From Reinekea thalattae (GTDB lineage Bacteria; Pseudomonadota; Gammaproteobacteria; Pseudomonadales; Natronospirillaceae): a stretch of 64,000 nt of DNA. The DNA is taken from contig NZ_VKAD01000001.1 of the NCBI RefSeq assembly GCF_008041945.1, positions 434,001 to 498,000 on the forward strand, given 5' to 3'. Below are positions 1 through 64,000 of the stretch, one piece after another. Below the pieces are notes generated by a model. It was given only the letters and a program-made list of their open reading frames with translations, had not been told where the DNA came from and ran no database searches. The stretch's first letter is position 1, and every line of letters starts with the position of its first letter. A program made the translations under genes and the position numbers.

Positions 1-872
1 CCATTGGTTTGCTAACAACAGCTGGCACTCTTGGGCCTATTGTACCGCCAAGCATTGCGTTAATTATTTATGGTTCCGTGACTGCAACCAGTGTAGGGCA
101 GCTGTTTGCTGCGGGTATTTTACCCGCCTTGTTGTTAGGCGGTTTTTTAATTCTGTATTGCATGATTTATTCGAAGCGGAAAAATTTTCCAAGCGAACCT
201 TTCCCAACCTTTGCAGAGGTTATTGCAGCGCTAAAGGGGTCGGCTTGGGGCTTAGGTCTGCCGTTTATTTTGTTAGGCGGTATCTACAGCGGTGTCTTTA
301 CCGCAACCGAGTCAGCCGCAGTGGCGTGTGCTTATGGTTTATTTGTTGGCATGTTTATCTATAAGCAGGTTGATGCCAAAACCTTATGGCAAATATTGCA
401 GAGTACCGGTTTGACATCGGGTTCGCTGTTATTAATCACTGCTGGTGCTTCGGCTTTTTCATGGTTATTAACTGTCACTGGCACACCTGCAACCTTGGCA
501 AATTCAGTTTTATCACTCAGTGATTCTCCTGCCGTAATTACAGCTGTGCTGAATGGCGTCATGTTAGTGGCTGGGTTTTTCTTAGACAGCGCTTCGGCGA
601 TCATCGTGTTAGCGCCATTGCTTACACCCATTGCTAATCAGGTCGGTATCGATCCTGTTCACTTTGGTGTGATTAATTTGGTGAATTATTCGGTAGGCAT
701 GGTGACACCACCAGTTGGTCTTAACCTATTTGTCGCTGTAACGATTTCTAAAATGGGGCTGTTTGAAATATTCAAAGGTTGCATACCCTTTGTTGCCATT
801 ATGCTGCTCGGCCTTATTGTTATTACTTATGTGCCTTGGCTTTCGTTATACATACCCAGTTTTCTTTTTTAG
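1..872 (+). CDS. TRAP transporter large permease subunit (DctM-like), 5' end cut off by window
   Basis: This is the large membrane subunit of a tripartite ATP-independent periplasmic transporter, which takes up organic acids or related solutes using an ion gradient. About 290 codons are present. The frame is open to the window edge, so the N-terminal third of the usual roughly 425 aa is missing. Family hallmarks visible are GPIVPPSIALIIYG near the left edge and NYSVGMVTPPVGLNLFVAV near the C-terminus, with many hydrophobic segments between. The substrate cannot be read from the sequence. It lies 48 nt before the aspartate dehydrogenase gene on the same strand, so the two are probably co-transcribed and the substrate may be related to dicarboxylate or amino-acid metabolism (inference). 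Confidence 0.93.
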   Translation, partial: IGLLTTAGTLGPIVPPSIALIIYGSVTATSVGQLFAAGILPALLLGGFLILYCMIYSKRKNFPSEPFPTFAEVIAALKGSAWGLGLPFILLGGIYSGVFTATESAAVACAYGLFVGMFIYKQVDAKTLWQILQSTGLTSGSLLLITAGASAFSWLLTVTGTPATLANSVLSLSDSPAVITAVLNGVMLVAGFFLDSASAIIVLAPLLTPIANQVGIDPVHFGVINLVNYSVGMVTPPVGLNLFVAVTISKMGLFEIFKGCIPFVAIMLLGLIVITYVPWLSLYIPSFLF

Positions 873-920
873 TTTTAAGTCAGTTTATACATTATTCGTA
901 GTTATTTATTAGGGTAGCAG

Positions 921-1757
921 ATGCAATCAAATAAAGTTTTAAAGGTAGGTATTATTGGCATTGGAGCGATTGGTTTTAATGTTGCGAAATCTATCGAAAG
1001 TGGGTTGTGTGGTTCGGCACAGGTGGTTTCAATACTGTGCCGAAACCGTACTAAAAATTTAGTCACTCATTGCAATGAATCTGATTATTTTAAATCTATT
1101 ATTACTGATAAAGCAGAATCTTTTTTTTATGCCAAGCCAGATATCGTTATTGAAGCTGCTGGCCAAGAAACATTAGATCAATACGCAGCAAAAGTACTAG
1201 AGCAGGGGATCGATTTGCTGGTCTCCAGTATTGGTTTATTTACTGACGATAGTAAGCTGGCTAATTTGATCGAAGTCGCAAATAAGTCTGGTGCTAAGAT
1301 CCTGTTGTCATCAGGTGCATTGCCGGCTGTTGACTGGATGTCTGCTGCGTCCTTTTCGGATGTTAAAGAAGTTTCTATTACTCAATCCAAACCGACGGAT
1401 TCGTGGAAAAATACCCCAGCGGAAGATTTTATTAACTTGAATGAGCTACAAGAGCCGCGCTGTTTTTTCCAAGGTACCGCAAGGGAAGCTGCTGCTTTAT
1501 TCCCAAAGAGTAGTAACATCAGTGCGATGTTAGCGCTGGCTACCGTCGGTTTAGATGACACCAAGGTAAAGCTGGTTGCAGACCCTTTAACATCGATGAT
1601 GCAAACAGACATTAGCTTTGAAAGTAATGTTGGCCATTTAAAAACCCATTGGCAGGGTGTGCCATCAGAGATGACACCCAGTACCAGTGCAGATGTGCCA
1701 TTGGCGATTGTTAAAGCAATTCGCAACATGACATCAGCAGTTAACTTTGGCGTTTAA
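921..1757 (+). CDS. L-aspartate dehydrogenase family protein
   Basis: An NAD(P)-dependent amino-acid dehydrogenase of the aspartate dehydrogenase family (EC 1.4.1.21), which interconverts aspartate and oxaloacetate plus ammonia. The N-terminal Rossmann fold has the nucleotide motif GIIGIGAIG (residues about 10-18). The C-terminal half carries family blocks SSGALPAVDW, ALFPKSSNISAMLALATVGLD and LVADP. At 278 aa it is slightly longer than typical members. The ATG is preceded by AGGG at 911-914. It follows the TRAP permease by 48 nt. An outlying possibility is another DUF108-type dehydrogenase with a different amino acid as substrate. The stop codon sits in a short tandem repeat that duplicates it twice downstream. 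Confidence 0.85.
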   Translation: MQSNKVLKVGIIGIGAIGFNVAKSIESGLCGSAQVVSILCRNRTKNLVTHCNESDYFKSIITDKAESFFYAKPDIVIEAAGQETLDQYAAKVLEQGIDLLVSSIGLFTDDSKLANLIEVANKSGAKILLSSGALPAVDWMSAASFSDVKEVSITQSKPTDSWKNTPAEDFINLNELQEPRCFFQGTAREAAALFPKSSNISAMLALATVGLDDTKVKLVADPLTSMMQTDISFESNVGHLKTHWQGVPSEMTPSTSADVPLAIVKAIRNMTSAVNFGV

Positions 1758-1799
1758 CAGTACTTTGGTGTTTAACAGAGCTTGGGCGTTTAACAGAAG
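1746..1799 (+). repeat. 18-nt tandem repeat x3 across the stop codon of the aspartate dehydrogenase gene
   Basis: Three consecutive 18-nt units with shared core GTTTAACAG occupy 1746-1763, 1764-1781 and 1782-1799. The first contains the authentic stop codon; the other two repeat the same Phe/Leu-Gly-Val-stop reading in frame. They differ at only a few positions. This looks like slippage duplication. Confidence 0.85.
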
Positions 1800-1823
1800 T
1801 TTGATGATGTTTGAACAAAAACT

Positions 1824-1856
1824 AAAAAGGCGAACCTAGGGTTCGCCTTTTTTATT
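1824..1856. terminator. Bidirectional rho-independent terminator
   Basis: A perfect 13-bp stem (1824-1836 with 1840-1852) has a 3-nt loop, an A-run on the left and a T-run on the right. It can therefore end both the rightward aspartate dehydrogenase transcript and the leftward dimethylargininase transcript. Confidence 0.93.
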
Positions 1857-1909
1857 TGTATAATCCTCACGAATTGAACAGTTTGCCACTTTAACAGCGG
1901 CAAGTTTTA

Positions 1910-2782
1910 TTAACCGCGATAAATCGGATTCGTTAGGCATGTCGGTCCGCCTTCGCAAGCCATGCATAGCGCGTCGCCTTCAAAGGTTTTCACGCTAATG
2001 CCGTGGTCTTGCATGACTTTTTTAGTCTTTAGAAAACCGTCAATCATAATGCACTGGCCGGGGGAAGTGGGTAACACATTAAGGTTAAGGCCAAAGGAGG
2101 CTTCAAACTCATCAGCTGGCGCCACGATTAATTCAATACCGGACTGCTCAAGTAAGCTCCAAAGCCGAGCGGGGATCAACGGTGGGTGAACCAGATAAGC
2201 CGTTTCGGTCAGTGGTGAGATCACCGACATCAAATGCAAACAGGCTTCTTTGCCAGCCCAGTATGGCATGTCGAATCCCAGTACGGTTATCTCATGAGGG
2301 TTGAGCAATTCATTCAGCTGCTTAACGCCTTCTTCGTTTGAGCGAAAGCCAATACCAACAAGCAGGGTATTTTCGTTCAACCAGATGGTGTCACCACCTT
2401 CAATCATGGCATCACCAGTCAATTGGCCAAGCACAGGGATTCCGAGTTTTTCATAGCTGGACTTATGCAGCATCGGCTCGGCACATCGTAGTGGTTTGCC
2501 CATACGTAAAGGAACGGCACCGGCTTTGGTAATTAGCGAGGCATCGCGGGTAAACATAGCATCGGCAAGGCCATCACCCTGGTCTTCTATCCAGCAAATT
2601 TCTGCACCCGTTTCTTCAATCAGTTTGGCGAACTCATGGTATTGCTGGATGGCTTTTTTAGCATCAAAAAGCGAATTGTAATGCCAGGTAGCAGGGTCTG
2701 CTTGCAGTAAGCTTTTGCCGGGTCTGCGCATCAATACGCGAGACATATTTTTTGCCATCAACTGGCATCCATATTCTTTCAT
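1910..2782 (-). CDS. Dimethylargininase-like / amidinotransferase-family hydrolase
   Basis: A member of the guanidino-group-modifying superfamily (pentein fold), closest in general appearance to N(G),N(G)-dimethylarginine dimethylaminohydrolase, which converts methylated arginine to citrulline plus methylamines. Visible motifs are IEGGDTIWLNE (substrate-binding acidic loop), the HLMSVISPL segment with the likely catalytic His, and the C-terminal GGPTCLTNP with the likely nucleophile Cys282. From the chosen ATG it is 290 aa. That ATG has AAGGAAGG at 2791-2798 and starts 4 nt after the TetR stop, so translation is likely coupled; a longer frame to 2872 would overlap the TetR gene. It could also be an arginine deiminase-like or other guanidino hydrolase; the substrate is inferred. 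Confidence 0.8.
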   Translation of the reverse strand: MKEYGCQLMAKNMSRVLMRRPGKSLLQADPATWHYNSLFDAKKAIQQYHEFAKLIEETGAEICWIEDQGDGLADAMFTRDASLITKAGAVPLRMGKPLRCAEPMLHKSSYEKLGIPVLGQLTGDAMIEGGDTIWLNENTLLVGIGFRSNEEGVKQLNELLNPHEITVLGFDMPYWAGKEACLHLMSVISPLTETAYLVHPPLIPARLWSLLEQSGIELIVAPADEFEASFGLNLNVLPTSPGQCIMIDGFLKTKKVMQDHGISVKTFEGDALCMACEGGPTCLTNPIYRG

Positions 2783-2786
2783 TGTT

Positions 2787-3458
2787 TCAACCTTCCTTAA
2801 ATGTAAAGCAGTCCGAATGGCGCTGATAAATTGAATGGCCTTTTCGAAAACTGTCGAGCCAGTTTCTTGCAAGTGTTAAAGCATGCTCAGAGGAGTTTTC
2901 TCGCTGCTCTAAGCTTTGTCGTACCCATAGGCCATCCAGTAAAGCCATTAATCGCTGGCTGACGGGGGAAATATCGGTAATGTTTAATCCGTCATCTTGG
3001 CTAATTTGCAACAGCAAAGCCTTTAACAGATTTTCAGTTTCTTGGTTATTACGTTTATAGGCTTCAGCCATTTCTGCTGAGTCTGGAATAAGGCTCCAAA
3101 ACACTAACCAGGCTCTGAGTAACTTTGGGTTCATCCAGCGTTCTTGGAAATGGTATTCAAAAAACAGGTGAAGCTTATCTTCTGCGCTACCGTTGCAGCT
3201 ATCGAGTTGAGCAATGGTGGTTTGGCTAAACTCATGAGAAATAAGATCGTAAGCGCAGGCAATGAGGTTATTAATAGAACCGAAATGCAGATTAACCATT
3301 CCTTGCGAAACGTTGGCTTCTTTGGTTATTTTTCGCACCGAAAGGCCTGCATAGCCTTCATTTTCTAAACAACGAATGGCGCTACGAATCAGTAGTTCTC
3401 GTCGTTCATCCGGCTCTTGCCGAGAAAATTTTTTTTCTTTTATTGGCTTCTTGGTCAT
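2787..3458 (-). CDS. TetR/BetI-like transcriptional repressor
   Basis: A 223-aa TetR-family regulator. The N-terminal helix-turn-helix (about residues 20-65) reads LSVRKITKEANVSQGMVNLHF. The C-terminal ligand domain resembles the BetI type: LRAWLVFWSLIP and LMALLDGLWVR are characteristic. It sits within the leftward catabolic block, directly before the dimethylargininase gene. Two palindromic operators of the kind bound by TetR/BetI proteins lie upstream of the aminotransferase gene at the head of the block, so this protein probably represses it and responds to a cationic or guanidino ligand (inference). No strong ribosome site precedes the ATG. Confidence 0.9.
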   Translation of the reverse strand: MTKKPIKEKKFSRQEPDERRELLIRSAIRCLENEGYAGLSVRKITKEANVSQGMVNLHFGSINNLIACAYDLISHEFSQTTIAQLDSCNGSAEDKLHLFFEYHFQERWMNPKLLRAWLVFWSLIPDSAEMAEAYKRNNQETENLLKALLLQISQDDGLNITDISPVSQRLMALLDGLWVRQSLEQRENSSEHALTLARNWLDSFRKGHSIYQRHSDCFTFKEG

Positions 3459-3498
3459 TTTTAAAATCGTATCGTTAAGCTTGAATAGTTTTAATAAT

Positions 3499-3529
3499 AA
3501 ACTAAAGAGGGCAGAACCCTCTATAGTTT
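3499..3529 (-). terminator. Hairpin between the ABC binding-protein gene and the TetR gene, probable (partial) terminator
   Basis: Arms 3499-3511 and 3517-3529 pair at 12 of 13 positions around a 5-nt loop. On the minus strand the hairpin is followed by an A/T-rich stretch without a clean T-run, so it may attenuate rather than fully stop transcription into the regulator and hydrolase genes. Confidence 0.6.
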
Positions 3530-3564
3530 ATGCTGTAAGCGCTGTAGCCCTATAGGCATACAAA

Positions 3565-4329
3565 TTACGGCGCTACATTGGTACCTAGGTATTTCACTGA
3601 AAGTGCTTCATATTCGTCGCTTACTGTGAGCTTTTTAATTGCAGCAGTAATTTTGGCTTCTAGTGCCGTATCTTCATGACGGAAAGCCGCAGAAGCGCCA
3701 GTGCCTAACATTGGGTCCCACGCTACGTTGCCGTAAACTTCTAGGCTATCTTGGTTCGCGTTGTAAAGTTCCATAGCGACAATGCCGTCAGCAAGCATGA
3801 AGTCAATACGACCGGCTAATAGATCAGAATTCACTTCGTCTTGAGTGTTGTATTCGCGAATCTTGGTGAGTTTCTCCGCTTTGTCTTTGATGTAGTCGCC
3901 AGCAACAGTAGAAGATTGCACGCCGATGATTTTACGCTTTAGATTATCTTTGCTGATTTCCCATGTTTGGCCTGGCAAACCAATGACGGTAACCGGTGTA
4001 TTGTAGTAAGGCGCAGAGAATAATACGCGCTTAGCTCGCTCTTCGGTTGCAGACATGGAGGTGAAGATCATATCAATTTTTTTACTAACCAGTGATGGAA
4101 TAATTCCGTCCCAGGCAACGGCAGTGATTTCACACTCAACACCGGCTTCTTCACAGATCATATCAAGCAGTTCTACTTCAAAACCTTCCCATGTGCCATC
4201 TGGCTTTAGCGTCGACATCGGTGGGTAAGGCTCGGCTGCAATACCAACTTTAACAACTTCGGCGGCAGTCGCCGAGATGGCGGCGCAGGCCAGCGCAGAT
4301 AGGGCAATGGTTCGCAATGTTTTCTTCAT
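3565..4329 (-). CDS. Polar amino-acid ABC transporter, periplasmic substrate-binding protein
   Basis: A 254-aa family-3 solute-binding protein. The signal peptide is visible at residues 1-22 (MKKTLRTIALSALACAAISA), followed by EVVKVGIAAEPYPPM and WEGFEVELLDMICEEAGV, the typical start of the lobed binding domain. Two Cys in MICEEAGVEC may form a disulfide. The ligand is presumably arginine, lysine, histidine or a related guanidino compound given the neighbouring AruH-like and dimethylargininase-like enzymes (inference). Its ATG overlaps the stop of the EamA gene by 4 nt (ATGA), so it is translationally coupled and is the last transporter gene of the block. Confidence 0.92.
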   Translation of the reverse strand: MKKTLRTIALSALACAAISATAAEVVKVGIAAEPYPPMSTLKPDGTWEGFEVELLDMICEEAGVECEITAVAWDGIIPSLVSKKIDMIFTSMSATEERAKRVLFSAPYYNTPVTVIGLPGQTWEISKDNLKRKIIGVQSSTVAGDYIKDKAEKLTKIREYNTQDEVNSDLLAGRIDFMLADGIVAMELYNANQDSLEVYGNVAWDPMLGTGASAAFRHEDTALEAKITAAIKKLTVSDEYEALSVKYLGTNVAP

Positions 4330-5237
4330 GCTAGTTTTCCTTTCTTGGGTTTGGCGGTCGTGGAGGTTTGCTTATTGACCGTAATGGACAAAAAGCCGCT
4401 CAGCGCAATGAACATCGCACCGATAATTAAAAAGTATCCGGGTTGGTTCCCCCAGATAAAGTAAGAGAATAAAAATGCCCAAATCAGCCCGCTGTATTCG
4501 ATCGGTGCGAGCGTACTGGCGTCGGCATATTCAAAGCTAGAAAATAAAAAGTACTGACCTAAAGCGCCAATCACACCAGTTAAAACCATGACACTTATCG
4601 TCGTTGCATCAATCGATGTGAAGGTCCACGGCAGGGTGGCTCCGGTCATTAGCGTGGTGACAACATTGGCTAAAAGCATCTGTACAAGGATGCTCGATTT
4701 GCCTGAAAGCTTGCGCAGCAAAATATAGGTATAGGCCCACAAAAAGGCTGAAAATAATGCATAAAAAATTGATAAATATTGATTTGTTGCTTCTGGCTTC
4801 GATGCAATGATAACGCCGATAAAGCCAATCGCTGTTGCGGCCCACTGGCGCTTAGTGGGTTGTTCTTTAAGTAATGCAACCGCAAGCAGCACCACAATGA
4901 TTGGCGCCGAATAATAAAGCGTTGTCATCTGTGCCAAGCTCAGCTCTCTGGCTGACAGGTAATAAAAAAACCAAGCTAAGGCCGCAATGATGCTACGCCA
5001 AATTAGCGGCAACAGAATTTTAGAGCTGAGTGCTTGCTTTATAATAGCCGCGCCACCCAAAGCCAGACAGACCAGAATAGATGTGAGGCTGCGCCAAAAG
5101 AGTAACTCAGCAACACTAAAGTCAGTAACAAACCACTTCATCACCGCATCCTGAATAGAGAAGGTCGCGTATGCAGAAAAGCACATGATTACGCCGATGG
5201 TGGTGGCTGGTAGCTTGTGACGCATTGCTGAATTCAT
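4326..5237 (-). CDS. EamA-family (DMT superfamily) transporter
   Basis: An integral membrane protein with about ten hydrophobic segments and two EamA repeats, typical of drug/metabolite exporters for amino acids and other small molecules. The chosen ATG at 5237 (start MNSAMRHKLP) gives 303 aa, the usual family length, has GGGG just upstream and begins 4 nt after the HisM-like stop. An extended frame to 5291 would overlap the permease. It is unusual in sitting between the permease and binding-protein genes of an ABC operon, overlapping the latter by ATGA, so it is tightly co-expressed with the importer. It might export a catabolic product or excess substrate (inference). Confidence 0.88.
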   Translation of the reverse strand: MNSAMRHKLPATTIGVIMCFSAYATFSIQDAVMKWFVTDFSVAELLFWRSLTSILVCLALGGAAIIKQALSSKILLPLIWRSIIAALAWFFYYLSARELSLAQMTTLYYSAPIIVVLLAVALLKEQPTKRQWAATAIGFIGVIIASKPEATNQYLSIFYALFSAFLWAYTYILLRKLSGKSSILVQMLLANVVTTLMTGATLPWTFTSIDATTISVMVLTGVIGALGQYFLFSSFEYADASTLAPIEYSGLIWAFLFSYFIWGNQPGYFLIIGAMFIALSGFLSITVNKQTSTTAKPKKGKLA

Positions 5238-5241
5238 TCCA

Positions 5242-5925
5242 TCAGCCCCGAGTCGGTATGCGGTTTTCGACGCGCTTAAATAGATGCTCAATCAATAGAG
5301 TGATAAGCAAATAGATCGCGGCGACGGTCAACAGAGGTTGGTAAACCTCAAGAGTGATCGAACGGAAACGTTGCGCTGCACCGAGTAAATCCATAATCGC
5401 AATAGTCGAGGCGAGGGCGGTTGATTTTAGCAGCAGGATTGTTTCACCGGCTAAGGTTGGCGTTAGGATGTAAATGGCTCGAGGCAAGCGAACACGAATT
5501 AAAATTTTGAAGGCTGACATACCAAAAGCGCGAGCCGCTTCAATTTCACCTTTGGGCACTGCTAATAAACCGCCTCGAATAACTTCACCCCAGTAAGCCG
5601 CAGTAGATACGATAAGCGCAAACGCAACATACCAATAACCGTCTCGCAGGTATGGCCATAAAAAGCTAGAGCGTATTCCTGGCATCTTGGCAAAGACTTC
5701 ACCTAAGCCATAATAATAAATATAGATTTGTACCAATAAGGGCGTGCCTCGAATGACACTGGTAAAAATAAACGCAGGGAGTGCGATAATTTTGTAGTGA
5801 GAAAGACGACTCAGGGCAACAAAAATAGATAGGATAAATCCAAAAATAAACGAGATGATGAGTAGCGATACGGTGATCCATAAACCCTCTAGGATTAAAT
5901 CACTGTACTCCATTATAAATGTCAT
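5242..5925 (-). CDS. Polar amino-acid ABC transporter permease (HisM-like)
   Basis: An inner-membrane permease of the His/Glu/Gln/Arg/opine type, 227 aa, with about five transmembrane segments. The cytoplasmic EAA loop that contacts the ATPase reads GEIEAARAFGMSAFKILIRV. The ATG at 5925 has AGGAG seven bases upstream; that SD overlaps the stop of the preceding HisQ-like gene, indicating coupled translation. It pairs with the HisQ-like permease to form the channel. Confidence 0.93.
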   Translation of the reverse strand: MTFIMEYSDLILEGLWITVSLLIISFIFGFILSIFVALSRLSHYKIIALPAFIFTSVIRGTPLLVQIYIYYYGLGEVFAKMPGIRSSFLWPYLRDGYWYVAFALIVSTAAYWGEVIRGGLLAVPKGEIEAARAFGMSAFKILIRVRLPRAIYILTPTLAGETILLLKSTALASTIAIMDLLGAAQRFRSITLEVYQPLLTVAAIYLLITLLIEHLFKRVENRIPTRG

Positions 5926-5934
5926 GGTGTGCTC

Positions 5935-6645
5935 CTAGTGTTTTGGCTGCCAGCGGCGCAGGTAAGTTTCTAATATCCGCAAGAAGTAGCTGGAAATTAA
6001 TGTAATTAGGTAATAAATCACTGCCGCAGCACCAAAGAACAAAAGGTACTCTTTAGTTGAACCGCCAGCCTGCTTGGCGATATGAAGTAATTCACTGGTG
6101 CCAACAACACTGATTAGCGCGCTGTCTTTAATGATGTAAACCCAAAGGTTGGAAAGCCCAGCTAATGCGTTGGGTGCCATAATGGGCAGCGTGATACGAA
6201 AGAATATTTTTTTCTGGCTCAAACCATAGGCTTGCGCCGCTTCGATTTGTCCTGGGTGTACCGACTGAATGGCACCGCGAAAAATTTCTGAAGCATAGGC
6301 GCCTTGCACTAAACCAAGAACGAGAATGGCAACAGGTAAACCGGCGACATTAAAATCTTCAAAGCCAATACGTTGAGCTACCGCATTTATCAGGCTGCTG
6401 CCGCCATAAAAAAATAAGATGATTAATAATAATTCGGGTACCGCACGGCAAAGCGTACTGTAGCCGTTGGCAATCATTTGCAACGATTTAAATCGGCAAA
6501 GCTTAGCGCTGGCAGTAATTAGGCCGATTAATAAGCCGGTTAAAAACCCGCCAAAAGATATTTGTAAGGTAATCCAAGTGCCTTTGAGTAAGGCGGGACC
6601 CCAGCCATTTTCGCTAAAACCTAATAGATAAAGTGATTCATGCAT
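5935..6645 (-). CDS. Polar amino-acid ABC transporter permease (HisQ-like)
   Basis: The second permease of the same importer, 236 aa, with hydrophobic segments and an EAA loop reading GQIEAAQAYGLSQKKIFFRI. It lies 9 nt after the ATPase gene and directly before the HisM-like gene. No strong ribosome site is visible, so translation probably depends on coupling to the ATPase gene. Confidence 0.93.
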   Translation of the reverse strand: MHESLYLLGFSENGWGPALLKGTWITLQISFGGFLTGLLIGLITASAKLCRFKSLQMIANGYSTLCRAVPELLLIILFFYGGSSLINAVAQRIGFEDFNVAGLPVAILVLGLVQGAYASEIFRGAIQSVHPGQIEAAQAYGLSQKKIFFRITLPIMAPNALAGLSNLWVYIIKDSALISVVGTSELLHIAKQAGGSTKEYLLFFGAAAVIYYLITLISSYFLRILETYLRRWQPKH

Positions 6646-6654
6646 TATTAAGCC

Positions 6655-7428
6655 TTAGCGCGAATGCTGTGCGTTAATGAATTGATTAAATCGCTCGTTA
6701 TTCGATTGGTTGAATATGACGTCTGGTTTGCCCTGTTCTTCAATAATGCCTTGATGTAAAAAAGCGACGTGCGAGGAGACATCGCGTGCGAACGCCATCT
6801 CGTGAGTGACTAGAATCATAGTGCGGCCTTCTTCGGCTAAAGAACGTATAACCTTCAATACTTCGCCAACCAATTCTGGGTCGAGTGCAGAGGTTGGTTC
6901 ATCAAATAACATGGCTTTTGGTTCAACCGCTAAGGCTCGGGCAATAGCGACACGTTGTTGCTGGCCACCCGATAAAAAGCTTGGGTATTCGTCTTTTTTG
7001 TGCGCCATACCAACACGTTCTAATAAACCCATCGCACGTTCAATGGCTTCAGATTTCTTTTCTCCAAAGACATGAATTGGCGCTTCAATCAGATTTTCTA
7101 AAACGGTTCGGTGTGGCCAAAGGTTAAAACTTTGAAACACCATGCCAAGGCGAGAGCGAATGTCGATCAGCTGCTTTTGGTCGCGAACATAGGGGTTACC
7201 CTTTGAGTCGGTGCGGATATCGATGCCTTGGTTGTCGATATAAACCACGCCTTCATTGGGCACTTCTAACATATTAATACAGCGCAAAAGGGTGCTTTTA
7301 CCAGACCCAGAGCCACCAATAAGTGAGATCACTTCGCCTTCGCGTGCGGTTAGAGAAATACCCTTCAGTACTTCTACATCGCCGAAACGCTTGTGAATGT
7401 TTTCAATTTGAATGACTTTTTTCTGCAT
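6655..7428 (-). CDS. Polar amino-acid ABC transporter ATPase (HisP/GlnQ-like)
   Basis: The 257-aa ATP-binding subunit. It shows Walker [10 protein letters not shown] (residues 38-46), the signature LSGGQQQR, Walker [15 protein letters not shown] and a switch His in LVTHEM. The insertion with [13 protein letters not shown] is typical of HisP-type ATPases of basic amino-acid importers. The ATG is preceded by AGGACG. It begins 42 nt after the aminotransferase gene and leads the transporter genes. Confidence 0.95.
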
Positions 7429-7470
7429 CGTTTCGTCCTGATGGCTGGGCTGTTTAATGGATTAAAGGGC

Positions 7471-8700
7471 TTAGCTAATTTGTTGTGGTTCGGCTTCTAA
7501 TTGATCGCTTTGCTCGATTTCGTCGGCACTGACAAGGTCGTTAATAAACTGACTGATTCGCTGACAAGCGCGTGCTAATTCGCTTTCACTCAAGGTAAAT
7601 GACAGTCGGATAAAACCTTGAGCGCTGGCACCAAAAGCAGAAGCATCAAGTGTGGAAACTTTTTGCTGTTCGTACAGCGCCCAAATAAATTTTTCGGTGC
7701 TGATGCTGAGTTCACGAATGTCTATAAGTACAAACATGCCGGCATCGGGCTCTAATAATTTGATCTTAGGGCAGTCGGCTAAACCGGCTTTAACGACAGC
7801 ACATCGTTTACGATAGGTTTCGACCATGTCGCTGATAATGCGCTCAGAATGTTCAATTGCAGTGGCGCCGGCTTCTTGGATAAAGCCGGGCAGGCCATAC
7901 ATCATGTTTAATACCAGCGGGTCCATATGTTCGATTAATGTCTTATTGCCGATCATCCAACCACATCGCCAGCCTGTCATCGCATGCGATTTTGATAAAC
8001 TGCTGATGATTACTGTGCGTTCTTCCATGCCTTCTAATTCACGAATAGAGGTGCAGGGTTTGGCAAAGCTTAGGCTGTTATAAACTTCATCAGACACAAC
8101 CCAAAGGTCAAATTCACGCGCGACTTCTGCAATGGCTTCGAGTTCGGATCGATCCATGACTCGCCCGGTAGGGTTGTTTGGATTAGCAAAAAAGATGGCT
8201 TTGGTTTTTTCGCTAACGGCGTTGCGCAAGCGAATAGGGTCAAGCTCAAAGTAGTTGTCAGGATCGGTTTTTACCGCAATTACCGTCGCGCCAGTTGCCT
8301 TCAGTGTTGCTTCATAAGTGAGGTAGCTAGGATCAATAACCAACACTTCGTCGCCTGGATCAAGTAAGCAGCTTGCAGCGCAATAGAGGCCATTTTGTGT
8401 ACCGGCTAAAATAATGACATTGTTTTGGTCGATTTTTTTAGTCGCAGTTTGATTAAACTGTTCGGCAATCTTTTGTCTTAAATTAACGCGGCCTTTAGTA
8501 CCGGTGTAGTGCGTGTCTCCGGCTCGAATAGCATCGATGGCGGTATCGCAGATAACTTCTGGGGTATTAAAGTCGGGGTCACCAACACTTAGTACAATAA
8601 CATCTTCACCGGCATCTTTAGCTTCAACGGCTTTAAAATGAATATTCCATGCCTCACCGCCTTGGCTTTTGATGCGGTCTACAAACGATGCGTATTTCAA
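7471..8700 (-). CDS. Class I/II aminotransferase, AruH-like (arginine:pyruvate transaminase type)
   Basis: A PLP-dependent fold-type I aminotransferase, 409 aa. PLP Lys237 lies in SLSKSHAMTGWR, with NPNNPTG at about 173-179 and SDEVY at 203-207. The N-terminus (start MKYASFVDRI, then VLSVGDPDFNTP) and the conserved blocks recall AruH of Pseudomonas, which transfers the arginine amino group to pyruvate to give 2-ketoarginine; this likeness is from memory, not a search. The start is TTG at 8700 with AGGAG six bases upstream; no ATG lies near. It heads the leftward block, downstream of the two TetR-type operators. Aspartate or aromatic amino acids remain alternative substrates. Confidence 0.82.
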   Translation of the reverse strand: MKYASFVDRIKSQGGEAWNIHFKAVEAKDAGEDVIVLSVGDPDFNTPEVICDTAIDAIRAGDTHYTGTKGRVNLRQKIAEQFNQTATKKIDQNNVIILAGTQNGLYCAASCLLDPGDEVLVIDPSYLTYEATLKATGATVIAVKTDPDNYFELDPIRLRNAVSEKTKAIFFANPNNPTGRVMDRSELEAIAEVAREFDLWVVSDEVYNSLSFAKPCTSIRELEGMEERTVIISSLSKSHAMTGWRCGWMIGNKTLIEHMDPLVLNMMYGLPGFIQEAGATAIEHSERIISDMVETYRKRCAVVKAGLADCPKIKLLEPDAGMFVLIDIRELSISTEKFIWALYEQQKVSTLDASAFGASAQGFIRLSFTLSESELARACQRISQFINDLVSADEIEQSDQLEAEPQQIS

Positions 8701-9121
8701 AGATTGCTCCTAAAATAACCAAAAAAATTAAGCTCTGATAGAACAGGAATTCAGGTTACATTAGTAATGTACGACCGTTCAAGTAGTAAATGTACGATCG
8801 TTCAATATTCCCTATAACGGGGCGTTTTAGCTGGTGCGGTTATTTTTTAGTGCGTAGCTAGAGAGTGAGCTGTAACAGTACTTTACGGTCGATTAGATGC
8901 GTGATGAGGCTGTTATGTTTGCAGTTGTGGTGCACTTTTTTTTGAATTTTTTGGTGGGTTTTCCGCGAATAGGCAGAGCCTTTGAACACCAAGCTGCAAT
9001 GCCAGCCTTTAAATTATGAAGTGCTTTTATTCGGCCGCTGAAACCACTAGGCTGTGGTGAATTTAAATGATGTTGAGTTAGAGCAGAGTATTGTTTGTTG
9101 CTCTAAACCTAAGGATGCCAA
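8701..9121. other. Divergent intergenic region, 421 nt
   Basis: It separates the leftward aminotransferase operon from the rightward amidohydrolase gene. Apart from the paired operators it holds A/T-rich sequence that presumably contains two divergent promoters. I could not assign -35/-10 boxes with confidence and saw no open frame or riboswitch-like fold. Confidence 0.6.
8766..8805. promoter_or_regulatory. Two TetR/BetI-type operators upstream of the AruH-like gene
   Basis: Two 17-nt direct copies at 8766-8782 and 8789-8805 differ by one base and are spaced 23 bp centre to centre. Each is itself an inverted repeat of form TGnACGAYCGTnCA. They lie 66-105 nt before the TTG start of the aminotransferase. 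The nearby TetR/BetI-like gene is the natural candidate binder (inference). Confidence 0.75.
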
Positions 9122-10453
9122 ATGACAGATCGCATTTTACCGACAAAAGATATCGACCAAGGTGAGCTAGAAGAGGTGGTGCGCTTAAGGCGGCATTTTC
9201 ATCAGCGTCCAGAATTGGCGTTTACCGAATTTTGGACAACGCGTGAAATTTGCCAATACTTACAGGGCTTAGGTTATAGCATTCAATATGGCAAAGACCT
9301 CTATAAAAATGCTTACCCAAGCGTGCAGCATATTAGCGAGCTGGCGGCATTGGACGCCAACCTTGTTGATGAAGCCTATGCTCAAGTAACCAGTGAATAT
9401 CCAAATGATCCATGGCTTGAGCAGATGCAAGGCGGCTTTACCGGTTTAATTGCCACCTTGGATAGTGAGGTTTCTGGTCCGACTGTCGGTTTCCGATTTG
9501 ATATCGATGGTTTACCCATTAAAGAGTCTGCCGAGTCCAGTCATTTACCATCGTCGAACAGCTTTACCTCTAGCAACGAAAATATGCACGCCTGCGGTCA
9601 TGATGGGCACACCTCTATTGGCTTAGCATTAGCGAAACAAATTTCTGAGCAAATTGATCAGTTAACAGGCCGTTTTGTTTTAGTTTTTCAACCGGCAGAA
9701 GAGGGGCCTTCGGGCGGTAAGGTGTTTGCACAGTTTAGTGTCTTCCAGCAGCTCGACTATTTTGTGGCGTTGCATGTTGGCATTTTAGATGCTCGACGAA
9801 TTGTCTGTGGCCTATCTTTCTTAAGCCTGAAGTCCTTTACGGTGCGCTTTAAAGGTACCAACGCACACGCTGCGGTGAGCCCAGAGCTTGGCCGTAATGC
9901 ATTGTTGGCTGCCTGCTCAGCAGTGACCAATATTTTTGCTATTTCTCGTCACAGCGATGGTGTTTCTCGGATGAATGTTGGTCAGTTTCATAGCGATAAT
10001 CCAGCCAATGTAATCTCAGGCCTCGCTGAGTTTGAATTGGAATTACGAGGCCAAAGCAATGAGATTTGTGACTTTTTATATCAGCGTGCACAGGATGTTT
10101 TGCAGGGCATCGCCTTGGCCTATGGCGTCGAGGTAGAAATGGAACCCTTAGGTGAATACGTCATGGCTGAAAACGGCGCAGCCAGTGTGCAACTAATGAA
10201 GCAAGCGGTGCTCGATGCCGGTGTGCCCGAAGAATTGATTACCGATTACGAGCTGACGCCCGGCAGTGAAGATGCCACCTTTATGATGAACGAGGTTAAT
10301 CGCAGTGGCGGTTCGGCGAGTTATCTTTGCTTAGGCTCGCAAACCTTTGGCGGGCATCATCACCCGGAATTTAATTTCGATGAAGACATGTTGCTGTACG
10401 GCGTTGATATTTTATGGCGCTATATTCAGCGAGTAAATGAATCAGAAAAATAG
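9122..10453 (+). CDS. M20-family amidohydrolase, AbgA-like
   Basis: A metallo-amidohydrolase of 443 aa in the family of p-aminobenzoyl-glutamate hydrolase subunit A and related aminoacyl hydrolases, which split amide bonds of N-acyl amino acids. Metal ligands are visible in HACGHDGHT (about residues 157-165) and FQPAEEGPSGG, plus HHHPEF near the C-terminus. The insert after the first RRHFHQRPE motif, and the block GGFTGLIATLD followed by FDIDGLPI, match AbgA-type proteins rather than short hippurate hydrolases. AbgA normally partners AbgB, which is not seen here. It precedes the CocE-type hydrolase by 5 nt. The actual substrate is unknown. Confidence 0.85.
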   Translation: MTDRILPTKDIDQGELEEVVRLRRHFHQRPELAFTEFWTTREICQYLQGLGYSIQYGKDLYKNAYPSVQHISELAALDANLVDEAYAQVTSEYPNDPWLEQMQGGFTGLIATLDSEVSGPTVGFRFDIDGLPIKESAESSHLPSSNSFTSSNENMHACGHDGHTSIGLALAKQISEQIDQLTGRFVLVFQPAEEGPSGGKVFAQFSVFQQLDYFVALHVGILDARRIVCGLSFLSLKSFTVRFKGTNAHAAVSPELGRNALLAACSAVTNIFAISRHSDGVSRMNVGQFHSDNPANVISGLAEFELELRGQSNEICDFLYQRAQDVLQGIALAYGVEVEMEPLGEYVMAENGAASVQLMKQAVLDAGVPEELITDYELTPGSEDATFMMNEVNRSGGSASYLCLGSQTFGGHHHPEFNFDEDMLLYGVDILWRYIQRVNESEK

Positions 10454-10458
10454 CCGTT

Positions 10459-12459
10459 ATGAAAAAATGTGACATTAAAGAAATTCACCACGATTGGCTT
10501 CGCTTGCCAGATGGAACTCGATTAGCTTACCGCGCTTGGCTGCCTGAAAATTCAGACCGCCAGCCCGTTCCGGCAATTTTAGAATATTTACCCTATCGCA
10601 AAAACGACGGTACGATTTATCGCGACGAAATTACCATGCTGAAAACCGCTCAACAGGGTTATGCCTGTATACGGGTAGACATTCGTGGTACCGGTGAGTC
10701 TGAAGGTTATTTTGACGATGAATATTCACCGCAAGAGTTGCAAGATGGCGTTGATACCATCGCATGGATTGCAAGCCAGCCTTGGTGTGATGGTAATGTC
10801 GGTATGGTTGGCATTTCTTGGGGTGGCTTTAACGCCTTACAAATTGCCGCGCTGCAACCGCAGGCGTTAAAGGCGATTATTAGTCAATGCTCAACCGACG
10901 ACCGCTACAGTGACGATGTCCACTATGCTGGCGGCTGTTTACTAAACGATAACCTCGACTGGGCCGGTTATTTTTGGGCTTACGCCTTAGGCCGAGCACC
11001 GGATGCTCGCCTTGTCGGGGATGACTGGCAGGCTATTTGGTTAGATCGGCTGAACAATATGCCAATGCTGGCGTTGCCTTGGTTGTCTCATCAGGTGCGT
11101 GATGATTACTGGAAACATGCCTCTGTTTGTGAAGATTACAACGCGATAAAAATACCGGTATACAGCATTAGCGGTTGGTCAGATGGCTATCGTAATGCGG
11201 TGTTTCGGTTGTTGGAAAATCTTCCCGGTATTAAAAAAGGCTTGGTCGGTCCGTGGTGTCATGCTTACCCAAATATGGCGTCGCCTAAGCCTTCTATCGA
11301 TTACATTACAGAGTCGGTTCGATGGTGGGATCGTTGGCTAAAAAATGTCGACAACGGTATCGAGCACGAACCTGAGCTGCATTATTATTTGCAACAGAGT
11401 GTATTACCACAGGCCGATTATGATTATCGCGCTGGTCAATGGGTAAGTGAACCGGTTTGGCCAAGTGAAAATACAGAGACCGAGACGCTGTATTTTTCTG
11501 AACATGGATTACACCTTCAAGCGCAAGCAAGTGATGCAGAGTTAAGTATCTGTTCGCCACAAACCGTTGGTCTACAGGGCGGTAATTTTTTTGTTGGTAT
11601 GCGTATCGATAAAGAGCAGCCAGTTGATCAACGCGACGATGATGCCGGTAGTTTGGTGTTCGACTCAGATAGTTTAACAGCCGACAAAGCCATTGCCGGG
11701 CAAATGAAAATCAATTTAAAACTTTGCAGTGATCAGGCTCAAGCCAACTTAATAGTTCGCATCAGCGATGTGCATCCAAGCGGGGAAGTCACTCGCATCA
11801 GTTATGGCGTATTAAATTTAACTCACCGAAACAGTCACGAACAGCCTGAGCTTTTACAGCCAAACCAATGGTATGACATTGCATTAAATATAAATCATAT
11901 TGCCTATGTTGTACCGCAAGGCCATAAAATTAGAGTCGCGATTTCAACCAATTATTGGCCACTGATTTGGCCAAGCGCGCACAGTGCAACATTGCGCATA
12001 GCGCCTCAAAGCTGTTCATTGCAGCTGCCGTTGAATAATGCGCCTGAGGTCAGTTCCGCGTTTGCAGACTATGAAGAGACGCTCAGTTTTAATGCCCAAC
12101 AAACCAAGCCAATGGTCAGTGAACGGACGCTTCATACAGATTCAGAGACAGGCGTGATTACACTGGAAACGCTGGAAGATTTTGGTAATGACTTTTATCA
12201 ATCGACTCAGAGTGAGTGTGAATTCAGCATTCATCAATTACGTTCCATCCATCCATTAGATCCACTCAGTGCAAAAAATGACATTCGCTTTCATGTCAAT
12301 ATGGGCAGAGAAGGGTGGCGCAGTGCTCTTAAAGCGCGATACCAAATGACCAGTGATGCCGACCATTTTTATATCAGCGCCAACTGGCAAGCCTATGTCG
12401 ACGGCGAATTGATTTTTACTAAAGACTTTACCGAAACTATTAAGCGCCAGTTTTTGTAA
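10459..12459 (+). CDS. CocE/NonD family hydrolase (X-Pro dipeptidyl-peptidase S15-like)
   Basis: A 666-aa alpha/beta hydrolase of the cocaine esterase / X-prolyl dipeptidyl peptidase group. The oxyanion-region segment LEYLPYRKND, nucleophile Ser120 in GISWGG, acid GWSDGYRN and base GPWCHAYP form the expected triad. A C-terminal jelly-roll (PepX_C-like, about residues 330-570) follows. No signal peptide is visible, so it is probably cytoplasmic. It starts 5 nt after the amidohydrolase stop, so the two may process the same imported peptide-like or acylated compound (inference). Esterase, amidase and peptidase activities are all possible in this family. Confidence 0.88.
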   Translation: MKKCDIKEIHHDWLRLPDGTRLAYRAWLPENSDRQPVPAILEYLPYRKNDGTIYRDEITMLKTAQQGYACIRVDIRGTGESEGYFDDEYSPQELQDGVDTIAWIASQPWCDGNVGMVGISWGGFNALQIAALQPQALKAIISQCSTDDRYSDDVHYAGGCLLNDNLDWAGYFWAYALGRAPDARLVGDDWQAIWLDRLNNMPMLALPWLSHQVRDDYWKHASVCEDYNAIKIPVYSISGWSDGYRNAVFRLLENLPGIKKGLVGPWCHAYPNMASPKPSIDYITESVRWWDRWLKNVDNGIEHEPELHYYLQQSVLPQADYDYRAGQWVSEPVWPSENTETETLYFSEHGLHLQAQASDAELSICSPQTVGLQGGNFFVGMRIDKEQPVDQRDDDAGSLVFDSDSLTADKAIAGQMKINLKLCSDQAQANLIVRISDVHPSGEVTRISYGVLNLTHRNSHEQPELLQPNQWYDIALNINHIAYVVPQGHKIRVAISTNYWPLIWPSAHSATLRIAPQSCSLQLPLNNAPEVSSAFADYEETLSFNAQQTKPMVSERTLHTDSETGVITLETLEDFGNDFYQSTQSECEFSIHQLRSIHPLDPLSAKNDIRFHVNMGREGWRSALKARYQMTSDADHFYISANWQAYVDGELIFTKDFTETIKRQFL

Positions 12460-12524
12460 TTGGCTTTTATTTTTATAGCCTGCCAGCCTTTCGTAAGCTA
12501 AAGCGCGATGAATGCATCGACTTT

Positions 12525-12550
12525 AATACCATAGCGTTGTTGGTATTTTT
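12525..12550 (+). terminator. Candidate terminator after the CocE-type gene
   Basis: A 7-bp stem AATACCA/TGGTATT with a 9-nt loop is followed by three further T residues. It sits 65 nt after the stop codon. The stem is short and A/T-rich, so strength is uncertain. Confidence 0.45.
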
Positions 12551-12661
12551 AGGTAATCTGACGTCGGGGCAGTGAATCCTTCCTGCCCATTTATCTAATG
12601 CTTAACTGTTCGTAGTGTTTTTTAAAAGGCATAAACTCAACCACATTGAGTTTGGGGGCGT

Positions 12662-15600
12662 ATGAATCCAAAGCTAGAAAAACCGTCAGCCCAAGAGGCT
12701 AAAAACAGCATTCATCGGGTCGGCAGACAGTATAACCAGTGGGTTGCGGATCAAACCTTAGAAGATTTCGCGCTCCGTTTTACCGCGCGTAAAGCCCGCC
12801 ATATGAGTATCCGAGTGGTGGGTACCACAGCATTAGGCGCAACCGCTTTTTTAGCGCTGGAGAGTTTGGCCGCGGCGGTAACCTTTGGCTACGGTACTGT
12901 GAATGCCGTTGCTGCTATCCTTGCTGTGGCGATTATCTTTTTTATTACTGGCTTTCCTATCAGTCGTTATTCGGCCAAATATGGTTTGGATATTGATTTA
13001 CTCACTCGCGGTGCTGGCTTTGGCTATTTAGGTTCAACCATTACCTCGCTGATTTATGCCACTTTCACCTTTATCTTTTTTGCCATCGAAGCATCGATTT
13101 TAAGTTCGGCCTTGCACTTCCTATTTGGCATTCCTATGTCGTTAGCCTATGTCATTTGCGCCTTAGTCGTTATACCTATTGTGATGCGTGGCATTACTGC
13201 TATCAGTAAATTTCAAGTCGGCACTCAGGCATTATGGTTAGCACTACAGCTGGCAGCCCTAGTTGTGGTGCTGGTATTTGATTGGCGAGAATTTAACAGC
13301 TGGGCAAGCTATACGCCCGAACATTTACCGGATGCACATCGCTTTAATTGGCTGTATTTCGGTGCTGCGTCGTCGGTGTTATTTGCCCTTATTGCACAGA
13401 TTGGTGAGCAGGTCGATTACTTGCGATTTATGCCAGAAAAAACCGAAAAAAATAAAAGACAATGGTGGTTTTGGTTAGTGCTGGCTGGGCCGGGTTGGGT
13501 ATTTATTGGTGTTGCAAAAATGTTATTGGGTTCCTTTTTAGCGCATTCGGCGTTGATGAAAGGTGTGCCGATTCTTGAGGCTGGTGATCCAACAAAAATG
13601 TACCAGCGAGTGTTTGAATACTTTGTTTATTCTGAACGGATTGCGTTAATTCTTGCTGCGGTTATGGTGATTATTTCGCAAATGAAAATTAACCTGACCA
13701 ATGCTTATGCAGGCTCTATTGCTTGGTCGAACTTTTTTTCTCGATTGACCCATACGCACCCGGGCAGAGTCGTTTGGTTAGTGTTTAACGTTATGCTTGC
13801 CTTACTGCTCATGGAGTTGGGCGTACATAAGGTTTTAGAGTCTATTTTAAGTGTATTTGCTTTTGTAGCGGTCAGCTGGTTGTGTTGTGTTTCGGCGGAT
13901 TTATTAATTAACAAGCCTTTAGGTCTAAGCCCTAAACATATTGAGTTTCGCCGAGGTTATTTATTCGATATTAACCCCGTTGGTTTTGTTTCGATGTTTG
14001 TCGCTGCTTTTGTTGGCTTTGCTTTTTATATGGGCTGGTTTGGCGAGCCAGTTCGAACGCTGGGGCACTTTGCCACCATCATCGTTTGTTTTGTCATGGT
14101 GCCTTTACTGGCATGGCTAACGAAAGGTAAGTATTACTTAGCGCGACAGCCTGAAGATCTTTCTCAGCCGAGTTGCCAATGTGGTGTTTGTGAAAATACC
14201 TTTGAGAAAGAAGATATGCTGTTTTGCCCAGCCTATCAAAGCCATATTTGTTCTCTTTGTTGCTCTTTGGATTCACGCTGTTTAGATCAGTGCAAAGATA
14301 CCTCTTCCGGTTTTACACCATTACTGGTGATTGTTCCGCGCTACATTCGTAACCTATTGCTCGGTTGGACAGGGCGGTTTTTTGCCTGGTTTATCGTGGT
14401 TAATGCGGCAATGGCGGCACTGCTTTCTTTGGTTTATCAACACATGACACTGCAAAGCCAGCGCGAATTACCCTATTTAGAAAACGGTCTATTAACACTG
14501 TTTTTTATCTTAATGATTATCAACGGTGTGGTGATTTGGTTATTTTTATTAGCGCACGAATCACGAAAAAATGCGCAACAGGAGTCGAACCAACAAACCA
14601 AAAAGCTGATGCAAGAAATACAGGCACACGAACTAACCGATGCCGCGCTACAAAATGCTAAAGAGTTAGCAGAAAATGCCAGTGCAGCAAAAAGCCGTTA
14701 TCTTTCTGGTATTAGCCATGAATTACGCACGCCGCTGCAATCTATTTTAGGCTATACCCAATTACTTAAAGAACGACAAGATACACCCTCGACTCACCAA
14801 AAAAGTTTGGATTCTATACATCGTGGCGGTCAATATTTGTCCGATCTAATAGAAGGCTTGTTAGACGTTTCTAAGATTGAAGCGGGTAAGCTAGAACTGC
14901 ATCAAACGGTGGTTAATTTCCCAGAATTGGTGTATCAAATTTCTGAAATGTTTCATATGAAAGCCGCAGCCAAGGGGCTGCCGTTTAATCTTAATGTGCA
15001 GGATGTCTTGCCTGGTTGGGTGAAAACCGATGAAAAGCGCTTACGCCAAGTGCTGATCAACCTATTATCAAATGCGATTAAATACACTGATAAAGGCGCA
15101 GTTGATTTTGAAATTCGCTATCGAACTCAAGTGGCGGAGTTTATTGTCCGTGATACTGGCTGTGGTATTCCTGCCGACCAGCATGAGCGCATATTTTCAC
15201 CCTTTGAGCGTATTCAACGGGACGATAGCAAGTCGGTGTCTGGCACAGGCTTAGGCTTGACCATTGTTAAGCTGCTGGTTGAAGTGATGGGCGGTGATTT
15301 GCAGCTTAAATCGGAACTCAACAAAGGCAGCGAATTTAAAGTTTCTTTGATGTTGCCTTGGGTTCAGGGGGATATTCATGAGCTGGATAATCAAGAATCT
15401 ATCGTTGGTTATCAGGCTGATAAGAAAAGTATTTTTATTATCGATGATGATACTTATGTTCGTGAAATGCTCACCGATCTATTGCAGCCTTTAGGCTTTG
15501 ATATTCACTGTGCCGAAAACGGACGTGATTGTTTAAACCGATTGGATCAGCTAAGCAGTGATTTATTTATTATCGATGTCTCAATGCCTGGCATGAATGG

Positions 15601-16033
15601 ATTTGAACTGGCCAAAGAATTAAGGTTGCAACGCGTGTCACAACCGATTTTAATGTTGTCGGCGAATGCACAGGTTCCGCCAGAAAACTTTAAAAAACAA
15701 TACGGCTATTCCGATTATTTGATTAAGCCGATACGTAACCAAGCCTTATTGGATGCCATTAGTTTTCATTTGAATATTAGTTGGCAGACCACGGCCAAAT
15801 CACTTTCAAACCTACAGGCTAAGCATAGTCGGCGGCCTATACAGATCGTCGATAGTCCGGAACTTGCCGAGCTGATCAGTGCGTCTGAGATCGGCTTTAA
15901 AAGAGGGATTTTAGAAGCACTTAAAACCTTAAGGACTAAGGCGTTAATATCAGAAGAGCAATTTGCACGTCTGAGCGATCATGCTGAGTCGATGCAATTT
16001 AATCGGATCAAAGAGGATATTGAGGTTATTTAG
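12662..16033 (+). CDS. Hybrid histidine kinase with N-terminal NCS1-type permease domain
   Basis: A 1123-aa fusion. Residues 1-490 look like a full nucleobase:cation symporter-1 (cytosine/purine permease) domain with about 12 membrane segments. Residues 505-544 hold nine Cys and one His (C505, C507, C510, C522, C530, C533, C534, C540, C544), a possible metal site. Two more membrane helices and a coiled coil follow, then HisKA with phospho-His686 in SHELRTPL, HATPase boxes NLLSNAIKYT, DTGCGIP and GTGLGLTIVK, and a receiver domain with Asp972 in IIDVSMPGMNG. The ATG has GGGGGC upstream. Its stop abuts the ATG of the response-regulator gene, and urea transport genes follow, so it probably senses urea or a related nitrogen compound (inference). 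Confidence 0.92.
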   Translation: MNPKLEKPSAQEAKNSIHRVGRQYNQWVADQTLEDFALRFTARKARHMSIRVVGTTALGATAFLALESLAAAVTFGYGTVNAVAAILAVAIIFFITGFPISRYSAKYGLDIDLLTRGAGFGYLGSTITSLIYATFTFIFFAIEASILSSALHFLFGIPMSLAYVICALVVIPIVMRGITAISKFQVGTQALWLALQLAALVVVLVFDWREFNSWASYTPEHLPDAHRFNWLYFGAASSVLFALIAQIGEQVDYLRFMPEKTEKNKRQWWFWLVLAGPGWVFIGVAKMLLGSFLAHSALMKGVPILEAGDPTKMYQRVFEYFVYSERIALILAAVMVIISQMKINLTNAYAGSIAWSNFFSRLTHTHPGRVVWLVFNVMLALLLMELGVHKVLESILSVFAFVAVSWLCCVSADLLINKPLGLSPKHIEFRRGYLFDINPVGFVSMFVAAFVGFAFYMGWFGEPVRTLGHFATIIVCFVMVPLLAWLTKGKYYLARQPEDLSQPSCQCGVCENTFEKEDMLFCPAYQSHICSLCCSLDSRCLDQCKDTSSGFTPLLVIVPRYIRNLLLGWTGRFFAWFIVVNAAMAALLSLVYQHMTLQSQRELPYLENGLLTLFFILMIINGVVIWLFLLAHESRKNAQQESNQQTKKLMQEIQAHELTDAALQNAKELAENASAAKSRYLSGISHELRTPLQSILGYTQLLKERQDTPSTHQKSLDSIHRGGQYLSDLIEGLLDVSKIEAGKLELHQTVVNFPELVYQISEMFHMKAAAKGLPFNLNVQDVLPGWVKTDEKRLRQVLINLLSNAIKYTDKGAVDFEIRYRTQVAEFIVRDTGCGIPADQHERIFSPFERIQRDDSKSVSGTGLGLTIVKLLVEVMGGDLQLKSELNKGSEFKVSLMLPWVQGDIHELDNQESIVGYQADKKSIFIIDDDTYVREMLTDLLQPLGFDIHCAENGRDCLNRLDQLSSDLFIIDVSMPGMNGFELAKELRLQRVSQPILMLSANAQVPPENFKKQYGYSDYLIKPIRNQALLDAISFHLNISWQTTAKSLSNLQAKHSRRPIQIVDSPELAELISASEIGFKRGILEALKTLRTKALISEEQFARLSDHAESMQFNRIKEDIEVI

Positions 16034-16951
16034 ATGTCTATTGAATTAACTGGCAAGCTCGCATTAGTCGTCGACGATTCGCCGGATGCATTGTCTTTTG
16101 TACACGATGCCCTTGAAGCCTCAGGTATCGATGTTTTAGTTGCCTTAGAGGGCAAGCAAGCCATCAGCATTGTTAAAAAAATGAAGCCCGACATCATTTT
16201 GCTCGATGCATTAATGCCGCAAATGGATGGTTTTGAAACTTGCCGACAATTAAAGTCAGATAAAGCATTAGCCGCCATTCCTGTTATTTTTATGACCGGC
16301 CTGACCGATACCAAAGACATTGTCAAAGGCTTAGAGGCGGGCGGTGTCGACTACCTAACCAAACCAGTCAAACCGGATGAATTGATCGCTCGTATCAAGG
16401 TGCATCTGACTAACGCGAGCCTAACCCGAGCAGCTTATTCTGCATTGGATCAGAACGGCCAAATGATGATGGCAGTAAATAGTCAGGGTGAACAACTTTG
16501 GTCAACGCCTCAGGCCTATACGCTCTTGAGTAAAGCGGGTTTAAGGAGTGAGCAGAGTTGGCAATTGTTTTCTCAGCAATTGGCGCAATGGCTCGCCAAT
16601 AAACCCAATGTGGGTTACCAGCTCCAGCTTGAAAACCCCGACTATCGATTAGCGGTTCGGCTAATGTTTGATCACGAAAGCGAATGGGTATTGCGGTTAA
16701 TTGACGGTGAACGGCCAACCGGATCAGAGCTATTACGCAACCAGTTAGAGATTACTGAGCGAGAATCGGAAGTTTTATATTGGCTGGCCAATGGTAAGGC
16801 AAATCGCGAAATCGCTGAAATATTATCGATGAGTCCTCGCACCGTGAACAAACACCTAGAGCAGATCTACGTTAAATTAAATGTCGATAATCGCACTAGC
16901 GCCGCAGGCATTGCACTCAAAATATTTGCCCAAGAGAACGCATTGCTTTAA
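16034..16951 (+). CDS. LuxR-type (REC-HTH) response regulator
   Basis: A 305-aa regulator. The receiver domain spans residues 8-125 with acidic pair DD at 14-15, phospho-acceptor Asp58 (ILLDALMPQMDG) and Lys in YLTKPVKP. A linker of about 110 aa follows, longer than in most NarL-type proteins. The C-terminal LuxR helix-turn-helix (about 240-300) includes TEREsEVLYWLANGKANREIA and SPRTVNKHL. The ATG directly follows the kinase stop, with GAGGTT as ribosome site, so the two form one operon and cognate pair. The likely targets are the adjacent urt and ure genes (inference from position). Confidence 0.92.
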   Translation: MSIELTGKLALVVDDSPDALSFVHDALEASGIDVLVALEGKQAISIVKKMKPDIILLDALMPQMDGFETCRQLKSDKALAAIPVIFMTGLTDTKDIVKGLEAGGVDYLTKPVKPDELIARIKVHLTNASLTRAAYSALDQNGQMMMAVNSQGEQLWSTPQAYTLLSKAGLRSEQSWQLFSQQLAQWLANKPNVGYQLQLENPDYRLAVRLMFDHESEWVLRLIDGERPTGSELLRNQLEITERESEVLYWLANGKANREIAEILSMSPRTVNKHLEQIYVKLNVDNRTSAAGIALKIFAQENALL

Positions 16952-16972
16952 ATCTAAATTAAGTTTTTGTCT

Positions 16973-16990
16973 ATACGTCAATTAACGTAT
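16973..16990. promoter_or_regulatory. 18-bp palindrome upstream of urtA, candidate response-regulator site
   Basis: ATACGTCAATTAACGTAT is symmetric at eight of nine base pairs. It lies 22 nt after the regulator stop and about 100 nt before the urtA start, where an activator site would be expected. A second small inverted repeat (CCAGT/ACTGG, 17049-17063) lies nearer the start codon. Binding is untested. Confidence 0.55.
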
Positions 16991-17091
16991 CTCGTTAGGG
17001 GATTCGCCCCATAGTCTTACATTCCTCGGATCGCATAATGCTGCATAGCCAGTTCAATACTGGATCATCCAAAACGCTACGAGGAACTTCC

Positions 17092-18372
17092 ATGAAACTT
17101 AAAACTGTACTAACAGGTGCAGCCTTTGCCGTCTCTGCGACTATCGCTGCGACAGCATACGCTGCAGACACAATCAAAGTGGGTGTGCTGCATTCACTTT
17201 CTGGCACCATGGCTATCTCAGAAACGACATTGAAAGACACCGTTCTGATGATGATCGAAGAGCAAAATAAAAAGGGTGGTTTATTGGGCAAGCAACTTGA
17301 AGCAGTTGTTGTTGACCCTGCATCCAACTGGCCTCTTTTTGCCGAAAAAGGGCGCGAGTTAATCACTCAAGAAAAGGTCGATGTTATCTTTGGTAGCTGG
17401 ACATCGGTTTCTCGAAAATCGGTATTGCCGGTTCTTGAAGAGCTAAATGGATTGATGTTCTACCCAGTACAGTACGAAGGCGAAGAGAGTTCTAAAAATG
17501 TTTTCTATACCGGCGCTGCGCCAAACCAACAGGCGATTCCAGCGGTAGATTACCTGATGAATGACCTTGAAGTTGAGCGCTGGGTATTGGCCGGTACCGA
17601 CTATGTTTACCCTCGTACCACCAATAAAATTTTAGAAGCTTACCTTGAGTCTAAGGGCGTAGCGAAAGAAGACATCATGATCAACTATACGCCATTTGGT
17701 CATTCCGATTGGCAGTCGATCATTGCCGATATCAAAAAATTTGGTAGCGAAGGCAAAAAAACAGCGGTTGTTTCTACCATTAATGGCGATGCAAACGTGC
17801 CATTCTATAAAGAGTTAGGCAACCAGGGTGTTTCTGCTGAAGACATTCCAGTAGTGGCATTCTCAGTGGGTGAAGAAGAGTTGTCTGGTTTCGATACCGC
17901 GCCTTTAGTCGGTCACTTAGCGGCATGGAACTACTTCCAGTCAGTAGAAAGTGACGCCAATACTGCCTTTATCAAAAAATGGAAAGCCTTTGCTGGTGAA
18001 GATCGTGTCACCAATGACCCAATGGAAGCGACTTACATCGGTTTCAATCTTTGGGTAAATGCCGTAGAAAAAGCTGGCACCACCGATGTTGATGCAGTTG
18101 AGCAAGCGATCATTGGCCTGAGCGTACCAAACCTAACCGGCGGTACTGCAACCATGGGTGCAAACCATCACTTAACTAAGCCTGTTTTAATTGGTGAAAT
18201 CCAAGACGACGGCCAGTTTGAAGTGGTTTGGGAAACAGACGGCGAAGTAGCAGGCGATGCATGGTCAGACTTCTTACCTGAGTCAGCGAAACTGATTGCC
18301 GATTGGACAGCCCCAATCAAGTGCGGTAACTACAACACCGAAACAGGTGTTTGTTCTGGACAAAATTACTAG
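17092..18372 (+). CDS. urtA: Urea ABC transporter, periplasmic urea-binding protein UrtA
   Basis: The 426-aa substrate-binding protein of the high-affinity urea importer. A signal peptide covers about residues 1-24 (MKLKTVLTGAAFAVSATIAA), then DTIKVGVLHSLSGTMAISE, the typical UrtA start. The chosen ATG at 17092 has GAGGA at 17081; a longer frame from 17038 would put 18 extra residues before the signal peptide. Characteristic blocks are FYPVQYEGEESSKNVFYTGA and DPMEATYIGFNLW. It is separated from urtB by a 139-nt structured spacer, which may allow excess binding protein over permease. Confidence 0.96.
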   Translation: MKLKTVLTGAAFAVSATIAATAYAADTIKVGVLHSLSGTMAISETTLKDTVLMMIEEQNKKGGLLGKQLEAVVVDPASNWPLFAEKGRELITQEKVDVIFGSWTSVSRKSVLPVLEELNGLMFYPVQYEGEESSKNVFYTGAAPNQQAIPAVDYLMNDLEVERWVLAGTDYVYPRTTNKILEAYLESKGVAKEDIMINYTPFGHSDWQSIIADIKKFGSEGKKTAVVSTINGDANVPFYKELGNQGVSAEDIPVVAFSVGEEELSGFDTAPLVGHLAAWNYFQSVESDANTAFIKKWKAFAGEDRVTNDPMEATYIGFNLWVNAVEKAGTTDVDAVEQAIIGLSVPNLTGGTATMGANHHLTKPVLIGEIQDDGQFEVVWETDGEVAGDAWSDFLPESAKLIADWTAPIKCGNYNTETGVCSGQNY

Positions 18373-18386
18373 TCCGCCTAAACGAA

Positions 18387-18480
18387 TGGCAACCGACTCT
18401 GTTTAAGTTTTTGATTATTTTTATAGCAGAGTCTCCTAACTTAGCCTATTGAGTGTTCAGGCTTAACAGGTCGGTTGCCA
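18387..18480 (+). promoter_or_regulatory. Structured intercistronic RNA between urtA and urtB
   Basis: An 11-bp outer stem (18387-18397 with 18470-18480) encloses an inner 7-bp hairpin (18395-18401 with 18427-18433) and a shorter one around 18442-18463. The outer and first inner stems share three bases, so they compete at the junction. There is no T-run at the end, so it looks more like an mRNA stability or processing element than a plain terminator. Confidence 0.65.
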
Positions 18481-18511
18481 CCTTGATTTACATTTCGGAT
18501 TGGGTGAGTTT

Positions 18512-20131
18512 ATGAATCGATACCGCTGTCATTACCTACTAAGTAACAGTCTAAAATTATTATTCGGTTTTTTACTGTTCGTCTTTTCTAGTTTTTCTTA
18601 TTCGCAAACCATTGCAGAATTACACCATGAATTAACCAACGTAACGCTCAGTAAAACCAAGTCAGTGCTTGAAAAAATAGTACAGACCGATGATGAAACG
18701 AACCTGCATTTATTTGAGACCATGTTGGCAGGCAACCTTTACTTTGATACATCTGATCACTCCTTGTTGGTATTAGAGAAGGTCGATGGTGTTGAACAAA
18801 TTAAAGACTTCTATAGCGCCGAAGTACGGGCTATTGATCGCTCCGATGCAAAAAAAATCCGAGTCAATAACGCGTTACGTACCTATTTAAGAGCCAGTAT
18901 TGCGCGTATTCAACTAACAGCTAAAGATGACACCGTGCGCAAAGAGGCTGTTGAGTCGTTATATAAAAAAGTTGATAAAACAACCTTTGCAACCGTTGTT
19001 GAACTGCGTAGCCAAGAGACTAACAAGGCGGTTCAGTCGGCAATGGATTTACTGATTGATATGAACGATGCTCAGTTCAACAAAAATGAGCAGCAACGTA
19101 TCGCAGCGATTAACCGATTGGCGAAAAGCCTAGAACCTGCAGTCAGAAATATGCTGGTCACTATCGCTAATCAAACAGAGGTGCCAAAGGTTGCAGCCGC
19201 GGCAACGCAAGCGTTACAAACAATCGAAGCAAAAATAGGCTTTTATAACAAACTCGACACAGTATTTTTTGGCTTAAGTTTGGGCTCTATTTTGTTGTTA
19301 GCCTCAATTGGCTTAGCCATTACCTTTGGCGTAATGGGTGTTATTAATATGGCCCATGGCGAAATGATTATGCTCGGTGCTTACACCACTTACGTGGTTC
19401 AACTACTGATGCCCAATCACATTGATCAGTCCATTATTGTTGCGATACCGCTGGCATTTACCGTTTCTGCGTTAGTTGGCATTGTGATTGAACGAGGCGT
19501 TATTCAATTTTTGCATGGCCGACCGTTAGAAACGCTATTAGCAACCTTTGGTATTAGCCTTATTTTGCAACAGTTGGTAAGAAGCATATTTTCTCCACTC
19601 AATCGACAGGTCAATACGCCTAGCTGGATGAGTGGTTCGGTTGAAATTAATCCGGTTTTGTTTATTACCTTAAACCGTCTTTATATTTTCTTTTTTGCGC
19701 TCATCGTCTTTGCTGCCTTGCTCGTAATTTTAAGAAAAACATCGCTTGGCTTAAATGTACGGGCGGTTTCGCAAAATCGAAATATGGCTCGCGCACTGGG
19801 GATAAAAACCGCTCGGGTCGACGCTCTAACCTTTGGTCTCGGTTCTGGCATTGCCGGAATTGCAGGTGTTGCCTTGAGTCAGTTAACCAATGTTGGCCCT
19901 AACTTAGGCCAAAGCTACATTATCGACTCCTTTATGGTGGTGGTTTTTGGTGGCGTTGGTAATTTATTCGGCACTCTGGTTGCTGCCTTCACGCTGGGTA
20001 TTGCCAATAAATTATTTGAACCGATGGTTGGCGCAGTGCTGTCCAGCATTTTGGTGTTGGTGTTTATTATTCTATTTATTCAAAAACGCCCTAAAGGCCT
20101 GTTTCCACAAAAAGGGAGGGCGGCTGAATGA
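18512..20131 (+). CDS. urtB: Urea ABC transporter permease UrtB
   Basis: A 539-aa branched-chain-amino-acid-type permease. A signal-like hydrophobic segment (about residues 12-33) is followed by a roughly 210-residue soluble, helix-rich periplasmic region, then the LivH-like membrane domain from about residue 245 (GLAITFGVMGVINMAHGEM). The long N-terminal extension is usual in proteobacterial UrtB. The ATG at 18512 with GGTGAG just upstream is preferred over the TTG at 18500. It overlaps urtC by ATGA. Confidence 0.95.
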   Translation: MNRYRCHYLLSNSLKLLFGFLLFVFSSFSYSQTIAELHHELTNVTLSKTKSVLEKIVQTDDETNLHLFETMLAGNLYFDTSDHSLLVLEKVDGVEQIKDFYSAEVRAIDRSDAKKIRVNNALRTYLRASIARIQLTAKDDTVRKEAVESLYKKVDKTTFATVVELRSQETNKAVQSAMDLLIDMNDAQFNKNEQQRIAAINRLAKSLEPAVRNMLVTIANQTEVPKVAAAATQALQTIEAKIGFYNKLDTVFFGLSLGSILLLASIGLAITFGVMGVINMAHGEMIMLGAYTTYVVQLLMPNHIDQSIIVAIPLAFTVSALVGIVIERGVIQFLHGRPLETLLATFGISLILQQLVRSIFSPLNRQVNTPSWMSGSVEINPVLFITLNRLYIFFFALIVFAALLVILRKTSLGLNVRAVSQNRNMARALGIKTARVDALTFGLGSGIAGIAGVALSQLTNVGPNLGQSYIIDSFMVVVFGGVGNLFGTLVAAFTLGIANKLFEPMVGAVLSSILVLVFIILFIQKRPKGLFPQKGRAAE

Positions 20132-21273
20132 AGCTATTTTCCAGTATTTTTAACTTTAAACGCTCAGGCGAACCTGGCGCGGTGATTGTGCCGTTTGTGG
20201 CCTTGTTATTTGTCGTGACGCTGTTTGCTGCCTTAGGTAATTTAGTGTTTCCAGAAGGCTCTGTGCTGCACGTTTCTACCTACAGCATTACGTTGTTAGG
20301 TAAGTATCTGTGCTACGCCATGCTGGCATTAGCAGTGGATGTGGTGTGGGGTTATTGCGGAATTTTAAGTCTAGGTCACGCGGCGTTTTTTGCCTTAGGT
20401 GGTTATGGCATGGGCATGTATTTGATGCGCCAAATTGGAGATCGCGGCGTTTATGGTAATGCCTTACTGCCGGACTTTATGGTGTTTTTAAATTGGGAGT
20501 CTTTGCCATGGTATTGGTTTGGCTTCGATCACTTTGGCTTTGCTATGTTAATGGCGTTGCTGGTGCCTGCGTTGCTGGCGTTTGTTTTCGGTTGGTTAGC
20601 ATTCCGCTCACGTGTCACGGGTGTGTACTTATCGATTATGACGCAAGCGCTCACCTATGCCTTAATGTTGGCGTTTTTCCGAAATGAAATGGGCTTTGGT
20701 GGAAATAATGGCCTAACGGATTTTAAAGATATTTTAGGCTTTAGTTTGCAAAGCGATACGACTCGAGTGGTGCTGCTCGCTATTACATCCTTGCTGCTGT
20801 CGTTATTGCTGATATTAAGTCATGCCATTATGAAATCGCGATTCGGCAAAGTCATTGTCGCAGTGCGAGACAGTGAAAGCCGAGCTCGGTTTTTAGGTTA
20901 TCGAACCGAGCGCTATAAGGTTTGGCTGTTTGTCTATTCTGCCGTTATCGCCGCGATTGCCGGAGTCCTCTATGTGCCGCAAATTGGCATTATTAATCCC
21001 GGTGAATTTACACCCATTAATTCCATCGAAATTGTTATTTGGGTTGCCATTGGCGGGCGTGGCACTTTAGTGGGTGCCGTACTGGGTGCGTTGTTAGTCA
21101 ATTATGCCAAAACACGGTTAACGGCAATATTTCCAGAGGCGTGGTTATTTGCCTTAGGCGCTTTGTTTGTTGTTGTGACACTTTTTTTGCCAAAAGGTCT
21201 GTTCGGTTTAGCAGGTTCAATACGCAAAAAATTATTGCCATCGCCAGCCGCTGTTAAGGAGGTGAAATCATGA
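20128..21273 (+). CDS. urtC: Urea ABC transporter permease UrtC
   Basis: A 381-aa LivM-like permease, partner of UrtB in the inner membrane. It has about ten hydrophobic segments, and conserved blocks GYCGILSLGHAAFFALGGY and WVAIGGRGTLVGAVLGA. It overlaps urtB and urtD by 4 nt each, so the transporter genes are translated as a coupled unit. Confidence 0.95.
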   Translation: MKLFSSIFNFKRSGEPGAVIVPFVALLFVVTLFAALGNLVFPEGSVLHVSTYSITLLGKYLCYAMLALAVDVVWGYCGILSLGHAAFFALGGYGMGMYLMRQIGDRGVYGNALLPDFMVFLNWESLPWYWFGFDHFGFAMLMALLVPALLAFVFGWLAFRSRVTGVYLSIMTQALTYALMLAFFRNEMGFGGNNGLTDFKDILGFSLQSDTTRVVLLAITSLLLSLLLILSHAIMKSRFGKVIVAVRDSESRARFLGYRTERYKVWLFVYSAVIAAIAGVLYVPQIGIINPGEFTPINSIEIVIWVAIGGRGTLVGAVLGALLVNYAKTRLTAIFPEAWLFALGALFVVVTLFLPKGLFGLAGSIRKKLLPSPAAVKEVKS

Positions 21274-22127
21274 AATGGTTAAATGACTTCCGAGAGCTGT
21301 TTCGGCGCGATCAAGTTTGGTCGGTAATGTTACCTAAGCAGGTTGATGTCAATCTAGATAAAAATATCGCGCTTTATATCGAGGATTTAAACGTCAGTTT
21401 TGATGGCTTTAAAGCCATTAACCAGCTCAACCTTTATATCAAAGAAGGTGAGCTGCGCTGTTTGATTGGTGCAAACGGTGCCGGAAAAACCACGCTGATG
21501 GATATTGTCACAGGTAAAACAAAACCGGATTCCGGTTCGGTTTGGTTTGGTCAAAATCACGATCTTTTAGGCTACGATGAAGCCGCGATTGCGCGATTAG
21601 GTATTGGTCGAAAATTTCAAAAGCCGACAGTGTTTGAAGAGCTTTCAGTTTTTGACAATTTGGAATTGTCGTTAAAAACCAATAAGTCGGTTTTGCCAAC
21701 TTTATTTGCTCGGCTAAGTCATCAGCAAGATAAACGAATTGCACAGGTGCTAGAGACCATTGGTCTTACAGAACAGCGCCAACTTGCCGCAGGTGCTTTG
21801 TCTCATGGTCAAAAGCAGTGGCTTGAAATTGGTATGTTGCTAGCTTCCGATTGCAGGTTGCTGTTAGTTGATGAACCCGTCGCGGGAATGACCGCAGAAG
21901 AAACCGAAAAAACTGCCGAGCTATTAAATAAGCTGGCAGGTGAACATACGGTTGTCGTGGTTGAACATGATATGGAATTTGTACGCTCTATTGCTCGCAC
22001 CGTTACTGTATTGCATCAGGGCTCAGTTTTAGCCGAAGGCAGTATGGATGATATTCAAAAAAATAAAGAGGTGATCGAAGTTTATCTCGGTGAAGAGCAC
22101 GCAGAAGGTTCGGAGGCAGCTTTATGA
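21270..22127 (+). CDS. urtD: Urea ABC transporter ATPase UrtD
   Basis: A 285-aa LivG-like ATPase. It shows Walker A GANGAGKTT, the UrtD-type signature LSHGQKQWLEIGM, Walker B LLLVDEPVAGMT and switch His in VVVEHDMEF. An N-terminal stretch of about 30 residues precedes the ATPase fold. ATGA overlaps link it to urtC and urtE. Confidence 0.95.
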   Translation: MKWLNDFRELFRRDQVWSVMLPKQVDVNLDKNIALYIEDLNVSFDGFKAINQLNLYIKEGELRCLIGANGAGKTTLMDIVTGKTKPDSGSVWFGQNHDLLGYDEAAIARLGIGRKFQKPTVFEELSVFDNLELSLKTNKSVLPTLFARLSHQQDKRIAQVLETIGLTEQRQLAAGALSHGQKQWLEIGMLLASDCRLLLVDEPVAGMTAEETEKTAELLNKLAGEHTVVVVEHDMEFVRSIARTVTVLHQGSVLAEGSMDDIQKNKEVIEVYLGEEHAEGSEAAL

Positions 22128-22819
22128 TTCGTATTAAAAATTTGAACCAACACTATGGTGGTACTCAGATTTTGTGGGACCTAAACCTCGATATAGCCGA
22201 AGGTTCTTGCACCTGCATTATGGGGCGTAATGGCGTTGGTAAGACAACGCTGCTGAAGGCGATTATGGGTTTATTACCAACCACGAGTGGCGAGATTGAG
22301 TTTCAGGGCAAAGCCTTGCAAAACCGCAGTGCAGAGTTTCGTGCACCTGCGGGTATTGGTTACGTGCCACAGGGGCGTGAAATTTTTCCATTATTAACCG
22401 TTGAAGAAAACTTACGGCTCGGCTTACAGGCGCGTAACGACGGTTTAAAAACCATTCCAGAAAAGGTTTATCAGCTGTTTCCGGTGTTAAAAGAAATGCT
22501 CAACCGTCGCGGTGGAGATCTTTCTGGTGGGCAACAACAACAATTGGCGATTGGTCGTGCTTTGGTGACGGACCCGAGAGTGCTGATTTTAGATGAACCT
22601 AATGAAGGCATTCAGCCGAATATCGTCAGCCAAATTGGCGACGTTATTTTAAAGCTGAATGAGCAGGATGGATTAACGGTCATCCTAATTGAACAAAAAT
22701 TAGGCTTTGCACGCAGAGTAGGTAAGGAGTTTCGTCTTATGGAAAAGGGCAGCATTGTCGCGGCTGATCGAATGGAAAACCTTAATGATCAGTTAATTCG
22801 CCAATACTTGGCCGTCTAA
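22124..22819 (+). CDS. urtE: Urea ABC transporter ATPase UrtE
   Basis: A 231-aa LivF-like ATPase. It shows Walker A GRNGVGKTT, signature LSGGQQQQL, Walker B VLILDEPNEGIQPNIV and EQKLGFA in the switch region. The last base of its stop codon is the first base of the ureD ATG, joining urea import to urease assembly in one transcript. Confidence 0.95.
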   Translation: MIRIKNLNQHYGGTQILWDLNLDIAEGSCTCIMGRNGVGKTTLLKAIMGLLPTTSGEIEFQGKALQNRSAEFRAPAGIGYVPQGREIFPLLTVEENLRLGLQARNDGLKTIPEKVYQLFPVLKEMLNRRGGDLSGGQQQQLAIGRALVTDPRVLILDEPNEGIQPNIVSQIGDVILKLNEQDGLTVILIEQKLGFARRVGKEFRLMEKGSIVAADRMENLNDQLIRQYLAV

Positions 22820-23781
22820 TGATGAATCTATTGCAGCAAGCATTGCTGACTGATCAGGTGGAACTTAATGCGCCAGAGAGGCAGGCAAATAAACAGTCAG
22901 ATAACAAAGAACTAGGCAGCAGAAGGTTAGAGAATAAAGAGCCAGATAGCCAAGCATGGCACGCTAACCTGATGTTGCGTTTTGCTCAAACGCAACGAGG
23001 GGTTCGTTTAGTAGAAAAGCAGCACCAAGGGCCGCTTTACGTTCAAAAACCTTTTTACCCAGAAGGGGTTGAGGCGCCGCACGTCTACTTGCTTCATCCT
23101 CCTGGCGGCTTGGTCTCCGGTGATTGCTTGAGTATCGACATCAATGTTGAACACCAAGCGCACGCACTAATTACAACGCCGGGCGCTGGACGGCTGTATA
23201 AATCAAGGCCTGATCAGCGCTTACAGCGTCAGCAGGTGACTTTAAATTTAGCCAGCGCAAGTTCTATTGAGTGGTTGCCGATGGAAGCCATCGTGTTTCC
23301 AGATGCCAACGCCTCAGCCAGCAACTGCATTCACTTAGAAGAAAACGCCCATGTTATTTTTTGGGATGTGCTCAGCCTTGGTTTACCGGCGAACCAAAAA
23401 ACCTTTGACCAAGGCAGCATTAGCCAAAACATAAAAATATATCGAAAGCAGCGCTTACTGTTACAAGAGCGAATGCAGGTTAATGACGTTAATCGAAACA
23501 TCTTAGAAAGTGCAGCTGGCTTTGCCGGTTATCAAAATCAGGGCGTTTTAATAGCGGGGCCTTTTACAACAGAGCCAGAAGAATTATTGCATCACTTGCG
23601 CGAGCAATTTACCGATTGTGATGAACCCTTAGGCATTACCTATGTGGGTGAATTTTTAGTGATTAGAGCATTGTCTAAACGCAGTGATTTAATTCGTCAG
23701 CGCTTTGTTTGTTGTTGGTCCTATATTCGCCCGGCGTTACTGAATCGACCCATTTGTGAGCCAAGAATATGGAACACCTAA
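22819..23781 (+). CDS. ureD: Urease accessory protein UreD
   Basis: A 320-aa urease accessory protein that binds apo-urease as scaffold for UreF and UreG during nickel insertion. Family blocks include HPPGGLVSGD, TTPGAGRLYKS and WLPMEAIVFPDA. It starts ATGATG overlapping the urtE stop by one base. The first about 45 residues are a charged, Gln/Asn/Lys-rich lead not typical of short UreD proteins and probably flexible. Confidence 0.95.
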   Translation: MMNLLQQALLTDQVELNAPERQANKQSDNKELGSRRLENKEPDSQAWHANLMLRFAQTQRGVRLVEKQHQGPLYVQKPFYPEGVEAPHVYLLHPPGGLVSGDCLSIDINVEHQAHALITTPGAGRLYKSRPDQRLQRQQVTLNLASASSIEWLPMEAIVFPDANASASNCIHLEENAHVIFWDVLSLGLPANQKTFDQGSISQNIKIYRKQRLLLQERMQVNDVNRNILESAAGFAGYQNQGVLIAGPFTTEPEELLHHLREQFTDCDEPLGITYVGEFLVIRALSKRSDLIRQRFVCCWSYIRPALLNRPICEPRIWNT

Positions 23782-23839
23782 ACTATTTAAATTGTTGCAA
23801 ACATTTGAATTATTTCAACCGATGAATCAAAAGCTTTGG

Positions 23840-23881
23840 TTAACTAAAAACTTATTAACTAAAAGAGTTTATTAACTAAAA
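23840..23881 (+). repeat. TTAACTAAAA repeated three times between ureD and ureA
   Basis: Three copies of TTAACTAAAA at 23840-23849, 23855-23864 and 23872-23881 are spaced 15 and 17 nt apart within the 199-nt gap. No clear terminator or promoter was recognised in the gap, which otherwise appears featureless. Confidence 0.75.
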
Positions 23882-23980
23882 GAATTAAGCAATTAAAAGA
23901 TCTGATAAAAAGCACACATCAGTCAGGCAGGCTTAGCAAGCTGGAATTATTTTTAACCTATTCAAGATAAGAGAGAAGCT

Positions 23981-24283
23981 ATGGAACTGTTACCGAGGGA
24001 GAAAGACAAGTTACTTATTTTTACCGCAGCGTTGCTAGCCGAGCGACGCTTGAATCGTGGTTTGAAATTGAATTATCCAGAAGCCATGGCTTACCTCAGC
24101 ATGGAAATTATTGAAGGCGCACGCGATGGTAAAACCGTCGCCGAGCTCATGTCTTATGGCAAGCAGCTATTGTCGGCAGACCAAGTCATGGAAGGTGTTG
24201 CAGATTTAATTCATGAAGTGCAGGTTGAGGCGACTTTCCCAGATGGAACCAAATTGGTAACGGTTCACGAACCCATCTGTTGA
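23981..24283 (+). CDS. ureA: Urease gamma subunit UreA
   Basis: The small structural subunit of urease, 100 aa, the usual length. The [23 protein letters not shown] start and [20 protein letters not shown] block are diagnostic. A GAGAGAAG stretch precedes the ATG. UreA, UreB and UreC form the (ABC)3 cytoplasmic enzyme that hydrolyses urea to ammonia and carbamate. Confidence 0.97.
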
Positions 24284-24342
24284 GTGGGTTTTTACTTAAA
24301 CAGAAAGATATTTTTTAACCGATGATAAAAATGGGGTTAGCT

Positions 24343-24669
24343 ATGATTCCAGGTGAAATACAGGTTGCTCAAGGCGACATCGTGCTAAATGAAGGCAGAA
24401 AAACCTACCGGCTTTATGTCGAAAATACTGGCGATCGGCCCATTCAAATTGGCTCGCATTATCACTTTTTTGAAACCAATCCAGCGTTGAAGTTTGAGCG
24501 CCAGCCAAGCCTTGGTTATCGGCTGAATATTGCATCAGGCACTGCCATTCGATTTGAACCGGGACAAGGTCGCGAAGTTGAATTAGTCGAGTACGCGGGC
24601 ACAAAAACAATTTATGGTTTTCGCGGTGAAGTGATGGGGCCGTTGGCAACGGAGGCAGATAATGACTAA
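24343..24669 (+). CDS. ureB: Urease beta subunit UreB
   Basis: Structural subunit, 108 aa from the [19 protein letters not shown] start, which is the family norm. An in-frame ATG at 24322 would add seven residues but lacks a ribosome site, while GGGG precedes the chosen ATG. Blocks [19 protein letters not shown] and GFRGEVMG are typical. The gene overlaps ureC by 8 nt. Confidence 0.95.
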
Positions 24670-26371
24670 AACAATGGACCGTAATGCTTATGCTCAAATG
24701 TTTGGGCCAACCACAGGCGACCGGCTTCGACTCGCCGATACTGAACTGTGGATTCAGGTAGAAAAAGACTTCACCCTGTACGGCGATGAAGTGAAGTTTG
24801 GTGGCGGTAAAGTTATCCGCGATGGCCAGGGGCAATCTCAACGGACATCCCGTGAAACTATGGATCTGGTCATTACCAATGCGTTAATTTTAGATCATTG
24901 GGGCATTGTTAAAGCCGATGTCGGCGTCAAAGAAGGCCGTATTGCCGGCATAGGCAAAGCAGGAAACCCTGATATTCAAGATAAGGTTGATTTAATTATT
25001 GGCCCCAGTACCGAAGTGATCGCAGGTGAAGGTTCGATTTTAACCGCAGGCGGAATCGATGCACACATTCACTATATTTGCCCGCAGCAAGTAGAAGAGG
25101 CGTTGATGTCTGGCGTTACTACGATGATTGGCGGAGGTACTGGGCCAGCAACAGGAACCAATGCCACTACTTGCACGCCGGGACCTTGGTACATCGGCAA
25201 GATGCTGCAAGCAACTGACAGCATGCCGATGAATTTTGGCTTTTTAGGCAAGGGTAATGGCAGCTTACCAGAGGCTTTAGAAGAGCAGCTCGAAGCTGGC
25301 GCCATGGGATTAAAACTGCATGAAGATTGGGGCACAACACCGGCTTCGATCGATAACTGTTTAACGGTGGCAGATAAATACGACGTTCAAATAGCAATTC
25401 ATACCGACACCTTGAACGAGTCGGGTTTTGTTGATGACACCATCGCGGCGTTTAAAGATCGGGTCATTCATACTTATCACACTGAAGGTGCAGGCGGTGG
25501 TCATGCGCCCGATATTATTCGCGCCTGTGCCTTGCCAAATGTGCTGCCAAGCTCGACTAATCCAACACGGCCTTACACGCACAACACCGTGGATGAGCAT
25601 CTCGATATGCTGATGGTGTGTCACCATTTGGATTCAAATATCGCTGAAGATGTTGCCTTTGCCGATTCGAGAATTCGTAAGGAAACCATTGCCGCAGAAG
25701 ATTTATTTCATGATCTCGGCGCGTTCAGCATGATCGCATCGGACTCACAAGCAATGGGGCGAGTTGGTGAAGTGGTAACGCGGACTTGGCAAACGGCACA
25801 TAAAATGAAAACTCAGATGGGATTATTGAGTGAAGACATAGAGATTGGGGCAGATAATTTTCGCGCTAAACGCTATGTAGCCAAGTACACGATCAACCCA
25901 GCAATCGCTCATGGTATTGCGCATGAGGTTGGCTCGATTGAAGCCGGTAAATTGGCAGACTTAGTTTTATGGAAGCCAGCATTTTTTGGCATTAAGCCGA
26001 GTTTGATTCTTAAGGGTGGCATGATCGCCGCGGCGCCGATGGGAGACCCAAATGCTTCCATTCCCACACCTCAGCCGGTGCATTACCGAGAAATGTTTGG
26101 TGCTTTAGGTAAGGCTGCGGCGGCGACATCGGTGACTTTTGTTTCTCGGGCAGCACTGAATAATAAATTAGCTGAAAAGCTCGGTTTAGATCGTCAACTT
26201 ATTGCCTGTGGTAATACTCGCGATATCGCCAAAACCGACATGATTCATAACAGCTGGATGCCCGATGTCAGTGTCGATCCGCAAACCTATGAGGTGCGCG
26301 CAGACGGTCAGTTGATCAGCTGTGAGCCAGCAACAGAATTGCCATTAGCACAACGCTATTGTTTGTTTTAG
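24662..26371 (+). CDS. ureC: Urease alpha (catalytic) subunit UreC
   Basis: The 569-aa catalytic subunit carrying the two-nickel active site. Nickel ligands His135 and His137 ([11 protein letters not shown]) and carbamylated Lys218 (GLKLHEDWG) are visible, along with the GAGGGHAPD loop and the flap MVCHHLD with its Cys and catalytic His. The ATG has GGAGG within ureB as ribosome site. No deviation from a functional enzyme is apparent. Confidence 0.98.
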
Positions 26372-26406
26372 CCGCGCTTTAACTGACAGGGGTTGTTAAA
26401 TAATAG

Positions 26407-26457
26407 CGGCTATTTAATTAGATCGGTTATTTAATTAAAGCAATTATCAAATTACGA
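26407..26457 (+). repeat. 17-nt tandem repeat between ureC and ureE
   Basis: Units at 26407-26423 and 26424-26440 are near identical (CGGYTATTTAATTARAK pattern), with a degenerate third at 26441-26457. They fill half of the 104-nt gap. No terminator is evident there, so ureEFG is likely on the same transcript. Confidence 0.75.
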
Positions 26458-26475
26458 AGGTTACAGGAGAGCATC

Positions 26476-26919
26476 ATGTTAGAAGCCATTGAAAGATTAG
26501 GCTTGCACTGTGAACAGCCTGCTGTCGCAATTGTCACGCTGAATCACGAACAGCGTGAGCGTGGCCGATTAAAATTAGTCAGCGATCAGGGTGAAGAAGT
26601 TCGCGTGTTTTTAGAGCGAGGAAAAGCCCTATTGGTTGGCGAGTATTTGCGCAGCCGCTGCGGTCAAATTATTCAAGTTCGAGGGGCTACGGAAGCGGTT
26701 GCTCATGCCAGCTGTGAAGATTGGCACACCTTTTCTCGTGCTTGTTATCACTTGGGTAATCGGCATACCAAAGTCGAGGTAGGGGATCGCTGGTTACGAA
26801 TAAAGCCTGATCATGTATTGGAAGACATGCTTCATCAAATTGGTCTGGTGGTGAGTTTAGAGCAGGCTGTGTTCAACCCAGAAAATGGAGCCTATGCGCA
26901 TGGACATCACCACCACTAG
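26476..26919 (+). CDS. ureE: Urease accessory protein / nickel metallochaperone UreE
   Basis: A 147-aa nickel chaperone delivering metal to urease. The N-terminal peptide-binding domain includes HEQRERGRLKL, and the C-terminal metal-binding domain has YHLGNRHTKVEV. The protein ends with AHGHHHH, a short His-rich tail of the nickel-binding kind. AGGAG precedes the ATG. Its 3' end overlaps the start of ureF by about 20 nt. Confidence 0.95.
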   Translation: MLEAIERLGLHCEQPAVAIVTLNHEQRERGRLKLVSDQGEEVRVFLERGKALLVGEYLRSRCGQIIQVRGATEAVAHASCEDWHTFSRACYHLGNRHTKVEVGDRWLRIKPDHVLEDMLHQIGLVVSLEQAVFNPENGAYAHGHHHH

Positions 26920-27574
26920 TTCAGCGCTATTTAAACTGCTACAGCTTTCGAGCGTTAGCTTACCGGTCGGTGGTTACAGTTTTTCTCAAAGTTTGGAGTA
27001 TGCCATTGAGTCCGGCTCGATCAACGATGCCGAGCAAACCAAAGCTTGGTTGCAAACTCAGTTATTTGAATCGATCGCGCGAGTAGATTTACCAGTATTG
27101 TTTGGCGTGATGAATTCGGATGTTGACGATGTAGAAAACTGGCGGCGGTGGAACGATATTTCCATGGCGAACCGAGAAACCAAAGAACTGCGGCTAACAG
27201 AGTCTGCCATGGGCGAAGCCTTAAAACGACTATTAACCAGCTTTGCCGTGCCAGTGCCTGAGGTCGTAGATAATCAATACAGCTTTGTCGCGCTTTATGG
27301 TTTAGCGGCAAACTATTGGTCGTTAGAAGCGCAGCTTACCGCTCATGGCCTTGTTTGGTCTTGGTTAGAAAATCAAATTTCAGCAGCGACCAAGTTGGTG
27401 CCATTGGGGCAATCACAAGCGCAACAGCTATTGCTGGAATTACCGTCGAGTTTAGCGCCAGCCATTGAATTGGCACAGACGTTAGATGAAGACTCTATGG
27501 GTGGCTCGCTGCCCTTATTAGCAATTTATAGCTCGCATCATGAAACACAATACAGCCGATTATTTCGATCTTAG
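26900..27574 (+). CDS. ureF: Urease accessory protein UreF
   Basis: A 224-aa accessory protein that recruits UreG to the UreD-urease complex. The family block [20 protein letters not shown] lies near the N-terminus. The ATG at 26900 with GGAG at 26887 was chosen; in-frame ATGs at 26894 and 26885 are alternatives. The gene overlaps ureE, so it is translationally coupled. Confidence 0.93.
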
Positions 27575-27585
27575 AGGGTGAGAAA

Positions 27586-28245
27586 ATGACAAAACAAACA
27601 TCGCTAACAAAACAAACCTTAAGAGTCGGCGTTGGCGGCCCTGTTGGTTCCGGCAAAACAGCATTACTGCGATCGCTCTGTGCCGCATTGAAGGATCACT
27701 ACAATATCGCTGTAGTCACTAACGATATTTACACCAAAGAAGATGCGCAGTTTTTAACGCGACACAACGCATTAGAGGCTGATCGTATCATTGGCGTAGA
27801 GACCGGCGGTTGCCCGCATACTGCCATTCGTGAAGATGCCTCAATGAATTTAGCTGCTATCGATACGCTGATGCAGCGCCATGGCGAGCTGGATGTGATC
27901 TTTGTCGAAAGTGGCGGCGATAACCTCAGTGCGACCTTTAGCCCAGAGCTGTCAGACTTTACCATCTATGTTATTGATGTCTCAGCAGGCGATAAAATCC
28001 CGCGTAAAGGTGGCCCGGGCATTACACGTTCAGACCTGTTTGTGATTAACAAAACAGATTTGGCGCCGTTGGTGGGTGCCTCGTTAGAGGTCATGGATCA
28101 GGACACTCGTAAAATGCGCGGCAGCAAACCCTTTGTGTTTTCTAACCTAAAAATAGCAGAGGGTTTGGATCAGATTATTAATATTATCGTCAGTGAAGGC
28201 ATGCTTGAGGTTAAGGATTTACCACCGGCCAAGGCTGTTGTGTAG
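27586..28245 (+). CDS. ureG: Urease accessory GTPase UreG
   Basis: A 219-aa SIMIBI-class GTPase powering nickel transfer into urease. It shows P-loop GPVGSGKT, the metal-binding CPH motif in [15 protein letters not shown], the FVESGGDNL switch and guanine-specificity NKTD. GGTGAG precedes the ATG, 11 nt after ureF. It is the last urease gene. Confidence 0.97.
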
Positions 28246-28376
28246 CGCTACACTCAACGGCTGAGAGCCAGCAGGCTTGGTTTTTTGTTGCCTCGGTTAT
28301 TCTATGATTCTATTTTTCGGCTCTCGTGTTAGCATCGCCTGATTATTGAGAGCCTCGATTATTTAGAACCTTAAGC

Positions 28377-29099
28377 ATGAAAAAGCACGCCGTCCATCAT
28401 TTATATGACCAACGCATTAGCCGTTCAACGCGGCCATTTAATGCGCGTGGAAAATTAGTACAACGCTGTTCTTTTTGCCGAATATCGCAGGCGCATTGCA
28501 TATGTTCGCTGCGCCAAGAGCTGTCATCAGATGCTGGTTTTTTATTGCTGTATTACGACGATGAGGTGTTAAAGCCTTCAAACACCGGCAAGCTAATCGC
28601 CGATTTAATTGCCAACACCTTCGCCTTTATCTGGCAACGTACCGAAGTCGATGAGGCTCTGCTTAGCATAATCAACGATTCTGCTTGGTATCCGATTGTG
28701 GTGTTCCCCAAAGCCTATAGCGAACCAGAGCGGCTTTTGCCAGAAGGCCAGCTGAGTATTCCAAAAGGTAAAAAGCCGCTGTTTGTGCTGTTAGATGGCA
28801 CCTGGCGTGAAGCTAAAAAGATGTTTCGTAAAAGCCCTTATTTAGATGCTTTTCCTGTGTTATCGATTGAGCCAGAAGCCTTATCAGCGTTTCAGATTCG
28901 TCAGGCCAGTCAACAGCATCAATTGGCTACCGCCGAAGTTGCAGCCGCGGCTTTAGCCCGTGTGGCAGAGCAAAAAAACGCCAATCGATTACACGCCTGG
29001 TTCGAGCTGTTTAATTATCGGTATCAGCAGGGTAAGACGGCGCCGAACCGAGGAAACCCAAATGCGGAAGCAGAATTTTGCCAATCGCTGCAGGAATGA
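28377..29099 (+). CDS. tapT: DTW-domain tRNA-uridine aminocarboxypropyltransferase (TapT-like)
   Basis: A 240-aa DTW-domain protein. Members such as E. coli TapT attach an aminocarboxypropyl group to uridine 47 of tRNAs using S-adenosylmethionine. The N-terminal four-Cys cluster RCSFCRISQAHCIC probably binds zinc, and the signature appears as LLDGTWREAKKM (DGTW in place of D-T-W spacing variants). It stands alone between urease and nhaD. The symbol rests on domain resemblance; other DTW paralogues are possible. Confidence 0.8.
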   Translation: MKKHAVHHLYDQRISRSTRPFNARGKLVQRCSFCRISQAHCICSLRQELSSDAGFLLLYYDDEVLKPSNTGKLIADLIANTFAFIWQRTEVDEALLSIINDSAWYPIVVFPKAYSEPERLLPEGQLSIPKGKKPLFVLLDGTWREAKKMFRKSPYLDAFPVLSIEPEALSAFQIRQASQQHQLATAEVAAAALARVAEQKNANRLHAWFELFNYRYQQGKTAPNRGNPNAEAEFCQSLQE

Positions 29100-29356
29100 T
29101 CGGGTAAAGGTTCGTGCGCCAATAAATCGAAAAGGGCAGTGAGCAGCGCTATCTATTTCGATAAGGGCGAGTCAAAATAGACAGAATAAATACAATAAAA
29201 ATTGCCCTAGATCTAAGATTCTATCGAAAACACGCAGTTTCAGGATGCCATCACCTTACATTGTACTACTTTCGTCGCATAATCGGTGGCGAATGAAGGG
29301 TGCTGGGTTCGTTCGAACCTTAATCTACGGCATTAAAAATGTGGAGTAATGTAGGA

Positions 29357-30784
29357 ATGAAACGATTCACAATCATACTGAGTGTATTGTTGTCTGGTTT
29401 ATTATTGCCGACACTAAGTTTGGCCAACACCGAGGCAACGCATCACACACTTAATCTAAATCTAACCCACGGTTGGTTTGGCTATGCCGCTGTAGCGGTT
29501 TTCGTTATCGCTTATCTGTTCGTTATTTTTGAAGAACAGCTGCATCTGCCTAAATCTAAGCCAGTGATGGTAGCCGCAGGTTTAATTTGGATAATTATTG
29601 CTATTGCTTATCACGCTCACGACCTCGACGGTTTGCATAATTCTATTCAACATAACTTTTTAGAATACGCTGAGCTGTTTTTCTTTTTGCTTGTCGCGAT
29701 GACTTACATAAACGCGATGATGCAACGCGGCGTTTTCGAAGCACTTCGTAATTGGCTGGTCGAGCGAGGCTACAGTTACCGTCAACTGTTCTGGATGACG
29801 GGTGTACTCGCATTTTTTATTTCACCCATTGCTGACAATTTAACCACGGCATTAATTTTATGCGCAGTGGTACTGGCGGTCGGTAAAAATAATGACAAGT
29901 TTGTTGCTTTAGCCTGTATCAATATTGTTGTTGCAGCAAATGCAGGCGGTGCTTTCAGCCCGTTTGGCGATATTACAACGCTGATGGTTTGGCAAAAGGG
30001 TAATGTTCAGTTTGGCCAATTCTTTGCGCTCTTTATTCCATCGGTGGTGAACTTTTTAGTACCAGCAGCGATTATGAATTTTGCCTTACCTAAAGGCCTG
30101 CCAGAAAAAGTCACCGATATCCAAAACTCTAGTGGCAGTGCGCTGAAGCCTGGTGGTCTAGTAATGGTTGGGTTGTTTATTGCAACGATTGTTACTGCGG
30201 TTTGTTTCCATAACTTTTTCAACATTCCACCAGCCTACGGCATGATGTTTGGCTTATCGTATCTGGAATTGTTTGCTTATTATCTGAATCGACGCTCTCA
30301 TCATTGGACTGCACGACCTGATCAGCCACCAGAAAACCAGACTAATCCCTATAAGTTTAATATCTTTAATAAGATTGCTCAGGCCGAATGGGATACGTTA
30401 TTTTTCTTCTACGGTGTCATGATGTCGGTTGGTGGCTTAGGCTTTATAGGCTATCTGTCCATGGCATCGGAGACTATCTACGTTGGCTTAGGTGCCACAA
30501 CCGCTAATATATTAGTTGGCTTTGCCTCGGCAATAGTCGATAACATCCCTGTGATGTTTGCCGTTTTGACCATGCAGCCAGATATGAATTTGTATCAATG
30601 GTTATTGGTGACTTTAACGGCAGGTGTCGGTGGCTCTATGTTATCCATTGGCTCAGCCGCCGGTGTTGCATTAATGGGTCAAGCACGTGGTAAGTATACT
30701 TTCTTTAGTCACTTACGATGGACGCCAGTGATCATCCTAGGTTATTTTGCCAGTATTGGAGTGCATTATTTGATCAACGGCTAA
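29357..30784 (+). CDS. nhaD: Na+/H+ antiporter NhaD
   Basis: An inner-membrane sodium:proton antiporter of the NhaD/arsenite-permease-related family, common in marine and halophilic bacteria. It is 475 aa from the ATG at 29357, which has GTAGGA directly upstream; an in-frame ATG at 29339 adds six residues. A cleavable-looking signal sequence (MKRFTIILSVLLSGLLLPTLS) precedes about 12 hydrophobic segments. Diagnostic blocks are FISPIADNLTTALILCAVV and NAGGAFSPFGDITTLMVWQK. The 239-nt gap before it showed no recognisable regulatory fold. Confidence 0.95.
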   Translation: MKRFTIILSVLLSGLLLPTLSLANTEATHHTLNLNLTHGWFGYAAVAVFVIAYLFVIFEEQLHLPKSKPVMVAAGLIWIIIAIAYHAHDLDGLHNSIQHNFLEYAELFFFLLVAMTYINAMMQRGVFEALRNWLVERGYSYRQLFWMTGVLAFFISPIADNLTTALILCAVVLAVGKNNDKFVALACINIVVAANAGGAFSPFGDITTLMVWQKGNVQFGQFFALFIPSVVNFLVPAAIMNFALPKGLPEKVTDIQNSSGSALKPGGLVMVGLFIATIVTAVCFHNFFNIPPAYGMMFGLSYLELFAYYLNRRSHHWTARPDQPPENQTNPYKFNIFNKIAQAEWDTLFFFYGVMMSVGGLGFIGYLSMASETIYVGLGATTANILVGFASAIVDNIPVMFAVLTMQPDMNLYQWLLVTLTAGVGGSMLSIGSAAGVALMGQARGKYTFFSHLRWTPVIILGYFASIGVHYLING

Positions 30785-30832
30785 GCCTTTAAAATTAGCC
30801 TAATGGCTTGTTTTAAAATATGTTATTTTTAC

Positions 30833-30857
30833 CTCCCGCCTTTGCGGGAGTTTTTGT
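30833..30857 (+). terminator. Rho-independent terminator after nhaD
   Basis: A G/C-rich 7-bp stem CTCCCGC/GCGGGAG with a 4-nt loop is followed by TTTTTG. It lies 49 nt after the nhaD stop, and within the stretch upstream of efpL. Confidence 0.92.
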
Positions 30858-30895
30858 TTGTATTGGTTGAATGTTTTGATCTTTTGGATATAAAA

Positions 30896-31474
30896 ATGCC
30901 TAAAGCCCCAGATATAAAAAGTGGACAGGTGATTGAGCTGGACAATGCTCAATACATTGTTAAGTCGATTACCGTTAGTAGCCCAACCGCACGCGGCGCT
31001 GCAACGCTTTATAAAATGTTGCTTAATGAACTGAAAGAGCGACGCAAAAAAGAAGTTACCTTTAAAGGTGACGATGTTATTCAATTGGCGGATTTCCAGC
31101 AGATCAGTGTCAGCTATTTATTTTCTGACGCTGACTCCCACACCTTTATGGATACAGAAGACTATAGCCAGCATTTGCTTTTTAGCGATGATCTGGGTGA
31201 TCAGTTGATGTGGATCCACGAAGGTATGGAAGGGATTCGAGGCTTGGTGGTTGATGATCGCCTAGTTGCGATAGAATTGCCGCAGTCGGTGGTTAAAAAA
31301 ATTACAGAAACCAGCCCGAGTATTAAGGGCGCCTCTGCTTCTGCTCGAACAAAACCGGCAATATTGGAAGGCGGTGTGACCGTACAGGTGCCTGAGTATA
31401 TTGGCCCTGGCGATGTGATTAAGGTGAATACCGAAACAGAAAAATATATGTCACGGGTTTCAAGCGCGACTTAA
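30896..31474 (+). CDS. efpL: Elongation factor P-like protein EfpL (YeiP)
   Basis: A 192-aa paralogue of EF-P that helps ribosomes past stalling sequences. The diagnostic loop SPTARGAATLYKM (in place of the EF-P modified-Lys loop) and the ETSPSIKGASASARTKPA block match YeiP. The ATG at 30896 is chosen because residues upstream in the open frame run through the nhaD terminator. A canonical efp gene is not in the window. Confidence 0.95.
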   Translation: MPKAPDIKSGQVIELDNAQYIVKSITVSSPTARGAATLYKMLLNELKERRKKEVTFKGDDVIQLADFQQISVSYLFSDADSHTFMDTEDYSQHLLFSDDLGDQLMWIHEGMEGIRGLVVDDRLVAIELPQSVVKKITETSPSIKGASASARTKPAILEGGVTVQVPEYIGPGDVIKVNTETEKYMSRVSSAT

Positions 31475-31508
31475 TTGTAATGGCAAATAACGAATTAAAC
31501 ATTCGAAG

Positions 31509-31565
31509 CTAGACGTCAGAAGTTAAAAACTAGACGTTAAAAGTCAGAAAGTTAGAAGTTAAAAA
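31509..31565 (+). repeat. Imperfect duplicated segment downstream of efpL
   Basis: CTAGACGT occurs at the start of segments 31509-31529 and 31530-31565; both end in GAAGTTAAAAA, with an inner GTCAGAA also duplicated. The segment leads straight into the terminator palindrome. Confidence 0.7.
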
Positions 31566-31592
31566 GGCAGCCTAGATCTAGGCTGCCTTTTT
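31561..31592. terminator. Bidirectional terminator, perfect 32-bp palindrome
   Basis: The arms 31561-31576 and 31577-31592 are exact reverse complements, with an A-run on one side and T-run on the other. It can end efpL rightward and the TPR-methyltransferase gene leftward. Confidence 0.94.
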
Positions 31593-31604
31593 TATTGGGT
31601 ACGA

Positions 31605-33710
31605 TCAACAGGGTTGCAAATAGAACTGGTACATCTGAGAGAACATCGCCGGATGCTGCAATTCAAATTCTTGCCAATTGTTTAAGTCGATCCGTTTAGC
31701 ATCGTCAGGATAGCGCGTTGAATAGTCAGCCTTTTTATCACTTGGCAATACAAAACCTAAAAATCTTAAATCGTGCTCGCTAATGAGCTGTTGTATTTTT
31801 AGTGGCGAAAACAGCAATTCTTGCTCATGAAACAATAGATCTCGGCAACCACTGGCTGAGTAGAAATCTTGGCTTTCCAAAATACCTTTATTATCAATCG
31901 GTAATTTATCTTCAATGATCGATTGACGTAAGGTTCGAATCGACTCTAGGTTCGTTGGTACTTGGTATTGATCTAACAAGGCCCTAACTTGCTGAATCGG
32001 CTTGCGGGCCACTTCACTGTATAGGCCTAACTTAATAAGGCCATTAGCTGCTAATTTGGTTTTTAACTTCGCTAGTCCAACGGAAGGGTCTTGCATATGG
32101 TGCAGAACACCGGAGCATTCGATAACATGAAACTCGCCCTGCAGTGCATCCAAGTCGAGAATGTCCAAGTTCATGAAGGTGATGTTTTCAATGCCATATT
32201 GTTCGGCTTTCTTTTGTGCATAAGCTAAAGAGCGACGAGTTATGTCAATGGCAGTGACTTCAACGTTTCTAAAATATTTCGCCACTCGCAAAGCATGTTG
32301 ACCAGTACCACAGCCAGCAATAAGTACCTTAATGGCGCCCATGTTAAAAAATTCTGGCGCTCTAAAATTTTCTAATTCTTGCTCAAGTGCGCGGCCATAA
32401 TTGGTCGGTGTGTTATAGCCGAGATGCGACCAACGAGGATAGGGGTTAGCTTCGTATTGTGCTTTTACAGCCAATGAAATTTCATTTGAAATGCTGGTCA
32501 GTGTCGTTAATTCATCTGCTGCGGCAATTTCTGCTTTGAAGTCGAGCACGGTTGTCTTAAATAAAGTTTTTACCTCATCAGGCCAAGTGTAGACATCGGC
32601 AAAGCTGATCTTAAGTAAGCTGCTGATCTGAGTAGGGGATTCGTACATGGCGTATAAACTAAATAGATAAGCAACGTTCGAGTGCGACTGTAAGTCGGTC
32701 TGGCTCAGCTTTTTAAGAGAGTCTGTTAGCAGGTTTAGAATCTCTAACTCATCGGTTTGGTAGGCGTAAATGTATTCATTGTGTTGCGAATGCTGAGCAA
32801 TGTTTATGGTTAAGTCGAGTAATTTACTGTCTTGATAATCACCGGCAATCGCGCTCAGCAGCAGTTGTTTTCGAATAATGATAATGACTTCTTCAAGGCT
32901 TTTGTCGGTCACGTATAGCTTCGCTAAGGCGAGGCTAAGCAGTGGATCAATAGCTAAGTCTTGTAAGTCTAAAACTGCGTTTGGGTTTTTTAGATCGTAT
33001 TTATGCGTTAACAATGAAATGGTCAGAGGCGCTAACTTTTGGCTGTTAACGTCATCGAGCATCAGCCAGCTGATCACATCCTGTTCAAGCTCTTCTTGGT
33101 AATAATCCGCTTTGATTTGGTGAACCAAATCAAACAGCTTTGCTTGAACGTGCTGATCTTCTGGATGCACATGGAACAGCTTTCGGTACGCCTGAAAAGC
33201 GGCAACTGTTAAGCCTTTTTTATAAAGCGTGTAGGCTATTGATATTGCAGCGCGAGTCTCGTTAGGAGATATATCGAGTGCTTTGGTAAAGCATTCTAAA
33301 GCCTGATCGTAACATTGGTCGGCTAGATGCACGTGACCTAAGGAATACCAATTGCCTGCTGAGTTGGGTGCCAGACTGGTGGCTTCTTCTAGGTGTTGAA
33401 ACGCAAGCGAGTAAAAGCCTTCGTCCAGTGCGATACGCCCAAGCAAATTCAAAGCGATACTGCAGCTTTGTGAATTTTTATGCTTATGTAGCGTAACTAA
33501 CTGGTTGGCGTAGTCTCTAGCTTTTTGACGATGCATGGCGCAATCTTCATTGCGTGTGCTTTCTGCTAGGCTTTTCTCATAATGGTAAAGCGCATGCTGT
33601 TCTAAATTGCTCGCTGCATTGGTGTCATGATAAATGTCATCACGATTCGACGCAGTAGGCAGTTTAGTTGACCATGAATCCAAATGTTGAATTGCCTGTT
33701 CCATAACCAA
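31605..33710 (-). CDS. TPR-repeat protein with C-terminal SAM-dependent methyltransferase domain
   Basis: A 701-aa cytoplasmic protein. The first about 200 residues contain tetratricopeptide repeats (for example NSAGNWYSLGHVHLADQCYDQALECF). The middle is helical and unrecognised. A class I methyltransferase domain begins near residue 450: SAM motif I VLIAGCGTGQHALRVAKYF, motif II acidic end VTAIDIT and VIECSGVLHHM. The C-terminal about 130 residues are of unclear function. It lies next to fliS and the flagellar cluster. Methylation of flagellin or another surface protein is a possible role, unproven. The target cannot be read from sequence. Confidence 0.85.
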   Translation of the reverse strand: MVMEQAIQHLDSWSTKLPTASNRDDIYHDTNAASNLEQHALYHYEKSLAESTRNEDCAMHRQKARDYANQLVTLHKHKNSQSCSIALNLLGRIALDEGFYSLAFQHLEEATSLAPNSAGNWYSLGHVHLADQCYDQALECFTKALDISPNETRAAISIAYTLYKKGLTVAAFQAYRKLFHVHPEDQHVQAKLFDLVHQIKADYYQEELEQDVISWLMLDDVNSQKLAPLTISLLTHKYDLKNPNAVLDLQDLAIDPLLSLALAKLYVTDKSLEEVIIIIRKQLLLSAIAGDYQDSKLLDLTINIAQHSQHNEYIYAYQTDELEILNLLTDSLKKLSQTDLQSHSNVAYLFSLYAMYESPTQISSLLKISFADVYTWPDEVKTLFKTTVLDFKAEIAAADELTTLTSISNEISLAVKAQYEANPYPRWSHLGYNTPTNYGRALEQELENFRAPEFFNMGAIKVLIAGCGTGQHALRVAKYFRNVEVTAIDITRRSLAYAQKKAEQYGIENITFMNLDILDLDALQGEFHVIECSGVLHHMQDPSVGLAKLKTKLAANGLIKLGLYSEVARKPIQQVRALLDQYQVPTNLESIRTLRQSIIEDKLPIDNKGILESQDFYSASGCRDLLFHEQELLFSPLKIQQLISEHDLRFLGFVLPSDKKADYSTRYPDDAKRIDLNNWQEFELQHPAMFSQMYQFYLQPC

Positions 33711-33868
33711 TACCCTTGTTTGGTTGACTCATTTATTGCCGTTTAATGAATTCTTTCGGCAACTTATGACCGCTATTTATTCAGCTCGTTACCTTTCTTT
33801 ACAGTGGAGCAAAGGGCGTGCCAGAGGGGTTAATAGCCAGTGATACAGGCGAGTGTGAGAAAAAGTAC

Positions 33869-33895
33869 TAAAATTATTCGTGCTCAGGCCGATAA
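33869..33895 (+). promoter_or_regulatory. Sigma-28 (FliA) promoter upstream of fliS
   Basis: -35 TAAAATTA (33869-33876), an 11-nt spacer, and -10 GCCGATAA (33888-33895), the last identical to the enterobacterial sigma-28 consensus. It is correctly oriented about 94 nt before the fliS ATG. Confidence 0.88.
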
Positions 33896-33988
33896 GGTTT
33901 TTGTATTGATAATTTGTTGTCGCCAAGCAGCTAGATCACTTGATGATAAACAGACCAAACCGATCACGTTGGGAAATGAGGTAGATTA

Positions 33989-34399
33989 ATGTACGCACAG
34001 GGCATTAACCAGTATAAGTCCGTTGGCACTGAGACATCGATTGTGGACGCCGATCCGCATCGTCTCATTCAGCTTTTGTTTGAAGGTGCGACGGCTCGCA
34101 TTGCTGCGGCAAAGGGTCATATTGAGCGCAAAGAATATGATAAAAAGAATAATCAAATTAATTCTGCAATATCGATCGTTGGTGGTCTGCAAGATAGTTT
34201 GAATCTGGATGCTGGTGAGCTGGCTCAAAACCTTGAGCGACTCTACAACTATATGATTCGACGTCTGTTTGAAGCGAACATCCGAAACGACATTTCATTG
34301 CTAGACGAAGTTGGCGGACTATTAGGTCAAATTAAAAGCGCCTGGGATGAAATTCGTGATGAAGCCTTAGATTCATTAAAGCAGGAAGGTCGAATTTAA
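33989..34399 (+). CDS. fliS: Flagellin export chaperone FliS
   Basis: A 136-aa cytoplasmic chaperone that binds the C-terminus of flagellin and holds it unfolded for export. The start MYAQGINQYKSVGTETSIVD and the LIQLLFEGATARIAAAKGHI block are diagnostic. GAGGT precedes the ATG. It is the first flagellar gene of the cluster, driven by its own sigma-28 promoter; fliC and fliD are not seen here. Confidence 0.95.
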   Translation: MYAQGINQYKSVGTETSIVDADPHRLIQLLFEGATARIAAAKGHIERKEYDKKNNQINSAISIVGGLQDSLNLDAGELAQNLERLYNYMIRRLFEANIRNDISLLDEVGGLLGQIKSAWDEIRDEALDSLKQEGRI

Positions 34400-34574
34400 C
34401 TTTAGCCGTTGTGGTCGTTGCAACTATCGATCGGCTTGGTTATGCATTTGATCAGCAGTGTCCTGCGTGGCAAAGGCTATTCTATCGACGAGATGGTTAT
34501 TTTTTTACCGATTAGCGATTAGATAGTTATTTGATTGTTTGAGCCGTTGACGTTGATGAATTGACATAATTCAG

Positions 34575-34627
34575 CTGCACCATCCTACCTTTATTAACAA
34601 GTGTAATGAAATGAGAGAATGGTGCAG
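34575..34627. promoter_or_regulatory. Long-spaced inverted repeat in the fliS-flrA gap
   Basis: The 463-nt gap 34400-34862 holds CTGCACCAT at 34575-34583 and its exact complement ATGGTGCAG at 34619-34627, 35 nt apart. It could be a regulator-binding pair for flrA or part of an mRNA structure. No sigma-54 or sigma-28 promoter was found before flrA, in keeping with a master gene served by the housekeeping sigma factor. The rest of the gap is A/T-rich and otherwise featureless to me. Confidence 0.45.
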
Positions 34628-34862
34628 TCAATGCAGTTATCAATTGATCGATTTTGTGTCAATCAGATGTCGATAAAGCGCTTAAAAGTCTTGCCTGCAC
34701 CGAAAACCTACCGTTTTTATCTCTGTATTACATAAAAATCAGTCATTTATTTGACTATCACTTCAAATCGCTCTTTACTTCTGTATATTAAGAATACCGA
34801 TATTTTGGCAGTGTTTGTTTTTCAAGGTCAGTTCGCTGATTTGACCGTTCGAGGCTAATTAG

Positions 34863-36326
34863 ATGTTGAAAGAAATTAAATTACTTTTAATAGATGATGA
34901 CGAGCAGCGTTGTCGTGATATGAAAGTAATTCTCGATTTTTTAGGTGAAGAATTAATCACCGTGAAAGGTAAAGACTGGTTTGAGCAGGCCTCTAATGCA
35001 GTGGATTCACCAGCAAGCTTGGTTGGTGTGATGCTGGGTAGGCTGAGCGATGAACTAGAAGCGACCGTGAAAGCACTGACAGACTGGGATGCTGGCATCC
35101 CGATTATGCTTATTGCTGAGGAGCATACTGAGCTTGAGCAATTGGATGATGAGCTACGCTCTCGTGTGATCGCCAAACTTGCTATGCCGACAACCTACAA
35201 CAAGTTGCTTGATACATTGCATCGCGCACAGATGTATCGAGAACAGTATAATTTGACTCGTGGTCGCGATAATCGACGTGAAGTGAATTTATTCCGTAGC
35301 TTAGTTGGCAGTAGTCGTACGGTTCAATCCGTGCGTGAAATGATGACTCAAGTTGCAGATAAAGAAGTGACGGTATTAATTACCGGTGAAAGTGGTACCG
35401 GTAAAGAGGTGGTTGCTCGTAACCTGCATTATAACTCTCATCGCCGAAATAAGCCGTTTGTGCCAATTAACTGCGGCGCGATTCCTGTTGAACTGATCGA
35501 AAGTGAACTCTTTGGTCATGAAAAGGGTGCCTTTACCGGCGCTATTACCTCCAGAGCGGGTCGGTTTGAAATGGCCGAAGGTGGTACTTTATTCTTAGAT
35601 GAAATCGGTGACTTACCGCTCAACATGCAAGTGAAGTTGCTGCGAGTGTTGCAGGAAAGAACCTTTGAACGAGTTGGCGGTACGAAAACCTATACCACCG
35701 ATGTTCGTGTTATTGCTGCAACTCACCGTGATCTTGAAGATATGATCACTAAAGAAACGTTCCGCGAAGATTTGTACTACCGTTTAAATGTTTTCCCGAT
35801 TGAGATGCCCGCGTTGCGCGAGCGCAGTGAGGATATCCCTTTACTGCTCAATGAGTTGATTTCTCGCTTAGAGAATGAAAAGCGTGGCTCAATCCGATTT
35901 AATTCCGCTGCCATTATGAGCCTGATTCAGTACGAATGGCCAGGCAATGTCCGTGAGATGGCTAACCTGGTTGAGCGTCTAGTGATCATGCATCCCTATG
36001 GTGTTATTGGTGTGCAAGAGCTGCCGCTAAAATACCGTCAGATCGATGATGATATGGAAGAAGAAACTCTGCTGCCTAAGTCACTTATGGAATCGCTAGC
36101 GGAACATCACCCTGAGTCGACTGTCGATGGTATTCCTGCGCAGTTGCCGGTAAACGGAATTGATTTGAAAGAATATTTGACTGAATTAGAGAAAAACTTA
36201 ATTCAGCAAGCCTTAGATGATGCTCAAGGTGTCGTCGCCAGAGCTGCCGAAAAACTGCATATTCGACGTACAACGTTGGTTGAGAAGATGCGTAAATACA
36301 ATATTAACCGTAAAGAAGTCGCCTAG
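34863..36326 (+). CDS. flrA: Flagellar master regulator FlrA/FleQ (sigma-54 activator)
   Basis: A 487-aa bacterial enhancer-binding protein at the top of the polar flagellar hierarchy. The N-terminal FleQ-type domain (about 1-120, start [12 protein letters not shown]) resembles a receiver but lacks the usual phospho-acceptor context. The AAA+ core has Walker A GESGTGKE (175-182), the sigma-54 contact GAFTGA and Walker [12 protein letters not shown] Fis-type helix-turn-helix ends the protein ([16 protein letters not shown]). In related bacteria FleQ also binds c-di-GMP. It is followed by the flrBC operon, which has a sigma-54 promoter. Confidence 0.96.
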
Positions 36327-36401
36327 CTGCTCTTATAGTTAAAATGGTTTTCTTCTATTTAATCTAGTTTTTCTTGTGTTTAATACTGCTAATTCAACTC
36401 T

Positions 36402-36428
36402 AGCCCGCTTATACAGCGGGCTTTTTAT
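36402..36428 (+). terminator. Rho-independent terminator after flrA
   Basis: Stem AGCCCGC/GCGGGCT (36402-36408 with 36416-36422) with a 7-nt loop, then TTTT. It separates flrA from the sigma-54-driven flrBC. Confidence 0.9.
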
Positions 36429-36460
36429 TGTTTGAAAAAATAAAAAAGAAATTATAAAAC

Positions 36461-36476
36461 TGGCATCGCCTTTGCA
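36461..36476 (+). promoter_or_regulatory. Sigma-54 promoter of flrBC
   Basis: TGGCAT-N5-TTGCA with the correct 10-nt GG to GC separation, 37 nt before the flrB ATG. FlrA is the expected activator. Confidence 0.9.
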
Positions 36477-36512
36477 AACTTCAGATAAACGTCAATTATT
36501 TGAAGACTTTAC

Positions 36513-37736
36513 ATGCAAGCAGCTCAATTAACCGGCAACATCAGAAATCAGAAAACTGATCAGGTGACCGCCGACAAAAAAACCATTCAGGACTTACAGA
36601 AAGCCTTTACTGCATTTTCTGAGATGAGTCAGCATCTAACAGAAAGCTATTCTCAGCTCGAAAATAGAGTCATTGAACTCAGTGGCGAATTGGCTTCTGT
36701 TTCTGCTCAGCGCTTAGAAGAGCTCAATGAAAAAGAACAAATAGCGGACAAACTAGAAAGTTTACTTCGCCTATTACCCGCTGGTGTGATTGTGCTCGAT
36801 AATCGAGGCGTCATTATTCAAGCCAACCCAACTGCCGAGAAATTATTGTCAGGTTCGTTGTTATCAACAAGCACTGGTTTGCTTGGTTTGGCTTGGGGCC
36901 GGGTGATACGAGAGGCCTTTGCGCCAAAGCAAACCGACTATCATGAAGTCAGTTTGAAAGACGGTCGCTTGGTTAAAATTGAAACCAGCCCGCTGGATAA
37001 AAAAGGTCAGCTGATACTATTAACTGATCAAACGGAAACTCGTGCATTGCAAAGTCAGGTTGCACGTCAACAGCGACTTACGGCGATGGGGCAGATGGTT
37101 GCTTCTTTAGCACATCAGGTTCGCACACCATTATCGGCTGCATTGCTGTATGCCGGAAATCTCAAAAATCCAAATTTATCGACCGAAAAACATGACATCT
37201 TTGTCGATAAATTGGTTGGGCGCTTAGATCATTTGGAGCGTCAAATTCAAGACATGCTGCTATTTGTTAAAGGCGAGTGTCAGCTAAAAGATCAGTTGCC
37301 GATTCAGGCGATCATCCAGTTACTGCAAGAGTCTGCAGAGGGTTTGCCCGCTCAGGCATTCGAAAAAATTCGTTGGCCAGTAACCCTGCCAAACGTATTT
37401 ATTCAATGCCAAGCGGATGCATTAATCAGCGCCTTTATGAACCTCATTAATAACGCATTAGAGGCGTCAAACAATAAAGCAACGGTACATATTGATGCGG
37501 TACCAAAAAAAGACACGTTAGAAATTTCATTTTCTGATGAAGGTCCAGGTATGACCGAAGAGCAAATTCATAAAATTCAAGAGCCGTTTTTTACCACCAA
37601 AAGTCACGGCACAGGATTAGGTATCCCTGTGTTAATGACGACCGTTAAGGCTCACAAAGGGCATGTCAGAATACGAAGCAAAGTCGGTGTTGGCAGCCAA
37701 TTCATAATTTCTTTACCAGTGGTTAAACAGGGGTAA
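36513..37736 (+). CDS. flrB: Flagellar sensor histidine kinase FlrB/FleS
   Basis: A 407-aa soluble kinase that phosphorylates FlrC. Residues about 20-80 form a coiled coil; a PAS domain follows (LLPAGVIVLDNRGVIIQANPTA). HisKA contains phospho-His201 in SLAHQVRTPLS, and HATPase shows NNALEAS, DEGPGMTEEQI and GTGLGIPVLM. No membrane segment is visible. The gene ends 5 nt before flrC. Confidence 0.94.
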   Translation: MQAAQLTGNIRNQKTDQVTADKKTIQDLQKAFTAFSEMSQHLTESYSQLENRVIELSGELASVSAQRLEELNEKEQIADKLESLLRLLPAGVIVLDNRGVIIQANPTAEKLLSGSLLSTSTGLLGLAWGRVIREAFAPKQTDYHEVSLKDGRLVKIETSPLDKKGQLILLTDQTETRALQSQVARQQRLTAMGQMVASLAHQVRTPLSAALLYAGNLKNPNLSTEKHDIFVDKLVGRLDHLERQIQDMLLFVKGECQLKDQLPIQAIIQLLQESAEGLPAQAFEKIRWPVTLPNVFIQCQADALISAFMNLINNALEASNNKATVHIDAVPKKDTLEISFSDEGPGMTEEQIHKIQEPFFTTKSHGTGLGIPVLMTTVKAHKGHVRIRSKVGVGSQFIISLPVVKQG

Positions 37737-37741
37737 GTGCA

Positions 37742-39154
37742 ATGAAGATTTTAATTGTTGAAGATGATGCAAATTTACGCGAAGCGGTCAGTGATACGCT
37801 GACACTGCACGACTATGAAGTCGAATGTGCAGAGTGTGGTGAAGATGCGATACTAAAATTAAAGCAGCATTCGTTTGATTTTATTGTGTCCGATGTCAGC
37901 ATGCCGGGTATGAATGGTCATGAGCTTTTAGATCATGTTCGCCAATACTATCCGCAGATACCGATGCTATTAGCAACAGCTTATGCCGCAGTAGATAAAG
38001 CAGTCGATGCCATGCAAAAGGGTGCGGTAGATTATTTAGTAAAGCCGTTTGCTCCGAATCAATTGATCGAATTGATCCAACAACATTGTGAACCGACGAT
38101 TAAAGATACTCAATCACCTGTCGCGGTTGATAAAACCAGCCAGCATATGTTGGCGTTGGCGAGAAAGGTCGCTGTCAGTGACAGCACTATTTTAATTAGC
38201 GGTGAAAGCGGTACCGGTAAAGAGGTGTTGGCTCGCTATATTCATACGCATTCCGATCGCAGTGATGGTCCATTCATCGCAATTAACTGTGCGGCTATTC
38301 CAGACAATATGTTAGAAGCCACGCTTTTTGGTCACGAAAAAGGCTCCTTTACCGGTGCGGTTGCTAGTCAAGCCGGTAAGTTTGAACAGGCCAATGGCGG
38401 AACCATTCTGTTAGATGAAATTTCAGAAATGGATATCAATCTTCAGGCGAAAATTCTACGTGTATTGCAGGAAAAGGAAGTTGAGCGTATTGGCGGTCGT
38501 AAGACGATATCGTTGGATGTGCGAGTGCTGGCGACAACAAACCGTCAACTCACTGAAGAAGTGAAGGCGAACCGCTTCCGTGAAGATCTATATTATCGTT
38601 TGAGTGTTTTCCCGTTAGAGTGGCAGCCGTTGCGTAATCGTAAAGCGGATATTATTCCGTTGGCCGAGCGTTTATTAGTTAAGCATGCCAGTAAAATGCA
38701 TAAATCAAACTTGCAGTTTGATGCCTCCGCTAAAGCAGCTATGTTGGATTACTCTTGGCCGGGTAATGTTCGTGAGTTAGATAATGCAATTCAACGTTGT
38801 CTAATTTTGCAATCTGGTCAAACGGTGACGGCTCAAGATTTAGGTGTAAACGGTGAACATCTAATCGATTTTGAATCGACGCGTCATTATTCCAGCGAAC
38901 TTTCAAATCCTCCGACTATGGATATTGCCGAACCAATCTCATTAGTCGCTGAGAATAATGAAAGCTCGAGTATACATGTTGGCCTGAAGCACAAAGAGTT
39001 CGAGATTATTCTTGACGCATTACGTATTCATAACGGCCGTAAAAATAAAGCCGCAGATCACTTAGGGATTTCGTCACGCACCTTACGTTATAAGTTAGCC
39101 AAAATGCGTGAGCTGGGGATGAATGTTGATCAGGCAATCGCCGATATTCGTTGA
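37742..39154 (+). CDS. flrC: Flagellar response regulator FlrC/FleR (sigma-54 activator)
   Basis: A 470-aa NtrC-type regulator that activates mid-class flagellar genes. The receiver domain has Asp51 (FIVSDVSMPGMNG) and acidic pair ED at 7-9. The AAA+ core has Walker A GESGTGKE from residue 154, GSFTGA (Ser in place of the usual Ala, common in FlrC) and Walker B TILLDEISEM. The C-terminal Fis-type HTH reads AADHLGISSRTLRYKLAKM. It is the partner of FlrB and the likely activator of the sigma-54 promoters before fliE and fliK. Confidence 0.95.
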   Translation: MKILIVEDDANLREAVSDTLTLHDYEVECAECGEDAILKLKQHSFDFIVSDVSMPGMNGHELLDHVRQYYPQIPMLLATAYAAVDKAVDAMQKGAVDYLVKPFAPNQLIELIQQHCEPTIKDTQSPVAVDKTSQHMLALARKVAVSDSTILISGESGTGKEVLARYIHTHSDRSDGPFIAINCAAIPDNMLEATLFGHEKGSFTGAVASQAGKFEQANGGTILLDEISEMDINLQAKILRVLQEKEVERIGGRKTISLDVRVLATTNRQLTEEVKANRFREDLYYRLSVFPLEWQPLRNRKADIIPLAERLLVKHASKMHKSNLQFDASAKAAMLDYSWPGNVRELDNAIQRCLILQSGQTVTAQDLGVNGEHLIDFESTRHYSSELSNPPTMDIAEPISLVAENNESSSIHVGLKHKEFEIILDALRIHNGRKNKAADHLGISSRTLRYKLAKMRELGMNVDQAIADIR

Positions 39155-39193
39155 TCTCAGTAACCGGCTAATAAGCTGGCGGTAAATTAGACA

Positions 39194-39220
39194 AAAGCCT
39201 TCCAAATGGAAGGCTTTTTT
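39194..39220 (+). terminator. Rho-independent terminator after flrC
   Basis: A 10-bp stem AAAGCCTTCC/GGAAGGCTTT with a 4-nt loop runs into a T-tract. Confidence 0.92.
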
Positions 39221-39288
39221 ATGCCTAAACGCAAATTAAAACTAAATCTTTGCCGAATAACTTAAGGTATTTAAAAAGCGGCAAATGT

Positions 39289-39304
39289 TGGCCTGTCAAT
39301 TGCA
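39289..39304 (+). promoter_or_regulatory. Sigma-54 promoter of the fliEFGHIJ operon
   Basis: TGGCCT-N5-TTGCA with correct spacing, 116 nt before the fliE ATG. Confidence 0.9.
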
Positions 39305-39420
39305 AAGTATGTGTTGTAAGCGGAAATAGTCAGCAGAACGACAGAAAATTGTCGAGTTTTAGTCACTATTTCTAGGTATCACGAAACTTAGTTTTTTATT
39401 TGACGCGAAAGAGGTGACTC

Positions 39421-39855
39421 ATGGTTGATAGAGTGGATATTCAAGGCGTACTTGAACAGATGCGCGCCTTAAAAGGCCAAACGAGTATTCCAAATACAAC
39501 TGTCAATCCGACGGGCTTTTCCAATGCTATTGAGCAGGCTCGGCAACAGATGGGCACCGCCTCGCCATCTCGCGTCAATGAAGTAAATGAGCATCCTGAT
39601 TCTGTGGTCAGTAACACACCAACCGGAGACGTTCCTTCGTTTGGTCAGATGATGGGAGCGGCCATTAATACCGTGAACCACAATCAACAGGTCGCCAATA
39701 ATTTGGCGACACGTTACGAGATGGGTGATCCAAAAGTTGATCTACCCGAAGTAATGATTGCGTTGCAAAAATCCAGCGTTTCTTTTCAGGCGATGACCCA
39801 AGTGCGGAACAAGATGGTCGAAGCCTATAAAGAAATTATTAACATGACTCTCTAA
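39421..39855 (+). CDS. fliE: Flagellar hook-basal body protein FliE
   Basis: A basal-body protein linking the MS ring to the rod. The conserved C-terminal half (SFGQMMGAAINTVNHNQQ, then YEMGDPKVDLPEVMIALQKSS) is intact. At 144 aa it is longer than the usual 105-110 because of a Ser/Thr/Pro-rich N-terminal insertion. GAGGTG precedes the ATG. Confidence 0.93.
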   Translation: MVDRVDIQGVLEQMRALKGQTSIPNTTVNPTGFSNAIEQARQQMGTASPSRVNEVNEHPDSVVSNTPTGDVPSFGQMMGAAINTVNHNQQVANNLATRYEMGDPKVDLPEVMIALQKSSVSFQAMTQVRNKMVEAYKEIINMTL

Positions 39856-39874
39856 GTAACGGGCAGATAAGACT

Positions 39875-41653
39875 ATGACTCAGAACGTACCCGCTGCATC
39901 GACCACAGATATGAACGCCATGGAATCGGAGTCCGAATCCACTCAGTTGCCACAAAGCAGTGATGCACAAATACCGGTGGCGACAGAAAAAACCGACCTG
40001 ATGGAAGCTGAAGATCCAAAGATCACTAAGATGCATCCAATCTTAGTTGGCTTTAATAAATTGACCATGATGCGTCAGTTTGGTTTGTTGGTGGCCTTGT
40101 CGGCGACTATTGCGTTGGCGTTAGGTGTCGTCTTGTGGATGCAGAAAGAGCGTTATCGGCCACTGATGAATAGTACCAATAGCTTTGATGCAGCCGAGCT
40201 GATCGAAGTATTGCAAGGTCAAAAAATCGACTTTGATATCGACCCTTCTAGTGGCGTTATCTTAGTCAAGCAAAGTGATTTACATGCTGCCCGTTTAGCC
40301 GTTGCAGGTGCTGGTTTATCTGATGATCAAACCGTTGGTTATGAGTTGTTGGATGAAGATCAGCCATTAGGTCAGTCGCAATTTATGGAGAATGCTCGCT
40401 ATTTGCGTTCTTTAGAAGGTGAGCTAGCGCGTACCATTTCGTCGATTAATCAGGTGCGTTTAGCGCGTGTACATTTGGCTATTCCTGCTCGTTCGGTATT
40501 TGTTCGTAATCAACGCGAACCAACCGCTTCTGTTTTTGTAGAATTGTATGCCGGTGCGGAACTCGACAACAGTTCCGTTAAAGCGGTTCGAAATTTGGTA
40601 TCAACATCGATTCCAGAACTGAAAGATGAAAATGTATCTATCGTCGATCAGCGTGGGCGCTTATTAAGCGACAGCGAAGAAAATTTAGAAGATGAAATGA
40701 CCAATCGTCAGTTCGACTATCAGCGTCGAATTGAAGAAAATCTGGTCAGTCGAATTAACTCCATATTGTCGCCGATCTTAGGGACTGAAAAATTTCAGGC
40801 GGAAGTTTCGGCCGATATCGACTTCACTAAAGTTGAACAAGCTGAAGAGCTTTATAACCCAGATCTCATTGCATTACGTAGTGAACAAACGATAGAAGAA
40901 GAACGCGTTAATGAGCCAGAAGGCGGAATCCCAGGTGCGCTTTCTAATCAACCACCAACTGATGCAGAAGCACCGGAAGTTGTTGAAGGCGGTGAGGGCG
41001 GCGCTACTATTCCTCGTTCTAGTCGAGATGAAGCAACACGTAACTATGAAGTAGATCGAACACTCAGTTACACCCAATTCCAACAGGGTCGAGTGCGTCG
41101 TTTAACCGTTGCTGTTGTTATCGATGATATTAAAGTATTAGATCCAGAAACCGGCGAGCTTGTTGAGCAGGAGTGGGATCCAGAATCCATCTTGCGATTA
41201 CGAACCCTAGTACAAGATGCGGTTGGCTATGACGCCAGTCGAGGTGATAGTATTAATGTTATTAACTCGACGTTCCTAGGTGTCGGCGACGATCTAGAAC
41301 CAGAGCCGTTCTATACTCAACCATGGTTCTGGGAAGTGTTAAAATACTTTGGCACTGGGTTGTTTTTACTCATATTATTGTTTGGTGTGATTCGCCCAGC
41401 CTTCAGAAACTTGACTGCCAGTGGTGAAGAAGACCTTCAGGACAGCCTAGAAGATGCCGCATTAGCGAATTTGGATGTCGATGAAGACCTAATTTCCGAC
41501 GATAGGGTGACGCTCAGCACTGCTGATGACTTCACCTTACCGGGCCCATCAGAAAGCTTTGAGCGACAGCTGGAAGCCTTGCGAGGGCTCATTGCAGATG
41601 ACCCAGGTCGTGTCGCCTTGGTCTTAAAACGATGGATTATGGCTGATGACTGA
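39875..41653 (+). CDS. fliF: Flagellar MS-ring protein FliF
   Basis: A 592-aa inner-membrane ring protein. A polar Ser/Thr/Glu-rich N-terminus precedes the first membrane helix (about 67-90, FGLLVALSATIALALGVVLW). Two ring-building domains follow (VHLAIPARSVFVRNQREPTA), then the second helix (about 490-510) and a cytoplasmic FliG-binding tail. Its stop overlaps fliG by 8 nt. Confidence 0.96.
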   Translation: MTQNVPAASTTDMNAMESESESTQLPQSSDAQIPVATEKTDLMEAEDPKITKMHPILVGFNKLTMMRQFGLLVALSATIALALGVVLWMQKERYRPLMNSTNSFDAAELIEVLQGQKIDFDIDPSSGVILVKQSDLHAARLAVAGAGLSDDQTVGYELLDEDQPLGQSQFMENARYLRSLEGELARTISSINQVRLARVHLAIPARSVFVRNQREPTASVFVELYAGAELDNSSVKAVRNLVSTSIPELKDENVSIVDQRGRLLSDSEENLEDEMTNRQFDYQRRIEENLVSRINSILSPILGTEKFQAEVSADIDFTKVEQAEELYNPDLIALRSEQTIEEERVNEPEGGIPGALSNQPPTDAEAPEVVEGGEGGATIPRSSRDEATRNYEVDRTLSYTQFQQGRVRRLTVAVVIDDIKVLDPETGELVEQEWDPESILRLRTLVQDAVGYDASRGDSINVINSTFLGVGDDLEPEPFYTQPWFWEVLKYFGTGLFLLILLFGVIRPAFRNLTASGEEDLQDSLEDAALANLDVDEDLISDDRVTLSTADDFTLPGPSESFERQLEALRGLIADDPGRVALVLKRWIMADD

Positions 41654-42707
41654 GAATACTAACTTACCCGCTGCAACGCAGGCCGAGCTTGGTGAACTAG
41701 AGCGAGCCCTTGATGGCGTGCCAATGCGCACCCGTGCTGCCATGTTATTAATGACTGTTGGTGAAACAGATGCAGCAGAAGTGCTTAAACACCTAGGTCC
41801 AAAAGAAGTACAGCGTGTTGGTACAGCGATGTCGACCATGCCTGAGTTGCGACAAGAGCAGATCGAAGGTGCGGTACGTTTGTTCTTAGAGGAAGTTGGC
41901 GGTCAGTCTGGTTTAGGCGTTGGGGCAAACGACTATATCCGCAATATGTTGACTCAAGCATTAGGTGACGAAAAAGCAGCCGGCCTGATCGATCGAATTA
42001 TTTTAGGGGGTAATACCACCGGTCTGGATACCTTAAAATGGATGGATGCCCGAGCAGTTGCTGATGTTATCCGTAACGAACACCCTCAGATCCAAACCAT
42101 TGTATTAGCCTATCTCGACGCCGACCAAGCCAGTGATGTCTTGGCGTTATTCCCTGAAAAAGTTCGCTTAGACATTATTATGCGGGTTGCGTCCTTAGAA
42201 AGTGTGCAACCAGCAGCCTTACAAGAATTGAACAATATTCTAGAGAAACAATTCTCTTCCAGTGCAGGTACTCAGGCTCAGACGTTGGGTGGTGTTAAAA
42301 CTGCGGCTGAAATCATGAACTACCTAGATTCCAGCGTTGAAACAGAACTTATGGACGGCATTAAAGAAGTCGATGAAGACTTGGCGACTGAAATTTCTGA
42401 CCTCATGTTTGTGTTTGATAACCTGATTGATTTGGATGATCGTGGTATTCAGGCGCTGTTACGTGAAGTCTCTACCGAGTCGCTGAAGATCGCCCTTCGT
42501 GGTGCTGAGAATGATCTGGCGAATAAAATCCTGGATAACATGTCTCGTCGAGCTGCAGAAATTCTGCGTGATGACATGGAATCAATGGGACCAATTAAAG
42601 TCTCTGAAGTGGAAGTGGCACAAAAAGAAATTCTTGGCATTGCTCGCAGAATGTCTGATGCTGGTGAAATCGCATTGGGTGGCGCTGGCGGTGAGGACAT
42701 GCTGTAA
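41646..42707 (+). CDS. fliG: Flagellar motor switch protein FliG
   Basis: A 353-aa C-ring protein that contacts the stator. Armadillo-type middle domain with EHPQIQTIVLAYL and a C-terminal torque domain with FDNLIDLDDRGIQALLREV are clear. It ends with a Gly-rich tail. It overlaps fliF and precedes fliH by 27 nt. Confidence 0.97.
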   Translation: MTENTNLPAATQAELGELERALDGVPMRTRAAMLLMTVGETDAAEVLKHLGPKEVQRVGTAMSTMPELRQEQIEGAVRLFLEEVGGQSGLGVGANDYIRNMLTQALGDEKAAGLIDRIILGGNTTGLDTLKWMDARAVADVIRNEHPQIQTIVLAYLDADQASDVLALFPEKVRLDIIMRVASLESVQPAALQELNNILEKQFSSSAGTQAQTLGGVKTAAEIMNYLDSSVETELMDGIKEVDEDLATEISDLMFVFDNLIDLDDRGIQALLREVSTESLKIALRGAENDLANKILDNMSRRAAEILRDDMESMGPIKVSEVEVAQKEILGIARRMSDAGEIALGGAGGEDML

Positions 42708-42734
42708 TCACCAGCCTAATGAAAGGAGCCAATT

Positions 42735-44078
42735 GTGTCGTCAACCTCGAACTTAACGTCTCGTAAATCACTCGGAAAAAACGCATCGACAAAAGCAGAA
42801 AGCGTTGCGTTGCCTCGATGGGACCGACACGGCAATCTAATTTCCAGCCCTAAACGTCCAGAAGCTGAAGTTACAGTAGAAAATGTTGAAGAGCAGGTAA
42901 AGCTTCCTACCGTTGCGGAATTGGAAAAAATTACCGAACAGGCTTATAACGAAGGTTTTGAGCAGGGCTATGAACAGGGCATGGCTCAGGGGCAAAAAAA
43001 AGGCCTCGAACAAGGCTATGCCGAAGGTTTTACTAAGGGTGAAACGGAAGGACAAACCCAAGGCTTTGATAAGGGTTATGAGGAAGCCTTGCAGAAAGGC
43101 GAACTGGAAAGCCAAAAGAAAGTCGATCTATTCCATTCTGTTGCTGATGCGATGAGCCAGCAGCTTATTCAAGAAGAAACTGAATTAAAAGAAGCGGTGC
43201 TGGCGCTGAGTCTGCGTATTGCTAAGCAAGTGCTGCTTGAAGAATTAGCGGTTAATCAAGAACACATTAAACGGATCGTTCATGCAGCTGTGCAGGCGTT
43301 GCCGAACCCTGATGAGAAGCTCGTTATCTACACTAATAGTGCAGATGCAGAATTAGTGCGTTCCATCGCCGAGGAAAACTGGCGTGTTGCCGAAAACGAT
43401 AATGTCGCCAGCGGCGGCTGCCAGGTAAAAAGTGATACTAGCTATGTCGACTACAGCATTGATCGGCGCTTTGATACCGCGGTGGCTCAGCTGATGACGT
43501 TACCGAGTCAGCCTTTATCGGAGCAGCATAAAGCCCCGATATCTGAACAGCCATTGGCCGATGTTCTAGAAAATACCGCTGCTGCCCAAGCGGAGCTTAC
43601 GGATCCACAACAGCCTTTAGTCGATACAACGGAAGAGTCTACCGCAGACAGTCTGAGCTCAGATTCGTCACTAAATCCCGAGCAGGAATCTACACTGGAG
43701 CAACCGTCGACAGCATCGCTCAATGCTCAGGCGGAGCAAGAAATAACCGATGATGTCACTGAGCAGCAATCAGCCAAGAATGAACTAGCTGGCGATGAAT
43801 CAGCTGAGCACGAACTAGCTGAAGATGGCTCAACAGAAGATTATTCAGCCAGTAACGAGCAGGCGGACGAAGAGTTTGTTGCTTCAGAAATAACTGTAGA
43901 TACCCGTGACTCTCAACTGAACGACTCACTGGAATCATCAATTAATCAAGAAGCTGAGTCGACAACTCAAGAACCTATTTCTGAATCATCACAAGAGCCG
44001 ATAGATCAAGAGCCATCAGTCCAAGAGCCGTCAACCCAAGAACCAATAGATCAAGTTAAGCATGACCAGCCCGATTAG
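42735..44078 (+). CDS. fliH: Flagellar export ATPase regulator FliH, with long acidic C-terminal extension
   Basis: FliH holds the export ATPase FliI and docks it to the C ring. The start is GTG with AGGAG six bases upstream. Residues about 70-120 are a run of Gly-spaced repeats ([14 protein letters not shown] pattern) typical of FliH, followed by the conserved peripheral-stalk-like domain to about residue 255. The last about 190 residues are extremely rich in Glu, Ser and Gln and end in pentapeptide QEPxx repeats. At 447 aa it is nearly twice normal size. It overlaps fliI by 17 nt. Confidence 0.93.
43992..44051 (+). repeat. 15-nt in-frame tandem repeat x4 at the 3' end of fliH
   Basis: Four consecutive 15-nt units beginning CAAGARCC encode [15 protein letters not shown] and QEPID. 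A fifth related unit lies upstream (QEPISESS). They end 10 nt before the fliI start codon. Confidence 0.85.
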
Positions 44079-45519
44079 CGATTACCTTAAAGACTGTGAA
44101 CAGTGGGTGACTCCTCCAGAGCCTGTTGCGCAAGGGCGATTGACTCGAATGGTTGGTTTAACGCTCGAAGCCGTAGGCCTGAATACCTCTATTGGTCAGC
44201 GTTGTCAGGTAATCGATGGCGACCAAATAGTTGAAGCTGAAGTCGTCGGCTTTCATGACAAACAAACCTTTCTTATGCCGGTTCAGGCCGTACATTCGCT
44301 ACGCGCAGGCGCCAAGGTTGTACCGCTAGCCTCATCGAATCAATTGGTTATCGGTGACGAGTTGCTTGGCCGAGTACTTAATGGCTTTGGTGAACCGATC
44401 GATGGCAAAGGGCCGCTGAATTGCCGTGTTCAACAGAGCTTAAGTGGTTCTTATATTAATCCCTTGCACCGAGAGCCCATTCGCAAGCCATTGGATGTTG
44501 GTATTCGTTGCATTAATTCTATGCTGACTGTTGGTCGCGGCCAACGGTTAGGCTTATTTGCCGGTTCCGGTGTTGGTAAATCGGTATTGTTGGGCATGAT
44601 GACGCGCTTTACCGATGCCGATATTACCGTTGTCGGTTTGATTGGTGAGCGGGGCCGAGAAGTTAAAGAGTTTATTGAAGAGATTTTAGGTGAAGAGGGG
44701 CTCGCCAGAAGCGTTGTCGTGGCTTCTCCGGCGGACGACGCACCCTTATTAAGATTACGTGCCGCAGAATATACAACGGCCATTGCAGAGTATTTTCGTG
44801 CTCAGGGTAAGTCGGTATTGATGCTGATGGATTCGTTAACTCGTTATGCCATGGCACAACGTGAAATCGCTTTAGCGATTGGTGAGCCACCGGCAACCAA
44901 GGGTTATCCACCATCGGTGTTTGCTCGTATTCCCCAACTAGTGGAGCGAGCGGGTAACGCTGAACAGGGCGGTGGCTCTATCACCGCTTTTTATACCGTG
45001 TTGACTGAGGGTGATGATCAACAGGATCCTGTGGCGGATTCATCACGGGCAATCTTAGATGGTCACTTTGTACTGAATCGAAAGCTGGCTGAAGAAGGGC
45101 ATTATCCTGCCATCGATATTGAGCAGAGTATCAGTCGAGTTATGCCTCAGGTGGTATCAGAGGAACACTTTAAAGCCGCGCAACTAACGAAGCAGTTATG
45201 GGCGACGTACTCACAAAATAAGGACCTTATTTCAATTGGTGCTTATTCAAAAGGCAGTAATAAAGAGATTGATAGAGCGGTAGAGTTACAGCCTCATATT
45301 CGTGATTTTTTACGACAGGGGCTGAAAGAAGAAACGCCTTTAGAAGAGTGTGTTAAAGGTTTACAGGCTTTGGTGGGTGGTACTGAAAATGCAGTGGCTC
45401 AGAAACCTAAAGCTGGCGAGCCGCAAAAAATCAGTGCAGGCCAAGCTACGACGGGCCGGGCTGCTCGTAATCAAAAAGGCATTAAAGGTAAGCGACCCAT
45501 TAAAGGAGCGAAAAAATAA
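44062..45519 (+). CDS. fliI: Flagellar export ATPase FliI, with basic C-terminal tail
   Basis: A 485-aa F1-beta-like ATPase energising export with FliH and FliJ. Walker A GSGVGKS lies at about 169-175, with the [13 protein letters not shown] and [17 protein letters not shown] (Walker B) blocks. The catalytic fold ends near residue 440. A further about 40 residues, rich in Lys, Arg and Gly (for example [14 protein letters not shown]), exceed the usual family length. fliJ starts directly at its stop codon. Confidence 0.96.
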
Positions 45520-45957
45520 ATGAGCCGCTCAAAACGCTTACAGCTCGTTGCTAAGCTCGCGCAACAACGAGAAGACCAAGCCGTTCAGGCCTTAGCAGAA
45601 GTGCGTAGCCAGCTGGCATTAGAGCAACAGCGCTTAGATGAGTTATTACAATATCGCAAAGAGTATCAAACCTATTTAGATCAGCAGGCGAATGGTGGTA
45701 TTGCTATTGAACAGTGGCGGCGTACACAGGGCTTTATCGATCAGCTCGCGATGCTGGCACAACGTCAAGAAAGCACTATCGCATCCTGGCAACAGCGTGA
45801 GCAGCAGGTACTTGAAAAGTGGCGCGAGCTTTATCAGAAGAAAAAAAACATTGGCCAGTTCATCGATAAAGTCAGTGCCGAAGAATTAATTGCAGAAGAT
45901 AAAAAAGAACAAAAATTTATAGATGAACTCGTGACCCAGCGCTTTCACCGCTCTTGA
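45520..45957 (+). CDS. fliJ: Flagellar export protein FliJ
   Basis: A 145-aa coiled-coil protein that links the FliI hexamer to FlhA. The whole chain is helical, Gln- and Glu-rich, as expected. The ATG abuts the fliI stop, with GGAG upstream. Recognition rests on position, size and helical make-up, as FliJ sequences are poorly conserved. Confidence 0.9.
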   Translation: MSRSKRLQLVAKLAQQREDQAVQALAEVRSQLALEQQRLDELLQYRKEYQTYLDQQANGGIAIEQWRRTQGFIDQLAMLAQRQESTIASWQQREQQVLEKWRELYQKKKNIGQFIDKVSAEELIAEDKKEQKFIDELVTQRFHRS

Positions 45958-46040
45958 GACTAGCTTTAGCCTAGTTATTCCGAGCAATATCAAATAATTA
46001 AGCCCTTAAATTTCATATTAGACTAATGTTGTATAACGGC

Positions 46041-46070
46041 GCTAAGACCTGCATGATGTCTGGTCTTAGC
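46041..46070 (+). promoter_or_regulatory. Hairpin in the 276-nt fliJ-hsbA gap
   Basis: GCTAAGACC (46041-46049) pairs exactly with GGTCTTAGC (46062-46070) around a 12-nt loop. No T-run follows, so it is a weak candidate terminator of the fliE operon or a leader structure for hsbA. The rest of the gap shows no gene that I can support. Confidence 0.5.
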
Positions 46071-46233
46071 AATCAGTTGTGGTTGGCTTTTGTTGGTCGT
46101 ATAAGTGAATTCCTAAAAATATCACTGAATTGGCTACTAACTTGTCAAATTGGTGCTATTTTTTCAGGGAATAAGTGGCAACTTGTTATGCCCAATCTAT
46201 ACTCAGTAAAAAGTTAATATTTAAGGAATGCAT

Positions 46234-46533
46234 ATGACGGTTACCGCTTCTACACAGGGTGAAAAAATTACAATTCAGGTTTCGGGTCGTTTCGATTTCA
46301 GCTCACATCAAGAGTTTCGCCAAATTTACGAGAATGTATCAGCTGACGTGTCGCTATACACTGTCGATATGAAAGACGCTACCTATCTTGATAGCTCTGC
46401 TTTGGGGATGCTGTTGCTGATGCGTGATTACGCTGGCGGTGATAATGCACGTATAGACATCATAAATTGTAACGATGATGTGAAGAAGATATTGATCATC
46501 TCTAACTTTGGTCAGCTGTTCAATATCGTATAA
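46234..46533 (+). CDS. hsbA: STAS-domain anti-sigma factor antagonist, HsbA-like
   Basis: A 99-aa STAS protein. The phosphorylatable Ser lies in TYLDSSALGMLLLMRD. In Pseudomonas HsbA is the output of the HptB pathway and is reported to bind the anti-sigma factor FlgM. The ATG at 46234 is chosen with AAGGA six bases upstream; an ATG two codons earlier overlaps the spacing. It is followed 24 nt later by the phosphatase/kinase regulator, forming a partner-switching pair. Confidence 0.85.
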   Translation: MTVTASTQGEKITIQVSGRFDFSSHQEFRQIYENVSADVSLYTVDMKDATYLDSSALGMLLLMRDYAGGDNARIDIINCNDDVKKILIISNFGQLFNIV

Positions 46534-46557
46534 ATCGACGTAACGGACTTTACCGCC

Positions 46558-48252
46558 GTGAATAATCGTTCATCGCTTCGTATTTTGATCGCTGATGATA
46601 ACGAAACCGATCGAATTATTCTCAATCGGATCGTTACCAGTGAAGGGCATGAAGTCGTTATGGCTAGTCATGGTGGTGAAGCATTACAGCAGTACCATGA
46701 CGCCCATCCAGACCTGATTTTGCTTGATGTGCTTATGCCCGTAATGGATGGGCTTGAAGTCGCTCGAAAAATTAGGCAATTTTCTGATCCAGAAAATTAT
46801 GTTCCTATTATCTTCCTGACATCGCTGATTGATCCTAATGCATTAGCCGAATGCCTAGACTGTGGCGGCGATGACTTTCTCTCCAAACCTTATGACCGCA
46901 CTATTTTAAAAGCGAAAATCAAAGCCTTTGGCCGCATGCGTTCGATGCAAGCAAAGCTTGGCGATCATAATCGTCAGTTGCTCATTGAACAGCAGGTCGC
47001 CAAAACTATCTTTGATCGAGTCGCTCATTCTGGCTGTCTTGAGTTAAGCAATATCAATTACAGTATTTCGCCATTATCGGTTTTTAATGGTGATACGGTT
47101 TTAGCAGAAAGAAAGCCCGATGGCGGAATGCATCTGTTTTTAGGTGACTTTACAGGTCATGGTTTGCCTGCAGCCATTGGTGCTATGCCATTGGCTGAAA
47201 TTTTCTATGGTATGACAGCCAAAGGCTTTTCCATGGAAGAAGTGTTACGAGAAATGAACAATAAGCTAAGTCAGGTGCTTCCAACCGGCATATTCTGTTG
47301 TGGCTGCTTTATTGGTATCGATTTTTACGAGCGAATTGCAACTCTATGGATTGGTGGTTTGCCGGACATCATTTGTTATCGTAGTAAAACTCAAGAGGCA
47401 GAGGTTTACGGTTCAGAAAATTTACCGCTTGGGATTTTAAGTGCCGAAAAATTTAATCCGAAATTTACCGGGTTATCGTTAGACTTTGGTGACGAGCTGT
47501 TTGTTTGGTCCGACGGTATTATTGAATCACGTAATGAGTTGGGTGAGTTTTTTGGCGAGCAACGGCTGCTGGATTGTTTTAATGACACGCCTCAAGAGTC
47601 TATATTCCATTCGATTTTAAATAGGGTTGAACAGTTTGTTGGGCAGGCCAATGCCGATGACGACTTAACCTTATTGAGCGTTAAAATGGTTGATATTGGC
47701 GAACTGGGTTTGCCAAATTATAAGAACCAGCGAGGTTCATTGGGAGGGCCGCTTGACTGGTCGCTTAGTTATACTTTGAGGCCTCTATCACTCAAAGCGT
47801 TTAACCCATTACCGTTAGTGCTTTCGATTATTACGGAAGTTGAAGGGCTGCGTAATTTAAGTGGTCAGCTATATACACTCATTGCTGAACTTTATACCAA
47901 TGCCTTGGATCATGGTGTGCTGGAATTGGATTCTGCTATTAAGGCGGCACCGAATGGCTTTGCTCAGTATTACCTAAAGCGTGAGCAACAGCTTGAAGCG
48001 GTCGATCAGGGCTATGTTTCATTCCATATTCATCATAAGCCGTTAAACGTTGGTGGCCGATTAACGCTGACTATTGAAGACAGCGGCAAAGGGTTCGATA
48101 TCGATCAGGTGCAGCAGCGCATGGAATCGAACATTAGTTATAGTGGTCGAGGCATTCCGTTGATCAAAGAGATTTGTGATGAGGTGGCCTATAGCTCAAC
48201 CGGTAATGCGGTATCGGTCGTGTTGACTTGGCCATTAGCCAGTACTGATTAA
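46558..48252 (+). CDS. hsbR: Response regulator with PP2C-type phosphatase and anti-sigma kinase domains, HsbR-like
   Basis: A 564-aa protein in three parts. The receiver domain has phospho-Asp57 (LILLDVLMPVMDG). A RsbU/SpoIIE-type PP2C phosphatase follows (LGDFTGHGLPAAIGA, then DELFVWSDGIIESRN and ADDDLTLLSVK). A C-terminal RsbW-like HATPase domain ends it (AELYTNALDHG, IEDSGKGFDI, SGRGIPLI). It can thus both dephosphorylate and phosphorylate a STAS partner, as HsbR does to HsbA in Pseudomonas. The start is GTG; the ribosome site is weak. Confidence 0.9.
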   Translation: MNNRSSLRILIADDNETDRIILNRIVTSEGHEVVMASHGGEALQQYHDAHPDLILLDVLMPVMDGLEVARKIRQFSDPENYVPIIFLTSLIDPNALAECLDCGGDDFLSKPYDRTILKAKIKAFGRMRSMQAKLGDHNRQLLIEQQVAKTIFDRVAHSGCLELSNINYSISPLSVFNGDTVLAERKPDGGMHLFLGDFTGHGLPAAIGAMPLAEIFYGMTAKGFSMEEVLREMNNKLSQVLPTGIFCCGCFIGIDFYERIATLWIGGLPDIICYRSKTQEAEVYGSENLPLGILSAEKFNPKFTGLSLDFGDELFVWSDGIIESRNELGEFFGEQRLLDCFNDTPQESIFHSILNRVEQFVGQANADDDLTLLSVKMVDIGELGLPNYKNQRGSLGGPLDWSLSYTLRPLSLKAFNPLPLVLSIITEVEGLRNLSGQLYTLIAELYTNALDHGVLELDSAIKAAPNGFAQYYLKREQQLEAVDQGYVSFHIHHKPLNVGGRLTLTIEDSGKGFDIDQVQQRMESNISYSGRGIPLIKEICDEVAYSSTGNAVSVVLTWPLASTD

Positions 48253-48405
48253 ATTAGCGGCCCTGTGAAAAATAAAACTCTGCAGTTATTTGAAGTAACG
48301 AATCCAACTTGAAATCGCACTATTAATCTAAAGTCGTGGGCCGAATACTAGAGATCACATTAGTAAAAAAGACCATCAATATTAAGTAGAAAACTAAGGT
48401 AAGTT

Positions 48406-48744
48406 ATGGCAATTATGTTGTTAGATCCACAGGTGATTGACGAACTAAAGGATTTACTCGAAGGCGAGTTCAAATTATTAGTCGACACCTATATTGAAGA
48501 CACTCAGAAAAACGTTGCTCTGTTACGTCAAGCGGTCGATGAATTAAATCCTGCAAAGATATATGCCATTGCTCATAGTATTAAGGGTGCCAGTTTAAAT
48601 TTAGGTGCCTTGTGGTTGAGCGAGCATTGCTTGCAGGTCGAAAAAGCCGCACGCGCCGACGATGCCTCCGTTGGTCAAAAATTGATAGATGATATTGAAA
48701 ATAAATCCTCGGAAACCTGCGATCTTTTATCAACTTATCTGTAG
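48406..48744 (+). CDS. hptB: Histidine phosphotransfer protein, HptB-like
   Basis: A 112-aa Hpt domain with phospho-His57 in AIAHSIKGASLNLGA. In Pseudomonas, HptB relays phosphate from several hybrid kinases to HsbR. Here it lies 153 nt after the HsbR-like gene, completing the module. AAGGTAAG precedes the ATG. The hybrid kinases that feed it are not evident in this window, the urea-type kinase being already paired with its own regulator. Confidence 0.87.
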   Translation: MAIMLLDPQVIDELKDLLEGEFKLLVDTYIEDTQKNVALLRQAVDELNPAKIYAIAHSIKGASLNLGALWLSEHCLQVEKAARADDASVGQKLIDDIENKSSETCDLLSTYL

Positions 48745-48972
48745 CTAATCAGCCACGCATAGATAGCTAGTTAAAATACAGAATGACTGAAAGGATTCGC
48801 TAGCTAAAATATTTGCTGGCTACACTGTCAAAAGCTCTAATCTGAGCTGCTCGTCCTATTAGGTAATCCGAATGTGCACTCGCACTTATGCGCTCTTTTT
48901 AGAGCGTCAGGCCTTGAGCGTTAGCTATGGTTTTAATCAGCAGTATTACTTTTTTTAATAAAAAAGCGAAAC

Positions 48973-48988
48973 TGGCCTTAGCTTTGCT
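48973..48988 (+). promoter_or_regulatory. Sigma-54 promoter of the fliK-flhB operon
   Basis: TGGCCT-N5-TTGCT with correct spacing, 38 nt before the fliK ATG. The 281-nt gap also contains a small hairpin near 48890-48905 (CGCTCT/AGAGCG); I see nothing else in it. Confidence 0.9.
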
Positions 48989-49025
48989 ATTCCAACCTAT
49001 AACGGAATTTCTAAGGTAGTTACCA

Positions 49026-51089
49026 ATGTTTCAATCGATGAGTTTGTTCTCTCTTTCTGCGGATGCGCAGCAAGGTGACTCAGCTGCGTCCATTGCAAGT
49101 GAGCCCAGTCAGTTGGCGACGAGCACGGCAGTGGATAGGTCAGAAAATGGCTTTCAGCAGCTGGTTTCAAATTATAATGAACAAGAAGGCTCGGCGATGG
49201 CTATGAAAAAGTTGGCCGCCGAAGTACAGAGTAACGTCCAAAAAAGCGGCGAAAGCTATCCCCATATTGCACAGAGTAGCGGTTCACCGACGGCTCTAAA
49301 TGAAGATGAGCTGCTGCAGAATATGGACAAAGAGAGTTTGATGTCATTTTTAATGGCAACCTCTGGCGTGCAAAAGCCTACGATGATTGACCCCGATGCC
49401 AGTCAGTTGCTCGTCGATGGTGACGCGCTCGAGATAATCGATATTGAAGCCGCCTCACAGTTGATTGATAGTGAGCTAGCGGATGAGGGGTTAACAGAAG
49501 AAGAGTTGGCCGAATTTGATTTATCTCTCTATGGCGAAGACAGAGAGGATCTGGATGACATAGCAGAGGATCTTGACGCTCGAGTAGCTCAGCTTGAAGC
49601 GTCGCTATTTATGGCAGCGCCAGGTGATAACAGCGCCGCTACACCTCTAAACCCTGTTTCTTCGCCTTTAGCTGAACATGCTATTACTGGTGGTTTAAAT
49701 CCAGAAGCAGTAAAGCTGGCTGATTTTTCTCCGAGTATGCTAGCTGATTCAGCAGGTTCTGAGCACGTGCAATTGGAGGGATTAGGTCTGCAAAAACAAA
49801 TTTTCTCAATTGATGAACGACCTACGGCTGTAGCCTCAGAGCAGCGGTTAAGTGAAATGCAGTTAAGTGAAATGCAGTTAAGTGAAATGCAGTTAAGTGA
49901 ATCGTCATTAGGTGAATCGTCATTAGGTGAAACGCCATTGGCTGAGCAGATGACAACCGAACAGCTCGAACAAAACTTAACAGGCAATGAAGAGGTTGAT
50001 TTGTTGGCGGAGTCGCCGGTTACGGTAGTTGCTAACAGCTCTGACCATTTACAGCCTTCACCGATCAGTACCGACGGCATTGTGTTGCAAGAGCCAGTTA
50101 AACTGGCAGCAGATGCACCGCTTGATGAGCAAGGCGATAATGCAGCTATAGCCGTAACATCGGAAAATGCTGAAATGCTGAATGCGACCAATACCGAATC
50201 GTTAGACGATACGCTTGTTGAGCAACCGCTAGAGAGCGATGTAGTGCCTGCTGCAACGCTGAGCGCAGCGCAGACTCTTGCTGCGGATGAAAAACGATTA
50301 TCGAATGATCGCTCAACATTGCAACAGGATGACGCAGTGTTGAGTTCGAGCAGTACCAAGGCTTCTCAAACAGCTGCTACTCAAACACTCAGTAGCGATG
50401 ACGCGCCAAGCTCTTTAAATGCATCGGTTGTCGACGGTAAGGTTCAGATTGATCCGGCTCAGAACTCCGCGGCAGGCGGAACGGCATCTGCTAGCGCAGA
50501 GTCCAATGATAGCTCGGATGCGACGCTGGATATCGACTTGGCGATGGATGCAGACAATCAGCCTGATAACGCTAAAAACGTACGCACAAGTTCTGATTTC
50601 TTTCGTGCTGAACAAACCCAACTAAAAGCGCCTTCTACAGTCGAGGGGCAGCAGTTACAGCAACAGCTAAATGAAGCCCTAAATAAGCCTGTTCGTTTAG
50701 TTGATGCCGCGTTTGATATGTCTGATCGTATTAAAACTATGCTTAATTCAGATGTGCAAACCGCAACGATCCGGCTTGATCCGCCAGAACTAGGTTCCAT
50801 GGAAGTTAAGGTTCATGTTCGTAATGAGCAAACTCAGGTTCAAATTGTCAGCTCGAATCCGCAGACTCGTGAAGCACTAGAGCAGCAAGCCGTTCGTTTA
50901 CGTGAAGCGTTGGCCGATCAGGGGATTAACCTTTCTAATTTAGATGTTTCAGACCAACAACCACAGGGCGGTTCTAGTGACGGTCGAGGTTCAAACCAGG
51001 GTGGCCAGGCGGCTGATGGCGCTGACTTTGACGCAGAAGTTGAAGTGACTACGCAGCGTACAATAGGTTTAGTTGACCAGTATGTTTAA
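49026..51089 (+). CDS. fliK: Flagellar hook-length control protein FliK
   Basis: A 687-aa secreted molecular ruler that sets hook length and switches export specificity via FlhB. The long N-terminal and central part is low-complexity, rich in Ser, Ala, Glu and Gln, as usual. The conserved C-terminal Flg_hook domain (about 560-660) shows ATIRLDPPELGSMEVKVHV and QAVRLREALADQGINLSNLDV. Residues about 275-305 are a tandem pentapeptide repeat. The final stretch is Gly-rich. Its own sigma-54 promoter lies just upstream. Confidence 0.95.
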   Translation: MFQSMSLFSLSADAQQGDSAASIASEPSQLATSTAVDRSENGFQQLVSNYNEQEGSAMAMKKLAAEVQSNVQKSGESYPHIAQSSGSPTALNEDELLQNMDKESLMSFLMATSGVQKPTMIDPDASQLLVDGDALEIIDIEAASQLIDSELADEGLTEEELAEFDLSLYGEDREDLDDIAEDLDARVAQLEASLFMAAPGDNSAATPLNPVSSPLAEHAITGGLNPEAVKLADFSPSMLADSAGSEHVQLEGLGLQKQIFSIDERPTAVASEQRLSEMQLSEMQLSEMQLSESSLGESSLGETPLAEQMTTEQLEQNLTGNEEVDLLAESPVTVVANSSDHLQPSPISTDGIVLQEPVKLAADAPLDEQGDNAAIAVTSENAEMLNATNTESLDDTLVEQPLESDVVPAATLSAAQTLAADEKRLSNDRSTLQQDDAVLSSSSTKASQTAATQTLSSDDAPSSLNASVVDGKVQIDPAQNSAAGGTASASAESNDSSDATLDIDLAMDADNQPDNAKNVRTSSDFFRAEQTQLKAPSTVEGQQLQQQLNEALNKPVRLVDAAFDMSDRIKTMLNSDVQTATIRLDPPELGSMEVKVHVRNEQTQVQIVSSNPQTREALEQQAVRLREALADQGINLSNLDVSDQQPQGGSSDGRGSNQGGQAADGADFDAEVEVTTQRTIGLVDQYV
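49848..49952 (+). repeat. 15-nt in-frame tandem repeat in fliK
   Basis: Three identical 15-nt units (TTAAGTGAAATGCAG) at 49848-49892 are followed by three diverged copies to 49937 and one more degenerate copy to 49952. They encode LSEMQ three times, then LSESS, LGESS, LGETP and LAEQM. Confidence 0.95.
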
Positions 51090-51245
51090 TTTTATGCCAT
51101 AATTCTGACGATTGGCCGTGCAGCGAACTAGCGTCGCCGCGGCTATTATTCTCAGGAGCCGCTAAACATAAGGCTCTAAGCTATACTGGTTAATAATGGT
51201 ATAGTGTTTGCTAAATCTAAAATGAGTACAGGGTAGGGTTGGATT

Positions 51246-51791
51246 ATGGCCGAAGAAGATGAATTAGAAACGCTGGAAGGTGAAGGTGAAGAAGGCGGTG
51301 GCGGCGGTGGTAAGCTAAAGCTAATTATTTTCATTGTACTGGGCGTGATCCTAGTTGCAGCGCTGTCTATGTTAGGCACTTGGTTTATGCTAAAGGATAA
51401 GCTGTCAGATCCGAGCGATATGGCTGTCGACGAAATTGAAATGGCCGACCCTGTGGTCACTGTTGACCAAGGTGAAGCGATGTATTTTGAAATGATACAG
51501 CCGTTTATTGTGAATTATGCCTTGGGTGGGCGCTCTCGATTTCTTCAGGTTGAACTGTCGCTGCTGACGCGAGATATTGAGGCATTAGATGCTGTTGAAA
51601 CACACAGTCCGCTCATCCGTAACAACCTGCTCGATGTGTTTAGTGTGCAAAATTTAGATGAACTTGTCAGCGCAGAGGGCAAGCAAAAATTAGCTGATGA
51701 GCTAACCGAGGCTATTCAAAGTATTTTGGATGTTGAAATAGGCCGACCTGGTATAGAAACCGTTCTGTACCGGAGTTTTGTTATTCAATAG
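51246..51791 (+). CDS. fliL: Flagellar basal-body associated protein FliL
   Basis: A 181-aa single-pass inner-membrane protein that supports stator function. An acidic, Gly-rich N-terminus precedes one membrane helix (about 27-48), then a periplasmic stomatin-like domain (YFEMIQPFIVNYALGG, LLTRDIEALDAV). It lies 156 nt after fliK and 9 nt before fliM. Confidence 0.95.
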   Translation: MAEEDELETLEGEGEEGGGGGGKLKLIIFIVLGVILVAALSMLGTWFMLKDKLSDPSDMAVDEIEMADPVVTVDQGEAMYFEMIQPFIVNYALGGRSRFLQVELSLLTRDIEALDAVETHSPLIRNNLLDVFSVQNLDELVSAEGKQKLADELTEAIQSILDVEIGRPGIETVLYRSFVIQ

Positions 51792-51800
51792 GGTGATCAA

Positions 51801-52844
51801 TTGCAAGATCTATTATCGCAAGACGAAATTGATGCGTTACTGCATGGTATTGATGACGGCGCTGTCGAAGAAGATGACGGCGCTGGTGCCGAAGGTGTTA
51901 AGTCCTACGACTTAACCACTGAGGATCGCATTGTCCGTGGTCGAATGCCGACCTTGGAAATGATTAACGAGCGCTTTGCTCGTTACACTCGTATCAGTAT
52001 GTTTAACTTTCTGCGCCGCAGTGCGGATGTGGCGACTGGCGGTATTCAGATCTTAAAATTTGGTGAATATGTTCACACCCTTTATGTTCCGACGAGCTTG
52101 AACCTAGTCAAGGTGCGACCATTACGCGGAACGGCGCTGTTTATTATGGACGCCAAGCTGGTTTTTAAATTGGTGGATAACTTCTTTGGTGGTGACGGCC
52201 GGCACGCAAAAATTGAAGGTCGAGAATTTACACCAACCGAAATTCGAGTCGTTCAGATGGTGCTTTCACAAGTATTCGTAGACATGAAAGAAGCTTGGGC
52301 TCCTGTTTTAGACATCGAGTTTGAATATGTCTCCAGCGAAGTTAACCCAGCAATGGCGAATATTGTTTCTCCAAGTGAAGTCTGTGTTGTCAGTACCTTC
52401 CATATTGAATTAGATGGCGGCGGCGGTGATCTGCACATGACGTTGCCGTATTCAATGATTGAGCCGGTTCGAGAAGTGCTAGATGCAGGTATGCAGTCGG
52501 ATGTTGACGAAGTTGATGAGCGCTGGATCGACTCGTTACGAACCGATATTTTGGATGCAACAGTACCGACCAATGCCGTCGTTGCAAAACGAAGAATTAA
52601 ATTACGAGACCTGGTGAATCTACAAGCCGGTGACATTATCCCGATTGAAATTCCAAATAAAATAACATTGACGGCCAACACCACGCCTATTTTTGAAACT
52701 AAGCTAGGCCAGTGTGGAGAGCATCTAGCCTTAAAAGTTGAGCACCCAACGATCAAGCCGAAACATGAAACCGGTGATATGAAATCCAGAATTATGGGAT
52801 TGCGTGAAAAGCAAAAAATGCAGTCTAAAGATGAAAAGGAATAA
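51801..52844 (+). CDS. fliM: Flagellar motor switch protein FliM
   Basis: A 347-aa C-ring protein that receives the CheY-P signal. The N-terminal CheY-binding peptide LLSQDEIDALLHG is intact, followed by the CheC-like middle domain and a SpoA-type C-terminus. The start codon is TTG with GGGTGA directly upstream. fliN follows after 3 nt. Confidence 0.97.
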   Translation: MQDLLSQDEIDALLHGIDDGAVEEDDGAGAEGVKSYDLTTEDRIVRGRMPTLEMINERFARYTRISMFNFLRRSADVATGGIQILKFGEYVHTLYVPTSLNLVKVRPLRGTALFIMDAKLVFKLVDNFFGGDGRHAKIEGREFTPTEIRVVQMVLSQVFVDMKEAWAPVLDIEFEYVSSEVNPAMANIVSPSEVCVVSTFHIELDGGGGDLHMTLPYSMIEPVREVLDAGMQSDVDEVDERWIDSLRTDILDATVPTNAVVAKRRIKLRDLVNLQAGDIIPIEIPNKITLTANTTPIFETKLGQCGEHLALKVEHPTIKPKHETGDMKSRIMGLREKQKMQSKDEKE

Positions 52845-52847
52845 GCC

Positions 52848-53315
52848 ATGAGCGATGATGATTTAAATAACGAAGGCAATGGTCAAATCGACGCCGATGC
52901 ATTGGCTAATGAAGTGGCCGAAGGTGCAGATAATCAAGATCTTGCTGATGAGTGGGCGGCCGCCATGGAAGAGTCTGGTGATTCCGAGCAGGAGGCCGAA
53001 CCGGCGCCATTAGAGCAATTTGAAGCTACTAAAAACGGCGAGTTTGATGAGAATAATCCGAATCTGGATGTTATTCTCGACATTCCTGTAACCATCTCGA
53101 TGGAAGTTGGTTCTACAGAAATTGCCATTCGTAATTTGCTGCAACTCAACCAAGGCAGTGTGATTGAATTAGATCGATTAGCCGGTGAACCACTGGATGT
53201 GTTGGTTAATGGTCAATTAATCGCCCACGGTGAGGTGGTTATGGTGAATGAAAAATTCGGTATTCGACTCACCGATGTAGTCAGCCAGCAAGAGCGTGTA
53301 CAGCGTTTGCGTTAA
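52848..53315 (+). CDS. fliN: Flagellar motor switch protein FliN
   Basis: A 155-aa switch protein. The N-terminal about 75 residues are acidic and variable; the SpoA domain (DIPVTISMEVGSTEIAIRNL, then LIAHGEVVMVNEKFGIRLT) is conserved. It forms a ring with FliM and FliG and binds FliH. Confidence 0.97.
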   Translation: MSDDDLNNEGNGQIDADALANEVAEGADNQDLADEWAAAMEESGDSEQEAEPAPLEQFEATKNGEFDENNPNLDVILDIPVTISMEVGSTEIAIRNLLQLNQGSVIELDRLAGEPLDVLVNGQLIAHGEVVMVNEKFGIRLTDVVSQQERVQRLR

Positions 53316-53347
53316 TATTAAAATTGAGCTTTGTTTATGATGGTATT

Positions 53348-53794
53348 ATGGGTAGGGTAGCTTGGTCGTTAATCGCCGTTTTGTTGATGACGAGCGTTTC
53401 CGCGGCCCCGATGAAGCCAGATTACAATCAGGATTTCGTTAAAGTTTTTTTAATGCTGATTGTGGTTGTGGTGATTATTTTTTGCAGCGCTTGGGTTATT
53501 CGACGAATATCGGGTGGCTTAGGTGTTCACCAAAAACATATCCGAGTACTATCGGTTATGCCTTTAAGTACGCGTGAAAAAATCATGCTGATTGAAGCGG
53601 CATCGGAGTATTTACTGATTGGCGTGACGCCTAATGGTATTCAGACATTGCATCGATTTGAACAGCCAATCGATGAGTCTGATAGCCAGATGCCAAGTCC
53701 ATTCGCTGATCGATTGAAAGGTATATTAAAAGGTTTAGATAGTGATCCATTGGCCAAGCACCGAAAATCATCAGACCCATCAAAAAAATCGTAG
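53348..53794 (+). CDS. fliO: Flagellar biosynthesis protein FliO
   Basis: A small inner-membrane protein needed for assembly of the FliP ring. One membrane helix ([19 protein letters not shown]) is followed by the cytoplasmic block [20 protein letters not shown]. The N-terminal hydrophobic stretch resembles a signal sequence. The start is uncertain: ATG at 53348 gives 148 aa, while a TTG at 53324 adds eight residues; neither has a strong ribosome site. It overlaps fliP by 53 nt. Confidence 0.88.
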
Positions 53795-54554
53795 TTTAAC
53801 GAGCACTTGGCGTCTATGTTCACGCATTTTCGCTGTTCTGTGTTTATTCTTTTTTGCTGATTCTGCATACGCCAACGGCATTCCTGCCATTGCTGTAACA
53901 ACGACGCCTGATGGCGGTACGCAATACACCGTCACCATTCAAATTCTAGCCATTATGACGGCGCTGAGTTTTATCCCAGCGTTGTTAATTATGATGACTA
54001 GCTTTACACGTATTGTGGTCGTTTTTGCCATTCTTCGCCAAGCGATTGGTTTGCAATCAACACCCTCGAACCAAGTATTGATTGGCCTAGCGCTGTTCTT
54101 AACATTCTTTATTATGTCGCCGATCTTTAACCAAATAAACGCTGAGGCGATTCAGCCTTATATCGCAGAAGAAATGGCTCCGCTAGATGCAGTGAATACA
54201 GCCTTGGTGCCCTTAAAAAAATTCATGTTAGCTCAAACCCGTGAAAGTGATTTGATCCTGTTTCTAGAGCTTTCCGATCAGGTCGGTCAAATCGCTTCTC
54301 CAGAAGAAACACCGCTGACGGTATTGATGCCGGCTTTTGTGACCAGTGAACTTAAAACCGCCTTTCAGATTGGCTTTTTGTTATTTATTCCATTTTTAAT
54401 TATTGACTTGGTGATTGCATCTATACTGATGGCGATGGGTATGATGATGTTGTCGCCAATGATTATTTCTTTGCCGTTTAAAATTATGTTGTTCGTTCTT
54501 GTTGACGGCTGGGCCATGGTGATGGGTTCAGTTGCCGCTAGCTTTAACATGTAG
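53742..54554 (+). CDS. fliP: Flagellar export gate protein FliP
   Basis: A 270-aa core export-gate subunit. A cleavable-type signal segment (about 24-44) and membrane helices are visible; diagnostic blocks are [20 protein letters not shown] and [15 protein letters not shown]. The only usable start in the frame after the upstream stop is GTG at 53742, giving an unusual charged lead of about 20 residues before the signal segment and a 53-nt overlap with fliO. Confidence 0.93.
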
Positions 54555-54565
54555 GGAGATGAGAC

Positions 54566-54835
54566 ATGAATGCATTTAGTATTGGAGATTTATTCTCTGA
54601 AGCGCTTTGGATCGTTGTCGTGATGGTTTGCATCATCATTATTCCAAGCCTCATCGTCGGTTTAGTGGTGGCTACCTTTCAAGCCGCAACGCAGATAAAC
54701 GAACAAACTTTGAGCTTTTTACCTCGACTATTAATTACGCTACTCATGGTAATTATGGCTGGACCCTTCTTAGTTAAAACCATGGTGGAATACGCCAATA
54801 ATATCTTCATCAATATCCCGATATTGATAGGTTAA
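54566..54835 (+). CDS. fliQ: Flagellar export gate protein FliQ
   Basis: An 89-aa protein with two membrane helices and the family block FQAATQINEQTLSFLPRL. GGGAGATGAG precedes the ATG. It lies 11 nt after fliP. Confidence 0.97.
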   Translation: MNAFSIGDLFSEALWIVVVMVCIIIIPSLIVGLVVATFQAATQINEQTLSFLPRLLITLLMVIMAGPFLVKTMVEYANNIFINIPILIG

Positions 54836-54839
54836 CAGC

Positions 54840-55616
54840 TTGTATTACGTTTCTAACGAAATTATCTCCAGTTGGGTTAGCCACTTTATGTGGCCGTTCT
54901 TTCGTATTAGTTCGTTTTTTCTTATTGTTCCTGTACTTGGCGCGCAGCTGATTCCCGCCCGTATTCGTATTACTTTGGCCTTTGTGATCACGGTACTTAT
55001 TTACCCGGTACTGCCGGATATGCCGATTATAGAAGCGGTTAATCTACAAACCTTTATCATCATATTCGAACAGATCATCATCGGTTCAACACTCGGCTTT
55101 GTCGTTTTTTTGCTTTTGCAGATTTATATCTTGGCGGGTCAGACTATCTCTATGCAGATGGGTCTCGGCTTTGCTTCAATGGTTGACCCAACGAATGGGG
55201 TTTCTGTCGCCGTGATATCGCAGTGGTATCAAGTTCTGGTGACGCTAGTCTATTTGTCGATTAACGGTCATCTGCTCACTTTGCAGGTTGTTGTTGAATC
55301 GTTTTATAGCATACCGATCGGTGACGGACTTTTTGCGACCACCGCATGGTTTGATTTATCGACCTTTGGCAGTTGGTTGTTCCGAGCCAGTTTGATGCTA
55401 GCGTTGCCAGCCATTAGTGCGTTATTGCTGGTTAACGTTGCTTTCGGTGTCATGACACGAGCTGCTCCGCAGTTAAATGTTTTTGCGCTTGGTTTTCCGA
55501 TTACCATGCTTGGTGGTTTAGTCATTGTTTGGGCTAGCTATTCAGCAGCATCAGAGTTGGTTGATCACTATCTAAATATTCATGTCGATTATATACGTCG
55601 ACTTATTGGTAACTAA
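54840..55616 (+). CDS. fliR: Flagellar export gate protein FliR
   Basis: A 258-aa export-gate subunit with about six membrane helices. Conserved blocks are FLIVPVLGAQLIPARIRI and SMQMGLGFASMVDP. The start appears to be TTG, 4 nt after fliQ, with no strong ribosome site, implying coupled translation. Confidence 0.95.
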   Translation: MYYVSNEIISSWVSHFMWPFFRISSFFLIVPVLGAQLIPARIRITLAFVITVLIYPVLPDMPIIEAVNLQTFIIIFEQIIIGSTLGFVVFLLLQIYILAGQTISMQMGLGFASMVDPTNGVSVAVISQWYQVLVTLVYLSINGHLLTLQVVVESFYSIPIGDGLFATTAWFDLSTFGSWLFRASLMLALPAISALLLVNVAFGVMTRAAPQLNVFALGFPITMLGGLVIVWASYSAASELVDHYLNIHVDYIRRLIGN

Positions 55617-55625
55617 GGAGGAGAG

Positions 55626-56759
55626 GTGGCAGAAGATTCCTCCCAGGAGAAGACCGAAGAACCCACGACGAAACGCAAAGAAAAAGCGCGAGAAGAGGGG
55701 AATGTTGCTCGGTCTAAAGAACTTAACACCAGCGCGGTGTTAATCGTTGCTGCCTTTAGTTTTATCTTTTTTGGCCCAATGCTAACGCGATCATTTATGG
55801 CGATCATGGCGTTGTGTTTTTCATTTGATCCAAGAGCCAGTTGGGACGATAAAATAGCGGGGCAGTATCTAAATGCTTCGTTATTTGAAGCGTTATTAGC
55901 GATTAGCCCTATCTTGATTATGTTGATTATTGTGTCGTTGGTTGCACCGATCAGCTTAGGCGGTTGGAACTTTTCAACCAAGGCGCTTCAGCCAAAGGGG
56001 TCTCGAATCAATCCGTTATCAGGCATTAAACGGATGTTTTCATTAAATGCTTTGGTTGAACTAGCAAAAAGTTGGGCCAAGGTAATTATTGTTTGTGGTG
56101 TTGCCGTTTTAGTATTGATTGGATTGAAAAATGATTTTTTATCGATGGTTTTTCAGCCGACAGAAAACGCCATTGCTCATGCCGCGAAAATAATCGCATG
56201 GTCATTTTTATTAATTGCCAGCAGCACAGTCATCATTGCCATCGTCGATATTCCTTTTCAGGTTTACAGCCACGCTAAAAAACTGCGCATGACGATGCAG
56301 GAAATTAAGGATGAATATAAAAATACTGAAGGTAAGCCAGAAGTTAAGGCGAAAGTAAGACAGCTGCAACGTGAAATGGCAAACCGACGTATGATGAAAG
56401 ATGTACCTGAAGCCGATGTTATTATTACCAACCCGACTCACTATGCGGTTGCTCTAAAATATAAACCGCACGAAATGCCAGCGCCTATTATGGTTGCAAA
56501 GGGTGCTGACCATGTGGCGTTTAAAATTATTGAGATTGGTGAAGAGTATAAAATTCCAGTATTACAAATACCGGCATTAGCGCGTTCTATCTATCACAAC
56601 ACAGAAATTGGCGCGGAGATTCCAGAAGGCCTTTATATCGCCGTGGCACAGGTCTTGGCATACATTTACCAGATCGACCAATGGAAGCGAGGGCAAGCTC
56701 AGGAGCCGCCTAGAAAGCCTGATTACCCGATTCCGGATGATTTACGCGCAGATGAATAA
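55626..56759 (+). CDS. flhB: Flagellar export switch protein FlhB
   Basis: A 377-aa export-specificity switch. The N-terminal block KTEEPTTKRKEKAREEGNVA, four membrane helices and the self-cleavage site N269-P-T-H (ITNPTHYAVALKY) are present. The start is GTG with GGAGGAGAG upstream. The flhA and flhF genes that commonly follow are absent here. Confidence 0.97.
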   Translation: MAEDSSQEKTEEPTTKRKEKAREEGNVARSKELNTSAVLIVAAFSFIFFGPMLTRSFMAIMALCFSFDPRASWDDKIAGQYLNASLFEALLAISPILIMLIIVSLVAPISLGGWNFSTKALQPKGSRINPLSGIKRMFSLNALVELAKSWAKVIIVCGVAVLVLIGLKNDFLSMVFQPTENAIAHAAKIIAWSFLLIASSTVIIAIVDIPFQVYSHAKKLRMTMQEIKDEYKNTEGKPEVKAKVRQLQREMANRRMMKDVPEADVIITNPTHYAVALKYKPHEMPAPIMVAKGADHVAFKIIEIGEEYKIPVLQIPALARSIYHNTEIGAEIPEGLYIAVAQVLAYIYQIDQWKRGQAQEPPRKPDYPIPDDLRADE

Positions 56760-56794
56760 CAGCCTTACTTCTATAACCTGTTTCTCATTAAAGG

Positions 56795-57499
56795 CTAGTG
56801 TAACCAAGCATTTAGCAGCCAAGCGATAGCGTAAAGCGGAAGCTGGTGAACTAAATAAACAATCAGACTATTACGGCCTAACCAATGAATGAGCGTATTG
56901 ATACTGCCTAATGGCAGGCGCTTTCGTCGCAATGCTCTTTTATGACCGATAAAAATTCCGATATAAACCATTCCTAACCAAGGGATTAAACGAGTCAGGT
57001 CGATAGTGCCATGAGGTAAGTGCAAAGGTTCATGCAAGGCTTGGTATAAAAAACTAAGATTGAACCAGGGAGTGAGTAGGAACAGTAAAAAAATACTTAA
57101 GCCGAATAAGCCTGCTAGTGATGGCTTGTTGACTAATGGCAAGCTTAATAGCGATGCAATAAAAATAAAATGCAGCACGCCAAACCAAACCCAAGACGTT
57201 GGGTACATGAAATAACTTGAAACACTGATGATCAACGCAGCAACCAACAGCTTACCTTGTCGGTATATAAATTTATGCCATTGAATTTTAGCTGAGTGAG
57301 CTAGCGCTAAACTGGCACCGACGGGAATAAAAAATAGCGTCAATATCAAATAGCGGAACCAGCTGAAGAAGCCTCCTTTTAGAGAAAATTCGATAAAATT
57401 AAATAGGCTCAGATCGTAACAAAAATGAAAAATTGCCATCAGTAGCACGGCTATGCCGCGCATCTGATCAATAATATATAAGCGATTATTTTGCTGCAT
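56795..57499 (-). CDS. Multi-spanning membrane protein, HGSNAT/DUF1624-like acyltransferase
   Basis: A 234-aa integral membrane protein with about seven hydrophobic segments. The start RLYIIDQMRGIAVLLMAIFHFCYDL, with conserved Asp, Arg and His, resembles the heparan-alpha-glucosaminide N-acetyltransferase catalytic family (DUF1624), which moves acyl groups across membranes. Bacterial roles are mostly unknown. It faces flhB tail to tail, 35 nt apart, and ends with IHWLGRNSLIVYLVHQ, also typical of such acyltransferases. Confidence 0.75.
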   Translation of the reverse strand: MQQNNRLYIIDQMRGIAVLLMAIFHFCYDLSLFNFIEFSLKGGFFSWFRYLILTLFFIPVGASLALAHSAKIQWHKFIYRQGKLLVAALIISVSSYFMYPTSWVWFGVLHFIFIASLLSLPLVNKPSLAGLFGLSIFLLFLLTPWFNLSFLYQALHEPLHLPHGTIDLTRLIPWLGMVYIGIFIGHKRALRRKRLPLGSINTLIHWLGRNSLIVYLVHQLPLYAIAWLLNAWLH

Positions 57500-57549
57500 A
57501 GCCTTACCTTAAAATCTAAAACAATAAAGCAGTGGAGGTTTAATAGACG

Positions 57550-58164
57550 TTACGGAGTGACAGGGCGGTAATGAATCTGATGGTGAGGTTGGTTTTTATA
57601 CCAGGCCAACTGATGCTGTAATGAAGAAGATTCAGACCGCCAGGCTGTTTTTAGAATCACATTGTCGGCGGCTAAGTCTTCGCCAGTCACTTGGCTTGAT
57701 GCCATGGCAGGTTTTTTATACAGCGTTTCGTCGCTATAGGGTTGCCCATACTGTGCCGATATAAATGAGCGAACCGTATAATATTGTTCCAGTGCGCGAT
57801 TAAAGTCGCCTTTATTCATCGGTTGAAATAGAAACCGGCCTTCGGTCAGTACGCCGTCTTCGAACTGATAAATCAGCCGACTATGATCAATTCCCTTAAT
57901 AGCAACACTGAAAATTAGATAGCCGTCGGCACCAAAGGGCGTCAAGTTTGGTCGAGTTTCTAGAGCTTTAACCTCTTCTATACTCATACCCCAATCAGCA
58001 ACGCCGAAATCATTGGCGAGCGATAACGAGCTAAGGCCCATCGACAGCAAAAAAATACTGACAAAATGGCCTGAATGGTTCGCTAATCGCTTGGCGACCT
58101 TAGCTGTCGCTGTCAGCGGGAGCAATAATGAGAACGGTTTAATTAAAGAGTTGCAGTAATTCAT
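57550..58164 (-). CDS. Secreted/periplasmic hypothetical protein
   Basis: I do not recognise this gene. A hydrophobic segment (FVSIFLLSMGLSSLSLAND) looks like a signal peptide, but it lies about 35-50 residues from the chosen ATG, so the true start may be further inside. The mature part begins DFGVADWGMSIEEVKALE, a pattern seen in several uncharacterised exported proteins. It overlaps the preceding small basic gene by 26 nt on the same strand, suggesting co-transcription. Confidence 0.6.
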   Translation of the reverse strand: MNYCNSLIKPFSLLLPLTATAKVAKRLANHSGHFVSIFLLSMGLSSLSLANDFGVADWGMSIEEVKALETRPNLTPFGADGYLIFSVAIKGIDHSRLIYQFEDGVLTEGRFLFQPMNKGDFNRALEQYYTVRSFISAQYGQPYSDETLYKKPAMASSQVTGEDLAADNVILKTAWRSESSSLQHQLAWYKNQPHHQIHYRPVTP

Positions 58165-58471
58165 CGCCGGATAACTGATCAAAGTCTTTTGTGGGTTTAT
58201 CTTCTTTACGCTGCTTTGTATCGACCGCTAGGCGTGTATCTTCAGCTTTTTTAAGCCGCTCACGAACTTTTTGCTGGCCCGCACTGGTATCTGCAAGATT
58301 GTTTTCTGCAAGATAACGCTGATACGCCGACTTTTGCTTCTTTTTATGCTTGGCAAGTCGGTTGTGGCTAGGGATTTTGCCCATTTCCCCTTGCTTGATG
58401 AAATCCTTCTTCGAGCCGGTTTTAATGCCGACTCGATCCTTCATCCTTCTGGATTTTCTTGATCGAGACAT
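58139..58471 (-). CDS. Small basic hypothetical protein
   Basis: A 110-aa, very Lys/Arg-rich protein without Cys. The N-terminus (MSRSRKSRRMKDRVG) is highly positive and likely binds nucleic acid or ribosomes; the end (FDQLSGDELLQLFN) is acidic and helical. It bears faint resemblance to YihI-type proteins, which I do not consider enough for a name. AGGCG precedes the ATG. It diverges from tas with 73 nt between. Confidence 0.65.
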   Translation of the reverse strand: MSRSRKSRRMKDRVGIKTGSKKDFIKQGEMGKIPSHNRLAKHKKKQKSAYQRYLAENNLADTSAGQQKVRERLKKAEDTRLAVDTKQRKEDKPTKDFDQLSGDELLQLFN

Positions 58472-58544
58472 ATTTCGCCTATATTTCTAGTGTTTAAAGG
58501 CCTTATTATAGCCTGATTCGTTTGATATTTGCGTGGAGATCATC

Positions 58545-59576
58545 ATGGAATACCGACTGTTAGGTCGTACCGATATAAAAGTATCTAAAATTTGCCTTGG
58601 CACTATGACCTTTGGTGAACAAAATACCGAATCAGAGGCGCATGAACAAATGGATTATGCCATTGCGCATGGCGTTAATTTCTTTGATGCAGCAGAAATG
58701 TATCCAGTACCCCCTAAGCCTGAGACTCAGGGCTTAACAGAGCAATATATTGGTTCTTGGTTCGCTAAAACCGGTAACCGAGATAAAGTAATTATGGCGA
58801 CGAAGGTTGCTTCTAATGGCATGGATCATATTCGTCCAAACGCCGATTTGCGCGCCGCAGAGATCATAGAAGCCGCAGAAAAAAGCTTAAAGCGTTTACA
58901 GACAGATTACATCGATCTGTACCAACTTCATTGGCCAAGCCGTCCAACCAATTTTTTTGGTCAGCTAGGCTTTAGCTACCCAGCTAAAGATACTGGTGTG
59001 CCTATTGAAGAGACATTAGAGGCCTGTACTCGCTTAGTACAGTCGGGCAAGGTTCGCCATATTGGCGTTTCTAATGAGACCCCTTGGGGAGTCTCTGAAT
59101 ACTTAAGGTTGTCACGTGAAAGCGACTTGACTCGAATAGCGTCAATTCAGAACCCCTATAATCTACTTAACAGAACGTTTGAAATAGGCTTGGGTGAATT
59201 TGCTAAAGAAGAGCAGGTTGGCCTGTTAGCCTATTCGCCGCTTGGTATGGGGATTTTGACAGGTAAGTATCGTCACGGTGCTCGCCCTGCAAACGCACGT
59301 TTGACAATTTTTACTCGCTTTCAGCGTTACATGACTGAACTTGCTGACCAGATGACAGAGCAATACCTTCAGTTAGCTGAAAAGCATCAGTTAAACCCGG
59401 CTCAGATGGCGTTAGCCTTTGTTAATGATCGCCCGTTTGTGACCAGCAATATTATTGGCGCAACCTCGGTAGAGCAGTTAAAAACCAATATAGACAGTGC
59501 TTATCTCACACTTAACGAAGAGGTTCTTAAAGATATCGAGGCGCTACATGCGGCTCAGCCAAACCCTTGCCCGTAA
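58545..59576 (+). CDS. tas: Aldo/keto reductase Tas
   Basis: A 343-aa NADP(H)-dependent aldo-keto reductase. The start MEYRLLGRTDIKVSKICLGTM, catalytic Asp/Tyr in FFDAAEMYPVPP, catalytic Lys in MATKVAS and His in LYQLHWPSR match the Tas (YgdS) group. The ATG at 58545 with GGAG six bases upstream is preferred over the GTG at 58533. The physiological substrate is unknown. It stands alone. Confidence 0.9.
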   Translation: MEYRLLGRTDIKVSKICLGTMTFGEQNTESEAHEQMDYAIAHGVNFFDAAEMYPVPPKPETQGLTEQYIGSWFAKTGNRDKVIMATKVASNGMDHIRPNADLRAAEIIEAAEKSLKRLQTDYIDLYQLHWPSRPTNFFGQLGFSYPAKDTGVPIEETLEACTRLVQSGKVRHIGVSNETPWGVSEYLRLSRESDLTRIASIQNPYNLLNRTFEIGLGEFAKEEQVGLLAYSPLGMGILTGKYRHGARPANARLTIFTRFQRYMTELADQMTEQYLQLAEKHQLNPAQMALAFVNDRPFVTSNIIGATSVEQLKTNIDSAYLTLNEEVLKDIEALHAAQPNPCP

Positions 59577-59706
59577 AATGGTGCACATCGCTCTACAGTA
59601 AGCGTTGAGATAACGCCAGTCAGTGTCTGGAATTAGCGCTGGCTGGTACCTTACAGCAAAAGATTGGGCGCAGTTTTATTTACTTATGGCAGAGTTGCTC
59701 GGCAAC

Positions 59707-60480
59707 CTACCACTGATCTCGAAGCGCGCGAAGTGCTTTGAATTGCTCGATACGGCTGTCTTTGCCAGTCAGTTCACGGACTTCATTGGAGTCGAGTCTT
59801 AAGAATAGGTTGTAGCTTTTTTCATCCTGCCAGCGTTGTATCGGTCGCGAGTCGTGACTTTCGGCTTCTGCTGCCTGCAGTGCTTGTTCAGCCGCTTTTA
59901 ATGTCGGGCAATGCTTTAAGGTGAATTTAAGATTGCTCACCATGTAGTCATGACCAACATAAATCTGGCATTGCTCAGTGAGTAACTGGTGCAGGCGTTC
60001 AATACTGTGATAAAGCTGCTCTACATCGCCGGATTTGGTATTGCCTACACCGGCATTAAATAGCGTATCGCCTGCCAGAATAAAGTTATCAGTTGGCTGC
60101 TGCAGATCTTGATAAAGATACACGCCGTGTCCTGCGATATGCCCAGGAGTGAGAAACAGTTTGACGCTGTGGTGCTGGCTAAGATCCACCTCATCGCCAT
60201 CTTCTAGCCAAATATCGGCATCCATTGCGTTTTTACAGGTGTGTGGTGCGTAAACTTGTGCGCTAGTCAATTCCTTCAAACGGTTGACATCTTTAATATG
60301 ATCCCAATGTTCATGGGTAACCCATATTTGTGTAATGTTGAGTTTGTTATCATCAGCAATACTGATTAAATGGTCCGCATCGAACGGGTCGACTGCCGCG
60401 GCGACACCCGTCGTCGGGCAATAAGCAAGGTAGTTGTAGTTATCGGCTGAATTAGGTAAATAGGTTCGAATGATCTTCAT
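59707..60480 (-). CDS. gloB: Hydroxyacylglutathione hydrolase (glyoxalase II)
   Basis: A 257-aa metallo-beta-lactamase-fold enzyme that hydrolyses S-lactoylglutathione to lactate and glutathione. Metal motif THEHWDH (residues 55-61), ligands in GHIAGHG and AGDTLFNAGVG, and GHDY are all present. The C-terminal block EKSYNLFLRLDSNEVRE corresponds to the glutathione-binding HAGH domain. It is divergently placed from yaaA. Confidence 0.92.
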   Translation of the reverse strand: MKIIRTYLPNSADNYNYLAYCPTTGVAAAVDPFDADHLISIADDNKLNITQIWVTHEHWDHIKDVNRLKELTSAQVYAPHTCKNAMDADIWLEDGDEVDLSQHHSVKLFLTPGHIAGHGVYLYQDLQQPTDNFILAGDTLFNAGVGNTKSGDVEQLYHSIERLHQLLTEQCQIYVGHDYMVSNLKFTLKHCPTLKAAEQALQAAEAESHDSRPIQRWQDEKSYNLFLRLDSNEVRELTGKDSRIEQFKALRALRDQW

Positions 60481-60528
60481 AGCTCAACCATAATAAGTGT
60501 TTAAACCAGTGTAGAGGTTCTTAAAATA

Positions 60529-61314
60529 ATGTTGAAGCCATTGGCGGTAATTTCACCCGCTAAAAAATTAGATTTTGACACTGAAGCTCCCGTGCAGGAC
60601 AGCAGTGAGTTTCGTTTTGGTCAGCAAGCGCAAGCGTTAATCAGTGAGCTACGTCAATTGAGTGTTGGCGATATCAAAGCATTAATGAAGTTAAGTGATG
60701 CTTTAGCGGAACTTAACCATGAACGATATCAGCAATGGCAAGCTAAGATGAGCCCGCAAAACAGTAAGCAGGCGATGTTTGCATTTAAAGGCGATGTTTA
60801 TACGGGTATGAGTGCAGAAACTCTAACCGCTGAACAAATCAGTGCGGCGCAGCATCAGTTTCGTATTCTTTCAGGACTGTATGGCCTATTAAAGCCGCTT
60901 GATCTAATTCAACCTTATCGATTAGAGATGGGCACGGGATTAAAAACGCAGCAGGGTGATAACCTCTATAAATTTTGGGGTGATCAGTTAACTAATCAGT
61001 TGAATGACGATATCAAAGCAGAAGGTGCCAATGTGTTGGTTAACCTAGCTTCGATTGAATATTTTAAAGCCATTCAACCGAAAGCATTAGACGTTCCGGT
61101 AATTACCCCAGTGTTTAAAGATGGGAAAAATGGCGAGTATAAAGTTCGCTCTTTTCTAGCAAAAAAAGCAAGAGGCATGATGGTTCGTTATTTGTTGGAC
61201 GAACAGCCAAGCAGTGAACAGGCGTTAAAAAGTTTTAACTACGGCGGTTATGCTTTTTCGGCAGCTGAATCAGACGATACAACCTGGGTATTTAAGCGCT
61301 CGGAGCAGGCTTAA
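60529..61314 (+). CDS. yaaA: Peroxide stress protein YaaA
   Basis: A 261-aa DUF328 protein. In E. coli YaaA lowers free iron and protects DNA under hydrogen peroxide stress. The start VISPAKKLDFD and blocks RILSGLYGLLKPLDLIQPYR and LVNLASIEYFKAI are diagnostic. GAGG precedes the ATG. Confidence 0.95.
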   Translation: MLKPLAVISPAKKLDFDTEAPVQDSSEFRFGQQAQALISELRQLSVGDIKALMKLSDALAELNHERYQQWQAKMSPQNSKQAMFAFKGDVYTGMSAETLTAEQISAAQHQFRILSGLYGLLKPLDLIQPYRLEMGTGLKTQQGDNLYKFWGDQLTNQLNDDIKAEGANVLVNLASIEYFKAIQPKALDVPVITPVFKDGKNGEYKVRSFLAKKARGMMVRYLLDEQPSSEQALKSFNYGGYAFSAAESDDTTWVFKRSEQA

Positions 61315-61376
61315 TGCTCAAACTTCTGTTGAAGCGGTTTTTTAAAACAATTTTAATAACTATTTAGGGGATAAAA

Positions 61377-61955
61377 ATGAAACAAGCGTTAAGATCTCTA
61401 GCGCTATTAAGCAGTAGCTTTATGGTTCTGCTTTCTGGTTGCTCTCAGCTGTCACCACAGTTAATCAGTTTGAATACCGATGTCGAAAGTGCCATTAATG
61501 CGCCGGTAACATTGTCGGTAAGTGTGACCGATAATCGTGCTGATAATATTATTGGTTATCGTGGTGGTGTCTATTCAGACACTTCAACTATTCAGCCAAA
61601 AGAGCCTTTGCAAGATCAGGTGGCTGATATTGTTTCTGAATTATTAGTAGAAGGTGGTGCGACCCTAACTAACGCCTTTCCACTCTATGATATAGAAATT
61701 TCTATTGACGAGTTTAGCTATAAAACTGAGCCTCAAAAGGCAAATATTATGCGCTCTACCGCGGTAGCAGAAATGAGTATCTTTATTAACAATGGTGCCA
61801 AGAGCTTTAAAAATGGTTTTAGAACCAGCGAATATATAGAAACTTTCGGCTACCCGAATGAACAGAAGAACGAGCAGCTATTGAATGGCGTATTCAGTTC
61901 GGTTATTGAGAGAATGCTTAGCGACCCAGCGTTAGAAAAATTCTTAGCTGAATAA
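61377..61955 (+). CDS. yajG: YajG-family lipoprotein
   Basis: A 192-aa lipoprotein. The signal peptide ends in lipobox LLSGC (Cys22), so it is lipid-anchored, probably to the outer membrane. The mature domain (NAPVTLSVSVTDNRADNIIGYRGG) fits the YajG family of unknown function. GGGGATAAAA precedes the ATG; the gene ends at a bidirectional terminator. Confidence 0.87.
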   Translation: MKQALRSLALLSSSFMVLLSGCSQLSPQLISLNTDVESAINAPVTLSVSVTDNRADNIIGYRGGVYSDTSTIQPKEPLQDQVADIVSELLVEGGATLTNAFPLYDIEISIDEFSYKTEPQKANIMRSTAVAEMSIFINNGAKSFKNGFRTSEYIETFGYPNEQKNEQLLNGVFSSVIERMLSDPALEKFLAE

Positions 61956-61980
61956 GCTGTAGAGTCGAACTAGCTAAAGA

Positions 61981-62010
61981 AAAAATGCCGACCATAAGGT
62001 CGGCATTTTT
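61981..62010. terminator. Bidirectional rho-independent terminator
   Basis: A 13-bp perfect stem (61981-61993 with 61998-62010) with a 4-nt loop, A-run on one side and T-run on the other, between yajG and the LysR gene. Confidence 0.94.
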
Positions 62011-62012
62011 CG

Positions 62013-62939
62013 TTATCGTTTGGCTGATTTGACTGGCAGATCATCCAAATTATTGTTTTCGAAATAACTGGCCATAAAATCGACAAAGGCGCGACTTTTG
62101 GCTGACAAGTAACGATTCTCTGGATAAACCACGTGAATGGTGCGAGTTGGGAAGTTAATTTCTGGTAATAGCTGCACCAGCTTGCCACTGTCTAGATGTT
62201 GTCTGATTAAATAAAGTGGCAGTGCGGCAACGCCCATACCATTCAATGTTGCTTCACATAATGTATCTAGGTCGTTAACAGTAAAGCGACGTTCTTTATT
62301 TGCCAGCCCAGCTTCCTTGATAAAACGCTTAATCCAACGAGGTTCGGCAAAATCGATACCGGATACCATCAATAGGTGATGGTCAATTAAGTCATTCAAG
62401 TGCTGAGGTGTGGAGTGGCTATCTAAATAATCTTTAGAGGCAACTAAAACAACTTTTTGCCGTGCGACAGGCCGTGCGACCAGTCGACTGTCTTGCAGTG
62501 AGCCTAGGTGGATCGATAAATCGATGCCGTCACGCACCAAATCCAATCCTTTATCTGCCAGCGTTAGATCGAAGTTTACGTTAGGGTACTGTTTTAGAAA
62601 TTCAGCAAAGATTCTCATTAGCATGGCTCGACCAAAGGTCGGCGTCGCAGATATTCGTAATGTGCCCTGAGGTGAAGTTTCGAGATCTTTCACCATGTGT
62701 TCGGCTTCTTCTAAATCTTCTAATAACCGGCTGCAGCGATTGTAAAATAGCTGGCCTGCTTCGGTAGGGCTAACAGAGCGAGTTGTACGGTTAAGCAGGC
62801 GAACCCCTAAGCGATCTTCTAATAGACTGATTTGTTTGCTGACCGCAGAGGGCGTAAGGCCCATTTGATGTGCAGCATTAGTAAAGTTGTTCGCTTTGAC
62901 GACGGTAGTAAAAATAATAAGTGAGTCCAGACGCGCCAT
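62013..62939 (-). CDS. LysR-family transcriptional regulator
   Basis: A 308-aa regulator with the N-terminal winged HTH (FTNAAHQMGLTPSAVSKQIS, then LGVRLLNRTTRSVSPTEAG) and a periplasmic-binding-protein-like effector domain. It resembles the CrgA/DmlR-type subgroup. No obvious target is adjacent, as the neighbouring genes are not divergent metabolic genes; the divergent gene is the sigma-28-driven DUF5610 gene. Confidence 0.93.
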   Translation of the reverse strand: MARLDSLIIFTTVVKANNFTNAAHQMGLTPSAVSKQISLLEDRLGVRLLNRTTRSVSPTEAGQLFYNRCSRLLEDLEEAEHMVKDLETSPQGTLRISATPTFGRAMLMRIFAEFLKQYPNVNFDLTLADKGLDLVRDGIDLSIHLGSLQDSRLVARPVARQKVVLVASKDYLDSHSTPQHLNDLIDHHLLMVSGIDFAEPRWIKRFIKEAGLANKERRFTVNDLDTLCEATLNGMGVAALPLYLIRQHLDSGKLVQLLPEINFPTRTIHVVYPENRYLSAKSRAFVDFMASYFENNNLDDLPVKSAKR

Positions 62940-63094
62940 AAGTTGGGATCCTGTTTGCTACTGTTAAAGCGCTATAATAGTCACTTAAAGGGCTTTTATC
63001 TAGGTTATTGTTGAGTAAAATTTGATAATAAGGCGAATTTGTTGGTGATTATCAATTTTTAGGCTCTTATTGTTTCCTGCTGCTAGAGCGGAAC

Positions 63095-63122
63095 CTAAAT
63101 AAAGGGCACTAAATAAAGGACA
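63095..63122 (+). repeat. 14-nt tandem duplication in the LysR-DUF5610 gap
   Basis: CTAAATAAAGGGCA at 63095-63108 is followed directly by CTAAATAAAGGACA at 63109-63122. It lies 49 nt upstream of the sigma-28 promoter in the 320-nt divergent gap, which otherwise shows nothing more I can name. Confidence 0.75.
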
Positions 63123-63170
63123 TAGATAGTGATAATGGCGAGGTGTTCTAAGCTTCTGTTAAATTCTTGC

Positions 63171-63197
63171 TTTAGTTATCCATTATTCGGCCGATAA
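63171..63197 (+). promoter_or_regulatory. Sigma-28 (FliA) promoter upstream of the DUF5610 gene
   Basis: -10 GCCGATAA (63190-63197) matches the consensus exactly; the -35 TTTAGTTA (63171-63178) keeps the AGTT core at the right 11-nt spacing. It lies 63 nt before the GTG start. Confidence 0.82.
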
Positions 63198-63259
63198 AAA
63201 GTTAGGCTATTTTAAATTTATGCATACCCTTAGCGCGTATTCAACAGGAGTCTTCTGCC

Positions 63260-64000
63260 GTGAACAACTACAACCTTGGGTCTGGTTATTATCCAGATAA
63301 CTATGCTTCTCAGTATCAATATGGCTCGGCTAATTCAAAACTGCAGTCGCCTGAAGCAGCACAAAAGACGGAAGCAAGTTCAACTGAGCAAACAGATTCC
63401 ACGTCACGCGCTGACAATTTTAATGTCGATGCCTTGGTTGACCAGCTTTGGTCTTTTGCCTCTTCACGGGTTGCTAAGGCAGAAGCTGATGGCGCCAGTG
63501 AAGAAGACATTGCTCAAATGTGGCAGGATGCTGCCAGCGGTATTGAGAAGGGCTTCTCCGAAGCTAAAGAAGTCCTAGAAGGCATGGAGTTGCTCGACGA
63601 ACCTCTTAAGATGAAGATTGACTCAGCCTATGGCCAGTTGGTTGATAAAATTGATGAATCACTGCAAGCGCTGTCAGGTGATGTGTTGATTGAACCGAAA
63701 GAAAAGGCATCGACAACCTATGTCTCAGCCTCCTATGTTGAAACATCCTCTCTTTATACCAATCGTTCATCAAGCTCCCAAGGTATAAATGCTTATAGCC
63801 AGTATCAGTACCAGAGCCAAACATTTGAGCTCGACTTAGTGACAAAAGAAGGCGATAAAATTCAGATTCGCTCAGCTGTAACCGAAGAAAACTACGCAGC
63901 TTATGGTTCCGATAATTCAGCGTCGTCTGTTCAGTGGGGTGCCAGCGGTTCTAGTGATTACAGCCTTTATATCGAAGGTGACCTGAGTGACGAAGAACGC
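63260..64000 (+). CDS. DUF5610-type protein, 3' end cut off by window
   Basis: A frame of 247 codons open to the window edge, starting GTG with AGGAG at 63246-63250. The N-terminus is Tyr/Ser/Gln-rich and low in complexity (NNYNLGSGYYPDNYASQYQY). Residues about 55-135 form a helical domain (ADGASEEDIAQMWQDAASGI, then EKGFSEAKEVLEGMELL) that resembles DUF5610, a domain seen in flagellated gammaproteobacteria. A Tyr/Ser-rich linker and a beta-rich part follow. The function is unknown. The sigma-28 promoter directly upstream suggests late flagellar expression. Confidence 0.8.
   Translation, partial: MNNYNLGSGYYPDNYASQYQYGSANSKLQSPEAAQKTEASSTEQTDSTSRADNFNVDALVDQLWSFASSRVAKAEADGASEEDIAQMWQDAASGIEKGFSEAKEVLEGMELLDEPLKMKIDSAYGQLVDKIDESLQALSGDVLIEPKEKASTTYVSASYVETSSLYTNRSSSSQGINAYSQYQYQSQTFELDLVTKEGDKIQIRSAVTEENYAAYGSDNSASSVQWGASGSSDYSLYIEGDLSDEER

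Follow-up and report, generated by a model that had tools for sequence, protein, structure and literature searches.

The 64,000-nt stretch of the Reinekea thalattae genome analysed here (the window) carries a transporter/hybrid histidine kinase fusion gene, a response regulator gene and a series of urea transport and urease genes, all on the forward strand. The fusion is encoded by a single open frame of 1,123 amino acids (12662–16033) whose parts follow in the order NCS1 half, Cys-rich segment, two helices, HisKA, HATPase and REC. Its NCS1-fold membrane domain (residues 1–500; 12662–14161), recognized through an AlphaFold model, Foldseek and hhalign, precedes an 8-Cys domain (residues 507–544; 14180–14293) that is predicted to be RING/FYVE/PHD-like and may bind metal. 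Two additional membrane helices (residues about 565–631; 14354–14554) lead into the signalling helix in the AlphaFold model. Pfam matches place HisKA at residues 676–742 (14687–14887; presumed phospho-acceptor His686), HATPase_c at residues 789–897 (15026–15352) and a receiver domain at residues 924–1033 (15431–15760; presumed phospho-acceptor Asp972); because the protein carries its own receiver, the kinase is of the hybrid type. The first-pass annotation named the permease, Cys segment and kinase, all of which are present, but it lacked the two membrane helices that precede the kinase. The genome holds one match to the fusion's membrane half.

The response regulator (16034–16951; 305 amino acids) combines a receiver (Asp58) with a LuxR-type (GerE) helix-turn-helix whose recognition helix includes Asn272. 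Pfam domains thus identify a hybrid histidine kinase (HisKA, HATPase_c, REC) with a LuxR-type partner (REC-GerE). The two genes had been described as back-to-back; they are in fact on the same strand, in tandem and with zero gap (16033/16034), and a tandem regulator is found in 146 of 158 relatives' loci. The urt and ure genes reported downstream of the pair are present, with urtA (17038–18372), urtB (18500–20131), urtC (20128–21273), urtD (21270–22127), urtE (22124–22819), ureA (23981–24283), ureB (24322–24669), ureC (24662–26371), ureE (26476–26919; 149.5 versus 144 for one model) and ureG (27586–28245) all above NCBIfam cut-offs. Similarity and gene order identify ureD (22819–23781) and ureF (26885–27574), neither of which has an NCBIfam match at 1e-30.

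Neither the window protein at E ≤ 1 nor any of 20 alignment rows (A2) at E ≤ 10 matched the NCS1 family in Pfam (PF02133), so describing the membrane half as NCS1-type required other evidence. That evidence came from the fold, from hhalign and from the Pfam match of a relative. A Foldseek search of the AlphaFold model against the PDB returned CodB and Mhp1 as its best five matches (E 2.7e-8 to 1.0e-6) and ranked NCS1 structures above SLC5-type ones, indicating a LeuT-type fold closest to Mhp1/CodB; likewise, no SLC5 family is among the five Pfam matches of the window protein. With hhalign, the probability was 96.2 when eight aligned NCS1 proteins served as the target and 99.8 for L153, a relative above the Pfam cut-off. 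Of two stand-alone permeases among the relatives, L134 passes the PF02133 cut-off (31.8 versus 23.5 bits) and L133 falls below it. Overall, the original NCS1 designation is borne out by the modelled CodB/Mhp1 fold, the hhalign probability and the L134 match, and the predicted NCS1 fold is supported in silico. Relative to Mhp1 and CodB, with which it has the fold and a distant sequence kinship in common, the window domain has no PF02133 match, is fused to a kinase and is linked to urea/amide genes.

Relatives of the fusion are numerous. A pattern scan matched at least 594 stretches, at least 496 of which encode a membrane-half relative, beyond chance; all counts of relatives given here are inflated by kinship. 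The kinase lies within 10-kb flanks of urt/ure genes in 56 of the 80 nearest named loci, and the linkage of homologues to these genes, the absence of which would have counted against the first-pass annotation, is therefore upheld for these 80 loci. In the other 24 loci the kinase's 10-kb flanks contain no urea genes (eight are clipped by contig ends), and urtA was found elsewhere in 19 of 21 such genomes searched; the genome of L082 gave no UrtA match. The association is also broader than first described, as formamide/amide genes adjoin most of the copies fetched from outside the window's clade (44 of 78 loci). These amide clusters comprise urt-like ABC genes and formamidase. In a phylum sample (L164–L213), 48 of 50 loci adjoin urea or amide clusters and the other two are clipped by contig ends. 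This sample overlaps the named set in one locus, L038 and L164 having the same permease, and the amide label of L144, which was set by threshold, is doubtful in view of its UreD match. Two fusion copies each were fetched from seven genomes; in four of these (G509, G575, G596 and G728), one copy is at urea genes and the other at amide genes. Stand-alone permeases show similar placement: that of G279, a genome with no UrtA above cut-off, is inside a urease operon and adjoins a NicT-like gene, and that of G263 adjoins formamidase and amidase genes. Family-wide linkage of the kinase to urea/amide genes is thus supported in silico. A specificity code within the permease was rejected, as no column cleanly separates 36 urea-linked from 31 amide-linked rows (picked by clade); the ligand could therefore be common to both, for example a nitrogen signal.

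The promoter region of urtA contains a predicted regulator site, TACGTCAATTAACGTA (16974–16989, forward strand). The underlying inverted repeat, TACGTCA-NN-TGACGTA, was found in relatives, where 36 of the 48 gaps between divergent kinase and urtA-like genes contain the core and the other 12 lack it; the best such repeat in three letter shuffles reached 8. The window's sole exact core match falls inside the 86-bp gap between the regulator gene and urtA, and the form TACGTNNNNNNACGTA occurs a single time in the 2.94-Mb genome, at this same position. Since about one exact core match per 64 kb is expected by chance, only the position of the exact site is informative. Counts themselves are uninformative, whether of core sites across the named loci (35 in 1.58 Mb versus about 24 expected) or of the site in the genome (1 versus 3 for the backward control), and one-mismatch repeats in the window are at chance level (12 versus 15.3 expected).

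The site is associated with the kinase. Of the 25 named loci that have UrtA within range, 23 carry it (one of them, L009, from the discovery set). Among relatives from the window's own clade whose urtA falls outside the kinase's fetched flanks, 17 of 19 have the site upstream of urtA, compared to none of 61 genomes with urtA but without the kinase (Fisher p about 2e-15, kinship ignored). The association is less sharp in the class sample itself, where the strict site occurs anywhere in only 4 of the 13 other genomes that have both kinase and UrtA (G052, G138, G197 and G249) and in 1 of the 61 kinase-less genomes (Fisher p 0.003). A possible -10 element, CATA (17010–17013), begins 20 nt past the site in the window, and a CATA-like element is found at this distance (18–21 nt) in 22 of 24 urtA promoters, with at most 8 in letter shuffles. 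Finally, residue 272 in the regulator's recognition helix covaries with the site: all 41 regulators paired with TACGT/ACGTA sites have Asn at this position, and 12 of the 14 paired with TACGC/GCGTA sites have another residue. The predicted site, its association with the kinase and the regulator-site covariation are supported in silico, at the level of sequence comparison.

Between permease and kinase, the window protein carries nine cysteines (505, 507, 510, 522, 530, 533, 534, 540 and 544) and His528, as first noted, but only eight of the cysteines are conserved. Cys505 and His528 each occur in 1 of 81 rows, that of the window protein itself; the remaining eight are Cys in 80 rows, the 81st (L008) being empty. 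In a wider set, all eight are kept in 156 of 158 rows. The exceptions are L161, a trimming artefact, and L134, a real loss of Cys 522, 534, 540 and 544 with 507, 510, 530 and 533 kept. Across 274 genomes, 19 of 20 matches to the domain lie within proteins of the same family and the 20th is weak and contains stops. The modelled domain comes closest to RING/FYVE/PHD zinc folds, but below significance (RING, PHD or FYVE appears in 27 of the 50 Foldseek titles listed; best E only 0.47). Its sequence matches C2H2 zinc fingers in the PDB, mostly over the first CxxC half and at a whole-sequence E of 0.0025 or worse, and no Pfam match is convincing (best E 0.02). A cross-brace zinc fold of the RING/FYVE/PHD kind has two metal sites, each with four ligands, in a treble-clef arrangement; the 8-Cys domain would probably carry two zinc sites.

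We consider it likely that kinase and regulator together form a two-component system serving urea acquisition, acting from an NCS1 receptor through the urtA site on the operon. The best reading is a receptor that derives from a transporter, recognizes urea or small amides and drives one operon. The NCS1-type domain would act as a receptor ("transceptor") whose ligand is urea or a small amide much like it, and its conformational change would pass through the zinc-finger-like 8-Cys domain and the two helices to the kinase. The kinase would phosphorylate the adjacent LuxR-type regulator, which would bind TACGTCA-NN-TGACGTA, located some 40 bp upstream of where urtA transcription is predicted to start, and activate urtABCDE and the urease genes downstream. 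In relatives, the same system would be plugged into formamide/acetamide operons. The fusion architecture is supported in silico; ligand, transport, activation (the direction of control), zinc and phosphotransfer are what we infer.

Alternatively, the NCS1 domain could bind another nitrogen compound, such as hydantoin, allantoin, cytosine or an ammonium-related signal, and the system would report general nitrogen need, with urea and amides serving as the response. Nucleobases, hydantoins or allantoin are the usual substrates of NCS1 members, and urea-linked and amide-linked copies have similar permease cores. We regard this alternative as unlikely given the stand-alone copies located within a urease operon and next to formamidase genes, the urea/amide neighbours of nearly all phylum-sample loci (nucleobase and hydantoin genes being outside that search) and a site form that occurs once in the genome rather than across a nitrogen regulon. 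Somewhat less probable still is that the regulator represses, or that another protein binds the repeat. Although the direction of control is not readable from sequence, the covariation at residue 272 points to the adjacent regulator as the binder, the strict site is missing upstream of urtA in the 61 kinase-less genomes, and the spacing to the -10-like element resembles that of activator sites.

The first-pass annotation suggested a metal or redox input, perhaps nickel, through the cysteines. As a rival reading, such a nickel or redox input could gate urease expression. Urease requires nickel, the eight cysteines are conserved, and the NicT-like gene beside one stand-alone copy, though below its model's cut-off, would fit such a role. 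Yet the cysteines are kept equally well in a stand-alone permease, and also in formamidase-linked copies and a GGDEF-EAL fusion, both of which show no urease genes in the stretches fetched; this argues against nickel sensing, as does the zinc-like (not significantly so) model. Moreover, the copy adjoining the NicT-like gene is the one with half of its cysteines lost. We therefore reject nickel or redox sensing as the main input and consider such gating of urease expression very improbable.

Returning to the urea/amide receptor, the family as a whole may be built on a portable module. The NCS1 domain, 8-Cys domain and two helices would form a receptor for urea and small amides with varied outputs (hybrid kinases, a simple kinase without REC, PAS-kinase-REC and PAS-GGDEF-EAL), and would represent a new type of sensor derived from transporters. 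NCS1 plus Cys domain alone, placed in urease and formamidase operons, would be a urea/formamide transporter, and the family would have switched repeatedly between urea and amide pathways. We judge the case for this extension to be evenly balanced.

Similar architectures are known. SLC5/STAC kinases (CbrA, CrbS/MxtR and RpuS) join a transporter domain to a histidine kinase; CrbS is a hybrid with REC, CrbR is LuxR-type, and CrbR target promoters contain an inverted repeat (PMC5436829, PMC5715377, PMC9100948, PMC13022988). The window system has in common with them the fusion, the LuxR-type regulator, the repeat and, as in CrbS, the REC. It differs in its NCS1-type half, tandem regulator, urea/amide operon linkage and DNA repeat, and in the 8-Cys domain and two helices that replace STAC/PAS. 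At the STAC position, the window model shows two long helices together with the 8-Cys domain, which is rich in beta structure, and no STAC domain is among the protein's Pfam matches (Pfam may lack such a model). Ks-Amt5 has an Amt fold, unlike the window's NCS1-type half, and we know of no Cys domain or urea linkage in it. It resembles the window protein in joining a histidine kinase to a nitrogen-related transporter, and is named as an ammonium transporter-kinase in PMC12918730. In Ectopseudomonas guguanensis G3, a hybrid kinase and LuxR-type regulator, alike by description, are drawn beside a second urtABCDE operon, and the next locus tag is fmdA; the accessible text does not recognize an NCS1 domain, family or function (PMC13296017). 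We found no description of an NCS1-kinase fusion in the accessible open-licence PMC literature, a scope mostly outside subscription papers, and nothing bearing on such fusions in the available parts of PMC9311074, PMC6296734 and PMC1183210. Within the same literature, no membrane receptor kinase for urea was found.

If the proposed system is correct, a further transporter fold would join the short list of transporter-kinase sensors, accompanied by a new coupling domain and a family of candidate urea/formamide transporters. In both sea and soil, urea is important as a source of nitrogen. The DNA site would allow the target operon to be recognized in related genomes, and both ligand and site are open to simple reporter tests.

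The reading frame at 12662-16033 (+) encodes a 1123-residue kinase, and the gene of its LuxR-type regulator (16034-16951, same strand) begins at the base directly after it. Domain matches place HisKA, HATPase_c and REC in the kinase, and REC and a LuxR-type HTH in the regulator. At E<=1, Pfam gave nothing for kinase residues 1-600, and a sequence search of the PDB gave nothing for residues 1-613. An AlphaFold model of residues 1-672, built with 40 family members (mean pLDDT 78, pTM 0.78), featured two further helices between an 8-Cys domain and the kinase. Its top five Foldseek structures were NCS1 chains (CodB 7qoa, twice, and Mhp1 2jln, 4d1a and 2x79), and Nramp, APC and SLC5-type structures ranked below them. 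The PF02133 cut-off was exceeded by L153 and L154, which are distant stand-alone relatives, and by L134, a family member, but not by L155 or the stand-alone permease L133; profile comparison linked the family to eight NCS1 proteins. The first-pass annotation of the membrane half as NCS1-type is borne out by the Foldseek ranking, the relatives matching PF02133 and the profile comparison; the window's own domain has diverged beyond Pfam's reach.

A tandem LuxR-type regulator follows the module in 146 of 158 loci. The other 12 comprise contig ends (L021, L033, L047, L078), the stand-alone L134, the outgroup L153, variants L135, L136, L147, L156 and L157, and L133, which is listed because its stand-alone copy was the reference; a regulator does adjoin the L133 kinase.

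At least 594 stretches matched the search pattern, at least 496 of them relatives, and 80 loci were kept. Urt/ure genes lie within 10 kb in 56 of these, with varying gene order. Of the remaining 24, three (L021, L047, L078) are on short contigs; the genomes of the other 21 were searched, and 19 encode UrtA above cut-off. The family occurs in 18/369 class-sample genomes, where UrtA exceeds the cut-off in 14/17 fusion genomes versus 61/352 others, and in 56/398 phylum-sample genomes. Excluding fragments in G427, G586 and G637, 48 of the 50 phylum-sample loci fetched (L164-L213) adjoin urea genes or an amide cluster, that is, urt-like ABC genes with formamidase, FmdB or amidase, named from annotated plasmid records and elsewhere by similarity; the remaining two (L179, L212) are cut by contig ends. 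Outside this set, all six further phylum-sample copies in G107, G446, G509 and G548 (L140, L151, L152, L156-L158) adjoin urea/amide genes.

The predicted regulator site, TACGTCAATTAACGTA, lies at 16974-16989 in the 86-bp gap before urtA and is the only exact match in 64 kb to the core TACG-N8-CGTA. The core emerged from counting spaced inverted repeats in 48 gaps separating a kinase gene from a divergent urtA-like gene, partly from close relatives and not including the window: it occurs in 36/48, with any such repeat reaching at most 8 in three letter shuffles. Genome-wide, this site is the sole TACGTNNNNNNACGTA in Reinekea thalattae (backward control pattern, 3). Of the 25 named loci that have UrtA within range, one of which (L009) belonged to the discovery set, 23 carry a core site no more than 450 nt upstream of it; L062 and L070 do not. 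A NATA element begins 20 nt (18-21) 3' of the site in 22/24 urtA promoters, including the window's at 17010, whereas 200 letter shuffles never gave more than 8; this spacing would suit an activator centred near -40.

The stricter form TACGTYANNTRACGTA was found in 17 of the 19 UrtA-encoding genomes whose urtA lies outside the kinase's fetched flanks, 178-272 nt before the UrtA match start (G751 has one extra). "Outside" is not always distant: a contig end cut the flank in L077, L017, L032, L050 and L061, and, provided that the contig numbering agrees, kinase and urtA seem to be 10-20 kb apart in G749, G751, G755, G758 and G760. The two misses, G758 and G749, retain a core site and one intact half, respectively, on a looser view than the strict scoring of kinase-less controls. 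Upstream of UrtA, the strict form is absent from all 61 class genomes with UrtA and no family member; one carries it on a different contig. Counting against the association, it occurs in just four of 17 other class-sample family genomes, or 4/13 with UrtA versus 1/61 (Fisher p 0.003). In G138 and G249 it adjoins an amide-type urtA, in G052 it directly precedes the kinase, and of the three sites in G197, one is 1.4 kb ahead of the UrtA match. In L145 (8897-10156) and L146 (5977-7113), an unassigned gene of 378-419 aa separates kinase and urtA.

Regulator and site also covary. Across 65 pairs in which HTH residues were compared with the base following TACG, residue 272, presumably the position of the base-contacting NarL Lys188, is Asn in 41/41 pairs with T in both half-sites. 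Where both half-sites have C (n=14), it is Asp in 6, Thr in 4, Asn in 2, His in 1 and Lys in 1, several Asp rows being close relatives. Among mixed sites, six T/C are all Asn, three C/T are two Asp and one Asn, and one A/T is Thr.

The 8-Cys domain (C-x2-C-x11-C-x7-C-x2-CC-x5-C-x3-C) is complete in 156/158 rows; the exception L161 is a trimming artefact. A profile of the domain matched 20 times across 274 genomes, the window's among them: 19 matches fall in family proteins, and the twentieth is weak and contains stops. When modelled alone, the domain has a mean pLDDT of 80, rising to about 90 for residues 21-50 of 73, and is closest to RING, PHD and FYVE structures, though the similarity is not statistically significant; we infer that the metal is zinc. 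Because L134 retains Cys 507/510/530/533 and lost 522/534/540/544, the sequences suggest two separate metal sites.

L134 is a kinase-less 540-aa permease after ureG in the urease operon of G279, ahead of a NicT-like nickel transporter gene (8080-9069, below its model's cut-off). L133, in G263, is a 559-aa permease that has all eight Cys; it adjoins genes for formamidase and amidase and is oriented divergently to a fusion. In G137, which has no UrtA match, the NCS1-8Cys-2TM module is joined to PAS-GGDEF-EAL, c-di-GMP enzymes (L135, 7349-11020), and to PAS-PAS-HK-REC (L136, 9023-12841). L156 and L157 carry it on a REC-less kinase, with a formamidase gene about 3 kb away.

Among 78 permease-match loci of L133-L213, counting the outgroup L153, four plasmids (one "neither") and two stand-alones, 44 are amide, 21 urea, 1 both and 12 neither. 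Both regions were fetched for seven genomes that carry two fused copies: four are split urea/amide (G509, G575, G596, G728), and G446 is amide/amide, G249 amide/neither and G137 neither/neither. By a quick method, the urea/amide label has to change 6 times on a tree of 90 rows (37 urea, 34 amide, 19 unlabelled), compared with a mean of about 24 after shuffling; well supported branches force at least 4 changes. Relatives occur on 527 of 72,556 plasmid records, 342 of them Klebsiella; on a Klebsiella quasipneumoniae conjugative plasmid (L160) one adjoins urt, formamidase and aliphatic amidase genes, and Sinorhizobium meliloti plasmid matches (H12-H15, H17, H18, H24, H26, H42-H44) are split into 2-4 pieces. 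The window's UrtB (18500-20131, 543 aa) has a long N-terminal extension with a weak HEAT match, the UrtB model starting at residue 253; amide-cluster UrtB of about 305 aa (e.g., L138, L161) lacks it. A NhaD-type sodium/proton antiporter gene (29339-30784) lies a little 3' of the urease cluster.

According to excerpts of the literature, the SLC5/STAC kinases CbrA, CrbS and RpuS combine a transporter-derived receptor with a kinase, and the LuxR-type regulator CrbR has an inverted repeat in its target promoters (PMC5715377, PMC9100948, PMC5436829, PMC13022988). The window system resembles them in these respects; unlike them, it has another membrane fold and no STAC-like bundle, and therefore is outside that family. 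A genome paper from 2026 depicts a second urt operon, adjacent to fmdA, with a hybrid kinase and a LuxR-type regulator as neighbours (PMC13296017), and a strain with an amiE-fmdA-fmdB-urtABCDE cluster and no amiC/amiR grows on formamide and acetamide (PMC13209695); the sensor is not recognised in the excerpts of either paper.

Overall, in silico support is strong for the regulator-urtA link within the window's wider clade. For urea or small amides as the ligand, support is moderate. In this genome, judged from sequence, the pair is predicted to be a transporter-derived two-component system dedicated to the urea genes.
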